DNA from: Fictibacillus solisalsi
Lineage (GTDB): Bacteria > Bacillota > Bacilli > Bacillales > Fictibacillaceae
Length of the DNA stretch: 64,000 nt
Assembly: GCF_900103485.1 (NCBI RefSeq)
Contig: NZ_FNHW01000001.1
Coordinates: forward strand, 2,811,057 to 2,875,056
Reading direction: 5' to 3'
Shown piece after piece: positions 1 through 64,000 of this stretch. Below the pieces are notes generated by a model. The model did not search any database. It was not told where the DNA came from and saw nothing but the letters and a program-made list of their open reading frames with translations. The position numbers and the translations under genes were made by a program. Each line of letters opens with the position of its first letter. Position 1 is the stretch's first letter.

Positions 1-138
1 CCAGCTCTGGGTCTTTGTGAGAACATGTGCCCGTTCTCTTCCCAACTGATCCAGCTGGTTCATGAATTCGGATACTTTTCCTGAATAAAAGTCGAGCATT
101 TCTGCCTGCATTCTGTACCTTTGCTTAGCAAATAACAT
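1..138 (-). CDS. Unknown protein, 5' part only
   Basis: An open reading frame of 46 codons runs off the left window edge without a stop. It starts at an ATG at 138 (reverse strand), with a purine-rich GGCGGTG sequence a few bases upstream; a GTG three codons earlier is a possible alternative start. The N-terminal peptide is hydrophilic, rich in charged residues and Gln, and looks helical (LFAKQRYRMQAEML...). I do not recognise the family. It is transcribed divergently from the acyltransferase at 580. Only the N-terminus is visible, so no function is proposed. Confidence 0.45.
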   Translation of the reverse strand, partial: MLFAKQRYRMQAEMLDFYSGKVSEFMNQLDQLGRERAHVLTKTQSW

Positions 139-579
139 CCGTTTCACCGCCTGCCTTTTCTCTACCTTCCTATTTAAAGAAGGAATATCGCCTTATGTAC
201 TAGTCGTTTTTACCAATTTCTTTCATCTTTTAGATATTTTTACCTGTTACACATGACATTTCTCTCATTCCCGTTGGATGGGCATTATAATCCTTGAATG
301 TCAAAAACCAATTGAACTATAGTTGAGAATAGGAAATATTCCCCTGTACTTCGGCAGTTTTTAGCAAATGCGTTTGTCGAAATAGTAGATTCGGTTTGTT
401 TCCATCCTCTCTAAAAAGCACTAAACTATTATGGGAGATTATAAGACATGCTTATTGTGAAGGGAGAACGATGATGTTGATCAACAAGGGCTTTCCGCAA
501 AAAAGGAAGAGAGTAAATATAGCGGAAGCAGCGTTTACATATATCCGAAACAACCTTTTTTTGGTTAGGGGGAATTTGC
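139..579. other. Intergenic region, 441 bp
   Basis: This AT-rich spacer lies between the divergent partial gene and the OatA-like acyltransferase. It must hold both promoters, but I see no box pair convincing enough to mark. The acyltransferase RBS (AGGGGGAA, 7 bases before the ATG at 580) lies at its right end. A 38-codon frame starting at 471 is discussed under rejected items. Confidence 0.5.
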
Positions 580-2397
580 ATGCCTGAGCCTACCCAGAAA
601 AATAAAAGGTATATGCCCGGCATAGACGGGCTACGAGCATTGGCAGTGCTGGCGGTTATCGCCTATCACTTGAATCTCGGCTGGGCGCCAGGCGGTTTGC
701 TTGGGGTAGGTATCTTTTTCGTTTTATCCGGCTACTTGATTACAGACATTATTGCAACCGAGTACCTCAGGACTGGAAAAATAGATTTCAGGAAATTCTG
801 GATCAGAAGAGCACGAAGGCTGCTTCCGGCATTGCTTTCCATGCTGTTCATTGTTATCGTGTGGATCCTCATGTTTGAGCGTTCCTTTTTACTGGACCTC
901 TGGGGAAACGTGCTCTCTGTTCTTTTATATGTAAGCAACTGGTGGCTTATTTTTCATAAAGTCTCCTATTTTGCCCAATTCGGACCGCCGTCACCACTTA
1001 ACCATCTCTGGTCCCTGGCGGTAGAGGAACAGTTCTACTTAATATGGCCGCTTCTGCTTCTGACTGGCTTACGGTTTATTGGCATTCGAAAAGTCATCCT
1101 GCGGTTCATTCTTGGAGCTGCAGTACTCTCTGCCGTTTTGATGGCAGTTCTTTATACACCCGGACAGGATCCAAGCCGTGTGTACTATGGAACCGATACG
1201 AGAGCTTTTTCACTGCTCATTGGTGCGACACTGGCTCTGATCTGGCCAAGCCGAAAGCTTTCCATTCATCTGCCAAGAGAACCCAGGATTGCGTTGGACA
1301 TTTCAGGAACCGTTGGCCTTGTTGGTATTCTGCTGCTGATTATGCTGACCAGCCAGTTTGATTCCTTTTTGTACCGGGGCGGCATGGTGCTGCTATCCAT
1401 ATGTACGGCTCTTCTTGTCGCAGCCCTAGCCCACCCCGCAAGCAAGCTTGGGGCTATCATGGGGTGGCAGCCGCTTCGCTGGATCGGTGTCCGCTCATAT
1501 GGTATTTACTTATGGCACTTTCCGGTTATTGTGCTCACCCAACCGTCACAGGCGGCAGAGCACGCATCTTGGCTTGGATGGGTACAGTTTGGGATAATTA
1601 TTCTTTTAGCAACCATTTCCTGGCACTTTATCGAAGAGCCTGTGCGGCGAAGTGCATTAATTACGGGTCAAGAAAAACGGGCAGTAACAGGATTTTCATG
1701 GAAAAGGGCCACCCTATTTCAGAAATCCATTCTCGGATGCTCAGCCGTAGCTGTTTTGATTATGCTATATACGGTTGTTGTGCCCGGCATTCAAAAACTT
1801 GAAGCTGCGCAGGAGAAAAAGGAAGCTCAAAAATATGTTCATCCTGTACCAGAAACACCTAAGAAAAAACCATCACATACTGAAAAGGAGCACCCTGAAA
1901 AGGATCCGAAGCCTTCACCTGCTCCAAAGCAAGAAGAGCACAGAATTACAGTTATTGGCGACTCCGTCATGGTCAATGTTGCTCCTTATCTGAAGAAAAA
2001 ATTCCCGGATGCCACGGTGGATGCAAAAATCGGAAGACAGCTGACAGACGCACCAAAAGTCATTGATCAGATGAAGGCAAAGGGCAGTCTCGGTGATACC
2101 ATTGTGATTGGACTCGGAACAAATGGCCCTTTCTCTAAACAACAGCTGATCAGTGTACTGAATGATGCAGGCAAGGATAAGAACATTGTCCTTATTAACA
2201 GCAAGGTGCCGCGTCCATGGGAAAAAGAAGTCAACCAAACCATTCAGGAAGTAGCTTCCCATCATCCGCACACGAAGCTTGTCAATTGGAACCAGGCGAG
2301 CAACGGTCAATCATCTTATTTTTATGAAGATGGAGTGCATCTTAAACCAGAAGGTGCACTCGCCTACGCAAGACTGGTGGAACGGGCAGTAAATTAA
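580..2397 (+). CDS. OatA/YrhL-type acyltransferase with SGNH domain
   Basis: 605-residue membrane protein. The first ~385 residues form an acyltransferase-3 domain of about ten membrane helices, starting with the signature GIDGLRALAVLAVIAYH and the SGYLIT motif. A Lys/Pro/Glu-rich linker (~400-450) leads to a C-terminal extracytoplasmic SGNH hydrolase-like domain with the nucleophile motif GDSVM and the Asp-His motif DGVHL near the end. This two-part layout is that of OatA (peptidoglycan MurNAc 6-O-acetylation, lysozyme resistance) and B. subtilis YrhL. The substrate, peptidoglycan or another wall polymer, cannot be decided from sequence. The start is supported by AGGGGGAA 7 bases upstream. 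The DUF4309 gene follows 50 bp later and is probably co-transcribed. Confidence 0.88.
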   Translation: MPEPTQKNKRYMPGIDGLRALAVLAVIAYHLNLGWAPGGLLGVGIFFVLSGYLITDIIATEYLRTGKIDFRKFWIRRARRLLPALLSMLFIVIVWILMFERSFLLDLWGNVLSVLLYVSNWWLIFHKVSYFAQFGPPSPLNHLWSLAVEEQFYLIWPLLLLTGLRFIGIRKVILRFILGAAVLSAVLMAVLYTPGQDPSRVYYGTDTRAFSLLIGATLALIWPSRKLSIHLPREPRIALDISGTVGLVGILLLIMLTSQFDSFLYRGGMVLLSICTALLVAALAHPASKLGAIMGWQPLRWIGVRSYGIYLWHFPVIVLTQPSQAAEHASWLGWVQFGIIILLATISWHFIEEPVRRSALITGQEKRAVTGFSWKRATLFQKSILGCSAVAVLIMLYTVVVPGIQKLEAAQEKKEAQKYVHPVPETPKKKPSHTEKEHPEKDPKPSPAPKQEEHRITVIGDSVMVNVAPYLKKKFPDATVDAKIGRQLTDAPKVIDQMKAKGSLGDTIVIGLGTNGPFSKQQLISVLNDAGKDKNIVLINSKVPRPWEKEVNQTIQEVASHHPHTKLVNWNQASNGQSSYFYEDGVHLKPEGALAYARLVERAVN

Positions 2398-2447
2398 AGT
2401 TTCAATTTTTAACAAACGTGGAAGAAACGATCTATAGGAGGGATACA

Positions 2448-3032
2448 ATGTTACCGAAAAAACGAGCAAATTTACTGATGACTGCTTCACTGCTCACGGG
2501 CTCCGTTTTAGGAACAGGCATGATCTCCTTTAACGACACAGCACATGCTGCTTCTTCCACCGCGTCAGACCAGAGCACTGCCAAAAAGGATGCTGCAGAA
2601 AAGCTGAACACCACCTATTACAGTGCTTATGAAGGCCACTTCCCGAACAATGCGTTCGACTTTTATATCGGGAAATCAACAAAGGCGGACGTTCATGAAA
2701 AATGGGGACCGCCGGGCACGCCTATTTCAGGAAACAGCGACTTTGAGATTTATCATGCCGAAATGGGAAATCCGGGATATGCCTTATCTTATGACAAAGA
2801 CAACGTCCTTAAAGAAATCCGGAACTTGGGAACCAATGTTGAGCGTGAACACAGCATCGGCGGTATTACCGTGAAAATGCTCGGTGAAGAAATTGGAAGC
2901 GCGGACCACATCCGTCACCTTCCAAACACGGGAGAAACGAGCTACATTTATGAAACCGGTGATTTTGAACTGGAATTTATCATGGGCAAAGATGGAAAAG
3001 CAGATCATGTGAACCTCGTAAACCACCAATAA
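2448..3032 (+). CDS. Secreted DUF4309 (YjgB-like) protein
   Basis: 194 residues from the ATG at 2448, chosen because AGGAGG sits 6 bases upstream; an upstream in-frame start at 2418 has no RBS. It has an N-terminal signal peptide with basic residues, a hydrophobic stretch and a likely cleavage after AHA. The mature part (FDFYIGKSTKADVHEKWG, EIRNLGTNVE) resembles the DUF4309 family, typified by B. subtilis YjgB, whose biochemical role is unknown. It sits 50 bp behind the acyltransferase and ends at a strong terminator. A cell-wall or surface location is likely. Confidence 0.75.
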   Translation: MLPKKRANLLMTASLLTGSVLGTGMISFNDTAHAASSTASDQSTAKKDAAEKLNTTYYSAYEGHFPNNAFDFYIGKSTKADVHEKWGPPGTPISGNSDFEIYHAEMGNPGYALSYDKDNVLKEIRNLGTNVEREHSIGGITVKMLGEEIGSADHIRHLPNTGETSYIYETGDFELEFIMGKDGKADHVNLVNHQ

Positions 3033-3035
3033 GAG

Positions 3036-3072
3036 AAAGAGCAACGGCCATTGGGGTCATTGCTCTTTTTTT
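3036..3072. terminator. Bidirectional rho-independent terminator
   Basis: A nine-base stem, AAAGAGCAA / TTGCTCTTT, is followed by a T run on the plus strand and preceded by A residues, so it can serve both the DUF4309 gene (plus) and the convergent fliT (minus). Confidence 0.8.
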
Positions 3073-3077
3073 CATGT

Positions 3078-3428
3078 TCAATTCTTTTTATCAAAAAACA
3101 TCCCGTCACCCGAAACCGAGGCATACGGATTGGCATAGTGCGCCGACTGGGTTTTCTTTTGATTCATCAGCATAATGTCCATTTTAATTTCCTTCAGTTG
3201 ACGATCCAGTTCCGGCTCAAAGCCTTCATTCAGTTGAAGGATGGCAAGTCCCTGGCGCTTCTCTTCCTCGGTAAAATGGGCCGGAATTTCCTCCAGAAAG
3301 GCTTCCCGCTGATCGAGAAGTTCATTCACACGTTGAATGTAAAGCTCGCGGTCGTCTTTCGGAAGACCTTTCATAACATGAGCGCTCAACTGCTGGGTGA
3401 TTTCGAGAAGACGTGAAATGGTTCCCAT
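3078..3428 (-). CDS. fliT: Flagellar export chaperone FliT-like protein
   Basis: 116-residue, mostly helical charged protein directly behind fliS, with a one-base overlap of the fliS stop and the fliT ATG (TGATG) that implies translational coupling. Position, size and helical character fit FliT, the substrate chaperone for the filament cap FliD in the fliD-fliS-fliT operon of Bacillus. FliT sequences are poorly conserved, so the call rests mainly on gene order. It is the last gene before the shared terminator at 3036-3072. Confidence 0.8.
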   Translation of the reverse strand: MGTISRLLEITQQLSAHVMKGLPKDDRELYIQRVNELLDQREAFLEEIPAHFTEEEKRQGLAILQLNEGFEPELDRQLKEIKMDIMLMNQKKTQSAHYANPYASVSGDGMFFDKKN

Positions 3429-3829
3429 CAGACACGACCACCCTGGCCATATTGCAGTCGGCGGTTAATCTGGATAACTTCCTTCCACGCATCACGCAAT
3501 TCCTTCACAAAACCTTCCACCTCATCCAAAATCTCCACATTGCTTTGAATGTTAGCTTCAATCAGCCGGCGGTTCAAATAATCATACATCGGCAAAAGTG
3601 TGCCGGAGACCGAAGCATCCATGTTCAGGGTCACCATCAGCTCCTGAATGATCTTTTGTGCTTTCAGGCAGTTCGTATTCTTTTCTTGGATGTTTTTATG
3701 TTGAATGGCTTGTTTTGAAAGCTGGATAAATTTCAAACAGCCGTTATAGAGCATCAGCGTCAGTTCACCAGGCGATGCCGTTTGAACCGAGTTGTTCTGA
3801 TACGATTGATACGGATTGGGTAAACTCAT
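3428..3829 (-). CDS. fliS: Flagellin export chaperone FliS
   Basis: 133 residues beginning MSLPNPYQSYQNNSVQTASP, the characteristic FliS N-terminus, followed by GELTLMLYNGCLKFI. FliS binds the C-terminus of unassembled flagellin in the cytoplasm, prevents premature polymerisation and delivers it to the flagellar export gate; in B. subtilis it also contributes to the Hag-FliW-CsrA control loop. It lies between fliD and fliT in one minus-strand operon. Confidence 0.95.
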   Translation of the reverse strand: MSLPNPYQSYQNNSVQTASPGELTLMLYNGCLKFIQLSKQAIQHKNIQEKNTNCLKAQKIIQELMVTLNMDASVSGTLLPMYDYLNRRLIEANIQSNVEILDEVEGFVKELRDAWKEVIQINRRLQYGQGGRV

Positions 3830-3857
3830 GATCTTACTCCTTTATTGGGTGTTAGAA

Positions 3858-5918
3858 TCAGCTGCTAAAAAACTGGGAGAGGTACGTGCTTTGCTGGTTC
3901 GAACGCTGAATCGCCTGCTCCATAGCCGTGAACTGGCTATAGTAACGGTCTTCAATTTGCGACAATCGCTTATTGAAGGCATCGATTCTTGTGTTCAAAT
4001 CATTTAATTCCTTTCCGATCACAAACTGATTGTTTACAAGCAAAGACGATCCCGCTTTATCTTTTACACGGTTGATCGATTTCGTTAACGTGTCATACAT
4101 CCGCTGCATCAATCCGTTTTCACTGCTAACGCTGCTTGTTGCAGTAAACAGCTTTTCCACGGATGACGGATCATCCTCGATCGCTTTCTTCAATTTCGCT
4201 TCATCAAGAACGAGCTTTCCGCCTTCCAGGTAATTTGCGCTTGTTGTAATCCCGATTTTCGCAAGCTGATTGTAATTTGAACTGATCGAGCTGTCAGTTA
4301 CCGTCGCATACAGGTTTTGGCGCATTTCAGTTAATGCCGAGGTAAGAACAGAGTCACCTTTAATTAATCCACTCTTCGCCTTATCATCCCAAAGCTCTGC
4401 CTGCTTATCGGTCATTCCTTGACGTTCCTCGTCTGAAAGCGGCTGATAGCTTCTGTATCGTTCTTCCGAGACCTTGTCTTTGATCTTTGATATCGTCTCA
4501 TTGTACTTATCGACAAAGTTTTTGATGGTTTTTACCACATCATCCGCATTATTTCCAACCGCAAGGGAAACTGTTCCTGTGTCAAAGGTTTGCTTTAAGG
4601 TAAAGGTAACGCCGTTCATGGCGAACGTATTGGAGTTCCGCTCGGTTCTCAGCCCATTGACCGTGAATACTGCATTCTCTCCCCCGCTCTCTGTCGCCGT
4701 ATCATCAAAACGGGCCGCGGACGTTAAAAATGCACCTGCTGTAATGATTTCATTCCCTGCAGGATTGAAGTTCCCGGTTTGGGACCGTGTCAGGGTCATC
4801 CGGTCGGTTTGCGTATCATAAAACGCCGTTACCCCGACAGAGGAAGAATTGATTTGATTGATGACTGTATTTAAAGAGGTGGCTCCATTGACCGCAAAGG
4901 TTTGGTTGACCGCTTTTCCCTCATCATTAAAGGTTTGAATGCCAAAGGTGAAAAAGTTTTCTTTGTAGGTCGCGGAAACCCTTGCATCCTTTTCAATATT
5001 GTCAGCAAATGAAAGCTTGCCTGTCTTTTCGTCCACATACACATTGTTGGAGCCACTCGTTAGAAGGCTTTTATCCGTCACAATATTGTAGGTATCCTTG
5101 GTTCCATCCGCTTTTTCTACGGTTACGGAAGATAAAGATCCCTGCGCGATGGAGGACTTCGTCAGTTGAAAATCTTTTGTTTCTCCGGATGTTGTAAAGG
5201 TGTCTGTATGGTCAGGCGTGAAATAAGTAACAGACACTGAGCTGTTTGGTGCCAGCTGCTCGCTGAACGTCAGCCTGCCGTCCTGGCCGACCATGACCTG
5301 TCCTGGTGTTTTCGGATCTGTTAACGAATCTACTACCTGAAAGTCCTTACCGTTTACTTTGATAATGCTGCTGGAGAGCAGTGAACTGTCAAGATTGGCT
5401 TGTTTCAGCTGGACTGTATCTGTTGCAGTGGTGACGTTAATCGATTCCTTTTCAATGCTTCCCTGCTTCCAGTCAAACCCCGTGCTTGTACCGTCGGCAT
5501 AGCTCGAGAACTTTGCCATTTGATCGTAAAGCCCGGCATTGGCATCAATTTTGTCAGAAGCTGATTTGGAAAGTGAACCCCCGTTCACCTTTGTTGCCGC
5601 ACTGGCCAGCTTTTCAACCGAAGATATGTTGTATGATGCCTGATTGGCGGCTGAGCTCGCGGTTGCTGTCACTTTGCTTTCGTCTGATGAAGTGACCGTT
5701 CTTGCCCGGTAGGATGACGTTAACTTCATGGAGAAGGTCAGATCCTTCAAGGTGGAAAGCAGTGTATTCATCGACCGGTAGTCATCCCGCTGCCATTCCA
5801 GGATCTGTTTCTTTTGATTCAATTTATCGAGCGGCAGGCGCTGAGCCTTCATCATTTCTTTCACCATGGAATCCACATCCATTCCACTGGCCAGGCCGCT
5901 GATGCGCAATGTACTCAT
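3858..5918 (-). CDS. fliD: Flagellar filament cap protein FliD
   Basis: 686 residues. The N-terminal MSTLRISGLASGMDVDSMVK and the coiled C-terminal region (NKRLSQIEDRYYSQFTAMEQ) are the conserved FliD ends that form the cap stem. The central part is longer than in B. subtilis FliD (about 500 residues) and holds Ser/Thr-rich, beta-type repeats such as DGTKDTYNIVTDKS, which would lie on the outside of the cap. It promotes flagellin polymerisation at the filament tip. It starts 14 bp after flaG and is expressed from the flaG sigma-D promoter. Confidence 0.95.
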   Translation of the reverse strand: MSTLRISGLASGMDVDSMVKEMMKAQRLPLDKLNQKKQILEWQRDDYRSMNTLLSTLKDLTFSMKLTSSYRARTVTSSDESKVTATASSAANQASYNISSVEKLASAATKVNGGSLSKSASDKIDANAGLYDQMAKFSSYADGTSTGFDWKQGSIEKESINVTTATDTVQLKQANLDSSLLSSSIIKVNGKDFQVVDSLTDPKTPGQVMVGQDGRLTFSEQLAPNSSVSVTYFTPDHTDTFTTSGETKDFQLTKSSIAQGSLSSVTVEKADGTKDTYNIVTDKSLLTSGSNNVYVDEKTGKLSFADNIEKDARVSATYKENFFTFGIQTFNDEGKAVNQTFAVNGATSLNTVINQINSSSVGVTAFYDTQTDRMTLTRSQTGNFNPAGNEIITAGAFLTSAARFDDTATESGGENAVFTVNGLRTERNSNTFAMNGVTFTLKQTFDTGTVSLAVGNNADDVVKTIKNFVDKYNETISKIKDKVSEERYRSYQPLSDEERQGMTDKQAELWDDKAKSGLIKGDSVLTSALTEMRQNLYATVTDSSISSNYNQLAKIGITTSANYLEGGKLVLDEAKLKKAIEDDPSSVEKLFTATSSVSSENGLMQRMYDTLTKSINRVKDKAGSSLLVNNQFVIGKELNDLNTRIDAFNKRLSQIEDRYYSQFTAMEQAIQRSNQQSTYLSQFFSS

Positions 5919-5932
5919 TCACTTCACCTCGC

Positions 5933-6277
5933 TTAAATTTTTCGATTTACGAATATCCCCATAAAATCGAGCATATCGGCATACATGTCCAAAAACTTCT
6001 TGGAAGGGATTTCTCGTACCACTTCATTCGTCTGGTCGTCCACCACCTGAACATAATAATCGTTCAGCTTTTCATGGAAAACGAACTTGGATGACGTATG
6101 TGAGGGAATCAGCATGTTATTGATCCCGTTAATAATGTCATGGAGTTCCTTTTTGGTTGGTTGAGTTGAGCCATTTTCCTGTGATGTCAGTTCCTTTGGT
6201 TGGGACTGCGGCTCGCCCTGTGTTCGGTTATATAGAGGATTGACAAGCGTAACAGAAGAAATCGGGTTAATACTCAC
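5933..6277 (-). CDS. flaG: Flagellar protein FlaG (YvyC)
   Basis: 114 residues when started at the GTG at 6277, which has AGGAGG at good spacing; the longer in-frame form starting near 6355 would run over the sigma-D promoter and is rejected. The C-terminal half (KFVFHEKLNDYYVQVVDDQT, EVVREIPSKKFLDMYADM) is the FlaG domain. The family influences filament length; its molecular role is unclear. It is the first gene of flaG-fliD-fliS-fliT. Confidence 0.9.
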   Translation of the reverse strand: MSINPISSVTLVNPLYNRTQGEPQSQPKELTSQENGSTQPTKKELHDIINGINNMLIPSHTSSKFVFHEKLNDYYVQVVDDQTNEVVREIPSKKFLDMYADMLDFMGIFVNRKI

Positions 6278-6308
6278 TAGAACTCCTCCTATTTGGTTTC
6301 TACTTAAT

Positions 6309-6335
6309 GTATCGGCGAAAATGCGAAAAATTGAA
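6309..6335 (-). promoter_or_regulatory. Sigma-D promoter of flaG-fliDST
   Basis: On the minus strand the -10 GCCGATAC (consensus GCCGATAT) occupies 6316-6309. A -35 of TTCA lies 15 bases upstream (TCAA with a 14-base spacer). The start codon of flaG is about 30 bases downstream. The motif matches the SigD flagellar promoter class. Confidence 0.7.
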
Positions 6336-6375
6336 GGCGGTGAAGGTAGGACCAATGGAGGAATTGAAGGAAAAG

Positions 6376-6409
6376 AAAAAAGACCCTGGAAAGTACCAGG
6401 GTCTTTTTT
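6376..6409. terminator. Terminator behind hag
   Basis: The stem AGACCCTGG / CCAGGGTCT is flanked by A runs and T runs on the two sides, so it is a strong rho-independent terminator for hag on the minus strand, placed just 7 bp after the hag stop codon. Confidence 0.85.
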
Positions 6410-6416
6410 AAGTAGA

Positions 6417-7316
6417 TTAACGAAGAAGTTGAAGAACTCCTTGTGGTTGTTGGTTGGCTTGGGCCAGCATTGCTTGTGCTGCTTGAGAAAGAATAGAATT
6501 CTTTGTTTGGTTCATCATTTCTTTCGCCATGTCGACATCCCTTACACGAGACTCAGCAGCAGTTAGGTTTTCAGAAGAAGTACTCAGGTTATTAATAGTG
6601 TGTTCTAATCTATTTTGATTTGCACCTAACATGGAACGCTCATCTGAAACCTTTTTAATTGCTGAATCTATTGTTTTAATAGCAGCTGAAGCTTCTTCGG
6701 CCGCTGTAGTTCCAGTTCCAGCAACTGAAATATTGATACCTTTTCCAACAACTGCATCTCCACCCGCAGTAGTTGCAGCTGCCGCAGTAGTATCGGCCGC
6801 ATCATGTACTCCTAAGGAGAAAGCATCCATGGCCTTGATAGATAAATCCATCATTTGATCCTTATTGGCACCAATTTGAAATTTTAACGAACTCGCCCCT
6901 TGGCCATCAATGAGCTTTTTGGTATTGAACTCTGTTTGATTAGAAATTCGAGTAATTTCCTTTGCTAATTCATTAGTTTCTTTTTGAAGTTGTGCACGAT
7001 CATCATCAGTATTTGTATCATTAGAAGATTGTACAGCAAGTTCTCTCATGCGTTGAAGAATATCATGTGTTTCATTCAATGCACCTTCAGCAGTTTGAAT
7101 TAAAGAAATTCCATCTTGTGCGTTTCGTGAAGCTTGATCCAATCCTCGTACTTGAGAACGCATTTTTTCTGAAATTGCCAACCCCGCAGCATCATCCCCA
7201 GCTTTGTTAATGCGAAGTCCTGAAGACAACTTCTCCATAGATTTAGATTGCGCATTAGAAGCGCTGTTCAATTTGTTGAATGTGTTCAACGCTGCGATAT
7301 TGTGATTGATTTGCAT
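6417..7316 (-). CDS. hag: Flagellin (Hag)
   Basis: 299 residues, a short flagellin with the conserved D0/D1 ends: MQINHNIAALNTFNKLNSAS at the N-terminus and ILSQAAQAMLAQANQQPQGV with LLR at the C-terminus. The hypervariable middle (~180-215) is small and rich in Ala, Thr and Gly. It forms the filament and, through FliW, feeds back on CsrA. The ATG at 7316 is preceded by AAGGAGGAAA, which is also the predicted second CsrA site. It has its own sigma-D promoter and terminator. Confidence 0.97.
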   Translation of the reverse strand: MQINHNIAALNTFNKLNSASNAQSKSMEKLSSGLRINKAGDDAAGLAISEKMRSQVRGLDQASRNAQDGISLIQTAEGALNETHDILQRMRELAVQSSNDTNTDDDRAQLQKETNELAKEITRISNQTEFNTKKLIDGQGASSLKFQIGANKDQMMDLSIKAMDAFSLGVHDAADTTAAAATTAGGDAVVGKGINISVAGTGTTAAEEASAAIKTIDSAIKKVSDERSMLGANQNRLEHTINNLSTSSENLTAAESRVRDVDMAKEMMNQTKNSILSQAAQAMLAQANQQPQGVLQLLR

Positions 7317-7321
7317 TTAAT

Positions 7322-7359
7322 TTTCCTCCTTGAAATGTGCCCCGCCCACGTCCTTGTGG
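7322..7359 (-). promoter_or_regulatory. CsrA-binding leader of hag (two GGA sites)
   Basis: The hag leader contains a small hairpin at 7346-7359, CCAC-AAGGAC-GTGG, that presents a GGA in the loop; this is the classic CsrA target shape. A second GGA lies in the Shine-Dalgarno sequence AAGGAGG at about 7325-7331. In B. subtilis CsrA represses hag translation by binding two such sites, and FliW relieves this. The sequence fits that model; binding itself is inferred. Confidence 0.65.
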
Positions 7360-7427
7360 TTGGATGTGTTTTCAAACAAAAAAGACGATTGCGGCCGTCA
7401 AACATCTTTCTCGTTTGCTTACCTTTA

Positions 7428-7454
7428 ATATCGTCTTTAGGGCTTAAATGTTTA
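7428..7454 (-). promoter_or_regulatory. Sigma-D promoter of hag
   Basis: The minus strand reads TAAA (7454-7451), a 15-base spacer, then GACGATAT (7435-7428), against the SigD consensus TAAA-N15-GCCGATAT. Only one base of the -10 differs. The resulting leader of about 100 bases contains the CsrA hairpin. Confidence 0.85.
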
Positions 7455-7462
7455 ATAGTTTT

Positions 7463-7687
7463 TTATTTTTTGAGTGCCTTTAATTGATCCATGATATTCA
7501 GGCTGGTATTCGCCGCATCGCTGTTTTCCTGTTTGATGGAAAGATAAATTTCCTTGCGATGGATCTCCACCTGACTGGGGGCAGTGATCCCAAGCTTTAC
7601 CTGATCTCCTTCAATCCCTATAATGGTGATCTCTATATCGTCACCAATCTTGATCGCTTCATCTGTTCTTCTTGTCAGTACGAGCAT
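7463..7687 (-). CDS. csrA: Carbon storage regulator CsrA
   Basis: 74 residues beginning [20 protein letters not shown], the diagnostic CsrA start. CsrA is a dimeric RNA-binding protein that recognises GGA in hairpin loops and blocks translation. Its expected target, the hag leader, starts just downstream of this gene. It follows fliW by 2 bp, giving the fliW-csrA-hag order of B. subtilis. Confidence 0.97.
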
Positions 7688-7689
7688 TT

Positions 7690-8133
7690 CTACACACCCC
7701 GCTCTGCCGCTGCTTCGGCAAATAATTCATGCCTTGGCGTATAATTGCGGTCGTTTAACACAACTTGTTTCCCCTGGTTGTTTACCTTGTTAATCACAAC
7801 CGGTGCCTGCAGATTAGCAGTAGACTTTGACAATTCGTCCCGGAGCGTTACGATCACCTGAACAAACACATCCTGCTGTTCCTTGATTTCCAAACCTTCG
7901 ACTACTGAATCGGGAAGCGTAAAATCATAGTCTTTGAAGTACATAAACGGATCAGTTGTCACAAATGCAAGTTCAGCTGTTTTTACAGACTGTAGAATAG
8001 AAAAAGGTGTATCCTCAAACGGAAGAATAATAAACTCCCTTTCCTCTTCAAATCCGGGAATGCCATGCTCAAAGGTAATGATGTTGCTTTGTTCCATTTC
8101 AATTTCTCCATGAAATTTTGTTTTCAGCTTCAT
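7690..8133 (-). CDS. fliW: Flagellar assembly factor FliW
   Basis: 147 residues with the FliW motifs [19 protein letters not shown] and [20 protein letters not shown]. FliW is the protein antagonist of CsrA: it binds either CsrA or free flagellin, so secretion of flagellin frees FliW to sequester CsrA and restart hag translation. It lies between yviE and csrA, with a 2-bp gap to csrA. Confidence 0.95.
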
Positions 8134-8145
8134 TTTTTCACCACT

Positions 8146-8721
8146 TTATTTTAATTGATTGATTTTTGGTTCTGCTATTTGAATCATTAATGTTGGGTAC
8201 TGCTTCATTTCCGTGTGGACCTCGCCCGGTTTGTAGCTGTGCTGCGGACGATTGATGGTCGCTTCTATCACCGGCTTATGGACCTGCCAGTCGATATTGA
8301 CCTTCGATGGTTCATAGTTTGTTTTTACACTAAAAGGCGAGGGAACAAACCCGATATTGAAATCGAGCATCGGGTCTTCGCTGTTTTCCTTCGCCTGATC
8401 AGCAATCGGCAAACCGCCGTCTTCAATCCTCATCAGCTGGTCTCCCTGCTCTGCCATTCGAGCCAGCCCTTCAAGCCAATCGTTGTATCCATTTTGCGCA
8501 AACTCCTCGATCCGCTTGGAAACAGGCTTCAAGTCCATATCCGCCCATGCCTGAGATTGATCAATCGTAAGCTTACCGGGCGTTGTTTCAATCCGAAGAT
8601 CCGCCTTTGGCTGCTGGATGCTGAGATCTGCAGGGTGCTGCTGAATTTCCTGGACAGGTGGAGTCGTTGTAATGGAGATCTGTGCTTTTGTCGATTGCAT
8701 CGTTAGCTGTGGAATGGCCAT
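8146..8721 (-). CDS. yviE: YviE-like DUF6470 protein
   Basis: 191 residues starting MAIPQLTMQSTKAQISITTT, with the repeated alternation PKADLRIET / PADLSIQQ. This matches the YviE family found only between flgL and fliW in Bacillus-type flagellar loci. Its function is unknown; association with flagellar assembly is inferred from position. AGGAGG precedes the ATG, directly behind the U-tract of the flgL-yviE terminator. Confidence 0.85.
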   Translation of the reverse strand: MAIPQLTMQSTKAQISITTTPPVQEIQQHPADLSIQQPKADLRIETTPGKLTIDQSQAWADMDLKPVSKRIEEFAQNGYNDWLEGLARMAEQGDQLMRIEDGGLPIADQAKENSEDPMLDFNIGFVPSPFSVKTNYEPSKVNIDWQVHKPVIEATINRPQHSYKPGEVHTEMKQYPTLMIQIAEPKINQLK

Positions 8722-8736
8722 TGGGTATCCTCCTTC

Positions 8737-8766
8737 AAAAAGAAAGAGCTATCCAAGAGATAGCTC
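8737..8766 (-). terminator. Terminator between flgL and yviE
   Basis: A perfect eight-base stem, GAGCTATC / GATAGCTC with a five-base loop, is followed on the minus strand by TTTCTTTTT. It lies in the 49-bp gap between flgL and yviE, immediately before the yviE RBS, and should limit read-through from flgM-N-K-L into yviE-fliW-csrA. Confidence 0.75.
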
Positions 8767-8770
8767 CATT

Positions 8771-9685
8771 TTAGCGTAAAAAATCCAGCAGTGACGGCTG
8801 AATAATGCGTGATCCAACGCCAAGAGCAGCACGGTACACGCTTTCCTGTGATTTCATATCGGTTATGACGCGTTCAATATCGGCATCCTCATTGTCAGAA
8901 AGAATACGGCTTGCGATCACTTCCTGCTCATCCACCCGGTCTTCCATCAACTCCAGGCGGTTGCTTTTTGCTCCGAGTTCTGCCCGCTCTGCCACCACTT
9001 TGGTAATATGCCCATCGAGCAGTCCCAGAAAGTTACCGATCTCCTTGGAATAACCGTCCGGCGTATCCTGGCTGTTCAGTGCTTTTTCCAGGGCTGACAA
9101 ATCGCTAAACAATCCCTGCCCAGGTTGATCACTCATTGTGAAGAGTTCCGTTCCCTTAACATTTACTCCAAGCTGAATGCCCTTGGATAGCTCAATCTTT
9201 ACATCGTTCTTGTTTCCAGAAACCTTTGTCACTATTCCGTCTTCTATAGTTACAGGAGCAGTGGTTGTATCATTTCCGTTAAAAATGTACTTGCCGGAGA
9301 CTTGGGTGTTGGCGATCGTAGCCAAATGTTCCTTTAACTGCTGGATTTCTTGACCGATGGCAGCTTTTTGGTTTTCTTCATAGGTGCCATTGGATGCCTG
9401 AACGGCAAGCTCGCGAATGCGCTGCAGTGCGCTTGTTGCTTTATCAAGAGCTGCATCCGTGCTTTCCACCCAGTTGTATGCTTCAGAAAAGTTTCTCTTA
9501 TATTGCTCGACCTGTGTGAGGTTCGTGCGGTAGCTCATCCCCTTCATAGCCACAACCGGATCCTGTGATGCCCTCGTAATCTTCTTTCCTGTGGAAAGCT
9601 GATCCTGCAAGCGCCCCATCTTTTCATAGCTGCTGCTTAAGTTGCGCAGCATGTTTCCAGCCAGCATGCTTTGTGTTACCCGCAT
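8771..9685 (-). CDS. flgL: Hook-filament junction protein FlgL
   Basis: 304 residues with the flagellin-like N-terminus MRVTQSMLAGNMLRNLSSSY, the D1 region ending in IRELAVQASNGTYEENQ, and a C-terminus similar to flagellin (SQESVYRAALGVGSRIIQPS). It is HAP3, the junction protein next to the filament. It follows flgK by 11 bp and precedes a terminator. Confidence 0.95.
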   Translation of the reverse strand: MRVTQSMLAGNMLRNLSSSYEKMGRLQDQLSTGKKITRASQDPVVAMKGMSYRTNLTQVEQYKRNFSEAYNWVESTDAALDKATSALQRIRELAVQASNGTYEENQKAAIGQEIQQLKEHLATIANTQVSGKYIFNGNDTTTAPVTIEDGIVTKVSGNKNDVKIELSKGIQLGVNVKGTELFTMSDQPGQGLFSDLSALEKALNSQDTPDGYSKEIGNFLGLLDGHITKVVAERAELGAKSNRLELMEDRVDEQEVIASRILSDNEDADIERVITDMKSQESVYRAALGVGSRIIQPSLLDFLR

Positions 9686-9696
9686 TTGTGTGTCAC

Positions 9697-11154
9697 CTAC
9701 CTTCCTGAAATCCCCATGCCGTTAATGATTTTATCGAGCATCTCATCGACCATTGTAATCATACGGGCCGATGCGTTATAGGCATGCTGAAATTGAATCA
9801 TGTTCGTCATTTCTTCATCCAATGATACCCCGCTCACGGACTGGCGGCGCTGGTCAACCGAAGTGGCAAGCGTATCGGCGTTTGCACTCATCCGGTTCGC
9901 CTGCTCGGCATCAACGGCCATTTTGCCGATTGCGCTGGCATATTTTGATTTTAATTGCATCGTATCCATCACATTGCCCAGATTCAGGGCGTTCTTACCG
10001 TCGCCTGCCGCCTGTGTGGATGCAGCGGCGATATTTTTCAGATCATCCATGATGGAGGTTGAAACCTTGATCCCTTTGGCGGCACCTTTTGCCTCACTGC
10101 CGACTGTAAAGAAATCAAGCTGGCTTTGTGTGTTATTGTTGATATCATTCAGGCTCCAGCCGTTTTGATGAACCTCATTAAATTCCCTGGCAAAATCAAA
10201 CGCCAACTGATCCAGCTGATTCAGCATCTCAGGGTAATCGTTGTTATAGGCGGATGTCATTCCTTCCAGCTTTCCGCCTACATTTGTTGAGGCAATAGAG
10301 GTACCGCCTAAAGTAAAACCGGAGATGTTGCCTTCACTTTCCGAGATTCCTAGCTTTTGAATGGACGTGTTGCTGTCCACCAGCTTTCCTAATGAGGCTC
10401 CGGAAGAATCCATTAATTCAATGGTATAGTTTCCTTCCGCAAGCTTGGATGAGGTATCACTGCTAGGAGTCTTTGTAACTTTGATATTTACGAGCTGGGA
10501 CAAACGGTCGACGAGACGGTCTCTTTCATCATACAGATCGTTCGGCAGGTAGCCGTGGGGCTCGATCTCACTGATCTGCTGGTTGATGCCGCCGATCTGT
10601 TCAACAATCGAATTCACTTCATTGACCGAAACATCAACCTGGCTTTTTATATCATCACGAATGGAAGTAAGTGAGTTTGATAGATAGTTAAAGGTTTCTG
10701 CGACGGCCACACCGCGCTGGCGGACGACCGAGCGGGCTCCGTCATCTCCCGGGTTGGATGAAAGATCCTGAAGGGATTGCCAGAACTGGTCCAGCGTCTT
10801 TGACAAACCATTGTCACTTGGTTCATTCATGATATCTTCCATTTTCTCGAGCGCCTCGCTCCGTGCTCCCCAGTAGCCGGATTTTGTATTTTCACCCCTG
10901 AACTGTACATCCAGGAAGTCTTCCCTTACCCGCTGGATGGAGCCGGCTTCGACACCGGTTCCCATTTGTCCGGGGATTTGCGGCCGGTTTCGGGAAGGAG
11001 CAGGGTAAGGCTCAGTCTGGTTAAAGTTCACCCGCTGCCTTGTATAGCCCGTTGTATTGGCGTTGGCGATATTCTGTCCGGTCACTTGAAGGGCGTACGA
11101 TTGAGCTGTCATTCCCCGCCTGGCAGTTTCAAGTCCGTGAAATGTTGATACCAT
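9697..11154 (-). CDS. flgK: Hook-filament junction protein FlgK
   Basis: 485 residues. The N-terminus MVSTFHGLETARRGMTAQSY with ALQVTGQNIANANTTGYTRQ is the rod/hook-type flagellar signature. The C-terminus (GVSLDEEMTNMIQFQHAYNA) carries the conserved FlgK end. It is HAP1, joining the hook to FlgL. It lies between flgN and flgL in the flgM operon. Confidence 0.96.
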   Translation of the reverse strand: MVSTFHGLETARRGMTAQSYALQVTGQNIANANTTGYTRQRVNFNQTEPYPAPSRNRPQIPGQMGTGVEAGSIQRVREDFLDVQFRGENTKSGYWGARSEALEKMEDIMNEPSDNGLSKTLDQFWQSLQDLSSNPGDDGARSVVRQRGVAVAETFNYLSNSLTSIRDDIKSQVDVSVNEVNSIVEQIGGINQQISEIEPHGYLPNDLYDERDRLVDRLSQLVNIKVTKTPSSDTSSKLAEGNYTIELMDSSGASLGKLVDSNTSIQKLGISESEGNISGFTLGGTSIASTNVGGKLEGMTSAYNNDYPEMLNQLDQLAFDFAREFNEVHQNGWSLNDINNNTQSQLDFFTVGSEAKGAAKGIKVSTSIMDDLKNIAAASTQAAGDGKNALNLGNVMDTMQLKSKYASAIGKMAVDAEQANRMSANADTLATSVDQRRQSVSGVSLDEEMTNMIQFQHAYNASARMITMVDEMLDKIINGMGISGR

Positions 11155-11169
11155 GAATGTTCCTCCGTT

Positions 11170-11628
11170 CTAGGCTTTTGAATCGAATAACGCAATGCTG
11201 CTTGCTCCTGTATATCCGTTTGCTTTTGACGAACTGTAGGTCAGTTTTTCCGGCTCGGGAATCAGCATATTCATCGACATATTCACAAATTGCAGGGATT
11301 GGTGCAGCAATTGTTGATTCAATTGATTTTGCTGTTTTAACAACAGGTATTCTTTCTTCAGCTGCTCCTGAAGGTGTCGCAGCTGTTGTATTTCTTCTGG
11401 TGCTGCCTGTTCGATCAGCTTAGACATCGTAAGTGTACTGGTTTGGGTTCTCTGTTCTTCCAGGTTTCTCAACGTTTTGACATACTCATTTTCTTTTTCA
11501 AGCAAGACATCAAGTGCAGCCACGTCCCCTTTTTTCAGGGTGTCCGTTTTTTCTGCAGCAAGATGGTTTAATTCTTTATGGACATAAAGCAATTTTTGCA
11601 GCATGGGAATCATTTGTGCGGATGCCAT
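11170..11628 (-). CDS. flgN: FlgN-type flagellar chaperone (YvyG)
   Basis: 152-residue helical protein with long coiled-coil stretches (LDVLLEKENEYVKTLRNLEE, LRHLQEQLKKEYLLLKQQNQ). Size, composition and position between flgM and flgK fit FlgN, the export chaperone of FlgK and FlgL. It lies 9 bp after flgM, so it is in the same operon. Confidence 0.87.
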   Translation of the reverse strand: MASAQMIPMLQKLLYVHKELNHLAAEKTDTLKKGDVAALDVLLEKENEYVKTLRNLEEQRTQTSTLTMSKLIEQAAPEEIQQLRHLQEQLKKEYLLLKQQNQLNQQLLHQSLQFVNMSMNMLIPEPEKLTYSSSKANGYTGASSIALFDSKA

Positions 11629-11637
11629 GATTTCCTC

Positions 11638-11901
11638 CTAGTTTTTCCAGTACTCATAGAATTTTCGGGCCACTTCCATCGGATCAGCATGATACTGGCC
11701 GGCCTCGATTCTGTCTTTAAGATCTTGAAGCTTTTCCTGCCTGCTGGTTGAAATTTGCTTTGAGGATTGGAGTTCTTTCGCTTCTGTCGAGATTTGAAGT
11801 TCATCACTCTTGTTCATCATTTCCTCTTTTTTCATAGAGTAAGGCTGGTTTTGCCTTGTATATGGATTCATATTAACGTGATTGATGCTGTTAATCTTCA
11901 T
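11638..11901 (-). CDS. flgM: Anti-sigma-D factor FlgM
   Basis: 87 residues: MKINSINHVNMNPY, a disordered charged middle, and a helical C-terminus (LQDLKDRIEAGQYHADPMEV) that in the family binds the flagellar sigma factor. FlgM holds SigD inactive until the hook-basal body is complete. It has AGAGGTG as RBS and a SigD promoter about 50 bases upstream, giving negative autoregulation. Confidence 0.93.
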   Translation of the reverse strand: MKINSINHVNMNPYTRQNQPYSMKKEEMMNKSDELQISTEAKELQSSKQISTSRQEKLQDLKDRIEAGQYHADPMEVARKFYEYWKN

Positions 11902-11949
11902 AAGTTACACCTCTTCTGCAGGATAAAAGCTTCTGCTTGACTATTCTTT

Positions 11950-11976
11950 ATATCGGCTTCAAACGGGAGAGATGAA
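11950..11976 (-). promoter_or_regulatory. Sigma-D promoter of flgM
   Basis: A perfect SigD -10, GCCGATAT, is read on the minus strand at 11957-11950, with TTCA 15 bases upstream as a weak -35. It would drive flgM-flgN-flgK-flgL. Confidence 0.75.
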
Positions 11977-12005
11977 GTTTTCGGACAAAAAATAGGAAGC
12001 AATGA

Positions 12006-12392
12006 TCACTTAAGGTGGTACGACTTTCCTAATTTTTCATGATTTTTCTCCATTGGGCGGGTTTCCAGTTCTGTTCTGATTTCCATTTTGCAGGATTGGC
12101 ATAACCGTCCTTCATTGATCAGCTGCTCGCACATCTCACACTCATAATAAAAATGGGGAAGATGCGCAACCTGAATTCTTCCCTGCCGGATAAACGAGGT
12201 GATCTTCGCCTCAGGAACGCCGGTGCTTTCCTGAACTTCATGCAGTGTTGCCTGCCTGTTCTCCTTTTTTCGGATATAGGAGGCTACTTTTTCAAACATC
12301 GCCTCTTCCTTTTTATAACACGTGTCACATAGCACACGGAGATGCTTAACGAACAGATTTCCGCAGTTGGGGCAGTTTTTTAACTCTTTCAC
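12006..12392 (-). CDS. yvyF: YvyF-like flagellar-locus zinc-ribbon protein
   Basis: 128 residues with an N-terminal CPNCGNLFVKHLRVLCDTCY zinc ribbon, a central HTH-like segment (ATLHEVQESTGVPEAKITSF) and a second Cys cluster (CEMCEQLINEGRLCQSCKM). It matches the YvyF family, found between comF and flgM in Bacillus. The fold suggests DNA binding or anti-sigma function, but the role is not established. It lies 104 bp upstream of flgM. Confidence 0.88.
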   Translation of the reverse strand: MKELKNCPNCGNLFVKHLRVLCDTCYKKEEAMFEKVASYIRKKENRQATLHEVQESTGVPEAKITSFIRQGRIQVAHLPHFYYECEMCEQLINEGRLCQSCKMEIRTELETRPMEKNHEKLGKSYHLK

Positions 12393-12424
12393 TCAGGTTC
12401 ACTCCTCTGTAGCTTCTATCTGTT

Positions 12425-12451
12425 ATATCGGAGTTTAAGATTAAAATTTGA
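12425..12451 (-). promoter_or_regulatory. Sigma-D-like promoter of yvyF
   Basis: The minus strand reads TCAA, 15 bases, then TCCGATAT (12432-12425), seven of eight matches to the SigD -10. The start codon of yvyF is about 30 bases further on. Confidence 0.6.
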
Positions 12452-12495
12452 TAGTTCGTTCGCACCCTTCCTTTCGGCCGAAGCGATCAATAAAT

Positions 12496-12527
12496 AAAAA
12501 AAGTGCCAATCCCCCGGCACTTTTTAC
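12496..12527 (-). terminator. Terminator behind comFC
   Basis: The stem AAAAAGTGCC / GGCACTTTTT with an eight-base loop separates the comF genes from yvyF. T runs exist on both strands; the minus-strand reading ends the comFA-comFC transcript. Confidence 0.75.
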
Positions 12528-12545
12528 CTATTTCGCATTGGGCCA

Positions 12546-13259
12546 CTATCTGCCCACCGTCATAGACGAAACCTCTAAAGCCCCAGCTTCTAGCATCACT
12601 TTCGCCGCCTGTCGGATGGTGGCACCTGTCGTATAAACATCATCAATCAGAAGAACGCTCTTTCCTTTTATTTTCTCTGCTTCCTTTGATGCTTGAAAGA
12701 TGTTCTCCTTGATATCCAACCTCTCCTTTCTCGACTTTTTGCTTTGCTTCTTCTCATGAATGATTCGTTCTATAGGAACAATTATTTCGTCTCCCAGCAG
12801 CTCTGCCAGAAGCTGGGCCTGGTTAAACCCTCTCTCGTAGTGCCTTTCAACACTCAACGGAACAGGAACAATCAGCATTCCTCTGAATTCCTGTTTATAC
12901 AGCTTTCGGAAGGGTGCCCTAAACCCTTGGATGAGCTCGGCATCGCCTCTGTACTTGAGCATGCTGATGATTTGTTTTAAAAAGTCATTGTAGACATACA
13001 ATGAGCGATTTTTCGTCAGTACTCCGCTCCATTCCTTGCCTTCTTCCCAACGAATGCAGTCGGTGCAGCAGTGTTTCTGTCGATATTGCTCGGGAAATAA
13101 GGTGAATGACCTTCCACATATTCCACAAAATTCCCCGTTAATTGCCTCAAAGGATGAAGAGCAATCGTCACAGAAAGGCATCGCCTCCGAGAGTCTGGTT
13201 ATAAATCGCCAGCTAACCGGCTCATAAAATGCTTCATGGCAGTACAGACAATAATTCAC
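12546..13259 (-). CDS. comFC: ComFC competence phosphoribosyltransferase-like protein
   Basis: 237 residues. The N-terminal part has several CxxC pairs (CLYCHEAF, CDDC, CGICGRSF, CCTDC) forming zinc ribbons. The C-terminal part has the PRPP-binding loop VLLIDDVYTTGAT of the amidophosphoribosyltransferase fold. ComFC is required for uptake or processing of transforming DNA in Bacillus. It overlaps comFA by 4 bp (ATGA), so the two are coupled. The comFB gene found between them in B. subtilis is missing. Confidence 0.94.
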   Translation of the reverse strand: MNYCLYCHEAFYEPVSWRFITRLSEAMPFCDDCSSSFEAINGEFCGICGRSFTLFPEQYRQKHCCTDCIRWEEGKEWSGVLTKNRSLYVYNDFLKQIISMLKYRGDAELIQGFRAPFRKLYKQEFRGMLIVPVPLSVERHYERGFNQAQLLAELLGDEIIVPIERIIHEKKQSKKSRKERLDIKENIFQASKEAEKIKGKSVLLIDDVYTTGATIRQAAKVMLEAGALEVSSMTVGR

Positions 13260-14755
13260 AAACCCGCCTCCCTGTTCATTTGTTCGATATGCCGCTTCGC
13301 CTGTACCATGGCAGTGGTTTTACCATAGTGGTAAAACAGCACCTCTCCAGCAGGATCATCCTTGCTGCGACCGGCACGGCCGGCAATTTGGACCAGCGCA
13401 CTTTCAGTGAATATCTCCTCTTCTGTTCCAAGGACTGCCACATCAGTAAACGGGACCGTAACACCGCGTTCCAATATCGTGGTCGTCACCAGAATAGGTG
13501 TCTCTCCATTCCGAAACCTTATTACTTTTTCCTTTCGATCCGGGTCCTCTGCATGAACACCTTCTATCAAAGGGTTCATTTCCTTCAATAACGGCACAAT
13601 TTGTTCCAACGTTCGGACTGAAGGCACAAAAAGAAACCCCTGCCTGTTCCTCTCCAGCTGATGGTTGATCCAGTTCATCACATTTCCTGGGAGCTTGTTC
13701 TTCTTCAGTTTTTTCTTCCAATGACCGCACCATAGAAAATGGGGAACAGGCAGTGGAAAACCGTGATACCGCTTCGGGATTTTTACAGATGGCAGCTTGC
13801 CATCTTCTGCCCGTTGTTTCATTTTCCTGTCAGGAGTTGCACTTAAATAAACGATCAGTGCTTCTGCTTTTTGGGCCTGCTGTACGGCATACGCCAAAGT
13901 TTTATCATAGGAAAACGGAAAGGCATCCACCTCATCGACAATGATCAAATCAAAGGCTTTACGGAAACGAAACAACTGATGAGTCGTTGAAAGGATAAGC
14001 TGGGCACCGTCCATATGATCCATACTTCCTCCATAGAGGCCTGATAAAGTAACACCGGGAAACACTTTTCTTAACCGGGGAAGCAACTCTAGAACCACAT
14101 CTGTCCTTGGAGTGGCGATACAGACCCGCTGGCCAGTCTTCAACGCCTTTTCGATCCCTTGAAAAAGCACTTCGGTTTTTCCCGCACCGCACACTGCCCA
14201 AATCAGCAGCTCATCTTTTACGCCAATCTTCTCTTCCAGCCTCAGGGAAGCATTCTCTTGGGCGGATGACAGCATACCTTCCCATACCGATTCACAATTC
14301 CTGTCCTTCCAGTTCAAACTGGGGCCGATCCAGGAAACGAGCGGTGTACACTGGCTGACCCGGCCCATCATGATACAATTTCGGCAGTAGACGCATTGCA
14401 TTTCCTTGCAGCGATAGCAGGAAAAAGAGGCGAACAAACGGGGTTCGTTGTTTCCACACCGGTTGCATTTCCACTTTCCCTGTTCATTGTCTATTCCTTT
14501 ATTGTACCGAATATAGCCATGATCATAGTGATCATGTACCTCATTTAAAGAGAGTGAAAGTTCATCCAATAAGAGGAGTTTGCCGGCAAGTTCTGCTTGA
14601 AGGGTGGTGTTAAAAGAGTAGCCTTCATTCAAAGGGGGCGGATCAACATTGTGAAGATTGTAAAAGGAAGTGGAAATAGAATGGTGGTGGCGCGGTGCCA
14701 ATGGTTCGGGAGCTATCCTGTTTTTCCCATCAACAAAAAAGGAGACAAACCTCAT
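13256..14755 (-). CDS. comFA: ComFA DNA-uptake helicase
   Basis: 499 residues. A four-cysteine zinc region at ~97-127 (CNRCG, CYRC, CVYC) precedes a DEAD/H-type ATPase with Walker A CGAGKTE (~189), Walker B DEVD (~274) and the SATP motif, and the helicase C motif QIAGRAGR near the end. ComFA is the ATP-driven motor that helps bring single-stranded DNA across the membrane during transformation. The ATG at 14755 has CAGGAG upstream. It is the first gene of comFA-comFC. Confidence 0.95.
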   Translation of the reverse strand: MRFVSFFVDGKNRIAPEPLAPRHHHSISTSFYNLHNVDPPPLNEGYSFNTTLQAELAGKLLLLDELSLSLNEVHDHYDHGYIRYNKGIDNEQGKWKCNRCGNNEPRLFASFSCYRCKEMQCVYCRNCIMMGRVSQCTPLVSWIGPSLNWKDRNCESVWEGMLSSAQENASLRLEEKIGVKDELLIWAVCGAGKTEVLFQGIEKALKTGQRVCIATPRTDVVLELLPRLRKVFPGVTLSGLYGGSMDHMDGAQLILSTTHQLFRFRKAFDLIIVDEVDAFPFSYDKTLAYAVQQAQKAEALIVYLSATPDRKMKQRAEDGKLPSVKIPKRYHGFPLPVPHFLWCGHWKKKLKKNKLPGNVMNWINHQLERNRQGFLFVPSVRTLEQIVPLLKEMNPLIEGVHAEDPDRKEKVIRFRNGETPILVTTTILERGVTVPFTDVAVLGTEEEIFTESALVQIAGRAGRSKDDPAGEVLFYHYGKTTAMVQAKRHIEQMNREAGL

Positions 14756-14809
14756 GCTGGTGTCTCCTGTTGGTAAGGAATTTTCATAAAAATCCCTCCG
14801 TGTGATGAT

Positions 14810-15658
14810 TTAATTTTTCATCCAAGTAATGCCGAGCGAGCCTTCTCCGAGATGGGTGCCGATAACCGGACCAAAATAATCAACAGCAACATTCGCGTTC
14901 GGGTATTTTTTCTGAATTTCAGCTGCGATTTCTTTTGCTTCTTCCTCACGCTGGGCATGGATTACGCTGACGTGGAAGGCTTCATCCGGACTGAGGGATT
15001 GCTCCATCAATTGATGAATCCGCCCGATCGCTTTTTTCTTTGTACGGATCTTTTCGAAAGGAACAATCTTTTTATCCTGAAAGTGAAGGACCGGCTTGAT
15101 TTGAAGAAGGTTTCCGACTAATAGCTGAGCCGCATTCATTCGTCCGCCCCGGTGCAAGTGATTGAGGTCATCCACCACAAAGTAAGCTGGAATTCCATAC
15201 GACTTGATTTCATTCAGCTTCTCCATGATCTGCGCTCCGTCCGCACCATCACTGGCCATATCCACCGCAGTATAAGCGTAATGGGCCTGAGGGGCACAGC
15301 TGATTTCAGAATCAAACACATGGAGCTTTATGTTTTCCACCATATCCGCAACACTCAATGCACTTTGATAGGTACCGCTAATGCCGCTGGATAATGTAAT
15401 CATGACCGCTTCATCATAATCCCTGGATAAAGCCTCAAGCATATCCGCCAATTCACCAATCGATGGCTGTGACGTTTTCGGAAGGTCGCCTCCCTTGCCT
15501 ACCATCTCATAAAAATCATCTTTTTTGAGTTCCACTTCTTCTTTGTACGTTTCATTGCCAAAAATAACGTTGAGCGGAATCATTACAATGTTTTTTTCTT
15601 TTCTTACGTGCTCTGGTATGTAGGCAGTGCTGTCAGTAATAATAGCTACCTTATTCAT
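14810..15658 (-). CDS. DegV family fatty-acid-binding protein (YviA)
   Basis: 282 residues with the DegV features: N-terminal TDSTAYIP, TSQPSIGELADM, LSSGISGTYQSA, HRGGRMNAAQLLVGNLLQIK and the C-terminal HLGEGSLGITW. DegV/FakB proteins hold a fatty acid for phosphorylation by FakA in lipid metabolism. In B. subtilis yviA lies between comFA and degU, as here. It sits 54 bp upstream of comFA and may be co-transcribed with it. Confidence 0.9.
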   Translation of the reverse strand: MNKVAIITDSTAYIPEHVRKEKNIVMIPLNVIFGNETYKEEVELKKDDFYEMVGKGGDLPKTSQPSIGELADMLEALSRDYDEAVMITLSSGISGTYQSALSVADMVENIKLHVFDSEISCAPQAHYAYTAVDMASDGADGAQIMEKLNEIKSYGIPAYFVVDDLNHLHRGGRMNAAQLLVGNLLQIKPVLHFQDKKIVPFEKIRTKKKAIGRIHQLMEQSLSPDEAFHVSVIHAQREEEAKEIAAEIQKKYPNANVAVDYFGPVIGTHLGEGSLGITWMKN

Positions 15659-15727
15659 TGTAATTTCCTTTCCTGAAAGGAGATTTTTTTCATCCTCTCT
15701 TCTACGATAGTAGTTTACACGAAACAG

Positions 15728-15751
15728 GCGCCGTTTTCATCAAAACGGCGC
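15728..15751 (-). terminator. Hairpin behind the ROK kinase gene
   Basis: A ten-base perfect stem, GCGCCGTTTT / AAAACGGCGC with a CATC loop, lies 34 bp after the ROK gene stop on the minus strand. The following T tract is weak (CTGTTTCG), so termination is likely but not certain. Confidence 0.5.
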
Positions 15752-15784
15752 ATTTCTCTGTTTTTATTAACATTCTCTGCCTCG

Positions 15785-16756
15785 TTAAAACTTTCCTGCT
15801 TCCACTTCTTCTTTATGCATCACCTGGCAAAGCGCTAATGCTCCGTAAATCGCAGACTGGTCCTCCAAACCTGCCAGTTCCAGTTCTGTCGGGCATGGAA
15901 CAAACTCTTCCAGCATGCTTCTGATCTTTCCAATAAACCACTTGCCCGATAACGCGACTCCTCCGCCCAGAACGATGATTTGCGGATTGAGAAGAGCGGC
16001 TGCGTTGACAATGGCCATCCCCATGTGAATGATTCCTTCGCGGATGATGCCTTTGGCAAGTTTATCACCTTCATCCGCCAGCCTGAAAACGTCTGTTGTA
16101 CTAATATCTTTAAGTTGTTCTTCCGAAAGATCACCTTCGAGCAGTTTCGCTTCCTTGTAATGATGGGCAATGGCGACGCCTCCCATCTTGCTGCTCAAAA
16201 ATCCGTAGCCTTCTCTAATGGGAGCGAATCCTCCAGAAGCTGCCTCAGGGTCACTAATCATATGCCCTACTTCCCCTGACGCCCAGTGTGCGCCTCTGTA
16301 AATTTGTCCGTTCACCAGCATGCCAGCTCCGATGCTTGTTCCGATCATGAACAGCAGAACGTTTTCTTTTCCTTTTGCAGCTCCGTAATAGACTTCTCCC
16401 AATAACCCTGTATTCACATCATTATCTACATAAACCGGAACACCAAATAAAGCCTCAGCTTCCTGTTTCAATTTATAATCCTTCCATTTCAGGTTGGGTG
16501 CATTAAACACAATTCCTTTAGCAGGGTCGATTACGCCAGGTGCCCCAATGCCTGCAGCTGCTATGGATGCCCAAGGGATATTTTTTTCCTCTGCCATCTC
16601 TCTTGTCTGTTTGACCAGTTCCTCGAGGACACCCGAATCCACATAGTCCTGTGTGGGAAATTCCCGGCTCGCAAGAATCGCGCCATCCGGAGTAAAAAGG
16701 GCACTTTCCACGTTTGTTCCTCCGATATCCACACCAATATAATATTTTTCTCCCAT
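15785..16756 (-). CDS. ROK family sugar kinase
   Basis: 323 residues from the ATG at 16756 (MGEKYYIGVDIGGTNVESAL). An upstream in-frame extension of 25 residues looks unlike the family and is rejected. The phosphate-binding DIGGTN motif, GIGAPGVID, GTSIGAGM and VLGGGVALSG place it in the ROK kinases (glucokinase or fructokinase type). The usual zinc motif CxCGxxGCxE after GEVGH is absent: the segment reads GEVGHMISDPEAASGG without cysteines. ATP-dependent phosphorylation of a hexose is the general prediction; the sugar is not identifiable. It is divergent from the MHYT kinase and has its own transcript. Confidence 0.8.
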   Translation of the reverse strand: MGEKYYIGVDIGGTNVESALFTPDGAILASREFPTQDYVDSGVLEELVKQTREMAEEKNIPWASIAAAGIGAPGVIDPAKGIVFNAPNLKWKDYKLKQEAEALFGVPVYVDNDVNTGLLGEVYYGAAKGKENVLLFMIGTSIGAGMLVNGQIYRGAHWASGEVGHMISDPEAASGGFAPIREGYGFLSSKMGGVAIAHHYKEAKLLEGDLSEEQLKDISTTDVFRLADEGDKLAKGIIREGIIHMGMAIVNAAALLNPQIIVLGGGVALSGKWFIGKIRSMLEEFVPCPTELELAGLEDQSAIYGALALCQVMHKEEVEAGKF

Positions 16757-16953
16757 GTATGGCCCACTCCCATAATTATTAATTTTTATAGAGTTTACCC
16801 CCAACCGCGGTGTAAGAAACGGCTGAAGCATTTGATTCAGCTCAATGTTAAAAGATTCAGCAAAAAAGGTGGCAATTTGTCACATACAGAAGGAAATTGA
16901 CGACCTGTAAGAAATTAGTAAAATATATTCATAGGAGGAGGGACTTTCTTACC

Positions 16954-18735
16954 ATGGAGCATAATCTTTACATCGCAGCCTTGTCTGTTGTCGTAGCCAT
17001 CATCTATTCTTTTGTGGCTCTTGATTTTGCCCGAAGAAGTAATCGTAAAACGAAATCATCCCGCCAGCTTTGGTTGTTCAGCGCGTCAATCACCTTGGGA
17101 ATCGGATTATGGGGTATGCATTTCGTCGCGATGATGTCCGTCTTTTTGTCACTTACCTCACATCATTACCTGCCCGATCTTTTACTGTGTATGCTGCTGT
17201 CGATCGGGGGTGCAAATGTGGCCTTTTATTTTGCGAAGAGGAACCTGCTGGTCTCAGCCATGATCATGGGGACAAGCATCATCGGACTCCATTATTTTGG
17301 TATGATGGCCATTTTTCCCGCTTCTGCCATTCACTACGATCCAGTTGTTTATTCACTTGCGGCCTCATTCGCCTATCTCTTTTCAGGACTGGCACTATAC
17401 CGCTATTTTAAATCGGACCGTCCTTCCTTCTTGTCCCATTTTATAAGCAGTCTACTGATGGCCGCTGCAATCGCAGGTTTGCATTATATAGCTGTAAAAG
17501 CCATGATGATGAAATCCCAGCATCTATTTTTTATGAGCCAAGATCCATCCATGGGGAGTCTCGCGATAATCGCCACCGCGATTGTGGCAGTAGCCACCCT
17601 CTTTATTTCCCTGCTTTATATGGTGGGAAAATGGAGCGACCAGCAGCTTAAGCTTAAATCTGCCTTGCTGAAAGAAAGTAACCAGCAAAACCACTCCTTA
17701 ATTGAACTAAATCCTGACGGCGTTTATATTATTAACAAAGACAGGAAATTAACTGTAGTGAACCATTCGTTAGAAAAACTTACAGGCTATGCATCTGAGG
17801 AATTGATAGGACGACCATATACGTTTCTCCTGGCTCATGCGGATCCTGATCAGCTGGAATCACTGTTTCAGCGTACACTTGGCGGAGAATCCCTGCAGGC
17901 TGAAACCCGTATTTTGAAAAAAGATGGAAGTGTATTTGACGTAGAGATGACCAACATTCCCTATTGCGTGGACAACGAAATCCGGGGAATTGTCGGAACA
18001 TTGAAGGACTTGACCGTCGTACAAAAAATTCGCGAGTCAGAAAAATTAGCTGTTGTCGGGGAAATGGCTGCAGGGGTCGCGCATGAGATCCGCAACCCAT
18101 TGACAACGCTGAAAGGGTTTACACAAACGATGATGAACGCGCCTTCTTCTCCTGAAATGAAGACCTATTTGACCATTATGCTGGACGAGATTGAGTCCAT
18201 TAATCTCATTACCAATGAATTTATAGTACTGGCCAAGCCGCACATGACCATTACAAAGGCCATCGATGTGGTTCCCCTCATCAAGCAGGTGACAAAGCAC
18301 TTAAATAGTCGGGCAAACCTCAACAATATCATGATCCACAGTAAATTTCTGATTGAAAGCGGAAGGATCAATGGCGAGGAAAATCAAATCAGGAAAATGC
18401 TTGTCAATCTGCTAATAAATGCGATTGAATCGATGCCTGAAGGAGGGAATGTGACCCTAACGGCTACAACGGGAGACCATAGAAATTTACTCCTCTATAT
18501 AAAGGACGAAGGCGTGGGCATGTCTTCAGCTGAGCTTCAGCAGCTGGGCCGTCCGTTCTATACCACCAAAGAAAACGGAAAAGGTCTTGGACTGATGGTC
18601 AGCCAAAAGATCATTAAGAACCATCATGGGAGTCTGCGATTTAAAAGCACGCCGGGAGAAGGGACAACCGCAGAAATCTCCTTGCCCGCACTGGAAGAGA
18701 AGATAAAAGAGGATGACACGCCATTAATCAGCTGA
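16954..18735 (+). CDS. MHYT-PAS sensor histidine kinase
   Basis: 593 residues from the ATG at 16954, behind AGGAGGAGGG. Residues 1-225 are a seven-helix MHYT domain with three repeats of its motif (GMHFVAM ~55, LHYFGMM ~112, LHYIAVK ~176), thought to sense a diatomic gas or redox state through bound metal. A PAS domain follows (~245-355), then a HisKA domain with the phospho-acceptor in AHEIRNPL (His ~377), then HATPase_c with NLLINAIESMPEG (N box), DEGVGMS and GKGLGLMVSQ. The kinase part resembles the sporulation-kinase group. No response regulator adjoins it on the same strand, so the partner is unknown; Spo0F is a guess. Confidence 0.9.
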   Translation: MEHNLYIAALSVVVAIIYSFVALDFARRSNRKTKSSRQLWLFSASITLGIGLWGMHFVAMMSVFLSLTSHHYLPDLLLCMLLSIGGANVAFYFAKRNLLVSAMIMGTSIIGLHYFGMMAIFPASAIHYDPVVYSLAASFAYLFSGLALYRYFKSDRPSFLSHFISSLLMAAAIAGLHYIAVKAMMMKSQHLFFMSQDPSMGSLAIIATAIVAVATLFISLLYMVGKWSDQQLKLKSALLKESNQQNHSLIELNPDGVYIINKDRKLTVVNHSLEKLTGYASEELIGRPYTFLLAHADPDQLESLFQRTLGGESLQAETRILKKDGSVFDVEMTNIPYCVDNEIRGIVGTLKDLTVVQKIRESEKLAVVGEMAAGVAHEIRNPLTTLKGFTQTMMNAPSSPEMKTYLTIMLDEIESINLITNEFIVLAKPHMTITKAIDVVPLIKQVTKHLNSRANLNNIMIHSKFLIESGRINGEENQIRKMLVNLLINAIESMPEGGNVTLTATTGDHRNLLLYIKDEGVGMSSAELQQLGRPFYTTKENGKGLGLMVSQKIIKNHHGSLRFKSTPGEGTTAEISLPALEEKIKEDDTPLIS

Positions 18736-18741
18736 AACAAA

Positions 18742-18771
18742 AAAGCCAGGTCCACTTAAGTCCCGGCTTTC
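18742..18771. terminator. Hairpin between converging kinase and degU
   Basis: An imperfect stem, AAGCCAGG / CCCGGCTT, sits between the stop of the MHYT kinase and the stop of degU. It has an A run on one side and a short T run on the other, so it may serve both genes. Confidence 0.5.
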
Positions 18772-18785
18772 ATCACATGTTCCGT

Positions 18786-19526
18786 TTATTTTACTTTCAC
18801 CCAGCCATTTTTGATTGCTTCAACAACAGCTTGGGTACGGTCATTTACATTCATCTTTTGAAGAATATTGCTCACATGGTTCTTCACTGTTTTTTCGGAA
18901 ATAAACAGATCTTCCCCAATGCCGCGGTTGCTCTTTCCGTCAGCCAGTAACTGCAAAACCTCACATTCGCGGCGGGTCAGGATATGCAACGGCTTTCTGT
19001 ATTCCACTTCCTGAAGCCCAATTGTGTTAGGGTTTGAATTATTGGTCTTTGTCGTTGTTGACAGCCGGCGGAACTCATTAAGCAGGTTATAGGTAATCTT
19101 CGGATGAAGGTACGCTCCCCCTTCAGCCACAACCTTAACCGCTTCGATAAGAGAATCTGCATCCATTTCCTTTAGCAGATAACCAGATGCACCGGTTTGA
19201 ACCGCATGCGACACATAGGTCTCATCGTCATGAATGGAAAGGATGATAACTTTTGTCTCGGGAGCTTTTTCAACCAGACGGCGTGTGGCTTCCACACCAT
19301 TAATATTCGGCATGTTAATATCCATCAGCACGACATCCGGATGATGTTCACTTACGATATCCTCTGCTTCGGAACCATCATCACCTTCTGCGACAACAGA
19401 AAATTCGTCTTCCATATCTAGGATGCGTTTCACACCTTCTCTGAACAAACGATGATCATCAATAATAGCAATTCTTGTTTTTTCCGGTGCCTCTGCACTG
19501 GACTCATAAACATCTAGACTTCTCAT
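18786..19526 (-). CDS. degU: Response regulator DegU
   Basis: 246 residues. The receiver domain ([19 protein letters not shown]) has its phospho-acceptor Asp at about 69 in LMDINMP. The LuxR/NarL-type DNA-binding domain is [20 protein letters not shown] with [14 protein letters not shown]. It is close to B. subtilis DegU, which controls exoenzymes, competence, biofilm and motility. Its start overlaps the end of degS by 4 bp (ATGA). A short N-terminal extension before TRIAIIDD is unusual but has no better internal start. Confidence 0.95.
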
Positions 19527-20683
19527 TCTGAACCCTCCCGATCTCGTATAGGTATTTGAATATAAACCCCGGTTCCATAATTTAAGCGTGATTGAATCCT
19601 GAGCGTTCCCTCCAGGAGTTCCACGCGTTCTCTCATGCCAATTAATCCAAACGAATTGGTTTTTTGCTGCCCTTGGGCATCAAAACCTTTTCCGTCATCT
19701 TTTATAAATAAAGATACTTTGCGGTCTGTGAATTCTATTTTTACCGAAATGTTTTTCGGATCAGCATGCTTGCATGAATTCTGGACAGCTTCCTGAATTA
19801 ACCGAAATAAAGCTATTTCCATCTTCGTATGAAATCTTCGTTCATTCCCCATTGGCACAAGCTCGATTTCAATACCCGTACTTTCCTGGACATTGCGCAG
19901 GTATTTTTTTAAGGTTGGGATGAGTCCTAAGTCATCAAGCGCCATGGGACGGAGATCGTAAATGATTCTCCTAACCTCCCTTAGTGAGGCACGGACCATC
20001 TCGCGTAAGTCTCTGATTTCATTGACTGCTGCTTGTGTACCTTTTTCCTTGAACACCTTTTCAACGAGTTCAGAACGGATCAGCACATTGGCCATCAGTT
20101 GGGCAGGGCCGTCATGAATTTCACGAGATACACGGCGGCGTTCTTCCTCTTGGGCTTCAATGATCTGCAGGCCGAACTCCTGTTTCTGCTTGGCGTCTTC
20201 CACAAGCTCATTAATTTTCAAAAGATCCCCGCTTAAGTAATTCAGGACAACCGAAATTTGGCCGACAAGCGATTCCGCCTTCGACACGGTTTCCTTCAGT
20301 CCGTTTAAGCGCCGTTCTAGATCATCTCTTTTTTCACGTAATTGTTTCTCAGTCTGGCGGGCGATCGACATTTCTATCTGAATGGCGTTTGCACTTTCAT
20401 AGGCCTCACGGATGTCGCCCTCGCTGTACTTTTCAAAATGCTTGCTGACTTGCGCAAGTTTTGATCTGGCAATTTTTGATTTCTCTTCGAGCAAATCCGA
20501 CCGATCGATAGCCTCAAGCGCTTTTTCTTTTACATCATCCAGTTCTCTGGCCAGCCGTAAAAATTCTTGTCTGGATTCTTCGCTGATATCAAAAACTTGG
20601 GTCTGGCTTACTTTAACGGTATTGATGGTTTCCGTAAGAATGCCATCTAAAAGCTTTGGGTCAATTTGTGTTTTAGCTGCCAT
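19523..20683 (-). CDS. degS: Sensor histidine kinase DegS
   Basis: 386 residues from the ATG at 20683; a TTG six codons upstream would overlap the GGAGG RBS and is rejected. The first ~175 residues are coiled-coil (DegS sensory domain, no membrane segment). HisKA_3 follows with the phospho-acceptor in [11 protein letters not shown] (His ~190) and [20 protein letters not shown], then the ATPase with DDGKGFD and [11 protein letters not shown]. It is a cytoplasmic kinase/phosphatase of DegU. Confidence 0.95.
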
Positions 20684-20851
20684 CTTGTAAATATCCTCCA
20701 ATTAAAACGATAAAGAAGAACAGACTTTAGTTCGAGAACCATCTTACCTAATTTGCATCTAGGACTTTCTTACTACAAATCCAAATAAAAACATTTATTC
20801 CATATAATCTTCGGTACAAAAAGGAATTTTATGTCTATTACTCAAAGAAAT

Positions 20852-20880
20852 TTGTAGGAAAGACTATCCCGCCTTATAAT
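20852..20880 (+). promoter_or_regulatory. Sigma-A promoter of yvyE
   Basis: TTGTAG at 20852, a 17-base spacer and a perfect TATAAT at 20875-20880 lie about 118 bases upstream of the yvyE start. The rest of the 314-bp degS-yvyE spacer shows no clear degS promoter. Confidence 0.55.
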
Positions 20881-20997
20881 GAAGGATAGCACTAAATTCC
20901 TTGTATTTGTAGCTTTTCAGGAGAATTTCCACGTTAAATTTTCATTACTTGCCTAAGTGGCTGATTATTAATTTCATAAATAAGGAGCACCCTAATT

Positions 20998-21633
20998 ATG
21001 TTATCCAACTATCTTACCGTCAAAGAAACCGGAGAACACGAAATTGTGATCGAACGTTCCCGATTTATTGCCCATATCTCCCGTGCAACCACAGAAGAAG
21101 AAGCCAACGAGTTTATTCAATTCATAAAAAAAAGGCATCACAGCGCCAATCATAACTGTTCAGCCTATCTGATCGGGGAGCACGACCAAATCCAGAAGGC
21201 AAATGATGATGGCGAGCCGAGCGGCACAGCTGGTGTACCGATGCTCGAAGTGCTCAAAAAACGCCGATTAAAAGATGTCGTTGTTGTGGTTACCCGCTAT
21301 TTTGGCGGAATTAAACTGGGAGCAGGCGGGCTCATTCGTGCATACGGAAAAAGTGTGAGTGAAGGACTGAACGCCATCGGGGTCGTTGAACGCAAACTGA
21401 TGCAGATGGTTCATACGAAAATTGATTACACTCTCCTCGGAAAAGTAGAAAATGAATTGAGGTCATCCCCCTATCTGATTAAAGAAATCAACTATCTGGA
21501 ACAAGTTGAAATCGTTACGTATGTGGCGGCTGAAAATATACAAATTTTTAAAGAATACGTAATAAACCTCACAAATGCAAATGCTACAATAGAAGACGGC
21601 TCTCTGGAATACCTGGAAGAAAAAATTCTGTAA
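20998..21633 (+). CDS. yvyE: YvyE / YigZ (IMPACT) family protein
   Basis: 211 residues with the family motifs RSRFIAHISR, HNCSAYLIG, NDDGEPSGTAGVPMLEVLKK and VVTRYFGGIKLGAGGLIRAY. IMPACT/YigZ proteins have an N-terminal ribosomal-S5-like fold and a C-terminal DUF1949 domain; the cellular role in Bacillus is unknown. It occupies the same position between degS and the LCP gene as in B. subtilis. Confidence 0.93.
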   Translation: MLSNYLTVKETGEHEIVIERSRFIAHISRATTEEEANEFIQFIKKRHHSANHNCSAYLIGEHDQIQKANDDGEPSGTAGVPMLEVLKKRRLKDVVVVVTRYFGGIKLGAGGLIRAYGKSVSEGLNAIGVVERKLMQMVHTKIDYTLLGKVENELRSSPYLIKEINYLEQVEIVTYVAAENIQIFKEYVINLTNANATIEDGSLEYLEEKIL

Positions 21634-21737
21634 TACTATCCCCAATTAACTCAGATTATGTCGAAGACTATGGACTGTAGGGCAAAATTGTTGACAGACT
21701 AATCAGGGAATTTTCCCGTTAAAGTGAGGAATAAAAC

Positions 21738-22814
21738 ATGAGTTATTATAATGAAGAAAGGCAGCCGACACGGCTTGTCAGAAGGAAAGTCAGGAAACGG
21801 AAGCGCCGTCCATTCCGCCGTTTACTCCGCCTGATGCTCGTTCTTTTGGTATTCTTAATGCTTGGCGGCGTAGCATATGCCGGTTATTTAGCATATAAAG
21901 TGAAAACAACAGCTGATGAAAGCTACCAAGGCCTGGCTAATGGCAATAAATCCGATCTTCGCATGGATAAAGTCGCGATGGGGAAAGACCCTGTTAACAT
22001 CCTCTTAATGGGCGTAGAAAGTTACAAGGGCTCACCGGGGCACACCGATGCATTGATGGTGCTCACCGTTAACCCGGATACGAAGGAAGTCGCCATCACA
22101 AGTATCCCGCGGGATTCCCGCACGTATCTGCCAGTAATCGGCCGCAAAAGCAAAATTACACACGCGTATGCGTACGGCAAGAAAGGCCATAAGGAACAGG
22201 CAACCATTGATGCCGTTGAAAATTTCCTCAATGTGCCGATTGACTATTATGTTCGTACCAACTTCCAGGGATTCAAAGAAGTGGTGGACTCTGTTGGCGG
22301 CATAGACGTCAATGTGCCGTTTGACTTCGATCAGAAAAACCTGAAAGGCAAAAAGCTATATTTCCACAAAGGAAAAATGCATCTGAATGGTGATGAAGCA
22401 TTAACATATGTTCAAATGCGTAAACAAGATAAACGCGGTGACTTTGGACGTCAGGACCGACAGCGGCAAGCAATGGAGGCTGTTGCCCATAAGGCCCTCT
22501 CGATCAAATCCATCTCACGTGCGGATAATTTGCTGCAATCCGTAGGAAGTAATGTTCAAACGAATATTTCGCTTAAAGAATTGTTCGGTATGAGGAACTT
22601 CTACAGCAGCATCCAGAATAAAAAACTGGAACAAATCAAAATTGGCGGACAGGATGAATACATCAATGGTCAGTATTTCTTTGAACCAGATCCGGCCACT
22701 GTCCAGAAAGCCAGCGAACGCATCAAGGAAATCCTGGATTACAAAGGAAAAGGAGCTGCTTCATCGAACAGCAATGGTGACAGCAGTGAACTCGGACAAG
22801 AATCCAATCAATAA
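21738..22814 (+). CDS. tagU: LytR-CpsA-Psr wall polymer ligase (TagU-like)
   Basis: 358 residues: a short basic cytoplasmic tail (RRKVRKRKRRPFRRLLRLML), one membrane helix (~30-52) and an extracellular LCP domain with VNILLMGVES, SIPRDSRTYLP, TNFQGFKEVVDSVGGIDVNV and the Arg-rich QMRKQDKRGDFGRQDRQRQA. LCP proteins transfer teichoic acid or other polymers from the undecaprenyl carrier to peptidoglycan. The position after yvyE matches tagU (lytR). A second LCP gene lies at 42160. It ends at a strong terminator. Confidence 0.9.
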   Translation: MSYYNEERQPTRLVRRKVRKRKRRPFRRLLRLMLVLLVFLMLGGVAYAGYLAYKVKTTADESYQGLANGNKSDLRMDKVAMGKDPVNILLMGVESYKGSPGHTDALMVLTVNPDTKEVAITSIPRDSRTYLPVIGRKSKITHAYAYGKKGHKEQATIDAVENFLNVPIDYYVRTNFQGFKEVVDSVGGIDVNVPFDFDQKNLKGKKLYFHKGKMHLNGDEALTYVQMRKQDKRGDFGRQDRQRQAMEAVAHKALSIKSISRADNLLQSVGSNVQTNISLKELFGMRNFYSSIQNKKLEQIKIGGQDEYINGQYFFEPDPATVQKASERIKEILDYKGKGAASSNSNGDSSELGQESNQ

Positions 22815-22819
22815 GATAA

Positions 22820-22856
22820 AACAACACCCGCCGGATCGGCGGGTGTTGTCTTTTTC
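22820..22856. terminator. Terminator behind tagU
   Basis: A 13-base stem, ACAACACCCGCCG pairing with CGGCGGGTGTTGT, is followed by CTTTTT on the plus strand. The A tract before it can also help terminate the convergent GH92 gene. Confidence 0.9.
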
Positions 22857-25800
22857 TATTTCAAAGAATTCAGCAGAGCGTGTGCATCGGCTGCCAATGA
22901 TGTTTTGGCCTTTCTGGTAATCTCTTTCCCCACTGCTGCATTGATTTGTGTGATTCCTTTTTTCATATAAGCTGCAGCATTCATATACTGTCCTTTCTCT
23001 ACAAAAACTTTAGCCACCTTTACATTCTCAATCAGGTCATTTTTCAAAGGATTCTTTAGTTCCCCGGCCTGTGCAAACGTTCGTAAAGAGGACTCCAGTT
23101 GATCAATATCACCTGCAAGGTCTCTGCCCAGCAGTTCAACCTCTGCTAATTTAGTGCTTGCGCTTCCCGGGAATTCCAGCCTGTAATAGTTGTACTTCCC
23201 AGGGTGTTTAATCGAATAAGCTTGAGTCTGAAGCCGCCATGAAAACTTCTCATCTGTCCTCTGATCCAGTATTGTCCAGTGTTCACCGTCAGTTGAACCT
23301 TTGACCACCCAGTTTACCGGGTCAGCCTCACTTCCATCCGCTCCTGACGTCAAGGTGTACATTTGTACCCTTTTGCCTTCATTAAACGTGTATTGAACGA
23401 TTGGCTTTTCACCATTCAGCGTTGTTCTCGTTGATGAAGTATTATCGAACAGAGCTTCCAGTGTACCAGCCTCCCCATCGCTCGCTTTCCCGGCGCTATG
23501 GTCTGTCAAGTCACTCATTGGATGCGGCGAGAGACTTGATCCATCAGTGGAAGACGGTGTGATGGAAGCTGGAGCATCCTTTTTGCCGCTTCCCCATGAG
23601 GAAGGCTTTGGCCCCATATCAAAGTCCAAACGCGCGCCAGCTGCAAGGTCGGAATGGAGCAGGTAGGTTTTGCTGTAGCTTTTCCCGTTAATTTTTAGTC
23701 CCTGTACATATTTATTTTTCTTGCTGTTCTTTGGCGCGTTGATGACTATTTTCTTGCCGTTTTCCAGATGAACGGTTGCCTTTTTGTAAAGCGGGGCGCC
23801 AATCGCGTATTCCGGGCTGCCCATCTTTAACGGATAAAAACCGAGTGCACAGAAGATTTGCCAGGCCGACATTTCACCATTGTCTTCGTCTCCGGCATAT
23901 CCTTGTCCGATTTCACTTCCGATGTACAGCCGCTCAAGTACCTCTCGTACCTTCTCCTGCGTTTTCCAAGGCTGTCCTGCATAATTGTACATATAAGCAA
24001 TGTGATGTGCTGGCTGGTTGCTGTGGCCGTACATGCCCATTCGGACATCACGCGCCTCTCTCATTTCATGAATGACGCCGCCATAGGCTCCTGCATGCAG
24101 CGCAGTTTCCGGGGTGCTGAAGAACTCGTCCAGCTTGTCGGCGAGCCCTTTTTTGCCGCCATACAGATTGGCCAGTCCCTGTCCGTCCTGCGGAGCATGG
24201 AAGGCCATGTTCCACGCATTCGTTTCTGTATAATCTCCGCCCCATTCACGGGCATCAAAGTCTTGTGCAGACGTGCGCCACTCTCCATTTGCCTTTTTTC
24301 CCATAAAAAATCCTGTGTCAGGATTGAATAGATGAACATAGTTCTGTGCCCGGTTCATGTAATATTTTGCATCGGCTTTATATTTGGCACGATCCGAATC
24401 ATTCTTGCCTGCTTCCTTGCCGAGTGCCTTGGCCAGATTTGCGATGCCATAATCGTTGATATAGCCGTCCATCGACCAGGATAATCCCTCACCGGTTGAT
24501 GTATTGGTATAACCATCAAAAATGGACTGTGAGATTCCCTTTCTTCCGGTTCCTGCATTCGGGCTGAAAACAGAAGCGTTTTTTATGGCGGATTGATAGA
24601 AGCTCTTCACATCAAAGTTGTGAACACCTTTTAAATAGGCATCAGCAAATGCCACATCCGAGCTGGTGCCGACCATCAAGTTTGCATAGCCCGGGGAGGA
24701 CCATCTGGATACCCATCCGCCGTCACGGTATTGCTGTACAAATCCGTCGATCATTTCCCCTGCCATTTTGGGGGTGAAGAGTGAATAGGCGGGCCACGCC
24801 GTACGGTACGTATCCCAAAAGCCATTGTTCACGTATGTTTTTCCGTCCACAATCTTTGCTCCGGTTGCCTCAGGCGTACTGCTGCCGGCAGTCGGTGAAA
24901 ACGGACTTGCATATTGATAGTGCGGGTTATCCTTTGTTCCAGTATTTTCAAAGCTGGAGTTCGGATACAAGAACAGCCGGTACATGTTGGAATATAACGT
25001 TACAAGCTCGTCTTCACTGGCACCCTCTACCTTAATTTTGCTCAACAACGTTTCCCACTTTTGCTGCGCTTTTTCTTTAATGGATTGGAAAGTATCGTCC
25101 GGCTGAATCTCCTGTTCCAGGTTTTTCTTAGCCTGGGCTACGGAAATCAGGGAAGTCGCAATTTTCATGGTAACTGCTTTCTGGGATTTTGTATCGAACC
25201 TGACATAAGCGGTTACGTTATCCCTTCCTTCCCCTGTCAGCTTGCCGCTGTCCGCAATCGGCTGGTCAAACGTGGCATAGATGTACATGCGGGAAGCACC
25301 CGTGGACAGTCCGCTTTTCACATCCGAATATCCGGTTACTTCTCCTTTTTCCTTGTTGATTGAGATTCCCCCGTTGTTGTTTACATTGTCAAATATGAGA
25401 CTGGAAGTGTCCCCTGTAAACGTATAACGCTGCATGGCAGCATGGTCAGTCGGCACAATTTCCGCCTTCATCTCATTATCAAACTTTACGCTGTAATAAT
25501 GGGGCTTTGCGGTTTCATTTTCATGCTTGAACGGCAATGCTCGTGCCTTTCTGTCCGCATCCGGCTTTTCAGCTTCTGATGCAGACGGCATAACCTGAAA
25601 CGTCTGCCGGTCTCCCATCCACGGACTTGGCTCATGGCTTAAGGAGAAAGCCTGGATTTCAGGCTGGTTGTTACCGTTATTGCTTTGGTTGAAGCTGTAT
25701 AGCCAGCTCGTGGAGCCAGCGTCTGTAGCCGGTGTCCAGAAATTAAAGCCATGCGGAACGGCAATGGCCGGAAAGTTATTGCCTCTTGAAAAAGTACTGT

Positions 25801-27046
25801 TAGACTGTGTTCCGCGCAAAATATTAACATAATCGGTCAGATGATTGTAGCTCTTTTGCACAGGTTTTCCCGAGATCTTAATATCATCAACCGTTCCTCT
25901 GAATACCCCCTCCCCTTTAGGGTTATCGTAGGCAATCAAAATGCGTTTAATTGTTTTGCCTGCAGAAACGGCGCCAATGTTGGAATACTTATAGTTCCAC
26001 TGATTTACATAAAGGGTTTTTGATTTTCCTTGCTCTTCAGGAGTTACCGGAATGCCGTGTTGATCTACCGCACCCAGATCATGGAGGTAGGTGCCATCGG
26101 AGAATGCGAGATCCACCGATGCGAAGGAACTGGAGTAATCGTTCTGGTCACTGTCCGTAAATTCGGGATGAATGAAATAAGAGAGTTGCGTTTTTGAATT
26201 GACTTTGATATTTACGTCAAAAACTTTGTTGTAGGAGTACGCACGGCCCTTTTCAAGATGTGTGCCGGAATAGGTAAAGGCCTTTGTCCCGGTCCAGCCT
26301 GCTTTTGTTTTCGCCGTATAGGACGTCAGTGGCCCGCTGCTTACCTCAGACTTCATATCAGCTGCCGGCGGCTTAGGAACGTCAATTCCGTTGGAGAGGG
26401 CAACTTCAGCCACCTGTGTCAGACCGTCTCCCGAATTTTTTGTGATGTTAAGCCTGTAATACAAATAAGGTGTGTCATTGTCGAACGAGTAAAGCTTGCG
26501 TTCAAAGCGCTTGGGGAAATCCTCATCACTTCTTGTGTCCAGCACGGTCCAGTCCTTGCCGTCATTGGACCCCTGAAACTCCCATGCTTTCGGATCACGG
26601 CCATCATAATCGTTGGCCGATGTAACAGCATATTTTATCACCTTCTCCGGCTCGGACAGCTTGAACTGAAGCCAGCCTGTCGGTTCAAAAGCCAGCCATT
26701 TTGTATTGACATCCCTGTCAATCAGTTTTTCTCCGATTTCGTTCGGTGGGTTTTCCGCACTGACCCGTACCGCCTCTACTTTGTTCGTAATGTCCCCTTG
26801 AATGCCGTCATACTGAATATTTCCGTCAATCCCCGATGACATTTTGTGGCCGTTTGAATCGGTCTCCACCGTATTTTCCCATGTTGGTTTTTGTTGATCA
26901 TTTTCAAATGAGGTGAAAAAATCTTTCACTGCCTTTTTCTCCGGTTCAGCGTGTACCCGTGAAAGCCCTGGTGCATTCAACATGCCAACCGCAATAGCAG
27001 AGGAAAGAAGCACATGCGCAACCGCTTTACTTTTCATCTTAATCAT
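22856..27046 (-). CDS. Secreted GH92 alpha-mannosidase with two F5/8C domains
   Basis: 1396 residues. The signal peptide ends at about residue 33 (VHA before EPEKK). An F5/8 type C (CBM32-like) domain follows (~85-215, WLAFEPTGWLQFKLSEPEKV), then a beta-sandwich region (~225-400), then the GH92 catalytic module (~410-1150), with GFNFWTPATDAGSTSWLYSF, NGFWDTYRTAWPAYSLFTPK and GYAGDEDNGEMSAWQIFCAL. A second F5/8C domain (~1200-1320) and a short helical tail complete it. GH92 enzymes are calcium-dependent exo-alpha-mannosidases, often alpha-1,2. No anchoring signal is visible, so it is probably released and used to scavenge mannose glycans. AAGGAGG supports the start; a cre site upstream indicates carbon catabolite control. 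Confidence 0.9.
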   Translation of the reverse strand: MIKMKSKAVAHVLLSSAIAVGMLNAPGLSRVHAEPEKKAVKDFFTSFENDQQKPTWENTVETDSNGHKMSSGIDGNIQYDGIQGDITNKVEAVRVSAENPPNEIGEKLIDRDVNTKWLAFEPTGWLQFKLSEPEKVIKYAVTSANDYDGRDPKAWEFQGSNDGKDWTVLDTRSDEDFPKRFERKLYSFDNDTPYLYYRLNITKNSGDGLTQVAEVALSNGIDVPKPPAADMKSEVSSGPLTSYTAKTKAGWTGTKAFTYSGTHLEKGRAYSYNKVFDVNIKVNSKTQLSYFIHPEFTDSDQNDYSSSFASVDLAFSDGTYLHDLGAVDQHGIPVTPEEQGKSKTLYVNQWNYKYSNIGAVSAGKTIKRILIAYDNPKGEGVFRGTVDDIKISGKPVQKSYNHLTDYVNILRGTQSNSTFSRGNNFPAIAVPHGFNFWTPATDAGSTSWLYSFNQSNNGNNQPEIQAFSLSHEPSPWMGDRQTFQVMPSASEAEKPDADRKARALPFKHENETAKPHYYSVKFDNEMKAEIVPTDHAAMQRYTFTGDTSSLIFDNVNNNGGISINKEKGEVTGYSDVKSGLSTGASRMYIYATFDQPIADSGKLTGEGRDNVTAYVRFDTKSQKAVTMKIATSLISVAQAKKNLEQEIQPDDTFQSIKEKAQQKWETLLSKIKVEGASEDELVTLYSNMYRLFLYPNSSFENTGTKDNPHYQYASPFSPTAGSSTPEATGAKIVDGKTYVNNGFWDTYRTAWPAYSLFTPKMAGEMIDGFVQQYRDGGWVSRWSSPGYANLMVGTSSDVAFADAYLKGVHNFDVKSFYQSAIKNASVFSPNAGTGRKGISQSIFDGYTNTSTGEGLSWSMDGYINDYGIANLAKALGKEAGKNDSDRAKYKADAKYYMNRAQNYVHLFNPDTGFFMGKKANGEWRTSAQDFDAREWGGDYTETNAWNMAFHAPQDGQGLANLYGGKKGLADKLDEFFSTPETALHAGAYGGVIHEMREARDVRMGMYGHSNQPAHHIAYMYNYAGQPWKTQEKVREVLERLYIGSEIGQGYAGDEDNGEMSAWQIFCALGFYPLKMGSPEYAIGAPLYKKATVHLENGKKIVINAPKNSKKNKYVQGLKINGKSYSKTYLLHSDLAAGARLDFDMGPKPSSWGSGKKDAPASITPSSTDGSSLSPHPMSDLTDHSAGKASDGEAGTLEALFDNTSSTRTTLNGEKPIVQYTFNEGKRVQMYTLTSGADGSEADPVNWVVKGSTDGEHWTILDQRTDEKFSWRLQTQAYSIKHPGKYNYYRLEFPGSASTKLAEVELLGRDLAGDIDQLESSLRTFAQAGELKNPLKNDLIENVKVAKVFVEKGQYMNAAAYMKKGITQINAAVGKEITRKAKTSLAADAHALLNSLK

Positions 27047-27124
27047 GCGTGGTCCTCCTTTTTAATAGTGACACTTTATTAAAACGGGATAACTCACCTC
27101 CTGAAATAAAAATCCTTCAAAATA

Positions 27125-27138
27125 TGAAAGCGTTTACA
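27125..27138. promoter_or_regulatory. cre (CcpA) site of the GH92 gene
   Basis: TGAAAGCGTTTACA matches the Bacillus cre consensus TGWAANCGNTNWCA at every position. It lies directly downstream of a TATACT-like -10 read on the minus strand, about 80 bases before the start codon, a position typical of repression. Confidence 0.85.
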
Positions 27139-27220
27139 TATAGTATAAGAATAAATTCTTCCGAAAACGGACCAAATATCTGTATTATTTTAGGATTTTC
27201 TTCATTATTTTAAGGCAAAT

Positions 27221-27256
27221 AAAAAAGTGCCAGGCTCTGGTGAGGGCCTGACACTA
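27221..27256 (-). terminator. Terminator behind tagO
   Basis: An imperfect stem, AGTGCCAGGC / GCCTGACACT, is followed on the minus strand by a six-T run. It lies 20 bp after the tagO stop. Confidence 0.75.
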
Positions 27257-27275
27257 TCATCGGTTAATTTTGCTG

Positions 27276-28358
27276 TTAGTCTTTATCCGGGCTGTTTACC
27301 TGCACGGTCCCGATAAACTTTTTGTAAAGGTAGAGCACCGGGCGGTATTTATGATGCACGAGGCCGATGATTTCAGCAATTACTTCAAGCATGAGCAACA
27401 AACCGATAACAATCACCACAGAGCCCCATAATGTACTGGATTCAAAAACCACGGCGGCAACGCTGAAAATAATGCTGAGTGCATAGATAACCAGTACGGT
27501 TTTTCGGTGCGACCATCCGAGGTTGATCAGACGGTGATGCAGATGGCCTTTATCCGGAGCGGAAATCGGCGTTTTGTTTGCCATTCTTCGTATAATGGCA
27601 AAGGATGTATCAAACACCGGAACGCCAAGTATGATAATGGGTACGACAAAACTGAAAAGCGTTACGCTTTTGTACAATCCCAGCAAAGATAGAATGGAAA
27701 TGGAGTAGCCGAGAAACAAGGAACCCGCATCCCCCATGAATATTTTAGCCGGACTGAAGTTGTACATCAGGAAACCTGCCGTTGAAGCAGCGATGATCAA
27801 TGCCAATGTAAGAATCATCATGTTTCCGTTTAATCCCGCCATGATCGCAATGGTAATCATTACAATGATGGACACGCCTCCTGCAAGGCCATCCAGCCCA
27901 TCGATCAGATTGATTGCATTGGTGATGGCGATGATCCAGAAAATCGTCGTAATGTATGCCCATGGACCTAAATGAAATGTACCAACAAAAGGTATGGTTA
28001 TCAATTCAATCGTTAACCCGGTAGAGGCAACGATAAGGGCGGCAAAAATCTGGCCGACCAGCTTCACTCTCGCGCTTAACTCAAATTTATCGTCAATCAT
28101 GCCAATCATGACAATAAGAACAGCGCCAACAATGATCCCGGTTAGCTGCATTTCATACAGGCCCGAGACAAAATATCCGACAACCACTCCGAGGAAGATC
28201 CCAACTCCTCCCCAGCGGGGCATTAGTTTATCGTGAACTTTTCGTTGATTTGGTTTGTCCGTCACACCCAGCCGGATCGCCAGTTTAATAATGAAAGGCA
28301 TGGCAATCGCGACCACTGCGAAAGACACCAACGCAGCAATGATCAATTGAACATTCAT
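27276..28358 (-). CDS. tagO: Undecaprenyl-P GlcNAc-1-P transferase TagO
   Basis: 360 residues, about eleven membrane helices, with the MraY/WecA family motifs DDKFELSARVKLVGQIFAAL, NAINLIDGLDGLAGG, IFMGDAGSLFLGY and PDKGHLHHRLINLGWSHRKT. TagO transfers GlcNAc-1-phosphate to undecaprenyl phosphate, the first step of wall teichoic acid and, in several species, of other wall polymers. A TATAAT lies about 100 bases upstream, so it probably has its own promoter although it follows the polysaccharide operon. A second homologue is at 55120. Confidence 0.93.
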   Translation of the reverse strand: MNVQLIIAALVSFAVVAIAMPFIIKLAIRLGVTDKPNQRKVHDKLMPRWGGVGIFLGVVVGYFVSGLYEMQLTGIIVGAVLIVMIGMIDDKFELSARVKLVGQIFAALIVASTGLTIELITIPFVGTFHLGPWAYITTIFWIIAITNAINLIDGLDGLAGGVSIIVMITIAIMAGLNGNMMILTLALIIAASTAGFLMYNFSPAKIFMGDAGSLFLGYSISILSLLGLYKSVTLFSFVVPIIILGVPVFDTSFAIIRRMANKTPISAPDKGHLHHRLINLGWSHRKTVLVIYALSIIFSVAAVVFESSTLWGSVVIVIGLLLMLEVIAEIIGLVHHKYRPVLYLYKKFIGTVQVNSPDKD

Positions 28359-28460
28359 GTTATCCCTCTTTTTTAACTCTTCAATGGATTTTAAGCAAGT
28401 TCCACCCTGCTTATGTTGCCCAACAACGCCCCATGAAAATTCGCATTCATCTCTTCAGAA

Positions 28461-28466
28461 ATTATA
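28461..28466 (-). promoter_or_regulatory. -10 box of tagO promoter
   Basis: A perfect TATAAT is read on the minus strand about 100 bases before the tagO ATG. The -35 is poor (TTTTGT at 17 bases). The 224-bp spacer between tagO and the Wzz-like gene holds nothing else clear. Confidence 0.45.
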
Positions 28467-28582
28467 TCTCGAAACGGCCATAAACAAAAGTAAAACTATG
28501 CTTACGATTTTGATTCCGGCTTCATCCCTGCCTTTTTCGTTTGGCCATCTCTTCTTTATACCACCAATTGAGAGAGATGACG

Positions 28583-29251
28583 CTACTTTTTAAAAATTTC
28601 TGGAAGCAGGAGCAATGAAGCACTGAGAATTAATCCCACCAGTAGACCTAGTATAGCTTTTCGTTTCGGATTGGCATTCGTGTCTGTTGTTTCAACTTTT
28701 TCAAGCAGTTTCGGATCTTTTATTTTAAGCATTCTTGTTTTGAGATCAAACAGGTACTCTTCTTTTTTAATCGTGCCTTCACCTGAAACCTGGGTTCCCT
28801 CTACCCTTTTAATTTGATCATCAAGGGTTGTTCTCCATTTTTCAGACTGATTTCTGCTCTCATTCAAAAAGGCCTTTACAACAGACTTCAACTGGTTTTT
28901 TGCTTTATTTTTGTTCTGGTCGCTCAAGCTCAGGGTGATGATGGTGTCGGTTTCAGGCACCACCTGAAGCTTTTCTTTAAGCTCCTTTTCCTCATCCTTG
29001 CTTAAACCTTTGACCGAACGGAGGAACTCATCACTCAATAGATACTCTTTCGCACTGTCAGGAGTATTCAGCGTTGCATTTTCAGCAGATCCCAGTTTTA
29101 CTTTTGCATCGGCCTGGGAAGTGCCGGGTTCTCTGGACGCTAAAAAATAAGCGATCACAGTGGTTAATATCGGTATCAGCAACAATAAAATAAAGAACTT
29201 TTTAAATCGGTGCCAGATGCTTTCTGTAATTTCTTTCATTTCCTTGTCCAT
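28583..29251 (-). CDS. Wzz/TuaF-like chain-length protein
   Basis: 222 residues with a membrane helix near each end (~19-38, ~198-216) and a charged extracellular middle (LSKDEEKELKEKLQVVPETD). This is the topology of the polysaccharide co-polymerase (Wzz) family and the size of B. subtilis TuaF. It lacks a C-terminal tyrosine-kinase domain. It would set polymer chain length together with the preceding ligase/polymerase. It is the last gene of the 37897-28583 operon, 12 bp behind the 495-residue membrane protein. Confidence 0.75.
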   Translation of the reverse strand: MDKEMKEITESIWHRFKKFFILLLLIPILTTVIAYFLASREPGTSQADAKVKLGSAENATLNTPDSAKEYLLSDEFLRSVKGLSKDEEKELKEKLQVVPETDTIITLSLSDQNKNKAKNQLKSVVKAFLNESRNQSEKWRTTLDDQIKRVEGTQVSGEGTIKKEEYLFDLKTRMLKIKDPKLLEKVETTDTNANPKRKAILGLLVGLILSASLLLLPEIFKK

Positions 29252-29263
29252 ACACTTACTCCC

Positions 29264-30751
29264 TTACTTCATTGGTCGATATGACCCCTCGTTTTGTTTC
29301 ACTCTCCAATAATTAATGAAACTCAAGGAGAATGCGAAGAGAAGCCAAAGATAGTTTAATGATATTTGTGAGCTTGGGCTGATGCAGGAAAGCGAAAAAG
29401 CGATCATGCCGCCAAGAAGCCCTTCACTGATCATTTTTTCATAGCGGGTATGAGATTGTCTGAATATGTGAAAAAGCTGCAGGATGACCCATAAATACAA
29501 AAGCACATACCCGATAAAAATAAAGGCGCCATAATTGACCAGAATTTCCATCCACCAGTTATGAACATTTATGATTCCCTTTGTCGGGTATTCGGCAAAA
29601 TGCATCAGATAGTATTTGGCATTTCCTGAACCAATTCCAAATCCAAAGCTTCTCTCAAAAAATAACCATCCGTTTTTGATCAGATTGGACCGGATGTCCA
29701 CAGAGGTGATCTCCGATTCGGGAGCATTAGTGGTCAAGAGCGACACCAGCATGCCTTCTACTTTTGAAACAGCCGCCATAAGCTTGGACGGGTATACCAC
29801 GGCCAAAGCAGCTCCCCCCGCTGCCCCAAGCAGCATCAGGACTTTTTTGACGTTCCTGTTCGTTAAAAAAACAAACCAGAAGAACAGCCCCAGTGGGATG
29901 GCAATAAAATTTGCCCGGGATGACGTGTAAACAAGTACATAAAGAGAAACAAGCATTACCGCTCCACCTGCTGCTTTCAACAGCCATGATTTTGTGCGGT
30001 GCACAAAGGCCAGGACCAGAAAAAAGCTGACAGAGAGAAAACTGGCAAAATCATTTTCGTTCACAAACACGGAGGTCGGGATTCCTTTTTGATACTCTGC
30101 CACCAGATTGATTCTTGAGATGGCAAGATGATTGTGCGTGACATGGTTCCAGAGCCCGACTGCCGTCAGTACTGCAAACATTACGAGCCAAATCCAGTAC
30201 ACATGTATATATTCCTCTTCTTTTTTCATGAAAAATACCATAAAAAAGATGAGGGAAACACCAATTACGAGAAAGATCAGATCAACTGCCCCCATGGAAA
30301 AAGAGCGTGTCCAACTTAAAGAAAACAGAGCATACAGCACCCAAAACAGGTGAAAATACAGGGCCAGCTTGATTTTCACCTTGTCCCATTGCAGTCCTTC
30401 CTTTTGAAAAAAAGCGAGGTAAAGGAAGACAGGCACCATGACCATATACAGCATCCTGTACGGAAACATGGTGACCGGTCCGGCCGGGATGCTGAGAATT
30501 CCGGCTCCCAGAAAGGAAGTAAAAACCAGAAGATAAAGCAGCAGCGTCGTAAAAGGAATCTCCTGGATGACCGGTTTGGCTGCAAGAAATACGGCAATGA
30601 GTATGATGTAGCCCACAAACGCGCCTGAAAGCAGAACCGGCGATTGGACAGGTACTTTGCCCAGCAGCCAGTTGCCTGCAAACACGGCAAACAGAAGCGC
30701 AAGAATGACTTGAGTTATCTTTGATTCAAGAATATTACGCAAATCCGGCAT
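29264..30751 (-). CDS. TuaE/Wzy-like polysaccharide polymerase or ligase
   Basis: 495 residues with about twelve membrane helices and one large external loop (~330-400) containing FERSFGFGIGSGNAKYYLMH and the VHNWWMEILVNYGAF segment typical of the O-antigen ligase/polymerase (Wzy_C) family. Size and neighbours match B. subtilis TuaE, the presumed teichuronic acid polymerase. It would join lipid-linked repeat units on the outer membrane face. GGGAGGGG precedes the ATG. Confidence 0.85.
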   Translation of the reverse strand: MPDLRNILESKITQVILALLFAVFAGNWLLGKVPVQSPVLLSGAFVGYIILIAVFLAAKPVIQEIPFTTLLLYLLVFTSFLGAGILSIPAGPVTMFPYRMLYMVMVPVFLYLAFFQKEGLQWDKVKIKLALYFHLFWVLYALFSLSWTRSFSMGAVDLIFLVIGVSLIFFMVFFMKKEEEYIHVYWIWLVMFAVLTAVGLWNHVTHNHLAISRINLVAEYQKGIPTSVFVNENDFASFLSVSFFLVLAFVHRTKSWLLKAAGGAVMLVSLYVLVYTSSRANFIAIPLGLFFWFVFLTNRNVKKVLMLLGAAGGAALAVVYPSKLMAAVSKVEGMLVSLLTTNAPESEITSVDIRSNLIKNGWLFFERSFGFGIGSGNAKYYLMHFAEYPTKGIINVHNWWMEILVNYGAFIFIGYVLLYLWVILQLFHIFRQSHTRYEKMISEGLLGGMIAFSLSCISPSSQISLNYLWLLFAFSLSFINYWRVKQNEGSYRPMK

Positions 30752-30824
30752 TTTATTCCCCTCCCCTCGCCTTCCTCCAAAGTTGTGCGTTCCTGGCTGT
30801 GATTGAGGAAAACACTGCAGAAGG

Positions 30825-31538
30825 TTACACTTCCTGATTTTTGAGCAGTTGATCTTCAGGTACCAACCGGAACATTCTGGCCGGCTGTCCGGCTACAAGG
30901 TTCTCGCTCTCTACATCCTTGGTCACGAGGCTCCCCGCAGCAACTGCTGCTTCCTGCCCGATTACCTTGCCAGGAAGAATGGTTGAGTTGGCCCCTATTC
31001 TTCCTCCTTTTTTCACGGTAACCCCTTTAAAATGCTTAAATCGTTCCTTCGAACGGGCCATATAGTTATCATTTGTCGTAACGACTGCTGGTGCGATAAA
31101 TACCAGATCTTCCAATTCCGAATAAGCCGTAATGTAGGCATTGGTTTCAATCTTGCATTTCACACCGATCACACAGTCATTTTCTATGGCAGCTCCACGG
31201 CCGATAATCGTTTTTTCACCCACCGTTACCCGCTCGCGCACGGTTGCCAGATCCGCAACAAAAACATCATCCCCTAATTCGGCACTGGCATAAATAATAG
31301 AATTGGTTCCAATCGTTACACCTGAACCGATTTTTGCAGGCGGCAAGGTTTTTAACTCCGGCAAAGCCGAATTCTTTGCACGTGCCGGCTGTTTGCCGAT
31401 CACGGCATTATCCTGGATGATGCAGTTATCGCCGATCGTAACTCCGTTATAGATGACGACGTTATGCCCGATCATCACATTCTCCCCGAGCTGTACATGT
31501 TCTCCAATTACAACGTTTCTTCCCTGGCTGACTGTCAC
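30825..31538 (-). CDS. Hexapeptide-repeat N-acetyltransferase (WbpD/WlbB-like)
   Basis: 237 residues if started at the GTG at 31538, with AGAGGTG 6 bases upstream; a GTG three codons earlier overlaps that RBS. The protein is a left-handed beta-helix of hexapeptide repeats (VVIGEHVQLGENVMIGHNVV, RIGANSTILPGKVIGQEAAV) ending in AGQPARMFR. In the Wbp/Wlb pathway this enzyme acetylates the 3-amino group of UDP-GlcNAc3NA using acetyl-CoA, giving UDP-2,3-diacetamido-2,3-dideoxyglucuronic acid. The presence of the other three pathway enzymes in the same operon supports that substrate. It lies 30 bp behind the aminotransferase. Confidence 0.83.
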   Translation of the reverse strand: MTVSQGRNVVIGEHVQLGENVMIGHNVVIYNGVTIGDNCIIQDNAVIGKQPARAKNSALPELKTLPPAKIGSGVTIGTNSIIYASAELGDDVFVADLATVRERVTVGEKTIIGRGAAIENDCVIGVKCKIETNAYITAYSELEDLVFIAPAVVTTNDNYMARSKERFKHFKGVTVKKGGRIGANSTILPGKVIGQEAAVAAGSLVTKDVESENLVAGQPARMFRLVPEDQLLKNQEV

Positions 31539-31568
31539 TGGATTCACCTCTTTTTCCCCTTGTCCTTA

Positions 31569-32717
31569 TTATGCAAAAGATGTTTCTTTCTTTACCTTGG
31601 CTGGATGATTGCTGAAGTAAGCTGCGATCTGGTCGATCACATACTCCTGCTGCTCTCTTTTCAATTCCGGAAACATGGGAAGAGACAATACGGCTTCGGC
31701 CGCTTTTTCGGTTTCAGGCAGATCGCCTTCCTTGTAACCAAGCTCACTGAATACTGGCTGAAGGTGAAGTGGCTTTGGATAATAAATCATCGAACCGATG
31801 CCCTTCTCTTTCAAAAATTCCTGCAAACCGCTGCGGTCAGGCACCTGAATCGTATATTGATGGAAAACATGGTAATTGTGTTCTTCCACAAAAGGCGTTA
31901 CTACGAGATCCCCAAGCTTTTCGTTCAACAATTCTGTATACACTGCCGCCTTTTCGCGGCGTGCTTCGCTCCATGTATTTAAATGAGGAAACTTTACATT
32001 CAAAATGCCAGCTTGAAGTTCATCCAAACGACTGTTGTAGCCTAAAATATGATGATAGTATTTCGGTTTGCTGCCGTGGACACGGATTACACGCATGGTT
32101 TCAGCAATGTCGTCATCATTGGTAATGATCATGCCTCCGTCCCCATAGCCTCCCAGATTCTTTGTTGGGAAAAAGCTGTAAGTTGCCGTCGTGCCAAGCT
32201 CCCCGACATTTTTTCCTTTGTACTTGGAACCGATGGCTTGTGCTGCATCTTCAATGATCGCCAGGCTGTGCTTTTTGGCGATTTCAGCAATTGGTTCCAT
32301 GTCCGCCATCTGTCCGTACAGGTGTACAGGAATGATGGCCTTCGTTTTTTCAGTAACTGCTGCTTCAATTTTCGCCGGATCAATATTGTAGGTTTTTGGA
32401 TCAATGTCCACAAATACAGGTACTGCGCCAGCTCTTGCTACTGCTCCTGCAGTGGCAAAAAAGGTAAAAGCAGGTACGATGACTTCATCCCCGGCTTTCA
32501 CTCCGCATCCCAGCAGGGAGATATGAAGGGCATCGCTTCCATTCGCTACCCCGACTCCGTATTTCGCAGAGCTGTAATCCGCCACATCCTGCTCCAGTTT
32601 TTTCACGTTATCCCCAAGGATGAAACGAGATCCTGACATGATTTCCTCCAGGCTTGCAAAAATCTCCTCTTTCAATGACTGATACTGTTCTGATAGATCA
32701 AGCATTGGCACTTTCAT
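31569..32717 (-). CDS. DegT/DnrJ/StrS aminotransferase (WbpE/WlbC-like)
   Basis: 382 residues of the sugar aminotransferase family: VANGSDALHISLLGCGVKAG, VPVHLYGQMADM-type segment, IIEDAAQAIGSKYKGKNVG, and the PLP lysine in SFFPTKNLGGYGDGG (Lys ~186). The FFPTKNLGGYGDGG segment is very close to WbpE/WlbC, which aminate C3 of UDP-3-keto-GlcNAc uronic acid with glutamate as donor. AGAGG precedes the ATG. Confidence 0.86.
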   Translation of the reverse strand: MKVPMLDLSEQYQSLKEEIFASLEEIMSGSRFILGDNVKKLEQDVADYSSAKYGVGVANGSDALHISLLGCGVKAGDEVIVPAFTFFATAGAVARAGAVPVFVDIDPKTYNIDPAKIEAAVTEKTKAIIPVHLYGQMADMEPIAEIAKKHSLAIIEDAAQAIGSKYKGKNVGELGTTATYSFFPTKNLGGYGDGGMIITNDDDIAETMRVIRVHGSKPKYYHHILGYNSRLDELQAGILNVKFPHLNTWSEARREKAAVYTELLNEKLGDLVVTPFVEEHNYHVFHQYTIQVPDRSGLQEFLKEKGIGSMIYYPKPLHLQPVFSELGYKEGDLPETEKAAEAVLSLPMFPELKREQQEYVIDQIAAYFSNHPAKVKKETSFA

Positions 32718-32747
32718 TCATGATCCCTCTTTCTCTGTAGTATTGGC

Positions 32748-34004
32748 TTAGTTTCTCGAAAGCTGGTATGACGGAGCTTCCTCTTCACGCTCGCGGTAGG
32801 CGCAGATATCCAGGAAACGGTCTGCCAGCTTTGTAATGTTATGTTTATCGTTCACATACCGATAGCTGCTGCGGGCGATCTCCGCTTTTTCTTCCCCGCT
32901 CAGGTTAAGCAGTTCAACCAGCCCATCAGCAAATGCTCCCGGCTTTTCGGGAGGTACAGTTACCCCCGCTTTTGCTTCGGCTACAATATCATTGGATACA
33001 TTGCCGGCAAAAAGAATCGGCTTTCCAACCAAAAGATAGTCATTCAGCTTATTAAGTGAAATACCATATTTATAGAGTGTGGTGTCCAACATGGAAACCA
33101 TAAGAACATCTGCGAGATCAAGCGTTGGCATGACTTCCTTTTTAGTAATGCCATCAAAAAAGTAGACATGCTCATAATCACTGGCCAGCTTCTTTAACTT
33201 GTCTTTTTCCGGTCCGTCTCCAACAAAAACGAAAGCGGCCTGGTCTGTCGAAATAAACTTCGCGCTCTTGACGACAGTTTCCAGAGAATTTGCCACCCCA
33301 TGAGAACCGACATACATGGCGACCTGGCCGTGCTTTTCTTTAATGCTCTCAATTTCATTCCGAAGAGAGCTCTTGCCTTCCTTTTCTTGCATACGGTCCA
33401 TATTAATGCCGTTTGGAATCACATGGATGATGCTCTCGTCCACACCCATTTCCTTGATATATTCTGCAGCTCCCGGCAGTGTGACGATGATTTGATCTGC
33501 CCGTTTATATACGAACTTTTCAATCGCTCCGAACATGAGAACGGCTGGGTGGTATTTTGACATTGACCCAAGTTCAATCAGGGTCCTTGGCCATAGGTCC
33601 CTGATTTCGACAATGTAGGAAGCCTTTTTCCACCGGCTTAAATAATAGGCAGCCAGGCAGGCGAACAAGTGCACCGAAGAACCGACGATGGCGTCCGGGC
33701 GTTCTTTCTTCATCATCCCTCGCCACAGGGCCATGAAGAAAAACGAGATCATGTTCAAAATCCGCAGGACTCCGTTCCCGTGGTAGGGAAGAGTCCACAG
33801 CCACTCAAAAATGACGCCATTCACATTTTCTTTGTAATTTTTTTTGTGCTTGTTTCTCCAGACAAACCGGTAAGCCAGAAAGCTGCTTGCGAAAATCCTG
33901 ATTTTATGGTCTTTTTTTACCAGTTCATGAGCAATGTCATAGTGTCTGGTTATTCCTGTTTCCGACGGTTTTAATGCTACGTGATTTAAAATCCATACCT
34001 TCAT
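32748..34004 (-). CDS. GT4 glycosyltransferase (WbuB-like)
   Basis: 418 residues from the ATG at 34004 (MKVWILNHVALKPSETGITR), with GGAGTG upstream; a GTG at 34013 would leave no RBS. It has the WbuB-type N-terminus (HYDIAHELVKKDHKIRIFAS) and the GT4 donor region (YVGSHGVANSLETVVKSAKF, FVGDGPEKDKLKKL). It overlaps the preceding glycosyltransferase by 68 bp. It presumably adds one sugar of the repeat unit on the cytoplasmic side; donor and acceptor are unknown. Confidence 0.85.
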   Translation of the reverse strand: MKVWILNHVALKPSETGITRHYDIAHELVKKDHKIRIFASSFLAYRFVWRNKHKKNYKENVNGVIFEWLWTLPYHGNGVLRILNMISFFFMALWRGMMKKERPDAIVGSSVHLFACLAAYYLSRWKKASYIVEIRDLWPRTLIELGSMSKYHPAVLMFGAIEKFVYKRADQIIVTLPGAAEYIKEMGVDESIIHVIPNGINMDRMQEKEGKSSLRNEIESIKEKHGQVAMYVGSHGVANSLETVVKSAKFISTDQAAFVFVGDGPEKDKLKKLASDYEHVYFFDGITKKEVMPTLDLADVLMVSMLDTTLYKYGISLNKLNDYLLVGKPILFAGNVSNDIVAEAKAGVTVPPEKPGAFADGLVELLNLSGEEKAEIARSSYRYVNDKHNITKLADRFLDICAYREREEEAPSYQLSRN

Positions 34005-35160
34005 CTGACTCACTCCATATTAAAGACCTGTTGCCGGCTCCGGCCAGCCGTTCATATAAAGCAACCAGTTCCTGGCTTTCCTTTTCCCAGTTGTATTTCT
34101 CGATGACGGCTTTTCTTCCGTTCTCGCCCATCTGCCTGGCTTCCTCCGGATGCTCAATCAGCCATTTCATCGCATTGGCGATTGCCTCTTCGTCCAGCGG
34201 GTCCACACATAATCCGCATTGGTTGCCGATCACGAAATCCTCCCATAACGGAAAGTTGGAAGCAATGGATGGAATACCGGCAGCCATGTATTCGAACAAT
34301 TTAATCGGATACGATACCATATAGCGCGGTTCAGGCCGTATCAAAACAAGGCCTGCGGTGGACTGGGAAAGCACGTCTTTTACTTCGCTTCTCCCAAGCC
34401 AGCCTTTATGGTCAACGTGCTGCCATCCATCTTTCTTCTTCACTTCCTGTTCAAGAGCTGGAGGAGCAAACTTTCCGGCAAGGACCAATTCGCCCGCATC
34501 TCCCCGGCCATTGAGGAATTCAATCGCAAGCACCATTTCCTTAATGCCCCGAAGCTCCGTAATCCCGCCAATATACAGAAAGCTGTTGTCTTTTCTTTTG
34601 TTACGTTCCGACTGAGGCGAGTTTTCTATCAGTTCTTGCAAGATCGGAAAGTTGTGAACCGTCACCGTATTCGCATTATAGGTTTTAAAGCGTTTGGTAA
34701 TGGTAGGTGTTGCCGTTACGACGGCATCAAACTTGGCTGCAGCGAATTTTTCCATCCTTCTGACCGATACCGAGATATTTTTTCGGAGCGGCTTTGGAAT
34801 CCACTGCTTGGACAATACTTGTTCCGGTACATCTTCATGAACATCATAGATTACCTTTTTGCCTTTTCTTTTCAGAAGAAGGCCAATGACCATGAGCTCG
34901 GGATCATGAAAGTGATACACCTCCGCATCAATCTCAATGGCCGCCCTGTAAACAGATTTGGCTGCATCCACCATACGCTTGTAACGATTGCTTGTGGCTG
35001 GCGTTATGCCAACTACTTTTACGTTATCTATGATCTTATTTTCGGTATTGGGAGCTACTAAATATACATCGTGTCCCGCAAGCGCAAGTGACCGGCATTC
35101 TTTTACAAAAATACGGATGTCATCTGCGGGATGGACGGAAGTTAAATGACAGATTTTCAC
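33937..35160 (-). CDS. GT4 glycosyltransferase
   Basis: 407 residues beginning at GTG 35160 (MKICHLTSVHPADDIRIFVK), with AAGGT upstream. It has a Rossmann N-terminal domain with YDVHEDVPEQV and a GT4 C-terminal domain (FLYIGGITELRGIKEMVLAI, KLFEYMAAGIPSIASNFPLW). Its C-terminal tail extends into the next gene (68-bp overlap), which suggests translational coupling. It is separated from the upstream dehydrogenase by a 362-bp spacer with a repeat element. Sugar specificity is not predictable. Confidence 0.87.
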   Translation of the reverse strand: MKICHLTSVHPADDIRIFVKECRSLALAGHDVYLVAPNTENKIIDNVKVVGITPATSNRYKRMVDAAKSVYRAAIEIDAEVYHFHDPELMVIGLLLKRKGKKVIYDVHEDVPEQVLSKQWIPKPLRKNISVSVRRMEKFAAAKFDAVVTATPTITKRFKTYNANTVTVHNFPILQELIENSPQSERNKRKDNSFLYIGGITELRGIKEMVLAIEFLNGRGDAGELVLAGKFAPPALEQEVKKKDGWQHVDHKGWLGRSEVKDVLSQSTAGLVLIRPEPRYMVSYPIKLFEYMAAGIPSIASNFPLWEDFVIGNQCGLCVDPLDEEAIANAMKWLIEHPEEARQMGENGRKAVIEKYNWEKESQELVALYERLAGAGNRSLIWSESDEGMDFKSRSIKTVGNRNNQTL

Positions 35161-35203
35161 GGTGGTTCACTACCTTCAGTTTGTGAGTTTACCATTGGTA
35201 TGG

Positions 35204-35238
35204 AAAACCAGACCGGATAGGCCTGGTTTTTTCTTTTG
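35204..35238. terminator. Terminator-like hairpin in polysaccharide operon
   Basis: The hairpin AAACCAG...CTGGTTT is followed by TTTTTTC on the plus strand. On the minus (operon) strand its T tract is short. It may partly terminate transcripts between the dehydrogenase and the glycosyltransferases. Confidence 0.4.
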
Positions 35239-35264
35239 TGACTGTTTGCGTAACCTTGTTGCGT

Positions 35265-35490
35265 TTAGAAGTGGTTCATTTCCGTTCCAGGACGCCCGCT
35301 TTTACCGGCGCGAGCGCCTCCTTTCGCGGGGCGTGCGCTGAGCCCATCGGGCGCAAGCGTCTCCTCGGTCTCACCTGTCACGCATATCCCGCAGGATAAG
35401 GAACACTTCGTCAGCGATACATCGCACGAAGAAAATGTGATATTCATTTTCGAGGAGGCTCGCACCTTCCACTCCAATCAACTTGCAATG
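35265..35490. repeat. GC-rich intergenic repeat element
   Basis: This stretch is much richer in G+C than its surroundings and carries the recognisable blocks of a dispersed Bacillaceae intergenic repeat: TTCCGTTCCAGGACGC at one end, CGCGGGGCG, GGTCTCACCTGTC, CCCGCAGGA and GCTCGCACCTTCCACTCCAA with TCAACTTG at the other. About 55 extra bases (35399-35453) separate CCCGCAGGA from GGCTCGCACC. Only one copy is in the window, so its repeat nature rests on my recall of such elements. It lies in the 362-bp gap inside the polysaccharide operon; no gene is credible here. Confidence 0.55.
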
Positions 35491-35522
35491 ATGGTTCTTC
35501 ACGCAATTTTTCCCAAAGCCTA

Positions 35523-36863
35523 TTACAGCAGGTGGTACGTTTTTACTTTGGAGGAGTGCTCTTTCATTGCGTTTCTTGTATCGAACAGGACCGGGCTGTG
35601 TTGGGCGATCAATTCATAGTCAAATGCGCTGTGGTCGGTTGTCAGCAGAACAAGATCGGCATTCTCCAGCACCTCTTTTGACAGCTCGTGTGTTTCCACA
35701 ATGCCCCCCATGTAGCGGAAGGTTTTGACGTGAGGATCAACCACTGTAAATCGCGCACCCGCTGTATCGAGCTTTTCCAGAATTGGAATCACCGGTGATT
35801 CTCTCATATCCTCGATATCCTTTTTGTAGGCAACGCCCAGGATAACAATATTGGCACCATTCATGGCTTTCTTTTCCTGATTGAGAATCTTCATGCTGCG
35901 CTCGAGTACAAAGTCAGCCATGCTGTTGTTGATTTCTCCTGCGGTTTCGATAAGGCGGGTATGATAGTTGTACTCACGCGCCTTCCAGGTAAGATAGAAA
36001 GGGTCGATCGGAATGCAGTGTCCGCCAAGTCCTGGACCCGGATAAAAGGCCATGAAACCATATGGCTTTGTTTTTGCTGCATCAATTACTTCCCATACGT
36101 TGATGTTCATTTTGTCGCACAGGATAGCCATCTCGTTTGCCAAGCCGATATTGATGTTTCGGAAGGTATTCTCAAGGATTTTTTCCATTTCGGCTACGGA
36201 AGGGCTGGTTACTTCATGAACTTCACCTTCCAGCACTGCACGGTAAAGAGCGGAAGCAACCTTTGTACAAGCAGGTGTTACGCCGCCGACAACCTTTGGT
36301 GTATTCTTCGTATTAAACACTTTATTGCCCGGATCCACCCGTTCCGGCGAATAAGCGAGATGAAATTCTTTTCCGCACGTGAATCCGGAAGACTCAAGGA
36401 TCGGGCGAAGCAGTTCCTCTGTTGTACCGGGATAGGTTGTGCTCTCAAGAACAATGAGCATGCCTTCATGGAGAAACCTCGCAATTTCTTTGCCTGAGCT
36501 TTCCACATAGGATGTGTCAGGCTGGCGATAAATATCAAGCGGTGTTGGTACGCAGATAGCAACTGCATCCACTTCTGAGATCAGAGAATAGTCAGTGGTC
36601 GCCCGGATCTGCTTTGTGGAAGTGAGCATTGCCAGCTCCTCGTCCACAACGTCTCCGATATAGTTAATGCCGTCATTCACCATGTCAACGCGGCTCTCCT
36701 GTACATCAAAACCAATGACCTTATATCCTGCCTTTGCCTTTTCAACAGCGAGTGGAAGCCCCACATATCCAAGTCCAACCACTCCGATGACTGCTTCTTT
36801 TGTTTGAATCTTGTTCAGCAATTGCTGTGTTACATCCCGATGTGTTCGCTGTAGGGTTTCCAT
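35523..36863 (-). CDS. UDP-N-acetylhexosamine 6-dehydrogenase (WbpA-like)
   Basis: 446 residues of the nucleotide-sugar dehydrogenase family. The NAD-binding motif is GVVGLGYVGLPLAVEKAKAG. The catalytic cysteine is in GLGGHCIPIDPFYLTWK (~277). The C-terminal domain has GVAYKKDIEDMRESP. The sequence belongs to the WbpA/TviB type that oxidises UDP-GlcNAc (or UDP-ManNAc) to the uronic acid, not the UDP-glucose TuaD type. With the WbpB, WbpE and WbpD homologues here it would supply UDP-GlcNAcA as the first pathway step. It overlaps the preceding gene by one base (TAATG), and AGGAGG lies inside that gene's end. Confidence 0.9.
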   Translation of the reverse strand: METLQRTHRDVTQQLLNKIQTKEAVIGVVGLGYVGLPLAVEKAKAGYKVIGFDVQESRVDMVNDGINYIGDVVDEELAMLTSTKQIRATTDYSLISEVDAVAICVPTPLDIYRQPDTSYVESSGKEIARFLHEGMLIVLESTTYPGTTEELLRPILESSGFTCGKEFHLAYSPERVDPGNKVFNTKNTPKVVGGVTPACTKVASALYRAVLEGEVHEVTSPSVAEMEKILENTFRNINIGLANEMAILCDKMNINVWEVIDAAKTKPYGFMAFYPGPGLGGHCIPIDPFYLTWKAREYNYHTRLIETAGEINNSMADFVLERSMKILNQEKKAMNGANIVILGVAYKKDIEDMRESPVIPILEKLDTAGARFTVVDPHVKTFRYMGGIVETHELSKEVLENADLVLLTTDHSAFDYELIAQHSPVLFDTRNAMKEHSSKVKTYHLL

Positions 36864-37897
36864 TAGTTTAAAACCTCCTGAGGTTGCATTTTTACCGGCT
36901 GATTGTTTTCGGAAGATTCATACAGTGCGAGGACCAGCTCCAGTGCTTTCTTTCCGTCCTCACCCGTTACAATAGGTTCCCGGTTCTCATGAACCGCTTC
37001 GACCATATCCTCAATGATGCATTGATGGCCCGGCTTTCCAAATGGGTCTGCCTTAATGGATTTCATAAGTTCTTCTGTTTCTAGTTCAGTTGTTCCTTCG
37101 ACCACCCAGTGTTCCACGTTGACCGCGGTTGGCCCGCCAATTTTGATGCTTCCTTTTTCGCCGAAGATGGCGAGGGATTCTTCAAAGTTTTTTGGATAAA
37201 TGGTGGTGGCTGTTTCGATCACACCCAGCGCCCCGCTCGTAAACTTGACGAGACCGGTGCACACATCTTCTGCTTCTATATCACGAATGCGGGTTGCGCT
37301 CATGCTGAATACCTCATGAATACCGCCCATCATCCAGAGCATTAAATCCAGGTTATGGATCGCCTGGTTCATCAGTACGCCGCCGTCGAGCCCCTTTGTT
37401 CCTCTCCAGGGAGCCTGATCATAGTAAGCCTGGTTTCTATTCCACCGGACCGTAGCGTTCACGTGGCTGATTTTGCCAAGCTTCCCGCTCTCAATTACTT
37501 CCTTCAGCTTTTTCATCGCCGGACGGAACCGGTTCGGATGAACGACTGCAAGTTTTACGCCATTCTGTTCACACGCATCAATCATTGCGTTTGTATCCTT
37601 CAATAAAAGAGCAATCGGCTTTTCTACGACAATATGTTTTTTCGCTTCTGCTCCCTGTACAGCCAATGAGGCGTGAAAGCCGCTTGGTGTGCAGATGTTG
37701 ATGACATCTATATCCTTGTTGGCCAGCATTTCCGTATAATCCGTGTAAATTCTGGCATTATACGTATTTCTGTAGAATTCCATATTCTCCGGGATTGTGT
37801 CACAGACAGCGATAAGTGCTGCTCCTTCTGCCCGTTCAATGGCTTCTGCATGTTTTTTCGCAATATGGCCGCATCCTACAATCGCAAAATTAAGCAT
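36863..37897 (-). CDS. Gfo/Idh/MocA 3-dehydrogenase (WbpB/WlbA-like)
   Basis: 344 residues from the ATG at 37897, with AAGGAG 8 bases upstream; a TTG two codons earlier is too close to the RBS. The Rossmann motif is FAIVGCGHIAKKHAEAI, followed by the family EKP motif (HIVVEKPIAL) and the downstream H in GGVLMNQAIHNLDLMLWMMG. WlbA/WbpB oxidises C3 of UDP-GlcNAc uronic acid using NAD. It is the first gene of the operon and is preceded by the PhoP-like promoter at 37949-38001. Confidence 0.88.
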   Translation of the reverse strand: MLNFAIVGCGHIAKKHAEAIERAEGAALIAVCDTIPENMEFYRNTYNARIYTDYTEMLANKDIDVINICTPSGFHASLAVQGAEAKKHIVVEKPIALLLKDTNAMIDACEQNGVKLAVVHPNRFRPAMKKLKEVIESGKLGKISHVNATVRWNRNQAYYDQAPWRGTKGLDGGVLMNQAIHNLDLMLWMMGGIHEVFSMSATRIRDIEAEDVCTGLVKFTSGALGVIETATTIYPKNFEESLAIFGEKGSIKIGGPTAVNVEHWVVEGTTELETEELMKSIKADPFGKPGHQCIIEDMVEAVHENREPIVTGEDGKKALELVLALYESSENNQPVKMQPQEVLN

Positions 37898-37948
37898 CGA
37901 CAAAACTCCTTCATTCTGGCTTGCTTTTCACTAGATTTCTTCGTCCAT

Positions 37949-38001
37949 TTTATAGTATTTCCAAGCAAATTCAGGTAAATTCTCGGTTAAGAGATTGTTA
38001 A
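37949..38001 (-). promoter_or_regulatory. PhoP-type activated promoter of the uronic acid operon
   Basis: Read on the minus strand: TTAACA, 5 bases, TTAACC, 5 bases, TTTACC, 5 bases, TTGCTT, 8 bases, TATAAA (-10). The four hexamers start exactly 11 bp apart and would cover about -59 to -21, with no normal -35. This is the arrangement of PhoP boxes (consensus TTHACA) in PhoP-activated B. subtilis promoters. The start codon follows about 45 bases after the expected transcript start. PhoP binding is inferred. Confidence 0.7.
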
Positions 38002-38126
38002 GACGATTTACAAAAAACCACCGTTTTCACGGTCTTTTTCTTCAAAGACTTATGCTGTCTGCGATTCAGGATTTACATATTCTTAATAAACAGAAATTAA
38101 TCGGTACACATATCTCAATTACATAT

Positions 38127-38158
38127 GAAAAAGCACCCTCCTAAAAAAGGAGAGTGCT
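38127..38158 (-). terminator. Terminator behind the epimerase gene
   Basis: A stem AGCAC-CTCCT / AGGAG-GTGCT with one mismatch is followed by TTTTTCAT on the minus strand, 28 bp after the epimerase stop. A smaller hairpin (ACCGT-TTTC-ACGGT at 38020-38033) with GGTTTTTTG follows and may act as a back-up. Confidence 0.7.
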
Positions 38159-38185
38159 ATATATATATTCTTGCCCTGTATTCAA

Positions 38186-39109
38186 TTATGTTATTTTCTC
38201 GGGACGCTGCATTTGTCTGACCGTTTCCTCGATCCCTGCGGTCAGCGATGTTTCGGGTCTCCAGCTGGAAATGCCCAGGAACCTTTGATTGTCCAGGCAA
38301 CTGCGGTAAATATCCCCTTCACGCGGCTCACCATAAACCGGCTCAAGCGGACTGCCCATTTCCCTTGCCATAATCCGGTATAGCTCATTCACTGAAATTT
38401 CCTCATTGGAGCTCACATTATAAATCCCGTCTTCCACCCGCAATGCAGCACAATTGGCACGTGCAATGTCCTCTACATAAATAAAGTCGCGGGTCTGTCC
38501 TCCGTCTCCAAAAATGGACACTTGCTCCCCGTTGAGCAGTTTATCCAGAAAGATTTTAATAACTCCGCCTTCCCCGTCCTTTGTTTGCTTCGGACCATAA
38601 ATATTGGAATAGCGAAGAATGGAATAGCCAATTGCATTCGCCTCGCAAAAAGCCGTAACATACATTTCGCAGGAAGCCTTGGAGACGCCATACGGTGCGG
38701 TTGGCACCAGATGTACACTTTCCTTAAGCGGTACTTGTTCATTGTTTCCATAAACCGCTGCTGTGGAGGCAAAGATAAACTTCTTTACTGAAAGAGAGCG
38801 GGCCAATTCCAGCATCCTGACCGTTCCCTCAATGTTCAATTGCAAGTCGTTTACCGGGTTTGCTACAGAAGCCGGCACACTGGTCTGGGCCGCCAGATGG
38901 ATGATCGCATCAATCCCGTAAGGTTCAAGCACCTCATATAGCGAGCCATCCAAAATATCGCCTTTAATGATCACATCATCCAGTTGGACATTGGCTGTGC
39001 TGCCTGTCAGAAAATTATCCAGCAGAATCGGGTTGTGCCCCTCATTTTTCAATGCCTTCTTCGTAAAAGTGCCTACAAATCCGGCACCGCCTGTAATCAA
39101 TACATTCAT
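38186..39109 (-). CDS. NAD-dependent sugar epimerase/dehydratase
   Basis: 307 residues of the extended SDR family: NVLITGGAGFVGTFTKKALK (NAD site), IIHLAAQTSVPASVANP, the catalytic STAAVYG and YGVSK (Tyr/Lys), and RYSNIYGPKQ. It is closest in style to GalE/WbpP-like UDP-hexose or UDP-HexNAc 4-epimerases, but specificity cannot be read from sequence. It is the last gene of the 41813-38186 operon. Confidence 0.85.
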   Translation of the reverse strand: MNVLITGGAGFVGTFTKKALKNEGHNPILLDNFLTGSTANVQLDDVIIKGDILDGSLYEVLEPYGIDAIIHLAAQTSVPASVANPVNDLQLNIEGTVRMLELARSLSVKKFIFASTAAVYGNNEQVPLKESVHLVPTAPYGVSKASCEMYVTAFCEANAIGYSILRYSNIYGPKQTKDGEGGVIKIFLDKLLNGEQVSIFGDGGQTRDFIYVEDIARANCAALRVEDGIYNVSSNEEISVNELYRIMAREMGSPLEPVYGEPREGDIYRSCLDNQRFLGISSWRPETSLTAGIEETVRQMQRPEKIT

Positions 39110-39124
39110 GCTCTGTTCCCCCCG

Positions 39125-40453
39125 CTAATACCTGAGTTTTAGTTTGCGAATGACATTCTTATAAAGCCGCAGATCGCTTTTCTTTACGAGCAAAAAGCGG
39201 TGGTATGGTTCGTTCGTTACTTTTTTGTAGAGAAAAATCTTAACCACAAAGCTGACAAAATAGGTAATGGTCGCCGAAAGCGCTGCACCGTTAAGACCGT
39301 ACTTCGGAATAAGGACAACGTTCAGAAGCAAATTAAACAGCACATTGAAAATAGACAGATACATGTTTAACTCCGGCTTTCCTCTTCCCGCGATGTCGTT
39401 GGACAATATCTTTTCAACGGAAAGCAGCGCTACACCCGGCAAGATGATCCGAAGCAGGTTTGCGCTGTTTTCATACTGCTCACCAAACAGTGTAACAATC
39501 AGGTCCTTTGCGATGAGTGTACCGGCCAATGCAATCACAAATGTAATCGCCAAAATATTCCGTGACACGAGTGAGGTCAGATGGTTACGTTCTTCTTCGG
39601 TTTCGATGGCGGCAATTTTAGGGTAAAGAACATTTGACACCGATGCCGCAAAAATGGCAAGTCTCTCCCCGATATTCATCGCGGTAACATAAATCCCCAC
39701 TGCCGAATCCACCATGAAAAAGCCGATAAGAAAAATAACAATCCGGTAGTTCAGAAAACTGGCAAAGTTACTGATATGCGCCTTCAATCCATATTTGACG
39801 GACTTTCGGAAGTACTCCCATGAAAATCCCCTGATATCAAAGCGCAATTTATGCCTTTTTTTCAGCTGATAGACCATATAAACAACGTTAATCAGGTTCC
39901 CGGCAATAAACGCCAGAATTGCGCCTTCCAGGCCAAGTCTGAAGATCAGTACAAAAACAGCAACAAAGGCCAATATGCCAAGCTGGTTCACCACCATCGC
40001 GGTGTTGAACACCTTAAAATCCTGCAATCCTTGAAAGACCGTCTGAAAATATTCGCGCAAAAACATGAACGGTAGGGCAAGCAGGCACAAGTACAAGAGG
40101 ACATGCGGTGTCTCATTAAAGAACTTTTCGGAAAAAAAGAAGATGACAACCGCTCCAAGCCCTATGCTTACAATGCTCAGCAATGTTCCGATGATAATAT
40201 TGTTGTTATAGACAGTATTGAGCTTAACCTCCCCTTTACTGATGTAATAAATGGTGGAGGTGTTGATGCCCAGGGTCAAAAAAGTGAGCAATACCGTAGG
40301 AAGAAGGGTGATCAGCGAGTATTTACCCTGCCCGGCTGGCCCCAGAATCCTGGCAAGCACCACGAGCAGGAGAATGCCGATCACGATATTGGTCACCTGT
40401 CTTGAAAACGTTAAGAAACTGTTTCTGACAAAGCTTCGGTTGTCGTCGCTCAT
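39125..40453 (-). CDS. Polysaccharide flippase (Wzx/TuaB-like)
   Basis: 442 residues from the ATG at 40453, one base past the upstream stop (TGATATG); an in-frame ATG at 40471 lies inside that gene with a poor RBS. About twelve to fourteen membrane helices, with the MOP/Wzx-type opening SFLTFSRQVTNIVIGILLLV and LARILGPAGQGKYSL. It would move lipid-linked repeat units across the membrane, the role of TuaB in teichuronic acid synthesis. Confidence 0.87.
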   Translation of the reverse strand: MSDDNRSFVRNSFLTFSRQVTNIVIGILLLVVLARILGPAGQGKYSLITLLPTVLLTFLTLGINTSTIYYISKGEVKLNTVYNNNIIIGTLLSIVSIGLGAVVIFFFSEKFFNETPHVLLYLCLLALPFMFLREYFQTVFQGLQDFKVFNTAMVVNQLGILAFVAVFVLIFRLGLEGAILAFIAGNLINVVYMVYQLKKRHKLRFDIRGFSWEYFRKSVKYGLKAHISNFASFLNYRIVIFLIGFFMVDSAVGIYVTAMNIGERLAIFAASVSNVLYPKIAAIETEEERNHLTSLVSRNILAITFVIALAGTLIAKDLIVTLFGEQYENSANLLRIILPGVALLSVEKILSNDIAGRGKPELNMYLSIFNVLFNLLLNVVLIPKYGLNGAALSATITYFVSFVVKIFLYKKVTNEPYHRFLLVKKSDLRLYKNVIRKLKLRY

Positions 40454-40454
40454 A

Positions 40455-41813
40455 TCAAGAACCGCTCCCATTCTTCACACTCAATAAAAAGCTGAGGTAA
40501 TTTTTCTGAGCATTGTATTCCTGTTCCCATTTGCTATATGCATGGGCACGATAGGTTTGTTTCTGCTCAACGGGCAAAGCCGCAAATTTCTCGATATAAC
40601 CCGCAAGTTCATCTGCAGCGACATCAGATGGGATTAAAAAGCCGTTCCTCTCATCGACCAGCTCCCTCACTCCCCCGACATCCGTCGCAATGACTGGAAT
40701 TCCTGTACTAAAGGCTTCCATAATAGTCACCGGGATTCCTTCACTTGCACTGACGTTGACAAAAAGGTCCACCGGTCGGGTCCGGTAAAATTTAAAGATT
40801 TGCTGCTGGGTCCAGTGGCCCTTAAAATCAATGACAATCTGGCCATTCAGCTCTTCTTTTGCTCTTCTTTCCAGATTTTCACGATCCTCCCCATCCCCTA
40901 TATGGGTCCAATGGATCGGAATGGTGGTCTGCTTCAAAGCATCAACAAGCAGGTCCAACCGTTTCACAGGCTTCACATACGAACAAGTTACAATCCGCAA
41001 GATCCCATCAGGGGATGGAGATGACATAAACCCTGGTTTTTCTGTACCCAAACGGTGTACAAGAAGATTCGCCCCTGCGCCAGAATACTTACCTTCCAAA
41101 AATCGTTTCCCATCCTCGGAAATCATGTTCACTGAATTTAATGCGTTAATCACTCTTCCCTGAAATGGAAGATACGGAGGTGAATGCCTGTAATCATATA
41201 CATCCCCGCCGTGAGCCCGTGAGACGGCGAGAAGTTCGGGAAAGGTTTCCTTCAGCATGGCCAGTGCCACTGCGGCCGGTGTCAGCCAGTAGGAATAAAA
41301 CACGGCATCGTTTAGTGCAAAGCCGGGATCATCGAGCCATTTTTTCCTTATTTCATCACGGATCCTGAGGGCATGGCTGAGCCAGTTGGCCAGCTGCATC
41401 AATCCTTTGCTTCCAAAAGCCCTGGCCTTCGGGAGCTCCGCCGAAAACCAGCGGCGTCCCTGTGGATCGGCAGTCACACTGTAAAAGGTATGAATATACT
41501 TTTTTGTGCCTTCCGGTCTTCCCGGTATGGAATGCAGCTGAATATGATCAGGCACCTTACGCCGTTCACCGCTGCCATTCACTGAAGCAATTTCTATTTT
41601 TTCAAATAGGTTCACCATATACTTCAATTCAGTTTCCAAGAACTGCTCCCCGGGCAGATAGGGATAACGGTTGGTTATAAGAATCATGTGCTTTCTTGCT
41701 GTTCCATTCACGTTTTGCAATGTGTTCACCATCCTTGGTATCCTTGCTGCTCTTTTCATTCTTTCCAAAAACTGACCCGTATAAGGCCGTTCTCTTAATC
41801 TTTCGAAGGCCAT
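40455..41813 (-). CDS. GT4 glycosyltransferase
   Basis: 452 residues in the long form. The start is uncertain: the ATG at 41813 has AAAGGA too close, and the conserved part only begins at MILITNRYPYLPGEQFLETE (about residue 43). It has a GT4 C-terminal domain: VTCSYVKPVKRLDLLVDALK, IGDGEDRENLERRA, VNVSASEGIPVTIMEAFSTG and PVIATDVGGVRELV. It is the first gene of the operon with the flippase and epimerase, behind the PhoP-like promoter at 41861-41914. Confidence 0.83.
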   Translation of the reverse strand: MAFERLRERPYTGQFLERMKRAARIPRMVNTLQNVNGTARKHMILITNRYPYLPGEQFLETELKYMVNLFEKIEIASVNGSGERRKVPDHIQLHSIPGRPEGTKKYIHTFYSVTADPQGRRWFSAELPKARAFGSKGLMQLANWLSHALRIRDEIRKKWLDDPGFALNDAVFYSYWLTPAAVALAMLKETFPELLAVSRAHGGDVYDYRHSPPYLPFQGRVINALNSVNMISEDGKRFLEGKYSGAGANLLVHRLGTEKPGFMSSPSPDGILRIVTCSYVKPVKRLDLLVDALKQTTIPIHWTHIGDGEDRENLERRAKEELNGQIVIDFKGHWTQQQIFKFYRTRPVDLFVNVSASEGIPVTIMEAFSTGIPVIATDVGGVRELVDERNGFLIPSDVAADELAGYIEKFAALPVEQKQTYRAHAYSKWEQEYNAQKNYLSFLLSVKNGSGS

Positions 41814-41860
41814 TTCCTTTTGTGAAACCTTACTTTTTTCATAAGGAGGCCTGAGTTCTT

Positions 41861-41914
41861 ATGATAGGGGTTGATTGTTAACGCACCTTAAATTTATTAT
41901 GAAACTTTTGTAAA
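41861..41914 (-). promoter_or_regulatory. PhoP-type activated promoter of the flippase operon
   Basis: Read on the minus strand: TTTACA, 5 bases, TTCATA, 5 bases, TTTAAG, 5 bases, TTAACA, 9 bases, TATCAT (-10, five of six). The four hexamers are exactly 11 bp apart. Layout and distance to the -10 repeat those of the promoter at 37949-38001, which controls the sister operon. No -35 consensus is present. PhoP binding is inferred. Confidence 0.65.
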
Positions 41915-41949
41915 ATAACGCGATATAAGGCTTTACAGCACGTGTATTC

Positions 41950-41977
41950 TTCATTAAAATGTAATATTCTTTATAAT
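41950..41977 (+). promoter_or_regulatory. Candidate promoter of the second LCP gene
   Basis: TTCATT, a 16-base spacer and a perfect TATAAT (41972-41977) lie about 180 bases before the LCP start. The long leader contains a hairpin at 42046-42063 (TGTCGA-gggtat-TCGACA). Confidence 0.4.
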
Positions 41978-42159
41978 TTTTTTATTGAATTTACACAACT
42001 TTAAAGGTATCTTTATTGTATGCTTCCAAAAATTTACGTTCCTTATGTCGAGGGTATTCGACAAGGGACGGGAAGATACTCTGTTGTTCCAGCAGTTAAA
42101 ACGAACCAAGATATTAACTCATATAAATAAAAGAAGAGACAAAAAGGAGAATATAATAG

Positions 42160-43185
42160 ATGGACCGTCAACAAATGCGGAAAAAGAAGAAGAAAAAAAG
42201 ACGCATTAAATTTATCGTCTTTCCACTAATTCTTATTCTTTTAGGAACAGTCGGTTTCGGATCTTATTTAACCTATAAATTAGCGAATGCTTCATCAAAA
42301 GCGCAAGAGACGCTTTCACGGGGAGAAAAATCAAATCTTCGCCTCAATGCCATTGATCCAGGAAAGGACAACTTTTCTGTTTTGATTGCAGGTATTGATG
42401 ACAGCAAACACCGGAAGGGTAAAAAAGGATTTGAAGGCAACCGTACTGATGCCCTTATTTTAGCCACCTTCAACCGGGAGCAGAAATCGGTAAAAATGGT
42501 CAGCATCCCGCGTGATTCTTACGTTCAGATACCTGGGCGGATCAACAAGGATAAAATCACACATGCCCATGCTTTTGGCGGCATCGACCTGACGGTTGAT
42601 ACCGTGGAACATTTGTTTAACCTGCCAGTAGACTACTATGTACGTGTTAACTTTGACGCTTTCTTGCAAATTGTAGACACGCTTGGCGGCGTGGATGTGG
42701 ATGTGAAAAAGAAAATAGTCGAGCAGGATAGCCAGGACCGTCCGAAAGCAATTACCATTGAACCAGGCAAGCAACGATTGAATCCGGAAGAAGCTCTTGC
42801 ATATGCACGTACCCGACATGCAGACTCTGACATTATGCGGGGCGACAGGCAAAAACAAATCGTGGAAGCGATCATAAAAGAATCCACACAAATTAAGTCA
42901 ATTCCAAAGTACGGACAGCTGATTGAAAACATCGGAGACAACATGTCCACCAACTTTACGCTGGGTAACATGATTGCACTCCTTAAATACGCAAAATCAG
43001 TAAATAACATTGAATCGTTAAGCCTGAAAGGCAACGATTCAAGAATCAATAATATTTATTATTATTCCTTAGACGATCAATCAGTACTGGATATTTCAAA
43101 CAAATTGAAAGAACACCTGGACTACTCAGGAACAGGAACAACAGATACAAATTCAAACAGCAGTACTGACAGCACTGCAAATTAA
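42160..43185 (+). CDS. LytR-CpsA-Psr wall polymer ligase (second)
   Basis: 341 residues: a very basic N-terminus (RKKKKKKRRIKFIVFPLILI), one membrane helix (~15-38) and the LCP domain (FSVLIAGIDDSK, VSIPRDSYVQIPG, RVNFDAFLQIVDTLGGVDVD, ARTRHADSDIMRGDRQKQIV). It is a paralogue of the LCP at 21738 and would ligate either teichoic acid or the neighbouring polysaccharide to peptidoglycan. AAGGAG precedes the ATG, and the gene ends at a terminator. Confidence 0.9.
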   Translation: MDRQQMRKKKKKKRRIKFIVFPLILILLGTVGFGSYLTYKLANASSKAQETLSRGEKSNLRLNAIDPGKDNFSVLIAGIDDSKHRKGKKGFEGNRTDALILATFNREQKSVKMVSIPRDSYVQIPGRINKDKITHAHAFGGIDLTVDTVEHLFNLPVDYYVRVNFDAFLQIVDTLGGVDVDVKKKIVEQDSQDRPKAITIEPGKQRLNPEEALAYARTRHADSDIMRGDRQKQIVEAIIKESTQIKSIPKYGQLIENIGDNMSTNFTLGNMIALLKYAKSVNNIESLSLKGNDSRINNIYYYSLDDQSVLDISNKLKEHLDYSGTGTTDTNSNSSTDSTAN

Positions 43186-43196
43186 GATGCTCAAGT

Positions 43197-43230
43197 AAGC
43201 TGGCCAATCATGGCCAGCTTTTTCTTTTTC
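43197..43230 (+). terminator. Terminator behind second LCP gene
   Basis: A perfect ten-base stem, AAGCTGGCCA / TGGCCAGCTT with an ATCA loop, is followed by TTTCTTTTTC. Confidence 0.88.
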
Positions 43231-43282
43231 CGTTTATTGAAATAACTGGATTATTACCCCTATTTTTCAAAATAGAGATCAA

Positions 43283-43311
43283 TTGACATTTTTCGACTAA
43301 TCCACTAAGAT
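43283..43311 (+). promoter_or_regulatory. Sigma-A promoter of the pyruvyl transferase gene
   Basis: A perfect TTGACA at 43283-43288, a 17-base spacer and TAAGAT at 43306-43311 lie 84 bases before the TTG start of the pyruvyl transferase. Confidence 0.65.
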
Positions 43312-43394
43312 TTTAAGATGGCAGAGAACGGGTATAAGTAAGATGGATATAAATTTATTCTAAAATAACGATAGAAAACAGGGGGATTTAGAAA

Positions 43395-44765
43395 TTGAGT
43401 AAAAATATCATAATTCGCGCCGGCATGGCGCCGTATGACAATTACGATCCAACGCAGATTATTGTCAACAATTCGATCGGCGGAAACGTAGGTAACCTGG
43501 TTTATCAATACAGTGTGTTCCGAACCTTAATGACAGACGGGACTACTATAACACCAGACCATTATGATTTTGATCCCAAGTATGCCGATGAGATCAACGA
43601 AAAATACGATGCGTACATTATTCCTTTGGCAGATGCGTTTCGGGAGGACTTTGTTCCGTCATTGCGCAAATATACGAAATTGATCAAGAAACTTAAGATT
43701 CCAGTGGTAGTGATTGGTGTAGGCCTGCGCGCGCCATTTGAACCAAAACTCAATGAAGGCTTCTCTTTTGATGAAGATGTAAAAGCCTTTGTCAGTGCGG
43801 TATTGGAAAAGTCATCCATTCTGGGTCTGCGCGGCCAAATTACTTCTGACTATCTTTCAAGACTCGGCTTCCGGGAAGGAACCGATCATACAGTAATCGG
43901 CTGTCCTTCCATGTATGCGTACGGCCGGGAGCTGAAAATACGTGAAACAAATATTACACCAAATTCCATGGTAAGCGTCAACTCTTCACGCCTTTCACCT
44001 AAAAATGTGCTCGATTTTATCGATCGAAGCATGAAGGAATTTCCAAACCACTACTTTATTCCTCAGTGGATGAAGGAAATGGTAATGACCTATGTGGGTG
44101 CTCCTTCTGTTTCCAATGCGAAAGATAACTATCCTAATCGCATGTCCCACCCATTGTATCTTGAGGACCGTGTCCGTTATCCTCTCAATGCTACAGGATG
44201 GTTTGATTTCCTTAAACAGGCAGACCTAAGCTTTGGTGCCAGACTGCATGGAAACATTGCCGCTGTTCTGGCAGGAACACCAAGTATCCTCATTCCAAAG
44301 GATGCACGTATGAGAGAGCTGGCAGAGTACCATAACCTTACTCATATTATGGCCAACGAAATTACCGATCAAACCAATATCATGGACCTGGTCGAAACAC
44401 TTGATTTCCAATCCGTCACCAAAAATCAGGGCAAAAACTTTGATCATTATATTGATTTCTTAAACAAAAACAATCTTGATCATATTTATAAAGAAACCCT
44501 GACTCCTTCTTCAGTACCGCTTGATGACAAAATGGATCAGATTAAGGTTCGTCCTCCAATTGGCACCATTACAGGCTGTACGAAAGAAGAAATGGCTCAA
44601 CGCTGGGAAAGCTATTATCCAAAGGTCAACGAAAAGGCTGAAAAAGCAAAGAAAAAGCTGACAGCGAAAATCAGCGAAAAAGATAAAATCATTAAAAAGC
44701 AACGCGGAACACTAAACCGCAAAAGTGTAAAGCTTGCCTTAAAAGTCGCCAACATGGTCAAATAA
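43395..44765 (+). CDS. Polysaccharide pyruvyl transferase family protein
   Basis: 456 residues from a TTG start at 43395; AGGGGG lies 9 bases upstream and no ATG fits. It shows family motifs NSIGGNVGNLVYQYSVFRTL, VVVIGVGLRAPFEP, ILGLRGQITSDYLSRLGF and LSFGARLHGNIAAVLAGTPS. Related CsaB-type enzymes attach pyruvate ketals to wall polysaccharide from phosphoenolpyruvate; other members act as glycosyltransferase-like proteins, so the reaction is not certain. The Lys-rich coiled tail (KAEKAKKKLTAKISEKDKII) may contact the membrane. It is a single-gene unit with its own promoter and terminator. Confidence 0.82.
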   Translation: MSKNIIIRAGMAPYDNYDPTQIIVNNSIGGNVGNLVYQYSVFRTLMTDGTTITPDHYDFDPKYADEINEKYDAYIIPLADAFREDFVPSLRKYTKLIKKLKIPVVVIGVGLRAPFEPKLNEGFSFDEDVKAFVSAVLEKSSILGLRGQITSDYLSRLGFREGTDHTVIGCPSMYAYGRELKIRETNITPNSMVSVNSSRLSPKNVLDFIDRSMKEFPNHYFIPQWMKEMVMTYVGAPSVSNAKDNYPNRMSHPLYLEDRVRYPLNATGWFDFLKQADLSFGARLHGNIAAVLAGTPSILIPKDARMRELAEYHNLTHIMANEITDQTNIMDLVETLDFQSVTKNQGKNFDHYIDFLNKNNLDHIYKETLTPSSVPLDDKMDQIKVRPPIGTITGCTKEEMAQRWESYYPKVNEKAEKAKKKLTAKISEKDKIIKKQRGTLNRKSVKLALKVANMVK

Positions 44766-44767
44766 CA

Positions 44768-44812
44768 AAAAAACGCCCCGAAAGCCAAATGGCTTTCGGG
44801 GCGTTTTTACTT
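44768..44812. terminator. Bidirectional terminator
   Basis: A 14-base perfect stem, ACGCCCCGAAAGCC / GGCTTTCGGGGCGT with an AAAT loop, has A and T runs on its two sides and serves both the pyruvyl transferase and the convergent tandem polymerase gene. Confidence 0.92.
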
Positions 44813-47800
44813 TAAGCAAAGAAACGGTCGACGACCCGGCTCGCTGCGCCGCCGTCTTCGAGGCTGCAGTATTTCTCATGAAAAGCCGCATATCTCTCAC
44901 TGTAATCATGCTTTACACGCTCAATATTTTTAATGGACTGCGTCACTTCGTCTGATGTTCTCAGCAAAGGCCCGGGTGCTTCTTTTTCAAAATCCATGTA
45001 GAATCCCCGCAATTGGTCACGGTACATCTCAAAATCATACGTAAAGAAGAGGATTGGCCGCTTCATATTCGCAAAGTCAAACATGACCGAAGAATAGTCG
45101 GTGACCAATATGTCTGTCACCAGATACAGATCCTGGATATCCGGATAGCTTGAAACATTGTATATGAAGCTCTTGTATTCTTCAGGAATGGACACCTTGC
45201 TGCTGACAACCACATGCATACGAAGCAGGAGCACATAGTCTTCTCCCAGTTCCCGATGCATTTGTTCAAAATCAAATTGCAGTTCAAAGGTGAACTTGTT
45301 GTTTTTGGACGTTTGATTGTCCCGAAAGGTCGGTGCATACAGAATCACCTTTTTACCCTCCGGTATTCTCAACTGCCGGCGAATGCTTTCTGTCAGCTGG
45401 CTTCGGTCCTCCCTGTAAAAAATATCGTTACGGGGATAGCCGATCTCGAGCATCTCGCCTTTATAGCGAAATGCACTTCTGAATGCCTGACTGGCATAAG
45501 CACTCGGAGAAATAAGATAGTCCCACGTCTTGGTTGCCTTATGCACACGCTCGACATATCCCTCATCCCGCCCTTCCACCTGTTCAATATCAAAGAGCAT
45601 CTTCTTCAGTGGTGTTCCGTGCCAGGTTTGGATATAGGTCGTTTGTTTCCGTTTCCCAAGATAGGTCGGGAAGTTCTGATTGTTTACCCAGTACCGTGCT
45701 TTTGCAAGATAATAATAATAGCTTGGACTAAGCCGTTTAATGACTTTCGTGTCCGGATCCATAAACGTGCCCTTTGGATTGTAGATCCAAACCTTTTTAT
45801 ATTTCAGTCCGCGCCTGAGGATTTCCTCATAAATGGCGCGCGGGCTGTCGGCGTACTGCTTGCCCACCCCACTTTCGAAAACAATCAGATTTTCATCAAC
45901 GGGAAGAATGCGCTGTGCCACTTTATAATAGAACCGCATGGAGGGAAAATAGTATTTGCTTTTGCGGTACCGCCGCAAAAACGCCTGAATGAGCTCATCA
46001 TCCTGAATAGTACGGACCCAATGCTTTTTCTCAGGAAATTCTGATACAGCTTTATATATCCTCTCATTATGATGCCTGTCCCTGTACTTTAAAAATTTAT
46101 ACGATCGTCTGATATATTGTTCTTCTGCAGCAAAGTCGTTTTCTGCATACTTTTTCACCTCTTCAAGAATCTCCTCTGCATCAAGAACGATTCTCCCCGG
46201 CAAATCATTTTCCAGATCAAGATGAGAGGGACGTTTTCCAATAAAATGGTTTTGGTCAAATTGATAATAGAGAATTGGTTTGTGAAGGAAGCTGAAATCG
46301 AATCCGACTGATGAATAATCAGTAATCATCATGGCACTTTCCTTCAGCAGCCGCTGTACATCCACTTCTCCCTGGCTGATGATTCGTACAGGAGAATCGG
46401 CGAAAAAGGACGTAAACTTCTGCATGTTTGGATGCAGGCAAAATACGATTTCGAAGTTTAGCAAATCCGCCAATTCATGCAGCTGCGGGTGATTGATCAG
46501 CTCCCGGTAGCGCTCAAAATACTCACTTTCGATGAACACTTCATCGGTTATAATCCAGTCCCGCCAGGTTGGAATAATCAGCAGCTGCCGCTTTTTCTCA
46601 ACATCCTCTGCGAGCAGACTGTCAAACCTGGAAAGCCCGGTAACGGCCACCTCGTTCGGATCATATCCAAAATCATGAACAATCATGTTTTTTTCAAAGT
46701 CCGAGCTGACCAAAAATAAATCCGTGTCAAATCCCGGTGCCCGTTTTCCATAGTTGGCCACCATATTTTTGGTTCCCATGACTCCATGCTGCAAAAAGAT
46801 TTTTGCCGCCTTTATGGCTTTTTTATACTGCTTGGTCCGCAACGGATATAAATAATCCGGGTGATGCGAGCCAATTATCTTTTGTGCCATGAAGGTATGA
46901 AAAATGTGTTCCTTTGATTTAAAGTAAAGAATATTACCCAGCTCTTCTACGTTTCTTACTTCCGGGGAATCCTTCTCGATCACATAATACACATTCTTCT
47001 CTGGATGCTGTGTTCGTACATAATTGAAGAAATGGTATCCTGTGTCCTGTGCTTTATAGGGACGTTCTCCGACCAGCCAGATACTCCGTTTTTTGTAAAA
47101 CGGCCTTAATAGCCATGCCCAGCGTTTGATTCTTCTAAGGTAATCGTAGGTGCTCTTCTCGAATTCATCCACTTGAAGGGAAAGGTTAAACCCTTTAAAG
47201 GTAAAGTAAGGAGCAAGGGCATACGTGCTTTCTCCAGCCCTGGCATAACCATCCCTTAAAAAATACTTCACCTGAAATCTTGGCCGGCCAATCCTGACCA
47301 ACACAGGTGGATGCGGAAAACCAAAGCTTAGTTCAAAGAAGAAGTCGTAAATATCCTGGCCGTACACCGGGTCGTTAAATAACGGCTGAAAATCGACATT
47401 CACTCCATATTTGTAGCGGTGCATTCCAAACTTCAACCGGGTTTCTTCATGCATCTTTTCGATTTCGACAGGAAGCCGTTTTTCTACGTTGGTATCACGG
47501 CCTTTTAACAGAAGCTGAATGTTCTTGATGCTGGCGTCCCTTGTAAAAAGTTTTCCATTAAAAGAAAGCTTGTCTTTTCGAAAGTACATCTCATCGATCT
47601 GCACTTTCGGCTTTATGTTTACCATTCCCCGGGTCACAAAGGAAACATTCCCCTTTTTCGTCACATAGAGATATGAACTTAAACCTTCTTCGGTTTGGTA
47701 AGGAACAAATTCCTTATAGTCCATTTCAGCAAATCGGCCCAGCCGGATTGGATAGCAAATATCCTGCCCGCCATCTGCACGGGGATAAAATACCGCCTGG

Positions 47801-48162
47801 TACTGCTTCCCCTCCAGCAAGTCTTCCTTTACCTCTTCAGCAGGGCGCTGTATTCCAAGGTACAGATCAAAGTTTGTTCGTTCTTTACCAGGAAAAAGGG
47901 AATTAATGTCACCCACCCGGACTTCAAACAAAAAACGGGAGGATGGTTCAATCTCGGCCAGCTTGATCATTTCACCGGTATTCCGGGATAAAAACAGAAG
48001 CTCCCTGACACGTGCATGAGAATTCAGGTGCCCTTCAATGGTCAACTTCTCCTCCGTTTGCATGATCATCAACCGTTGCTTAAATGTCTTCCTTTTGCCA
48101 ACCTTTTTTTCCGGCCGCAGCATATGTATGATTCGATTTAAAATGCCGGTTCGATTTTTCAT
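44812..48162 (-). CDS. Tandem CDP-glycerol glycerophosphotransferase-like polymerase
   Basis: 1116 residues from the ATG at 48162 (MKNRTGILNRIIHM), with GGGAGG upstream. Residues ~40-340 are a non-catalytic beta-rich N-terminal region as in TagF. Two Glyphos_transf (PF04464-type) domains follow. The first (~365-710) has LQHGVMG (~458), FCLHPNM (~576) and MITDYSSVGFDF (~613). The second (~755-1110) has TWHGTPLKK (~847), LLRMHVVVS (~981) and LVTDYSSVMFDF (~1020). Both keep the His and TDYSS residues used by TagF-type enzymes, so both may be active. A polymerase or bifunctional primase/polymerase of wall teichoic acid is likely; whether the substrate is CDP-glycerol or CDP-ribitol is open. It is transcribed alone. 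Confidence 0.83.
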   Translation of the reverse strand: MKNRTGILNRIIHMLRPEKKVGKRKTFKQRLMIMQTEEKLTIEGHLNSHARVRELLFLSRNTGEMIKLAEIEPSSRFLFEVRVGDINSLFPGKERTNFDLYLGIQRPAEEVKEDLLEGKQYQAVFYPRADGGQDICYPIRLGRFAEMDYKEFVPYQTEEGLSSYLYVTKKGNVSFVTRGMVNIKPKVQIDEMYFRKDKLSFNGKLFTRDASIKNIQLLLKGRDTNVEKRLPVEIEKMHEETRLKFGMHRYKYGVNVDFQPLFNDPVYGQDIYDFFFELSFGFPHPPVLVRIGRPRFQVKYFLRDGYARAGESTYALAPYFTFKGFNLSLQVDEFEKSTYDYLRRIKRWAWLLRPFYKKRSIWLVGERPYKAQDTGYHFFNYVRTQHPEKNVYYVIEKDSPEVRNVEELGNILYFKSKEHIFHTFMAQKIIGSHHPDYLYPLRTKQYKKAIKAAKIFLQHGVMGTKNMVANYGKRAPGFDTDLFLVSSDFEKNMIVHDFGYDPNEVAVTGLSRFDSLLAEDVEKKRQLLIIPTWRDWIITDEVFIESEYFERYRELINHPQLHELADLLNFEIVFCLHPNMQKFTSFFADSPVRIISQGEVDVQRLLKESAMMITDYSSVGFDFSFLHKPILYYQFDQNHFIGKRPSHLDLENDLPGRIVLDAEEILEEVKKYAENDFAAEEQYIRRSYKFLKYRDRHHNERIYKAVSEFPEKKHWVRTIQDDELIQAFLRRYRKSKYYFPSMRFYYKVAQRILPVDENLIVFESGVGKQYADSPRAIYEEILRRGLKYKKVWIYNPKGTFMDPDTKVIKRLSPSYYYYLAKARYWVNNQNFPTYLGKRKQTTYIQTWHGTPLKKMLFDIEQVEGRDEGYVERVHKATKTWDYLISPSAYASQAFRSAFRYKGEMLEIGYPRNDIFYREDRSQLTESIRRQLRIPEGKKVILYAPTFRDNQTSKNNKFTFELQFDFEQMHRELGEDYVLLLRMHVVVSSKVSIPEEYKSFIYNVSSYPDIQDLYLVTDILVTDYSSVMFDFANMKRPILFFTYDFEMYRDQLRGFYMDFEKEAPGPLLRTSDEVTQSIKNIERVKHDYSERYAAFHEKYCSLEDGGAASRVVDRFFA

Positions 48163-48208
48163 ACTTTTCCATTCCTCCCATGTCATATCTCACTGCTTCT
48201 CAGGTAGG

Positions 48209-48222
48209 TGTAAACGCTTACT
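48209..48222. promoter_or_regulatory. cre-like site before the tandem polymerase
   Basis: TGTAAACGCTTACT matches 13 of 14 positions of the cre consensus and lies about 50 bases upstream of the 1116-residue polymerase start. No promoter box pair is convincing there, so the role is uncertain. Confidence 0.4.
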
Positions 48223-48234
48223 AAAGGTATATTA

Positions 48235-48271
48235 GAAAAAGGGTGCCTGACGTTTTATGAACGCAGCACCC
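48235..48271 (-). terminator. Terminator behind tagH
   Basis: A long stem with two single-base bulges, GGGTG-C-CTG-A-CGTT / AACG-CAG-CACCC, is followed by CTTTTTCT on the minus strand. It closes the tagD-B-F-G-H operon. Confidence 0.8.
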
Positions 48272-48291
48272 GTTCTCTTTATCCTGGACGA

Positions 48292-49125
48292 TTACTTTGC
48301 AGATGAGGCTTGCAACTTATCTCCAGGCTTCTTCTGTCCGCTCTGCTTAAGCTGCACTTGTTGCTTGAAGCGTTTCTTCTCTTCCTTCGACATGGCTTTG
48401 TATTCCTTCAGAAATTCCTGATACTTCGGAAGAATCTCTTTCATCGGCCCATAGGCCCGAACTTCACCATACTCCAGCCACAGAATTTTTTCACAAAACC
48501 TTTTCACCTGGCCCATGGAATGGCTAATGAAGAAAATAGTCTTGCCCCGTTCCTTGAATTCGTTCATTTTATCCAAACATTTATCAGCGAAGGTTTGGTC
48601 ACCTACTGACAATGCTTCATCAATAACGAGGATATCGGGGTCCACCGTTACCGAAATGGCAAATCCAAGGCGCGACTTCATTCCGCTTGAATATTTCTTG
48701 ACAGGCTGGTCAATGAACTTTCCAATCTCGGCAAATTCGATGATTTCCGGCTCAAGCCGTTTGATCTCCTGCTTGCTGAAGCCAAGCATCAAACATTTCA
48801 GCTCAATGTTTTCCCGTCCGGTGAGCTCGTTGTTCAATCCCGAGGCAATCGCAATCAGTGAAACTTCACCATTTAATTCAATCGTCCCGGAGGTCGGAGG
48901 AATAATCCCGGATATGAGGTTGGATAACGTCGACTTTCCCGATCCATTCACACCGACAATCCCGATGACATCACCCTGGTTGGCTTCAAAGCTAAGATTT
49001 TGAATCGCATAAAAGTCCTCGCCATAGCCATTCGGCAAAATAATATCCAGCAGCTTTTCAGCTGGCTTTTTATACATTTTATATTTTTTTGTGACATCGC
49101 GTACAATAACGGTTTTGTTACTCAT
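48292..49125 (-). CDS. tagH: Teichoic acid export ATPase TagH
   Basis: 277 residues from the ATG at 49125, with AGGAG 8 bases upstream. ABC ATPase with Walker A GVNGSGKST, the signature KYSSGMKSRLGFAI and Walker B DILVIDEALSVGDQ, and a short Lys/Gln-rich tail. B. subtilis 168 TagH has a much longer C-terminal extension; this short form resembles TarH of other species. With TagG it exports lipid-linked teichoic acid. It lies 19 bp after tagG. Confidence 0.93.
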   Translation of the reverse strand: MSNKTVIVRDVTKKYKMYKKPAEKLLDIILPNGYGEDFYAIQNLSFEANQGDVIGIVGVNGSGKSTLSNLISGIIPPTSGTIELNGEVSLIAIASGLNNELTGRENIELKCLMLGFSKQEIKRLEPEIIEFAEIGKFIDQPVKKYSSGMKSRLGFAISVTVDPDILVIDEALSVGDQTFADKCLDKMNEFKERGKTIFFISHSMGQVKRFCEKILWLEYGEVRAYGPMKEILPKYQEFLKEYKAMSKEEKKRFKQQVQLKQSGQKKPGDKLQASSAK

Positions 49126-49144
49126 GTCCATCTCTCCTGTATTC

Positions 49145-49969
49145 TTACAAGTAATCCACGAATCGGTTTCTTAATTTCACATGGAGTGCGGAACCTATTA
49201 TAAACAGAACCAGAACAAAGCCCCAGAAATACAGCGTGTGTTCCCCGTGTTCAAAAAACCATGCCCTGCTTAAGAGCGCGTCGCGGTATCCTTCAACGAT
49301 ATAATTAAAAGGGTTCCCTTTTAGAATAAGATTAATGAATTCTGGCAGGCTTTTCGGGTTTGGAACCCATAAAATCGGCGTAATGTAAAACAACATCCGC
49401 ATAATTGACTGCACAAACATCTGGACGTCCCGCACGATTGTAGAAAGAGTTGACGTAATCAGGGAAAGTGAAAATACAAGAGCTATGGCAGCGAACATAT
49501 AATAGGGAAGCTGCAGGTAATAAAGCGAGATCTTTCCGTGATCCGTGAACTGAAAGATGACCGCAATCACTGCGAGCAGCATCACATTCGGGTAAAATAT
49601 CGAGAAGATGACATAGCTCGGAATGACGCTCAATGGAAAATTCATCTTGGCGATAATCTTGATTCTTGTATAAATCGCTTTGGAGCCGTTTAAAATGGCA
49701 GGACTGATAAAAAACCAGACGATAATCCCTGCGACCAGCCATTGCAGGAAGGGAACCTCATTACCAGCCGTTCCTACACTTTTTCCTTGCCGGATACCCA
49801 TCCCAAACACCATCCAATAGACGGCAACTTGGATAGCGGGATTAATGACCTCCCAAAGCATTCCCAAATAGTTGTTGTTATTCTTTATCTTAAGCTCATA
49901 CATCGATAAACGAATCATAAGGTAAAAGCTGTTGATTTGTTCTTTTAGTACTTTACAAGCTGAAATCAT
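49145..49969 (-). CDS. tagG: Teichoic acid export permease TagG
   Basis: 274 residues from the ATG at 49969 (MISACKVLKEQINSFYLMIR), with AGAGGATT upstream; a longer in-frame form would overlap tagF. Six membrane helices of the ABC-2 type, with YELKIKNNNNYLGMLWEVIN and YITPILWVPNPKSLP. It is the membrane subunit of the TagGH flippase. Length is that of B. subtilis TagG (275). Confidence 0.94.
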   Translation of the reverse strand: MISACKVLKEQINSFYLMIRLSMYELKIKNNNNYLGMLWEVINPAIQVAVYWMVFGMGIRQGKSVGTAGNEVPFLQWLVAGIIVWFFISPAILNGSKAIYTRIKIIAKMNFPLSVIPSYVIFSIFYPNVMLLAVIAVIFQFTDHGKISLYYLQLPYYMFAAIALVFSLSLITSTLSTIVRDVQMFVQSIMRMLFYITPILWVPNPKSLPEFINLILKGNPFNYIVEGYRDALLSRAWFFEHGEHTLYFWGFVLVLFIIGSALHVKLRNRFVDYL

Positions 49970-49998
49970 GTTTGTAATCCTCTCCCAAAGAGATTGGT

Positions 49999-52215
49999 TT
50001 AGAATACTTTTTGAACGGCTTTGTGAGAAGATTGTCCACTTTCCAAATAGCAAAATCGTTCATAAAAGTCGTCAAAGATCTCTGATTGAATCTCAAATCC
50101 ATCAGACTCAATTTTCTCTATGGCTGAAATAACCTCATCTGTTGTCTTCACTAAAGGTCCTGGTGCATATGTTTCAAAATCAAAATAGAAGCCCCTTAAT
50201 TTATCACGATAAGATTCGATATCATATACAAAGAAAAGCATCGGGCGCTTAAGGTTTGCATAATCAAAAAACACAGAAGAATAGTCAGTTATCATGATAT
50301 CAGATACCAGATACAGCTCATTTATGTCGCCATGGTAAGAGAAATCAAAAGCAAATCCTTCATATGGCGACAAATCAAAGTTCTCAGCCACCAGATAATG
50401 CATCCTTAACACTATAACATAATCTTCCCCGAATTTATCCTTTAGCTGCAGGAGATCAAGCTCGAGGTCGAATTTATATCGCCCTTTACCGTAGAATTGA
50501 TCATCACGCCACGTTGGTGCATAAAGAATAACTTTTTTATCCTGTGGAAGTTGAAGTTTTTCTTTCAATTCTTTAATATCACTTGGATTGTTCTTCGTAT
50601 AGAGCACATCGTTCCTGGGATATCCCACTTCCACTACTTCTTTATGAAAATTAAACGCACGGCGGAAAATTTCAGTTGAATAAGCATTAGGGGACAATAG
50701 GTAGTCCCATTTACTTGATTCCTTATGAAAGTTGGCTTTGTACTTTTTGGTATTTGTTCCCGGCATATGGACTTCATCCATGTCAGCCGCCAAACGTTTA
50801 AGCGGTGTTCCATGCCACGTTTGGAAATAAACCGTGTGTTTCGCCTTTGGGATCCATAGCGGCATTCGGCTGTTCGTTACCCAGTAGCGTGCACGCGCCA
50901 TTTTAAACAGCCACTTAACGGAGAATCGTTTGGCATAAGGAATGCCAGCGTCCTCAAACTTGCTTATGCTTCTGCCGTCAACACTCCAAACCAGTTCGAG
51001 ATCAGGACGGCTCTCTTTTAAATATTCGTAGATCGCTCGAGGATTACAGCTGTACTGCTTACCGAGAAAGCTTTCGAACATTACGAGATTTTTTTTAACC
51101 GGCAGATATCCTGCTAGTTTGAAGGCCACCATATATGCTTTTTTCGTCTTTTTATGCTGCTTTACCTTCGCAACCGTACGCCGGACCTTTTTCTTCAGTT
51201 CTTGCAACAAACTGTACTGAACCACTTTAATAACAAGCGATCTCGTTTTCTTGCGTGTAACGAGGGAGACCTTTTTCTTCCCGCTGACAGTGCTGATGAT
51301 GATGGACTGGTTAACCCTTCGTTTAAAAGAAATCAACTGAAGCGGAATCGCCAGATCATCTTGATCAGGGCCTGCTGAGTCCTCATCCTCCCATTTAAAA
51401 TACAAACGAAACGTCGAATTTGTATCCAGATTGCAGAATCCTTTACTATCAAGCTGTGCCATAAAGCTCATGATCTTAAATGGCTGCTGCTCCTGATTGA
51501 AAGGATTGAGGTCTTCGCGCTCTGCAGTCTCAAAAGGAATCACACGTTCCTCAAATCCTTCTGGTCCTCCAATGACCATTGTTCTTTCCAGCCCTTCCTT
51601 TTCAGAGGAGAAGGGAAAAAAGTAAAAGCCCTCTAATGTTACGTTGCCTCTTTTATCAAGCTCCGCGTTCTCAACTTTTATAACTGGACGGCGCTCATAA
51701 ACTTTAAAGGATAAGTTCCCCTTGTTTGTCGTATACGGTGTAATGGCTTGTTTGGTTTCAGGCTGCACCATGGTACTGAGTTCCAGGTAAGCGTGTTTTG
51801 TTTTCATACGGTATTTCTTTTCAACCACTTCATATTCTTCGATCGTATCTTCCTGTTTAAGTTCATCTTCGCCATTCTCATTTTCATACTGAGACACTAC
51901 CTGTTTTGCATGAATAATCACGTATGCATCCCAAACAGACCCTTTTCCAATTTCTAATGGATCTAACGTAGATTCAAGGACATAATACTTCTCGCCTGCT
52001 TCTATAGCTGTGAACGGGAACTCCAATTCCCGCCCAGTTATACGTTCTATAAGTAAAAGGTGTCCAGCTAATGGTTCCTGAAAGATTGCATTGTTCTTTA
52101 AAAGATATTTTATAATAGCAACATTTTCATTGAATTCGATAGTATGAAGGATGCACTTTCTTTTTTTCGTTGGTGCAAAGCCTTCTTGGATCTGTATGTT
52201 AGCTTCCGCTTGCAT
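49999..52215 (-). CDS. tagF: Poly(glycerol phosphate) polymerase TagF
   Basis: 738 residues, close to B. subtilis TagF (746). An N-terminal region without catalytic motifs (~1-360) precedes the Glyphos_transf domain with FQTWHGTPLKRL (His ~468), VGYPRNDVLY, LYAPTWRDD, VLRMHYLVA (~598) and IMITDYSSVFFDYANLKRPM (~640). It extends glycerol phosphate chains from CDP-glycerol on the lipid-linked primer at the inner membrane face. It overlaps tagB by 17 bp. The nearby tarI-J-L genes imply that a ribitol polymer may also be made. Confidence 0.9.
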   Translation of the reverse strand: MQAEANIQIQEGFAPTKKRKCILHTIEFNENVAIIKYLLKNNAIFQEPLAGHLLLIERITGRELEFPFTAIEAGEKYYVLESTLDPLEIGKGSVWDAYVIIHAKQVVSQYENENGEDELKQEDTIEEYEVVEKKYRMKTKHAYLELSTMVQPETKQAITPYTTNKGNLSFKVYERRPVIKVENAELDKRGNVTLEGFYFFPFSSEKEGLERTMVIGGPEGFEERVIPFETAEREDLNPFNQEQQPFKIMSFMAQLDSKGFCNLDTNSTFRLYFKWEDEDSAGPDQDDLAIPLQLISFKRRVNQSIIISTVSGKKKVSLVTRKKTRSLVIKVVQYSLLQELKKKVRRTVAKVKQHKKTKKAYMVAFKLAGYLPVKKNLVMFESFLGKQYSCNPRAIYEYLKESRPDLELVWSVDGRSISKFEDAGIPYAKRFSVKWLFKMARARYWVTNSRMPLWIPKAKHTVYFQTWHGTPLKRLAADMDEVHMPGTNTKKYKANFHKESSKWDYLLSPNAYSTEIFRRAFNFHKEVVEVGYPRNDVLYTKNNPSDIKELKEKLQLPQDKKVILYAPTWRDDQFYGKGRYKFDLELDLLQLKDKFGEDYVIVLRMHYLVAENFDLSPYEGFAFDFSYHGDINELYLVSDIMITDYSSVFFDYANLKRPMLFFVYDIESYRDKLRGFYFDFETYAPGPLVKTTDEVISAIEKIESDGFEIQSEIFDDFYERFCYLESGQSSHKAVQKVF

Positions 52216-53398
52216 TTACGTTTCTCTCTCTTTCTGCATCAAGAATATATTCAGCCAATAACCGGCTAGAGTGTCCGACGTGATATTGGTTCCACATCGC
52301 CGAAAATTGCTGAACATTATTCATGTCATAACCCTTTTCTTTAATAACCTTTACCAATTCATAACTGTCAAAAACGATTGGTCCGGGAACCAAATTTTCA
52401 TAATCATCCCACAGACCCCTTGTTTTACAATACTCCTCAAGATCATAGGGGTAAAAGACCATCGGCCGGTTTAACAGTGAAAATTCATAAGGAATTGAAG
52501 AATAATCACTGATTAAAATATCGGTAATCAATAAAATTTCGTTGACGTCCCATCTGGAGGAATAATCGTAGACAAATCCTGGATAACGTGATTCTACATC
52601 TATCTTATGCGCGAGAACAGGGTGGCTGCGTACTAATAAAACATAATCATCGCCTAATTCCCGATACATCAGATCAAGATCAAGCGGCAGCTCAAATTGG
52701 TTCAAAAGATGGTCGCGATAGGTCGGTGCATACAAAATCACTTTTTTTTCTTTTAATGTGATGTTTTCCTGATATAACTTTTCTTTGATATCGTGCATTT
52801 GTTTTTCATCAAAAAAAAGATCGGTTCTAGGTACACCGGTCCGTAAAAAATTTGAGGATGAAAGTTGGAAGGCTTCTTTAAAGATACTAGCCATCGTATC
52901 AGATCCAACAACAACTTTGTGAAAGTTTTTGTAAACATTTAAAAACCGCTTATGAGCGCGCCGGCTTCTATAGGTGATGGACTCATCTTTCAATCCGAAT
53001 GTTTTAATAGCCCCAGCGGCATGCCAAAGTTGAATACATTCTGCCTCATTCTTAAATTTGATTGTTGAAAGAAAACCAAAATAATTATCCACAAGCACTA
53101 TTCTGGCAGTGGCCAGGTGATAGGCCGATCTGGCTATACTTATTATTGAATTATCAAATGGAATAACTTTCGCACCTGATTTATAAGGATTCAATTTAGG
53201 AAGTGCATTTTTTTTCGCCAAAAAAACAATAGGGCTATCCGGCTGCATCTTCTTCAATTCTTCATAAAGAAAAACCGAATTGTCTCCAAACGAAACAACA
53301 AAGGTTACTTTATTTTTCCTTAGCGGAAACAATTTGAAAAAATCAAACTGAAGCTTGAAGTAAAATAAATACAGCCAGATAGCAATTTCTTTAACCAT
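52199..53398 (-). CDS. tagB: Teichoic acid primase TagB
   Basis: 399 residues, single Glyphos_transf domain with IQLWHAAGAIKTFGLKDESI, TGVPRTDLFFDE, LYAPTYRDHL, VRSHPVLAHK and ILISDYSSIPYEFSLLNRPM. The amphipathic N-terminus (IAIWLYLFYFKLQFDFFKLF) likely attaches to the membrane. TagB adds the first glycerol phosphate to the ManNAc-GlcNAc-PP-undecaprenol made by TagO and TagA. It overlaps tagD by 8 bp and tagF by 17 bp. Confidence 0.9.
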   Translation of the reverse strand: MVKEIAIWLYLFYFKLQFDFFKLFPLRKNKVTFVVSFGDNSVFLYEELKKMQPDSPIVFLAKKNALPKLNPYKSGAKVIPFDNSIISIARSAYHLATARIVLVDNYFGFLSTIKFKNEAECIQLWHAAGAIKTFGLKDESITYRSRRAHKRFLNVYKNFHKVVVGSDTMASIFKEAFQLSSSNFLRTGVPRTDLFFDEKQMHDIKEKLYQENITLKEKKVILYAPTYRDHLLNQFELPLDLDLMYRELGDDYVLLVRSHPVLAHKIDVESRYPGFVYDYSSRWDVNEILLITDILISDYSSIPYEFSLLNRPMVFYPYDLEEYCKTRGLWDDYENLVPGPIVFDSYELVKVIKEKGYDMNNVQQFSAMWNQYHVGHSSRLLAEYILDAERERNVNASGS

Positions 53399-53789
53399 TG
53401 TTCACCGAGAATAAATCTTTTTTGATTTGGGAAGTAGAGATTCCGATCGTACGCGGCAAGTAAATCACATCGCAATACTCCTTCAAAAAATCAAATTTCC
53501 CTTCCCAATCGTCTCCCATAACAAAGATGTCCACATTGTGATCCACTACGTCTTTTACTTTTTGATCCCAGCTTTTTTCCTCAATTACTTCGTCCACATA
53601 ACGAATGGACTCCAAAATCATTTTTCGATTGTCAAAGCTGTGGTATGATTTTTTATTTTTAATCGCGTTAAATTCGTCACCGGAAAGACCAACAATCAGA
53701 TAGTCTCCCAAATCTTTTGCTCGTTTCAGCAAATTGATGTGTCCCCAATGAAGCAAGTCAAATGTCCCATAAGTCAATACTTTTCTCAT
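53391..53789 (-). CDS. tagD: Glycerol-3-phosphate cytidylyltransferase TagD
   Basis: 132 residues from the ATG at 53789 (MRKVLTYGTFDLLHWGHINL), with AGGAGTG upstream. It has the cytidylyltransferase HxGH motif (HWGH) and the RTIGISTSQI motif. It makes CDP-glycerol from CTP and glycerol-3-phosphate for TagB and TagF. It is the first gene of tagD-B-F-G-H and is divergent from tagA. Confidence 0.96.
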   Translation of the reverse strand: MRKVLTYGTFDLLHWGHINLLKRAKDLGDYLIVGLSGDEFNAIKNKKSYHSFDNRKMILESIRYVDEVIEEKSWDQKVKDVVDHNVDIFVMGDDWEGKFDFLKEYCDVIYLPRTIGISTSQIKKDLFSVNNG

Positions 53790-53871
53790 GGCCTTCACAC
53801 TCCTACTAAATAGAATGAAAAAATTACCTGTCCGACGTTATTCGGTCCATGTTTTAAATCTATGATAAAAA

Positions 53872-53888
53872 GGTAAATTTCACGTAAA
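53872..53888 (-). promoter_or_regulatory. Two TTTACS hexamers upstream of tagD
   Basis: On the minus strand TTTACG and TTTACC start 11 bp apart, followed after 4 bases by TATCAT, a possible -10. This may be a half-site of the PhoP type at the tagD promoter; only two repeats are present, so support is limited. Confidence 0.35.
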
Positions 53889-53948
53889 GTTTTATCGAGA
53901 GTCTCCGCAACAATAAAGCCTTACTTCATGGACAAAATACAAGGTTCA

Positions 53949-54000
53949 TTTACAAAAAATTAATCACACTTTTACAAAAGCAGCTCATTCATGATATAAT
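53949..54000 (+). promoter_or_regulatory. PhoP-type array 1 and promoter P1, tagA-tagD spacer
   Basis: TTTACA (53949), TTAATC (53960) and TTTACA (53971) start 11 bp apart. The last hexamer can also be a -35, with TATAAT at 53995-54000 after 18 bases. Overlap of the repeats with the -35 would fit repression of tagA. Confidence 0.55.
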
Positions 54001-54015
54001 AATTCGTAAAAATAC

Positions 54016-54047
54016 TTGCATTTTGGTACCCTTACTCATAATATAAT
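54016..54047 (+). promoter_or_regulatory. Promoter P2 of tagA
   Basis: TTGCAT at 54016-54021 with TAATAT after 17 bases, overlapping a perfect TATAAT at 54042-54047. The leader of about 135 bases starts with PhoP-type array 2 and ends with a palindrome at 54154-54169. Confidence 0.5.
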
Positions 54048-54048
54048 C

Positions 54049-54087
54049 TTTAAGTTTTTTTTACAAGCTCTTAATGAAGTTTTTACA
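54049..54087 (+). promoter_or_regulatory. PhoP-type array 2 downstream of the tagA promoter
   Basis: TTTAAG (54049), TTTACA (54060), TTAATG (54071) and TTTACA (54082) start exactly 11 bp apart. The array begins right after the TATAAT at 54042-54047, so bound protein would block tagA transcription. In B. subtilis PhoP represses tagAB and tagDEF in phosphate starvation from the same intergenic region. Binding here is inferred. Confidence 0.65.
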
Positions 54088-54190
54088 TTTCCTTCTTTTT
54101 TTAGGGAATGGGCCTATTTTAATAGGTTGATAGTAAGGTAGTTTAAGAGCCTACATACGTAAACGTATGAAAAAGTGAGGATCTGATGTT

Positions 54191-54949
54191 ATGAAAAATA
54201 CAGTGAATATACTAGGAATAAACTTTATAAATACAACCGTAAAACAATTCGTCCACACACTTGGATCTCACATCGAGAATCGTGAAAAGACATTTGTTGT
54301 AACTGCGAATCCCGAAATCGTCATGGATGCCCGCAAAAATGAGACGCTGATGAATATTATTCAGGGAGCAGATTATGTGACAGCCGATGGCATTGGGATA
54401 GTAAAATCGGCAGGACTTCTCGGAGTTCCTCTTCCTGAACGGGTACCGGGATTTGATGTCACCATGAGACTGCTGAAGCTTGCGAATAAAAAGGGGCTCA
54501 GCGTTTACTTGCTCGGCGGTAAGGATCGCGTCGTGGAAAAGGCAGCTGACCGAATTAAAAGCGACTTTCCAAATGTGAAGATTGCCGGCTATCATCATGG
54601 TTATTTCGACTTGGCAGATGATCAGATCATGAAGACGGTGGAAAGCACAAAGCCTGATATTATCCTCGTGGCATTGGGGGCTCCCCGCCAGGAACAATGG
54701 ATTTCAGAGAGCATGCCATTGTTTGACCATGGGATCTTTATCGGTGTTGGCGGCACCTTTGATGTCATTGCGGGCGAGGCAAAACGGGCCCCGGAAATCT
54801 GGCAGAAAATGAACCTGGAATGGTTTTACCGACTGGTTAGGCAGCCATCCCGCTGGAAACGCCAAATGGCACTGCCGCAATTTGCGTTTAAAATTTTGCA
54901 GCAAAAGCTTCAGAAAAATATTACACCAGCTGATAAGCCCTTCATGTAG
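54191..54949 (+). CDS. tagA: N-acetylmannosaminyltransferase TagA
   Basis: 252 residues of the WecG/TagA family: TANPEIVMDARKNETLMNII, YVTADGIGIVKSAGLLGVPL, PERVPGFDVTMRLL, ALGAPRQEQWI and GVGGTFDVIAGEAKRAPEIW. It transfers ManNAc from UDP-ManNAc to GlcNAc-PP-undecaprenol, the second step of wall teichoic acid linkage-unit synthesis. GTGAGG serves as RBS. It is divergent from tagD, the arrangement of B. subtilis 168, but alone on its strand. Confidence 0.95.
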   Translation: MKNTVNILGINFINTTVKQFVHTLGSHIENREKTFVVTANPEIVMDARKNETLMNIIQGADYVTADGIGIVKSAGLLGVPLPERVPGFDVTMRLLKLANKKGLSVYLLGGKDRVVEKAADRIKSDFPNVKIAGYHHGYFDLADDQIMKTVESTKPDIILVALGAPRQEQWISESMPLFDHGIFIGVGGTFDVIAGEAKRAPEIWQKMNLEWFYRLVRQPSRWKRQMALPQFAFKILQQKLQKNITPADKPFM

Positions 54950-54963
54950 GGGCTTATTTTTTT
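54933..54963 (+). terminator. Terminator behind tagA
   Basis: The stem ATAAGCCC / GGGCTTAT overlaps the tagA stop codon and is followed by seven or more T residues. Confidence 0.85.
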
Positions 54964-55119
54964 GTTGTCCGATCTTAACAGCATTTACAAAAAATGTAGA
55001 TTATATACGTTTATTTTTAATGATTATGATATAATCCATAAAGAGATATTCTTCAACAAATAATCAAATGAATCGACAATCCCTTTCGTAATAAACTGGG
55101 ATCGATATGAGGTGTACGA

Positions 55120-56163
55120 ATGTTATTTTTGACATTGCTTATATGTTTTTTTGCCTCTTTTTGTCTTACTCCATTAATAAAAAAATTGGCACTGGCGGTG
55201 GGAGCCGTTGACCGGCCATCTGAGCGGAAGGTTCATGCCACAGTGATGCCCCGTCTTGGCGGACTGGCCATATTTATCAGCTTCATTCTTGGCATCCTGA
55301 TCGCTCATCCACCGAATAAAACCGTTTGGCCCATTGCTCTTGGGGCATCAGTGATTATACTTACAGGCTTCCTGGACGATAAATTCGAGCTTTCTCCAAA
55401 ACTTAAGCTCCTGGGACAAATCACTGCGGCATTAATCATTGTTTTCATGGGGGATATTCAAGTCAATTTTATTAACCTTCCCTTTAATGGAAGGCTTGAA
55501 CTTGAATGGTTGAGCGTCCCTGTCACGGTGATTTGGATTTTGGCCATCACGAACTCGATCAACCTGATTGATGGATTGGACGGGCTCGCTGCAGGTGTTT
55601 CCTCCATTGTGTTGATTACCATCTCGATTATGGCGATGATCATGGGTGATGCATTTGTCCTGATGATTGCGTCTGTAACGTTATTCAGCACGCTCGGCTT
55701 TCTTTTTCATAATTTTTATCCGGCGAAGATTTTTATGGGAGACACAGGCGCCCTCTTCCTGGGCTTTATTATCGCCGTCGTTTCCCTTCTCGGATTTAAA
55801 AATGTAACCATGTTTTCATTGGTTGTTCCGGTTATCATTTTGGGGGTTCCCATTTCCGATACGATTTTTGCTATCATTCGTCGGATCGTTCATAAGCAGC
55901 CCATCTCATTGGCAGATAAATCACATCTTCACCATTGTTTACTTCGATTTGGGTTCTCACATCGAAAAACCGTTCTTATTATTTATGCCATGAGCTCGGT
56001 TTTCGGACTTGCTGCCATTATTTTTTCCACCTCCACGCTTTGGGGATCCATGATTATACTGGCGCTTCTCACCATCGGGATTGAACTGGTAGTGGAGGCG
56101 GTTGGACTGGTCAGCCAAAATTACAAACCTGTTTTAAACGCGATAAAACGACCTCAAAAATAA
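55120..56163 (+). CDS. Second TagO-like GlcNAc-1-P transferase
   Basis: 347 residues, a membrane protein with the same motifs as the TagO at 27276: DDKFELSPKLKLLGQITAAL, NSINLIDGLDGLAAG, IFMGDTGALFLGF and ADKSHLHHCLLRFGFSHRKT. The catalytic Asp pairs are intact, so it is probably active. It may start a second polymer or serve under different conditions. It stands between tagA and a TagE-like gene, with its own TATAAT about 90 bases upstream and terminator hairpins behind. Confidence 0.87.
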   Translation: MLFLTLLICFFASFCLTPLIKKLALAVGAVDRPSERKVHATVMPRLGGLAIFISFILGILIAHPPNKTVWPIALGASVIILTGFLDDKFELSPKLKLLGQITAALIIVFMGDIQVNFINLPFNGRLELEWLSVPVTVIWILAITNSINLIDGLDGLAAGVSSIVLITISIMAMIMGDAFVLMIASVTLFSTLGFLFHNFYPAKIFMGDTGALFLGFIIAVVSLLGFKNVTMFSLVVPVIILGVPISDTIFAIIRRIVHKQPISLADKSHLHHCLLRFGFSHRKTVLIIYAMSSVFGLAAIIFSTSTLWGSMIILALLTIGIELVVEAVGLVSQNYKPVLNAIKRPQK

Positions 56164-56164
56164 A

Positions 56165-56230
56165 AACAAGCTGCATCCCTCTGCAGCTTGTCCGGCTTTC
56201 AGACAACGTTTAGGTCTGGAAGCTTTTTTA
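56165..56230 (+). terminator. Two hairpins behind the second tagO-like gene
   Basis: A perfect stem ACAAGCTGCA / TGCAGCTTGT lacks a T tract. It is followed by GCTTTCAGAC / GTCTGGAAGC with TTTTTT, which looks like the actual terminator and reaches the end of the convergent glycosyltransferase gene. Confidence 0.65.
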
Positions 56231-57733
56231 ATGGCTGATTTTTCCAAACAGTGTTTCCCAATGCTGGAAATGAAGCTCTTCATTCCACTTTGCTTTTACC
56301 TTTTTATACCCTTCCTCCCCCATCGTCTTAGCTTTCTCAGGGTTCTTGAGCAGTTCAAGCATATAGCGGGCCAATTCATCCAGACTGCGGTTTTGAACGA
56401 GATATCCATCAACGCCATGGTCAATGAGGTCAGAAGGGCCATATTTAATGTTGTAACTGATCACGGGAGTGAAGTTCGCCATCGATTCCATGATCACAAG
56501 GCTGAGACCCTCATATTTGGAGGTAAGGACCGTAAAAAGGGATTGTTTGAAAACCTGTCCCACTTGATCGCAGTACCCTTTTAACTGCACATGCTGCTGT
56601 AAATCCAATTCATCAATCAGTTCCGCCAGTTCTTCCTCTGCGGGTCCCGATCCATGTATTTCAAGCCGGGTTTCCGGGCATTGGCCAACCACCTGTTTAA
56701 AGCTTCTGATTGCCTCATCAAGCCCTTTTTCTTCGTGCAGCCTGGACACAATCGAAACCAAATGAGGATCCTTTTGAATAGAAAACGTATCCTCCATGGG
56801 TGTAACAAAGTGAGGAATAACATATATGTTCCCCGGATTTCCGTATTGCTCCGCAATGTCCCGTTTCTGTTCTTTGGTTAACAGCACTAGAGCGTCTGCC
56901 TCCTTGAACCGGTCCAACAGTTCTTTATGATTCTTTTTAACGTCACTGCCCTTCTGATGAGGAAAAGAAAAATGATTGGTATGCACAGCAAGAATCCGGT
57001 AAGCCCGGTCTTTGTCGATATCCAAAACTTTGGCTGCGCTGCCAGGCCCGTCACAAATGACATAGGGTTTCCCTTCCGCCTGCTTGCACATTTCATTCAG
57101 CCAGCTGACGTGAAAATCCTCATTGGATGTATACATCTTACAGCTTAGGTCCTGTGCATTAAATAGAAAAAGTTTCTCGAGCTCCCCTGTTTCTCCGCTA
57201 TACCAGCGGCTTAAATAACAAAAACCGTGCTCTGTGCAGTAATTTTTCACTGTTGCCTTTTGTGTTGAAGGATGATAATGAGTTGTTCTATACAAATGGC
57301 CCTTGTAAAAATCTTCTCTCCTCGACCTTAATCTGTTTTCACTGTAATAATCTATATACTCCAGTTCTCCATTGGCATCACGTTTTTCATCTTTAAACAA
57401 TACACCATTTCTGAAATAGCGGTCATGATGCTTTCCATGGTTGATAAAGTAATCTTCTTCTGCCTCTGAGTGATCTTCTTCTGCTTTAAAGGCAACCGTA
57501 CTTTTCATTTTGTAAAAATCATGGATATCGAGAATGTCCACGTCTGGATGCAGCCGCCCCATCCCCTTTAGGGCGGCTTCCACCTCTGAGTAGTTCTTTT
57601 TGAAATTCAATGTTAAAAGGGTAACACTGTATCCCCTCTCACAAAGAAGCCGGGAGCGGTTCAGCATCACCCTTGTAATTCCACCTTTATCAATGTCAAT
57701 GTTGCCGATGACCATATATACCTTTTTCTTCAT
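56228..57733 (-). CDS. TagE/TarM-like teichoic acid glycosyltransferase
   Basis: 501 residues from the ATG at 57733 (MKKKVYMVIGNIDIDKGGIT); the longer frame starts at a TTG without RBS. The N-terminus, the DUF-like beta insert (~95-200, YFRNGVLFKDEKRDANGELE) and the GT4 domain (VSIVSRLHEEKGLDEAIRSF, LTSKYEGLSLVIMESMANFT) match the TagE/TarM group that adds glucose or GlcNAc to wall teichoic acid repeats. It would decorate polymer in the cytoplasm before export. It lies alone between two terminators, next to the tar genes. Confidence 0.8.
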   Translation of the reverse strand: MKKKVYMVIGNIDIDKGGITRVMLNRSRLLCERGYSVTLLTLNFKKNYSEVEAALKGMGRLHPDVDILDIHDFYKMKSTVAFKAEEDHSEAEEDYFINHGKHHDRYFRNGVLFKDEKRDANGELEYIDYYSENRLRSRREDFYKGHLYRTTHYHPSTQKATVKNYCTEHGFCYLSRWYSGETGELEKLFLFNAQDLSCKMYTSNEDFHVSWLNEMCKQAEGKPYVICDGPGSAAKVLDIDKDRAYRILAVHTNHFSFPHQKGSDVKKNHKELLDRFKEADALVLLTKEQKRDIAEQYGNPGNIYVIPHFVTPMEDTFSIQKDPHLVSIVSRLHEEKGLDEAIRSFKQVVGQCPETRLEIHGSGPAEEELAELIDELDLQQHVQLKGYCDQVGQVFKQSLFTVLTSKYEGLSLVIMESMANFTPVISYNIKYGPSDLIDHGVDGYLVQNRSLDELARYMLELLKNPEKAKTMGEEGYKKVKAKWNEELHFQHWETLFGKISH

Positions 57734-57801
57734 GTCTGACAGACCTTTCTGTACGGATATTTCTTGTTTATTTCCCCTTCGGCTCTTCAATCAATCCTAA
57801 A

Positions 57802-57842
57802 TGTAAAAAAGGATGAAAGAGAGGGATTCTCTTTCATCCTTA
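57802..57842 (-). terminator. Terminator behind the tar operon
   Basis: A 14-base stem, AAGGATGAAAGAGA pairing with TCTCTTTCATCCTT around GGGAT, is followed by TTTTTTAC on the minus strand. Confidence 0.87.
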
Positions 57843-57846
57843 AAAT

Positions 57847-59742
57847 TTATGATTGAAGTTCTTCTTCGTCCTCTTCCCCAATTCTGAGAAAAATACGGTC
57901 AACCACCCGTTCACTCGCTTTTCCGTCAATATCATCAAAGAAGTAGTTTACAAACGGCTGCACCTTTTCCATTTTAAAGTCTTCCCTTTTGATGGTAGAA
58001 ACCAGCTGGTCTGTTGTTTTGACAAGCGGTCCCGGGATGAAGGAATGGTAATCAAAATAAAAATCCCTTTTTTGAATGTATTCCTCCACATCATACGCAA
58101 AGAAAATCATCGGTTTGTTTAACAGAGCGTACTCAAAGCAAACGGAAGAATAATCGGTAATCAGAATATCAGTTACAAACAAGAGATCATTGATTTCCCG
58201 GTAGGACGAGAAGTCATAGAAAAATTCGCTGTATTGATAAGGAATGCTAAAATCATTTTTAACAAAAGGGTGGACTTTAAATAAGAAGACATACTCATCT
58301 TTGAGTTCTTCATAAATCTTGTCAAGATTCAGCATTTCCATATTATAATGTGCAGATTGTTGGCCGTTCCCCCTGAAGGTAGGCGCAAAGGTAATCACCT
58401 TTTTATCCCTTAAGAACGGAAATTCTTCGTATAATCGTTCTTTCACTTCTCTTTGGTAGGCTTTATCAAAGAACACATCAGTTCTTGGTATTCCCGTCGG
58501 GACAACATACTCGTCTGAAATGCCGAAGCCTTCCGCATAATATTTGCCAATATTATGTGAGCTGACAATTGCTTTCGTGTAATTCCGGTGGTTTAGCGAC
58601 TTCGGAGAAGGCCCACCTGGTCTTCCCAAACGGCTGAATCCAAACGTCTTAAATGCACCAACCGCATGCCAGAGCTGAACAAGTTCAGCCTTATCCCTGA
58701 TCTTCAGCGGATAGACTAGCGGATAAAAGTCATCCAGGACAATAAATTTAGAGGTTGCCATATCATACGCAAGCCGGATCAGTTCAGTGTAGCTCTTTTT
58801 GACCCCTACACCCTTTTTTAGCATAAAATGATAATCAAAATCGAGATTTCGCTTCAGCATTTCTTCATATACAAACTGAAAATTCCCGCTCATATCTTCA
58901 CGGCTGTCAGAGGCAAACAACACCTTTTTCTCCTTGATCGGGAAGAGGCAGCAAAAGTTATAAATTTGCTTGAACACTTTGGAATAAAAGAATCGGTAAA
59001 ATGGCGTTCTTCTGATGGCTTCATCCATATCAAGCTCGGCCGGATCAAAGTCCTTCAATTTGGACGAAACCAATTTTAGTGTTTTTACTTCCCGGTCATA
59101 CGTGGCCAAAAGGTTATATTTCAAGTGCCTTCTTGCAGAGAAGTACTCCATTTTGGCAGAATAAAAACCATTTGGCAGGAAAGACTCGATATTTCCAAGC
59201 GGAAACCTTTTTCTCACAATATCGTGTCCTGGTACATTCATTTCGATTTCGATATAAAACGCATATTCGGAATCAATCAGCGGTTTGTTGCCCAATTCAA
59301 CGCGGGAAAAATTAATCTCCCCCTGAAACCCGGCCCATTTATAATCCTCACTGATCGTTTCATTCAGACGCAATCCGTCAACTTTTATATCCTGCAATGG
59401 AATATGAATGTCCGGAAGGTTCTTCTTATTGACCACATTGACCAGTATCAATCTTTTTTTCACATAATCATCTTCGTGAATAGGAATATTATCCAAGTAA
59501 TAATAACCTTTGATTTTCATTACTGGCCCCGTAAAGGACAAATGAGTAATTTTCCGCCGGGGCACCAGATTATCTCTGACACCTGCCATTTCCTTTATGA
59601 GAGGAAGGGTGGGCTCCAACTTGTCTTTTTTTATGATAACGTGCTTGTCATTAATTATTAAATCCTGGTCAGGAAGTTGCTGCTGCTGGTTATTATTTCT
59701 GCCTAGCATCCTTCTCAGTTTTCTTTTAACCCTCGTAATCAT
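57847..59742 (-). CDS. tarL: TarL-like ribitol phosphate polymerase
   Basis: 631 residues. An N-terminal beta-rich region (~60-240) precedes the Glyphos_transf domain with VQLWHAVGAFKTFGFSRLGR, TGIPRTDVFFDK, FAPTFRGNG, FKVHPFV and ILITDYSSVCFEYALLNKPM. The length agrees with TarL of ribitol-type strains, and the gene is in one operon with tarI and tarJ, which supply CDP-ribitol. Ribitol phosphate chain extension is therefore inferred; the sequence family alone would also allow glycerol phosphate. GGAG lies 8 bases before the ATG. Confidence 0.77.
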   Translation of the reverse strand: MITRVKRKLRRMLGRNNNQQQQLPDQDLIINDKHVIIKKDKLEPTLPLIKEMAGVRDNLVPRRKITHLSFTGPVMKIKGYYYLDNIPIHEDDYVKKRLILVNVVNKKNLPDIHIPLQDIKVDGLRLNETISEDYKWAGFQGEINFSRVELGNKPLIDSEYAFYIEIEMNVPGHDIVRKRFPLGNIESFLPNGFYSAKMEYFSARRHLKYNLLATYDREVKTLKLVSSKLKDFDPAELDMDEAIRRTPFYRFFYSKVFKQIYNFCCLFPIKEKKVLFASDSREDMSGNFQFVYEEMLKRNLDFDYHFMLKKGVGVKKSYTELIRLAYDMATSKFIVLDDFYPLVYPLKIRDKAELVQLWHAVGAFKTFGFSRLGRPGGPSPKSLNHRNYTKAIVSSHNIGKYYAEGFGISDEYVVPTGIPRTDVFFDKAYQREVKERLYEEFPFLRDKKVITFAPTFRGNGQQSAHYNMEMLNLDKIYEELKDEYVFLFKVHPFVKNDFSIPYQYSEFFYDFSSYREINDLLFVTDILITDYSSVCFEYALLNKPMIFFAYDVEEYIQKRDFYFDYHSFIPGPLVKTTDQLVSTIKREDFKMEKVQPFVNYFFDDIDGKASERVVDRIFLRIGEEDEEELQS

Positions 59743-59797
59743 TTACTGAACTCCAATCTATTCCTCATTTCTGCTGTATCAAATCGAATGAATGCTT

Positions 59798-60961
59798 TTA
59801 TTTCATAATCGCGTTTACTAAGCGTTCTGCGGCTTTGCCATCCGCATAGTCAAAGAATCGGTCTCTGAAGGCATTGATTTTTTGATAATCATACTCACCC
59901 TGCTTAATCCAATTCCCAAGCGCCACGGTTTCATTAAAAAACGGGCCAGGGATAAAAGACTGGTAATCATAATAAAAGTTGCGTTCAGATTTATATTCTT
60001 CCAAATCCGTCGCAAAAAATGCGATAGGACGCCCCAGCAGGCTGTATTCAAAGATAACGGATGAATAATCTGTAATCAAGAGATCCGAAATAATCATTAA
60101 TTCATTGATCGTAAAATTCTGCTTGATTTCAAATACAAACTGCTCGGCAGAAGGCTCGATTGTCACCGGGGTTGTAATATACGGATGCAAATGCACAAGC
60201 AGGGCATACTCGTCTCCAAGTACTTTTTGGAGTGCTTCAAAATGGATCGGACATTCAAATTGATCCTGGTAATGGCTCTTTCCCCGAAAGGTCGGCGCAT
60301 ACAGGAGCAATTTCTTATTCTTCAGCTGCGGATATTTTTCATAAAAACGTTCTTTCACCTTCGCATGCTTTTCTTTCATGAAGAAGTAATCCGTTCGGGG
60401 TATGCCCCATGGCATGACTTTTTCTTCATCCATGTCAAAAGCCTCCGCATAAAAAGGAATAACCTCTGACGAACTGACAGCCACCTTAGAATAGTTCGAA
60501 TGGATCTTCACATGCTCCAAATAATTCCGGCTTGGGCCAAACGAGTTGTCAATTGTACTGTACCCAAACTTTTTAAACGCGCCGGCTGCATGCCATAACT
60601 GTATGATTTCCGAGCCTTTTCTCGGCTTGATGCAATATACCGGAAAGTAATAGTCATCAATAAAAAAGTATTTGGAAGTCGCCAGATGATAGCTGGCCTT
60701 TATCATGTGCAACACGTAATCCAGTTTTCCCGCAAACGAGGAATCGAACTTCTTTAATAAGAAATACATATCATATTGATGCTTCCTGGTTCGTTGAATC
60801 TCTTTATAAACATAAGCAAGATTACCCGTGAGCTTATCGGCTCGATAAGACGCAAAGGTAACCTTGTTCATTTTTAATGGAAAGAGGATGGAACAAAGGA
60901 AGAAGATCATACGGATAAATTGCTTAACTGTTATGGTGGGCAGCAATTTCAAAAATGACAT
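59798..60961 (-). CDS. TarK/TarF-like teichoic acid primase
   Basis: 387 residues, single Glyphos_transf domain with IQLWHAAGAFKKFGYSTIDN, WGIPRTDYFFMK, LYAPTFRGKS, VHLHPYI and LLITDYSSVIFEYSLLGRPI. The hydrophobic amphipathic N-terminus suits membrane association. TarF (adds glycerol phosphate) and TarK (adds the first ribitol phosphate) are of this size and cannot be told apart here. Position between tarJ and tarL in the tar operon suggests it primes the ribitol polymer. Confidence 0.75.
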   Translation of the reverse strand: MSFLKLLPTITVKQFIRMIFFLCSILFPLKMNKVTFASYRADKLTGNLAYVYKEIQRTRKHQYDMYFLLKKFDSSFAGKLDYVLHMIKASYHLATSKYFFIDDYYFPVYCIKPRKGSEIIQLWHAAGAFKKFGYSTIDNSFGPSRNYLEHVKIHSNYSKVAVSSSEVIPFYAEAFDMDEEKVMPWGIPRTDYFFMKEKHAKVKERFYEKYPQLKNKKLLLYAPTFRGKSHYQDQFECPIHFEALQKVLGDEYALLVHLHPYITTPVTIEPSAEQFVFEIKQNFTINELMIISDLLITDYSSVIFEYSLLGRPIAFFATDLEEYKSERNFYYDYQSFIPGPFFNETVALGNWIKQGEYDYQKINAFRDRFFDYADGKAAERLVNAIMK

Positions 60962-61008
60962 TTTCCATCCTCCCCTTTCATTTTTTTATGGCAGGGAAAG
61001 ATATTCAA

Positions 61009-62034
61009 TTAAATTTTCCACTCCATAATTGTTTTTCCCCAAGATGTTGTCAAATCTTTCTCAAATGCATCGATGATATCCTGAATCGTACGTACTTCGT
61101 GCACTGAACCAACCAGCAACTCGAGGTACTCAATAACTTCAGGAATCTCTTTCATAAATTCAACGGTGTTGACAAAATCGGCTCTGCCGCTTCGGCTGCT
61201 TCCTATGACTGTCAACCCCTTTTCCAGGATCATACGGGTGTTGATTTCCACAGGATATTCGGAAACTCCGAGGATCGCAATGGAACCCTCCGGATGGATG
61301 TAATCAATGATTTGATTTATCGCGTCCTGGCTCCCTTTGCCGCCTGCACATTCAAATGCATGGTCAATCCGGAGATCATCCGGAATTTCATCAATATTAT
61401 ATGCTTCATCAATAAAGGAAAAGTGCTCCATCTTGTATTTTGTTTTTCCAAACAGATAGACCTTGCTTTCCGGGTAACGCTTTTTGAGAATGAGAGCCGA
61501 AATAAATCCAAGGTTCCCGTCTCCCCATACACCGAACGTATCCCTTCTGCTGTGTGCCTTCTGTTCAAAACGTACGAGCGAGTGCATCGCAATAGTAATC
61601 AGCTCAATAAAAGCAGCCACATGAGGGCTCATGCCTTCCGGAAGCTGCACCAGCCTGTCTCTTTTAAGAAAAACATAATCCTGCATAAAACCGTCATATC
61701 CGCTGGAACGAAACTTACTGGACCTTAAATAGTTTTCTCCTATAATGTCATCTTCTTCTGTCGGTATATTGGGAACCATAACAACCGGAGTTCCTGTTTT
61801 GAATTCCCCTTTTGAATCATAGACCACCTTGCCGATCCCTTCATGAATCAGAGCCATCGGCAGTTTTTTGGCCATGGCCTGTTTTCCGCGGGTGCCTGTG
61901 TAATACCGCTGGTCCGCAGCGCAAATGGATAAGTGTGTAGGGCGAACTACCACATAATCAGTCTGAAGCGACTCATCATTGTATGTCACTTCAAATTGGC
62001 GGGGAGAAACTAAACGATAGACTTGATTAATCAT
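61009..62034 (-). CDS. tarJ: Ribulose-5-phosphate reductase TarJ
   Basis: 341 residues, medium-chain dehydrogenase fold. The N-terminal part has [14 protein letters not shown] (zinc-site region) and [10 protein letters not shown]. The NAD(P) site is [20 protein letters not shown], followed by [20 protein letters not shown]. TarJ reduces ribulose-5-phosphate to ribitol-5-phosphate with NADPH for TarI. It overlaps tarI by 4 bp (ATGA), so the two are coupled. Confidence 0.92.
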
Positions 62035-62744
62035 CGTCCAATGCTCTCCTGGATAATGGCATTTGCCACTTTAAGATCATACGGTGTTGTTACTTTGATA
62101 TTGAAAACTTCGCCCTTTACCAACTTCACGTTCTCCCCTTTGAGCGCGCAGATTTTACAGGCATCAGTCAGGATGTTTTTTTGTTCATCACTTAGGGAAT
62201 GATAGTGATCCACAAGCATTTTTATATTAAAGCTTTGCGGTGTTTGTCCTTGATACATTGAGCTTCTGACAGGAATATTGGAGATGATTTCTCCGTCTGT
62301 GGATTCAATAATAGTATCGATCGCTTCAATCACTGTATCGACAGCTCTGTACTCCAATGCGAAATCAATATTTTCTTCAATAATCCTGTGAGTCAGAAAC
62401 GGACGAACCGAATCATGTGTAACAATAACATCATCATCATTAAGGCCAAATGTTTTTTCAATATAGTTAATTCCGCTCATGATGGAATCATTTCGGTCCT
62501 TTCCGCCTTCAACCACAACAATGCGGTCATCACCGGCTATATATTTTCTGATGATGTCTTTTGTATGAATAATCCACTCTTTTGGTGAAACCACCAAAAT
62601 TTTGTCAAAGCGGTCGTTTAGAATAAACTTCTCAATTGTATGAATAATGATAGGTTTATTGTTTAATGTTAAAAATTGTTTGGGCATGTTGATATTCCCC
62701 ATACGGGTTCCTTTTCCGCCCGCAAGAATTTCTGCATAGATCAC
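62031..62744 (-). CDS. tarI: Ribitol-5-phosphate cytidylyltransferase TarI
   Basis: 237 residues from a GTG start with AAGGAGCT 8 bases upstream. It has the IspD/TarI motifs [39 protein letters not shown] and [14 protein letters not shown]. It makes CDP-ribitol from CTP and ribitol-5-phosphate. First gene of tarI-tarJ-tarK/F-tarL. Confidence 0.94.
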
Positions 62745-62844
62745 AATTGTCAGCTCCTTTTTCAGTAATACACCCTCTGATTTCTTTCTCTATTTAAAGT
62801 ACCCTTACTTACATATTCGAAATCCAGTATATTTTTTGACGTTT

Positions 62845-62872
62845 TTTATCACATCGTGTTGATTGATGTCAA
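62845..62872 (-). promoter_or_regulatory. Candidate promoter of the tar operon
   Basis: Read on the minus strand: TTGACA (62872-62867), 16 bases, GATAAA (62850-62845), about 100 bases before the tarI start. The -35 sits in one arm of an inverted repeat. A second possibility is TTGTCA with TATATT at 62916-62887. Confidence 0.45.
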
Positions 62873-62909
62873 AATGTCTAAATTAAAATATAACACCAAC
62901 CATATACAC

Positions 62910-62958
62910 TTGACAATCAATAGACAATTATTGTCAAAGTTTTGTAATAGGTCATACT
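62910..62958 (+). promoter_or_regulatory. Inverted repeat and candidate acyltransferase promoter
   Basis: TTGACAAT (62910-62917) and ATTGTCAA (62930-62937) are perfect inverted arms 12 bases apart. TTGTCA at 62931-62936 with CATACT 16 bases later could be the plus-strand promoter for the acyltransferase at 63146, leaving a leader of about 180 bases in which I see nothing further. The palindrome could be an operator. Confidence 0.4.
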
Positions 62959-63145
62959 ACCTCGACAACAAATCAATCTTTTTGACGAAAAATGTGAGGA
63001 TAAAGGTTTAACTTACACAGAAAAAGGTTACTAACAGTATGGCTGGTAAATTCATGCGCGCAGTTGACGCCTTTTACCGCCATTCGTTAGAATAAATAAC
63101 CGTATATTGCTCGGAGTTTTTGGTAAACAGGGGAAGGAGGAAATT

Positions 63146-64000
63146 ATGGCCAGCAAACGCATACCATGGTTTGACAACATAAAAGGTCTGTTAATATTCA
63201 TGGTCGTATTCGGACATTCAATCGAAATATACAGGGACTGGGATGGAAACACCCTGCCTTTGTACTTGTACAACGCTATTTATACATTTCATATGCCCTT
63301 ATTCATTATCATTAGCGGCTATTTCTACCGGCCGAATAAGTTTAAGCGAACCGTCCAGCTTTTTGCCGTCTTTTTAATCTGGCAGTTGATCAATGGGGTG
63401 TTCTCAAAATTAATCAATGACCAGGAGATGATTACTCTTCACTCAGACAGCAGGGTTCTGGATTTGCTTCAGCCTTACTGGACGATGTGGTTTTTATTGG
63501 GAATTATCGTCTGGGGGATGATTACTCCTTATGTGACCAAATTACGTTTTCCACTGATTACAGCTATTGCACTTGCGATTTGGGTCAGTTACGTAAATGA
63601 TGTAACCAGCTGGTTTTCGCTGAGAAAGCTCGTTAATTTCTATCCTTACTTCTTGATTGGCTATTTATTGGCTGAAAAAAATGTCTTAAAAGCTTTGGCT
63701 GCGCGCTCCAAAACGTGGAGAATGCCAGGAAAATGGGTTTCAGCAGCTGTCATTCTTGGCTTTCTTGGGTTTATGGTCTTTTTCACCAACAATAATTGGG
63801 ATACTGCCATTACGTTCATGAGGGATTCATACAGCCATTTTGAATGGCCATTCGTAAAGGGCGCTCTCATTCAGATTGCCATCTACGGTGGAGTTACGGT
63901 TTTATCCATTGCCATTATGCTTTTAACGTCTCAGGACAAGCAGCTTGTTCTGTTCAATAAATTAGGGATCTATTCGATTTTCATTTATTTGATTCATTCA
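63146..64000 (+). CDS. Acyltransferase family 3 membrane protein (3' end outside window)
   Basis: 285 codons from the ATG at 63146 (AAGGAGG 5 bases upstream), open to the window end. It starts MASKRIPWFDNIKGLLIFMV and shows VFGHSIEIY, FHMPLFIIISGYFYR and PYWTMWFLLG, typical of acyltransferase-3 proteins of the short type without an SGNH domain so far, with about eight membrane helices visible. Such proteins O-acylate surface polymers; its position at the end of the teichoic acid locus suggests a wall polymer as substrate. It is divergent from tarI. Confidence 0.82.
   Translation, partial: MASKRIPWFDNIKGLLIFMVVFGHSIEIYRDWDGNTLPLYLYNAIYTFHMPLFIIISGYFYRPNKFKRTVQLFAVFLIWQLINGVFSKLINDQEMITLHSDSRVLDLLQPYWTMWFLLGIIVWGMITPYVTKLRFPLITAIALAIWVSYVNDVTSWFSLRKLVNFYPYFLIGYLLAEKNVLKALAARSKTWRMPGKWVSAAVILGFLGFMVFFTNNNWDTAITFMRDSYSHFEWPFVKGALIQIAIYGGVTVLSIAIMLLTSQDKQLVLFNKLGIYSIFIYLIHS

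Follow-up and report, generated by a model that had tools for sequence, protein, structure and literature searches.

A candidate PhoP-activated promoter in front of a putative diacetamido uronic acid polymer operon in Fictibacillus

The sugars of the teichuronic acid of Bacillus subtilis are glucuronic acid and GalNAc. The promoter of its tuaABCDEFGH operon carries TTHAYA-like boxes that repeat in phase every 11 bp before a -10 element, with no -35 element. According to an excerpt of PMC6232261, phosphorylated PhoP (PhoP~P) activates tuaA-H and represses tagAB in this species. Here we describe an array of the same kind in front of a polysaccharide operon of Fictibacillus solisalsi, in a stretch of 64,000 nucleotides that we call the window. 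Judged from its sequence, this site (hereafter the 38001 array) is probably a PhoP-dependent activation promoter that switches on the polymer operon in phosphate starvation, with a probability of about 0.7. The features of the region are listed in Table 1.

Table 1. Promoter elements, box arrays and genes discussed in the text, with their positions in the window and the basis of each assignment.
Feature	Position	Strand	Basis or remark
Proposed PhoP array TGTAAA-5-TTAACA-5-TTAACC-5-TTTACC	37974..38012	-	three good boxes and a distal degenerate one; precedes wlbA-like gene
TTGCTT, fourth hexamer of the preliminary description	37963..37968	-	degenerate; not conserved as box
-10 element TATAAA	37949..37954	-	19 bp after TTTACC; 5/6 columns invariant in 6 species
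Upstream opposite-strand element TTTACA-5-TTAATA	38070..38101	+	R1 13.3 bits; partly conserved
GFO/IDH/MocA dehydrogenase, WlbA-like; opens the operon	36863..37903	-	domain and sequence similarity
Nucleotide-sugar 6-dehydrogenase	35523..36863	-	TIGR03026 433.7 bits; Cap5O 3ojl
GT4-type glycosyltransferase	33937..35160	-	domain searches
GT4-type glycosyltransferase	32748..34013	-	domain searches
DegT-type aminotransferase, QdtB/WbpE-like	31569..32717	-	domain and sequence similarity
Hexapeptide acetyltransferase, QdtC-like	30825..31547	-	weaker match to 3mqg
TuaE-like polymerase, Wzy_C domain	29264..30751	-	NF047675 294.3 bits (cut-off 400); PF04932
TuaF-like protein	28583..29251	-	NF047685 133.2 bits (cut-off 340)
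WecA/TagO-like phospho-sugar transferase	27276..28358	-	PF00953; TIGR02380 160.6 bits, under cut-off
Pho-type promoter TTTACA-5-TTCATA-5-TTTAAG-5-TTAACA-9-TATCAT	41861..41914	-	precedes GT-flippase-epimerase operon
Glycosyltransferase (GT3)	40455..41813	-	domain searches
Wzx/TuaB-type flippase	39125..40471	-	domain searches
NAD-dependent epimerase/dehydratase	38186..39109	-	domain searches
Intrinsic-terminator-like hairpin	38132..38158	-	11-pair stem and T tail; similar sequence in five species
Box array in tagD/tagA intergenic region	54038..54087	+	pooled-hexamer score 25.4; lacks a -10 beside it; candidate site of PhoP repression
Consensus-like promoter TTTACA-18-TATAAT	53971..54000	+	upstream of tag array; direct reading

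The preliminary description of this DNA had reported four hexamers, spaced 11 bp from start to start and ending 8 bp before TATAAA. This spacing is exact on the minus strand, where TTAACA (38001-37996), TTAACC (37990-37985) and TTTACC (37979-37974) are followed by TTGCTT (37968-37963) and, 8 bp further, by TATAAA (37954-37949). The absence of a -35 element held as well: a promoter scan of 37880-38250, tolerating -35/-10 spacings of 16-18 bp, gave no sigma-70-like -35/-10 pair on the minus strand, its sole match being on the plus strand. The reading of all four hexamers as TTHACA-like, however, stood for three only. These clear boxes agree with TTHAYA at 6, 5 and 5 of 6 positions, whereas TTGCTT agrees at 3/6 and is not conserved as a box, its position reading TTGCTT, TCGCTT or TTCCTT among relatives. 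A further hexamer in the same 11-bp register, TGTAAA at 38012 (4/6), is invariant in six Fictibacillus species. Because TTGCTT is degenerate and variable, the upstream boxes are constant, and the array of genome G008 described below is alike, TGTAAA-TTAACA-TTAACC-TTTACC appears to be the better register, one helical turn farther upstream than usual. The plus strand carries the TTTACA-5-TTAATA element, possibly a second PhoP dimer site, about 70 bp upstream of the array.

Promoters of phosphate and teichuronic acid genes served as yardsticks. A search of 60 genomes for pstS returned 30 loci; among the upstream regions of these loci and of the own genome, 30 of 31 scored at least 19.5 for four boxes at 11-bp spacing. 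One locus (L097, 17.0) was dropped, and the remaining 29 sites of relatives formed the training set of a looser, pooled-hexamer model. For tuaA-type promoters, we scored eight regions with TuaE from 299 sampled genomes, in which the presumed tuaA-type sites lie about 1.8-5.8 kb upstream of tuaE. Six of these regions have a TuaE over the cut-off. Their top-scoring array on the operon strand was of this form too, with a gap of 9 bp and a score of 12.8-25.1; the array of one of them (L161) lacked a recognisable -10. The two regions with TuaE under the cut-off scored 14.2 (L164) and only 2.8 (L163). Within the own genome, 11-bp repeats were present at pstS (pooled-hexamer score 33.1), at phoA (18.9) and at the 3' end of phoR (25.2), while no four-box array was found upstream of phoP (L165) or at the second phoA-type gene (L015). 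The phoR 3' array (L001:1424-1477, minus strand) has a 9-bp gap and TAATAT, directly follows the phoR stop codon and lies upstream of a gene that we take to be polA. It corresponds to PhoP boxes given for B. subtilis in an excerpt of PMC6232261.

These yardsticks qualify the tuaA-like geometry that had been claimed for the 38001 array. In-phase 11-bp boxes before a -10, with no -35, occur at this array and at tuaA. In pstS- and tuaA-type promoters, however, a good box adjoins the -10 at a gap of 9 bp. At the 38001 array, it is the poorly matching TTGCTT that stands closest to the -10, at 8 bp, and the well-matching boxes are a full helical turn farther away. The distance from TTTACC to TATAAA is 19 bp, compared with 20 bp implied by pstS and tuaA. 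The own pstS box and the 38001 array have TTWACAATCTCTTAAC in common, but two boxes of the latter end in C.

The pattern TTWACN6TTWACN6TTWAC, which was composed after the site was known, matched once in the 4,797,611-bp genome, at the 38001 array, and its reversed control did not match at all. In the loci of 80 relatives (1.62 Mb), it matched four times, at the orthologous sites in L016-L019, and the reversed control once. The three-box score of the site was attained by 0 of 798,920 positions of a background sampled from the own genome (20 x 20 kb, i.e. 400 kb). By the pooled-hexamer model with four boxes and a -10, the originally described register scored 9.0 (rank 7 of 127,892 window positions; attained by 2 of 797,840 background positions) and the 38012 register scored 12.6 (rank 4; attained by 1 of 797,840). 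We adopted this model because a pstS-only matrix with spacers, by which the site ranked 3 of 127,892, carries pstS spacer information; that matrix was set aside. A strict search for three TTHACA boxes with 5-bp spacers and zero mismatches gave no match in the genome, and thus missed even the own pstS promoter.

Profile R1 was built from the pstS, tuaA, phoA and phoR 3' sites and contained no site from the window. Its scoring covered 150 of the 2319 first-look candidates. Three of the 27 matches were training sites, three were in the window and six preceded phosphate-type genes; seven others that were inspected showed no phosphate gene (Pfam was run on three). Matches in the own genome included two GDPD genes and genes for a PhoU-like DUF47 protein, PAP2, PhoX and PhoD. 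Contrary to expectation, R1 did not recover the 38001 array at E <= 10 in the genome or the window with default filters. Scoring with Pho matrices, the check proposed at the outset, was hence divided: the pooled-hexamer model ranked the site highly, but the strict profile missed it. Because R1 misses the site, we describe it as working like a PhoP-activated promoter and not as a proven member of this class.

A second Pho-type promoter in the window (the 41914 promoter) was missed in the preliminary description. It was the top of the 127,892 window positions in the pooled-hexamer model (30.9), and R1 recovered it with 15.4 bits (E 0.0014 in the window, 0.106 genome-wide). It has the four boxes, 9-bp gap, -10 element and R1 recovery of a Bacillus-type PhoP-activated promoter, and the Bacillales pstS promoters have the same four boxes and gap. 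Across six Fictibacillus genomes, 22/24 box columns, 12/24 spacer columns and 6/6 columns of the -10 were invariant. With the diverged cluster L228 added, these counts became 18/24, 1/24 and 6/6, where the box match is partly due to selection, as the L228 counterpart was chosen by box score. Farther upstream, on the plus strand, five Fictibacillus show strong conservation at 41968-42040, in front of the LCP ligase gene (42160+). Box-like repeats there score 11.3, and 10.1 in four relatives; they may form another target of the PhoP or WalR type.

The 28-nt core of the 38001 array was invariant at 28/28 columns in six Fictibacillus genomes, compared with 31/81 upstream columns. The spacers inside this core were as invariant as the boxes in these close species, so the six-species alignment cannot by itself tell boxes from spacers. 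Genome G008 offers a more distant comparison: its cluster L228, with a TuaE 54% identical, carries TTTACA-TTAACG-TTTACC in 11-bp register. This array lies between the flippase gene and the following glycosyltransferase gene (GT1), about 110 bp before the next gene; it has the same TTWAC pattern and no clear -10. G008 divides these features over two clusters. L228 has Pho-type promoters and, within the part that was read, neither the wlbA-like gene nor the dehydrogenase gene; L229 has both genes and lacks a Pho array at its operon.

The preliminary description presupposed a PhoPR system, and PhoP and PhoR are indeed encoded together in the genome, PhoP first. PhoR exceeds the TIGR02966 cut-off by 0.1 bit. 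PhoP scores higher on the NCBIfam YycF model (289.6, cut-off 340) than on the PhoB model (229.4, cut-off 296.2), and is under both cut-offs. Its receiver domain matches B. subtilis PhoP (1mvo) with 188.6 bits versus 143.2 for YycF (2zwm). The YycF/WalR of the genome is encoded by a separate gene and, at 454.9 bits, is over the YycF cut-off.

The WalR consensus TGTWAH-N5-TGTWAH, read on the opposite strand, has nearly the same core as the PhoP boxes. WalR (YycF) might therefore be the main protein on the 38001 array, so that the operon would track wall growth and not phosphate. We regard this as unlikely, but as a serious rival for this array because the two cores are nearly the same, the match counts tie and the protein is encoded. 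Opposite-strand matches to TGTWAH equal those to TTHAYA along the array (both 4, 6, 5 and 5), and TGTAAA fits WalR in the forward sense at 6/6. In contrast, the 38001 array has more than two in-phase repeats, and these stand beside a -10 without a -35, as in the genome's own Pho promoters. Moreover, the L228 array and the 41914 promoter slightly favour PhoP (22 versus 20 of 24 each), and the second promoter of the cluster is pstS-like. Crosstalk between WalRK and PhoPR is discussed in an excerpt of PMC13403408.

Less probable still is that TTTACC-19-TATAAA forms a sigma-A promoter, constitutive or linked to growth, whose -35 is poor and too far from the -10, and that the TTWAC repeats are incidental. 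On direct reading, TATAAA is a fair -10 and TTTACC matches TTGACA at 4/6, but the 19-bp spacing falls outside the 16-18 bp of the scanner, which found no such promoter on the minus strand; furthermore, the boxes at 38001 and 37990 do not vary between species, and the genome contains the three-box pattern nowhere else. That the 41914 promoter is the only real Pho promoter of the cluster and the 38001 array a weak relict or internal site is very improbable: the former scores 30.9 versus 9.0 in the pooled-hexamer model and is the one that R1 recovers, but a terminator-like hairpin lies between the two operons, the 38001 core is invariant, and an array recurs at the matching place in L228.

Downstream of the 38001 array, a run of nine genes extends from 37903 to 27276, with internal gaps of 362 bp (35161-35522) and 224 bp. 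The minus-strand scan gave neither a promoter-like nor a terminator-like match in these gaps, so the run is likely one operon, although the 362-bp gap could host another promoter. Its first gene, wlbA-like, has 96% identity to that of F. enclensis, the nearest named record. The WbpA/WlbA-WbpE-WbpD pathway leads to diacetamido uronic acid. The operon resembles it in the sequences of its dehydrogenases, aminotransferase and acetyltransferase, but no WbpI-kind 2-epimerase was found among its named genes. By this enzyme similarity we infer a diacetamido uronic acid product. Because the TuaE-like and TuaF-like proteins are both under the NCBIfam cut-offs, we treat them as homologues and not as proven equivalents (equivalogs). 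Next to this operon, at 22856-27046 on the minus strand, lies a gene for a 1396-aa GH92 glycosyl hydrolase with F5/8-type C and FIMAH domains.

The hairpin between the epimerase gene and the 38001 promoter would separate the GT-flippase-epimerase operon from the wlbA-like operon. In L023, L026, L035, L038 and other Bacillaceae, the genes of both operons stand in one block, which suggests a single pathway. As in the tua operon of B. subtilis, TuaE/TuaF-type products are encoded and paired with a tag array. Tua genes form one operon, whereas Fictibacillus has two, and its sugar genes predict diacetamido uronic acid in place of the tua sugars.

The divergent tagA/tagD region of the window carries a box array, like the PhoP-repressed tagAB/tagDEF region of B. 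subtilis; this comparison covers the gene order and the presence of boxes. All seven Fictibacillus genomes searched carry such an array; its best box score ranges over 17.6-24.2 on this strand, and opposite-strand scores reach 14.8 at most. It occurs in two registers, the best one lying one box earlier in 4/7 genomes. No -10 adjoins the array, which suits repression. Elsewhere in the window, a gene for a 1124-aa protein with TarS_C1 and CDP-glycerol glycerophosphotransferase domains (44812-48186, minus strand) lies beside a polysaccharide pyruvyl transferase gene (43395+).

Both polymer promoters were present in the genome of the window, L016-L019, L227 and L228; four of the regions L223-L227 are probably the same records as L016-L019 and were counted once. 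The polymer operons of G001 (L222), L229 and L230-L232 gave no such array. The box array of L229 (21.0) is away from its polymer operon, and L227 scored 15.2. We also inspected the 350 bp before the wlbA-like gene in 80 loci, the best 80 of 100 relatives found. The score of the window, 18.0, was attained only in L016-L019, the next being 16.5 (L061). The pooled-hexamer scan, with results for 30 of the 80 loci, placed a high-scoring array immediately in front of the polymer operon in L016-L019 only. Several other arrays were not counted: those of L029, L035 and L049 (9.0-12.3) lie 1.6-2.5 kb upstream, those of L029, L036, L037 and L042 (9.6-13.2) are on the opposite strand, and that of L031 (Peribacillus cavernae; 30.6, L031:452-506) is 4.8 kb away, past two opposite-strand genes. 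One of these two genes reads as SecA-like from its translation. Since our scans gave no array at the polymer operons of L222 and L229-L232, and 76 of the 80 wlbA loci score below the window, PhoP control of a diacetamido-uronic-type polymer looks lineage-restricted, whereas the tag array occurs throughout the seven Fictibacillus genomes searched.

The sequence and geometry of the site, its conservation, the gene content, the presence of PhoPR and the Pho-type arrays at known Pho genes are direct results of this analysis; PhoP binding, the direction of regulation, the phosphate response, the operon extent and the polymer chemistry are all things that we infer in the following scheme. In phosphate starvation, PhoR would phosphorylate PhoP. 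PhoP~P would then bind head to tail on TGTAAA-TTAACA-TTAACC-TTTACC (38012-37974) and recruit RNA polymerase, the promoter itself offering TATAAA as a usable -10 but lacking a good -35. The nine-gene run would thereby be switched on, and its products would make a wall polymer free of phosphate and rich in uronic acid, assembled in the TuaE/TuaF manner. PhoP would also activate the adjacent GT-flippase-epimerase operon from the 41914 promoter, and would probably repress tagA, so that the new polymer takes the place of teichoic acid. Such a PhoP-driven replacement of teichoic acid by a teichuronic-like polymer, assembled from known parts, is our best reading of the locus. We found no paper joining Fictibacillus and teichuronic acid, and the titles and abstract openings of literature on teichuronic, diacetamido and phosphate contained no mention of Pho control.

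We give even chances to a broader proposal, namely that close Fictibacillus species and one diverged relative wired a TuaE/TuaF-assembled diacetamido-uronic-acid polymer to phosphate starvation by way of two PhoP promoters and retained tag repression, that this exchange scheme can be filled by different polymers, and that the 38001 array represents PhoP acting one turn upstream. If true, the phosphate-sparing wall exchange of B. subtilis would be broader than its glucuronic-acid polymer, with a swappable polymer and constant regulatory logic. It would also provide a testable Pho regulon for Fictibacillus and predict when an unstudied wall polymer is made.
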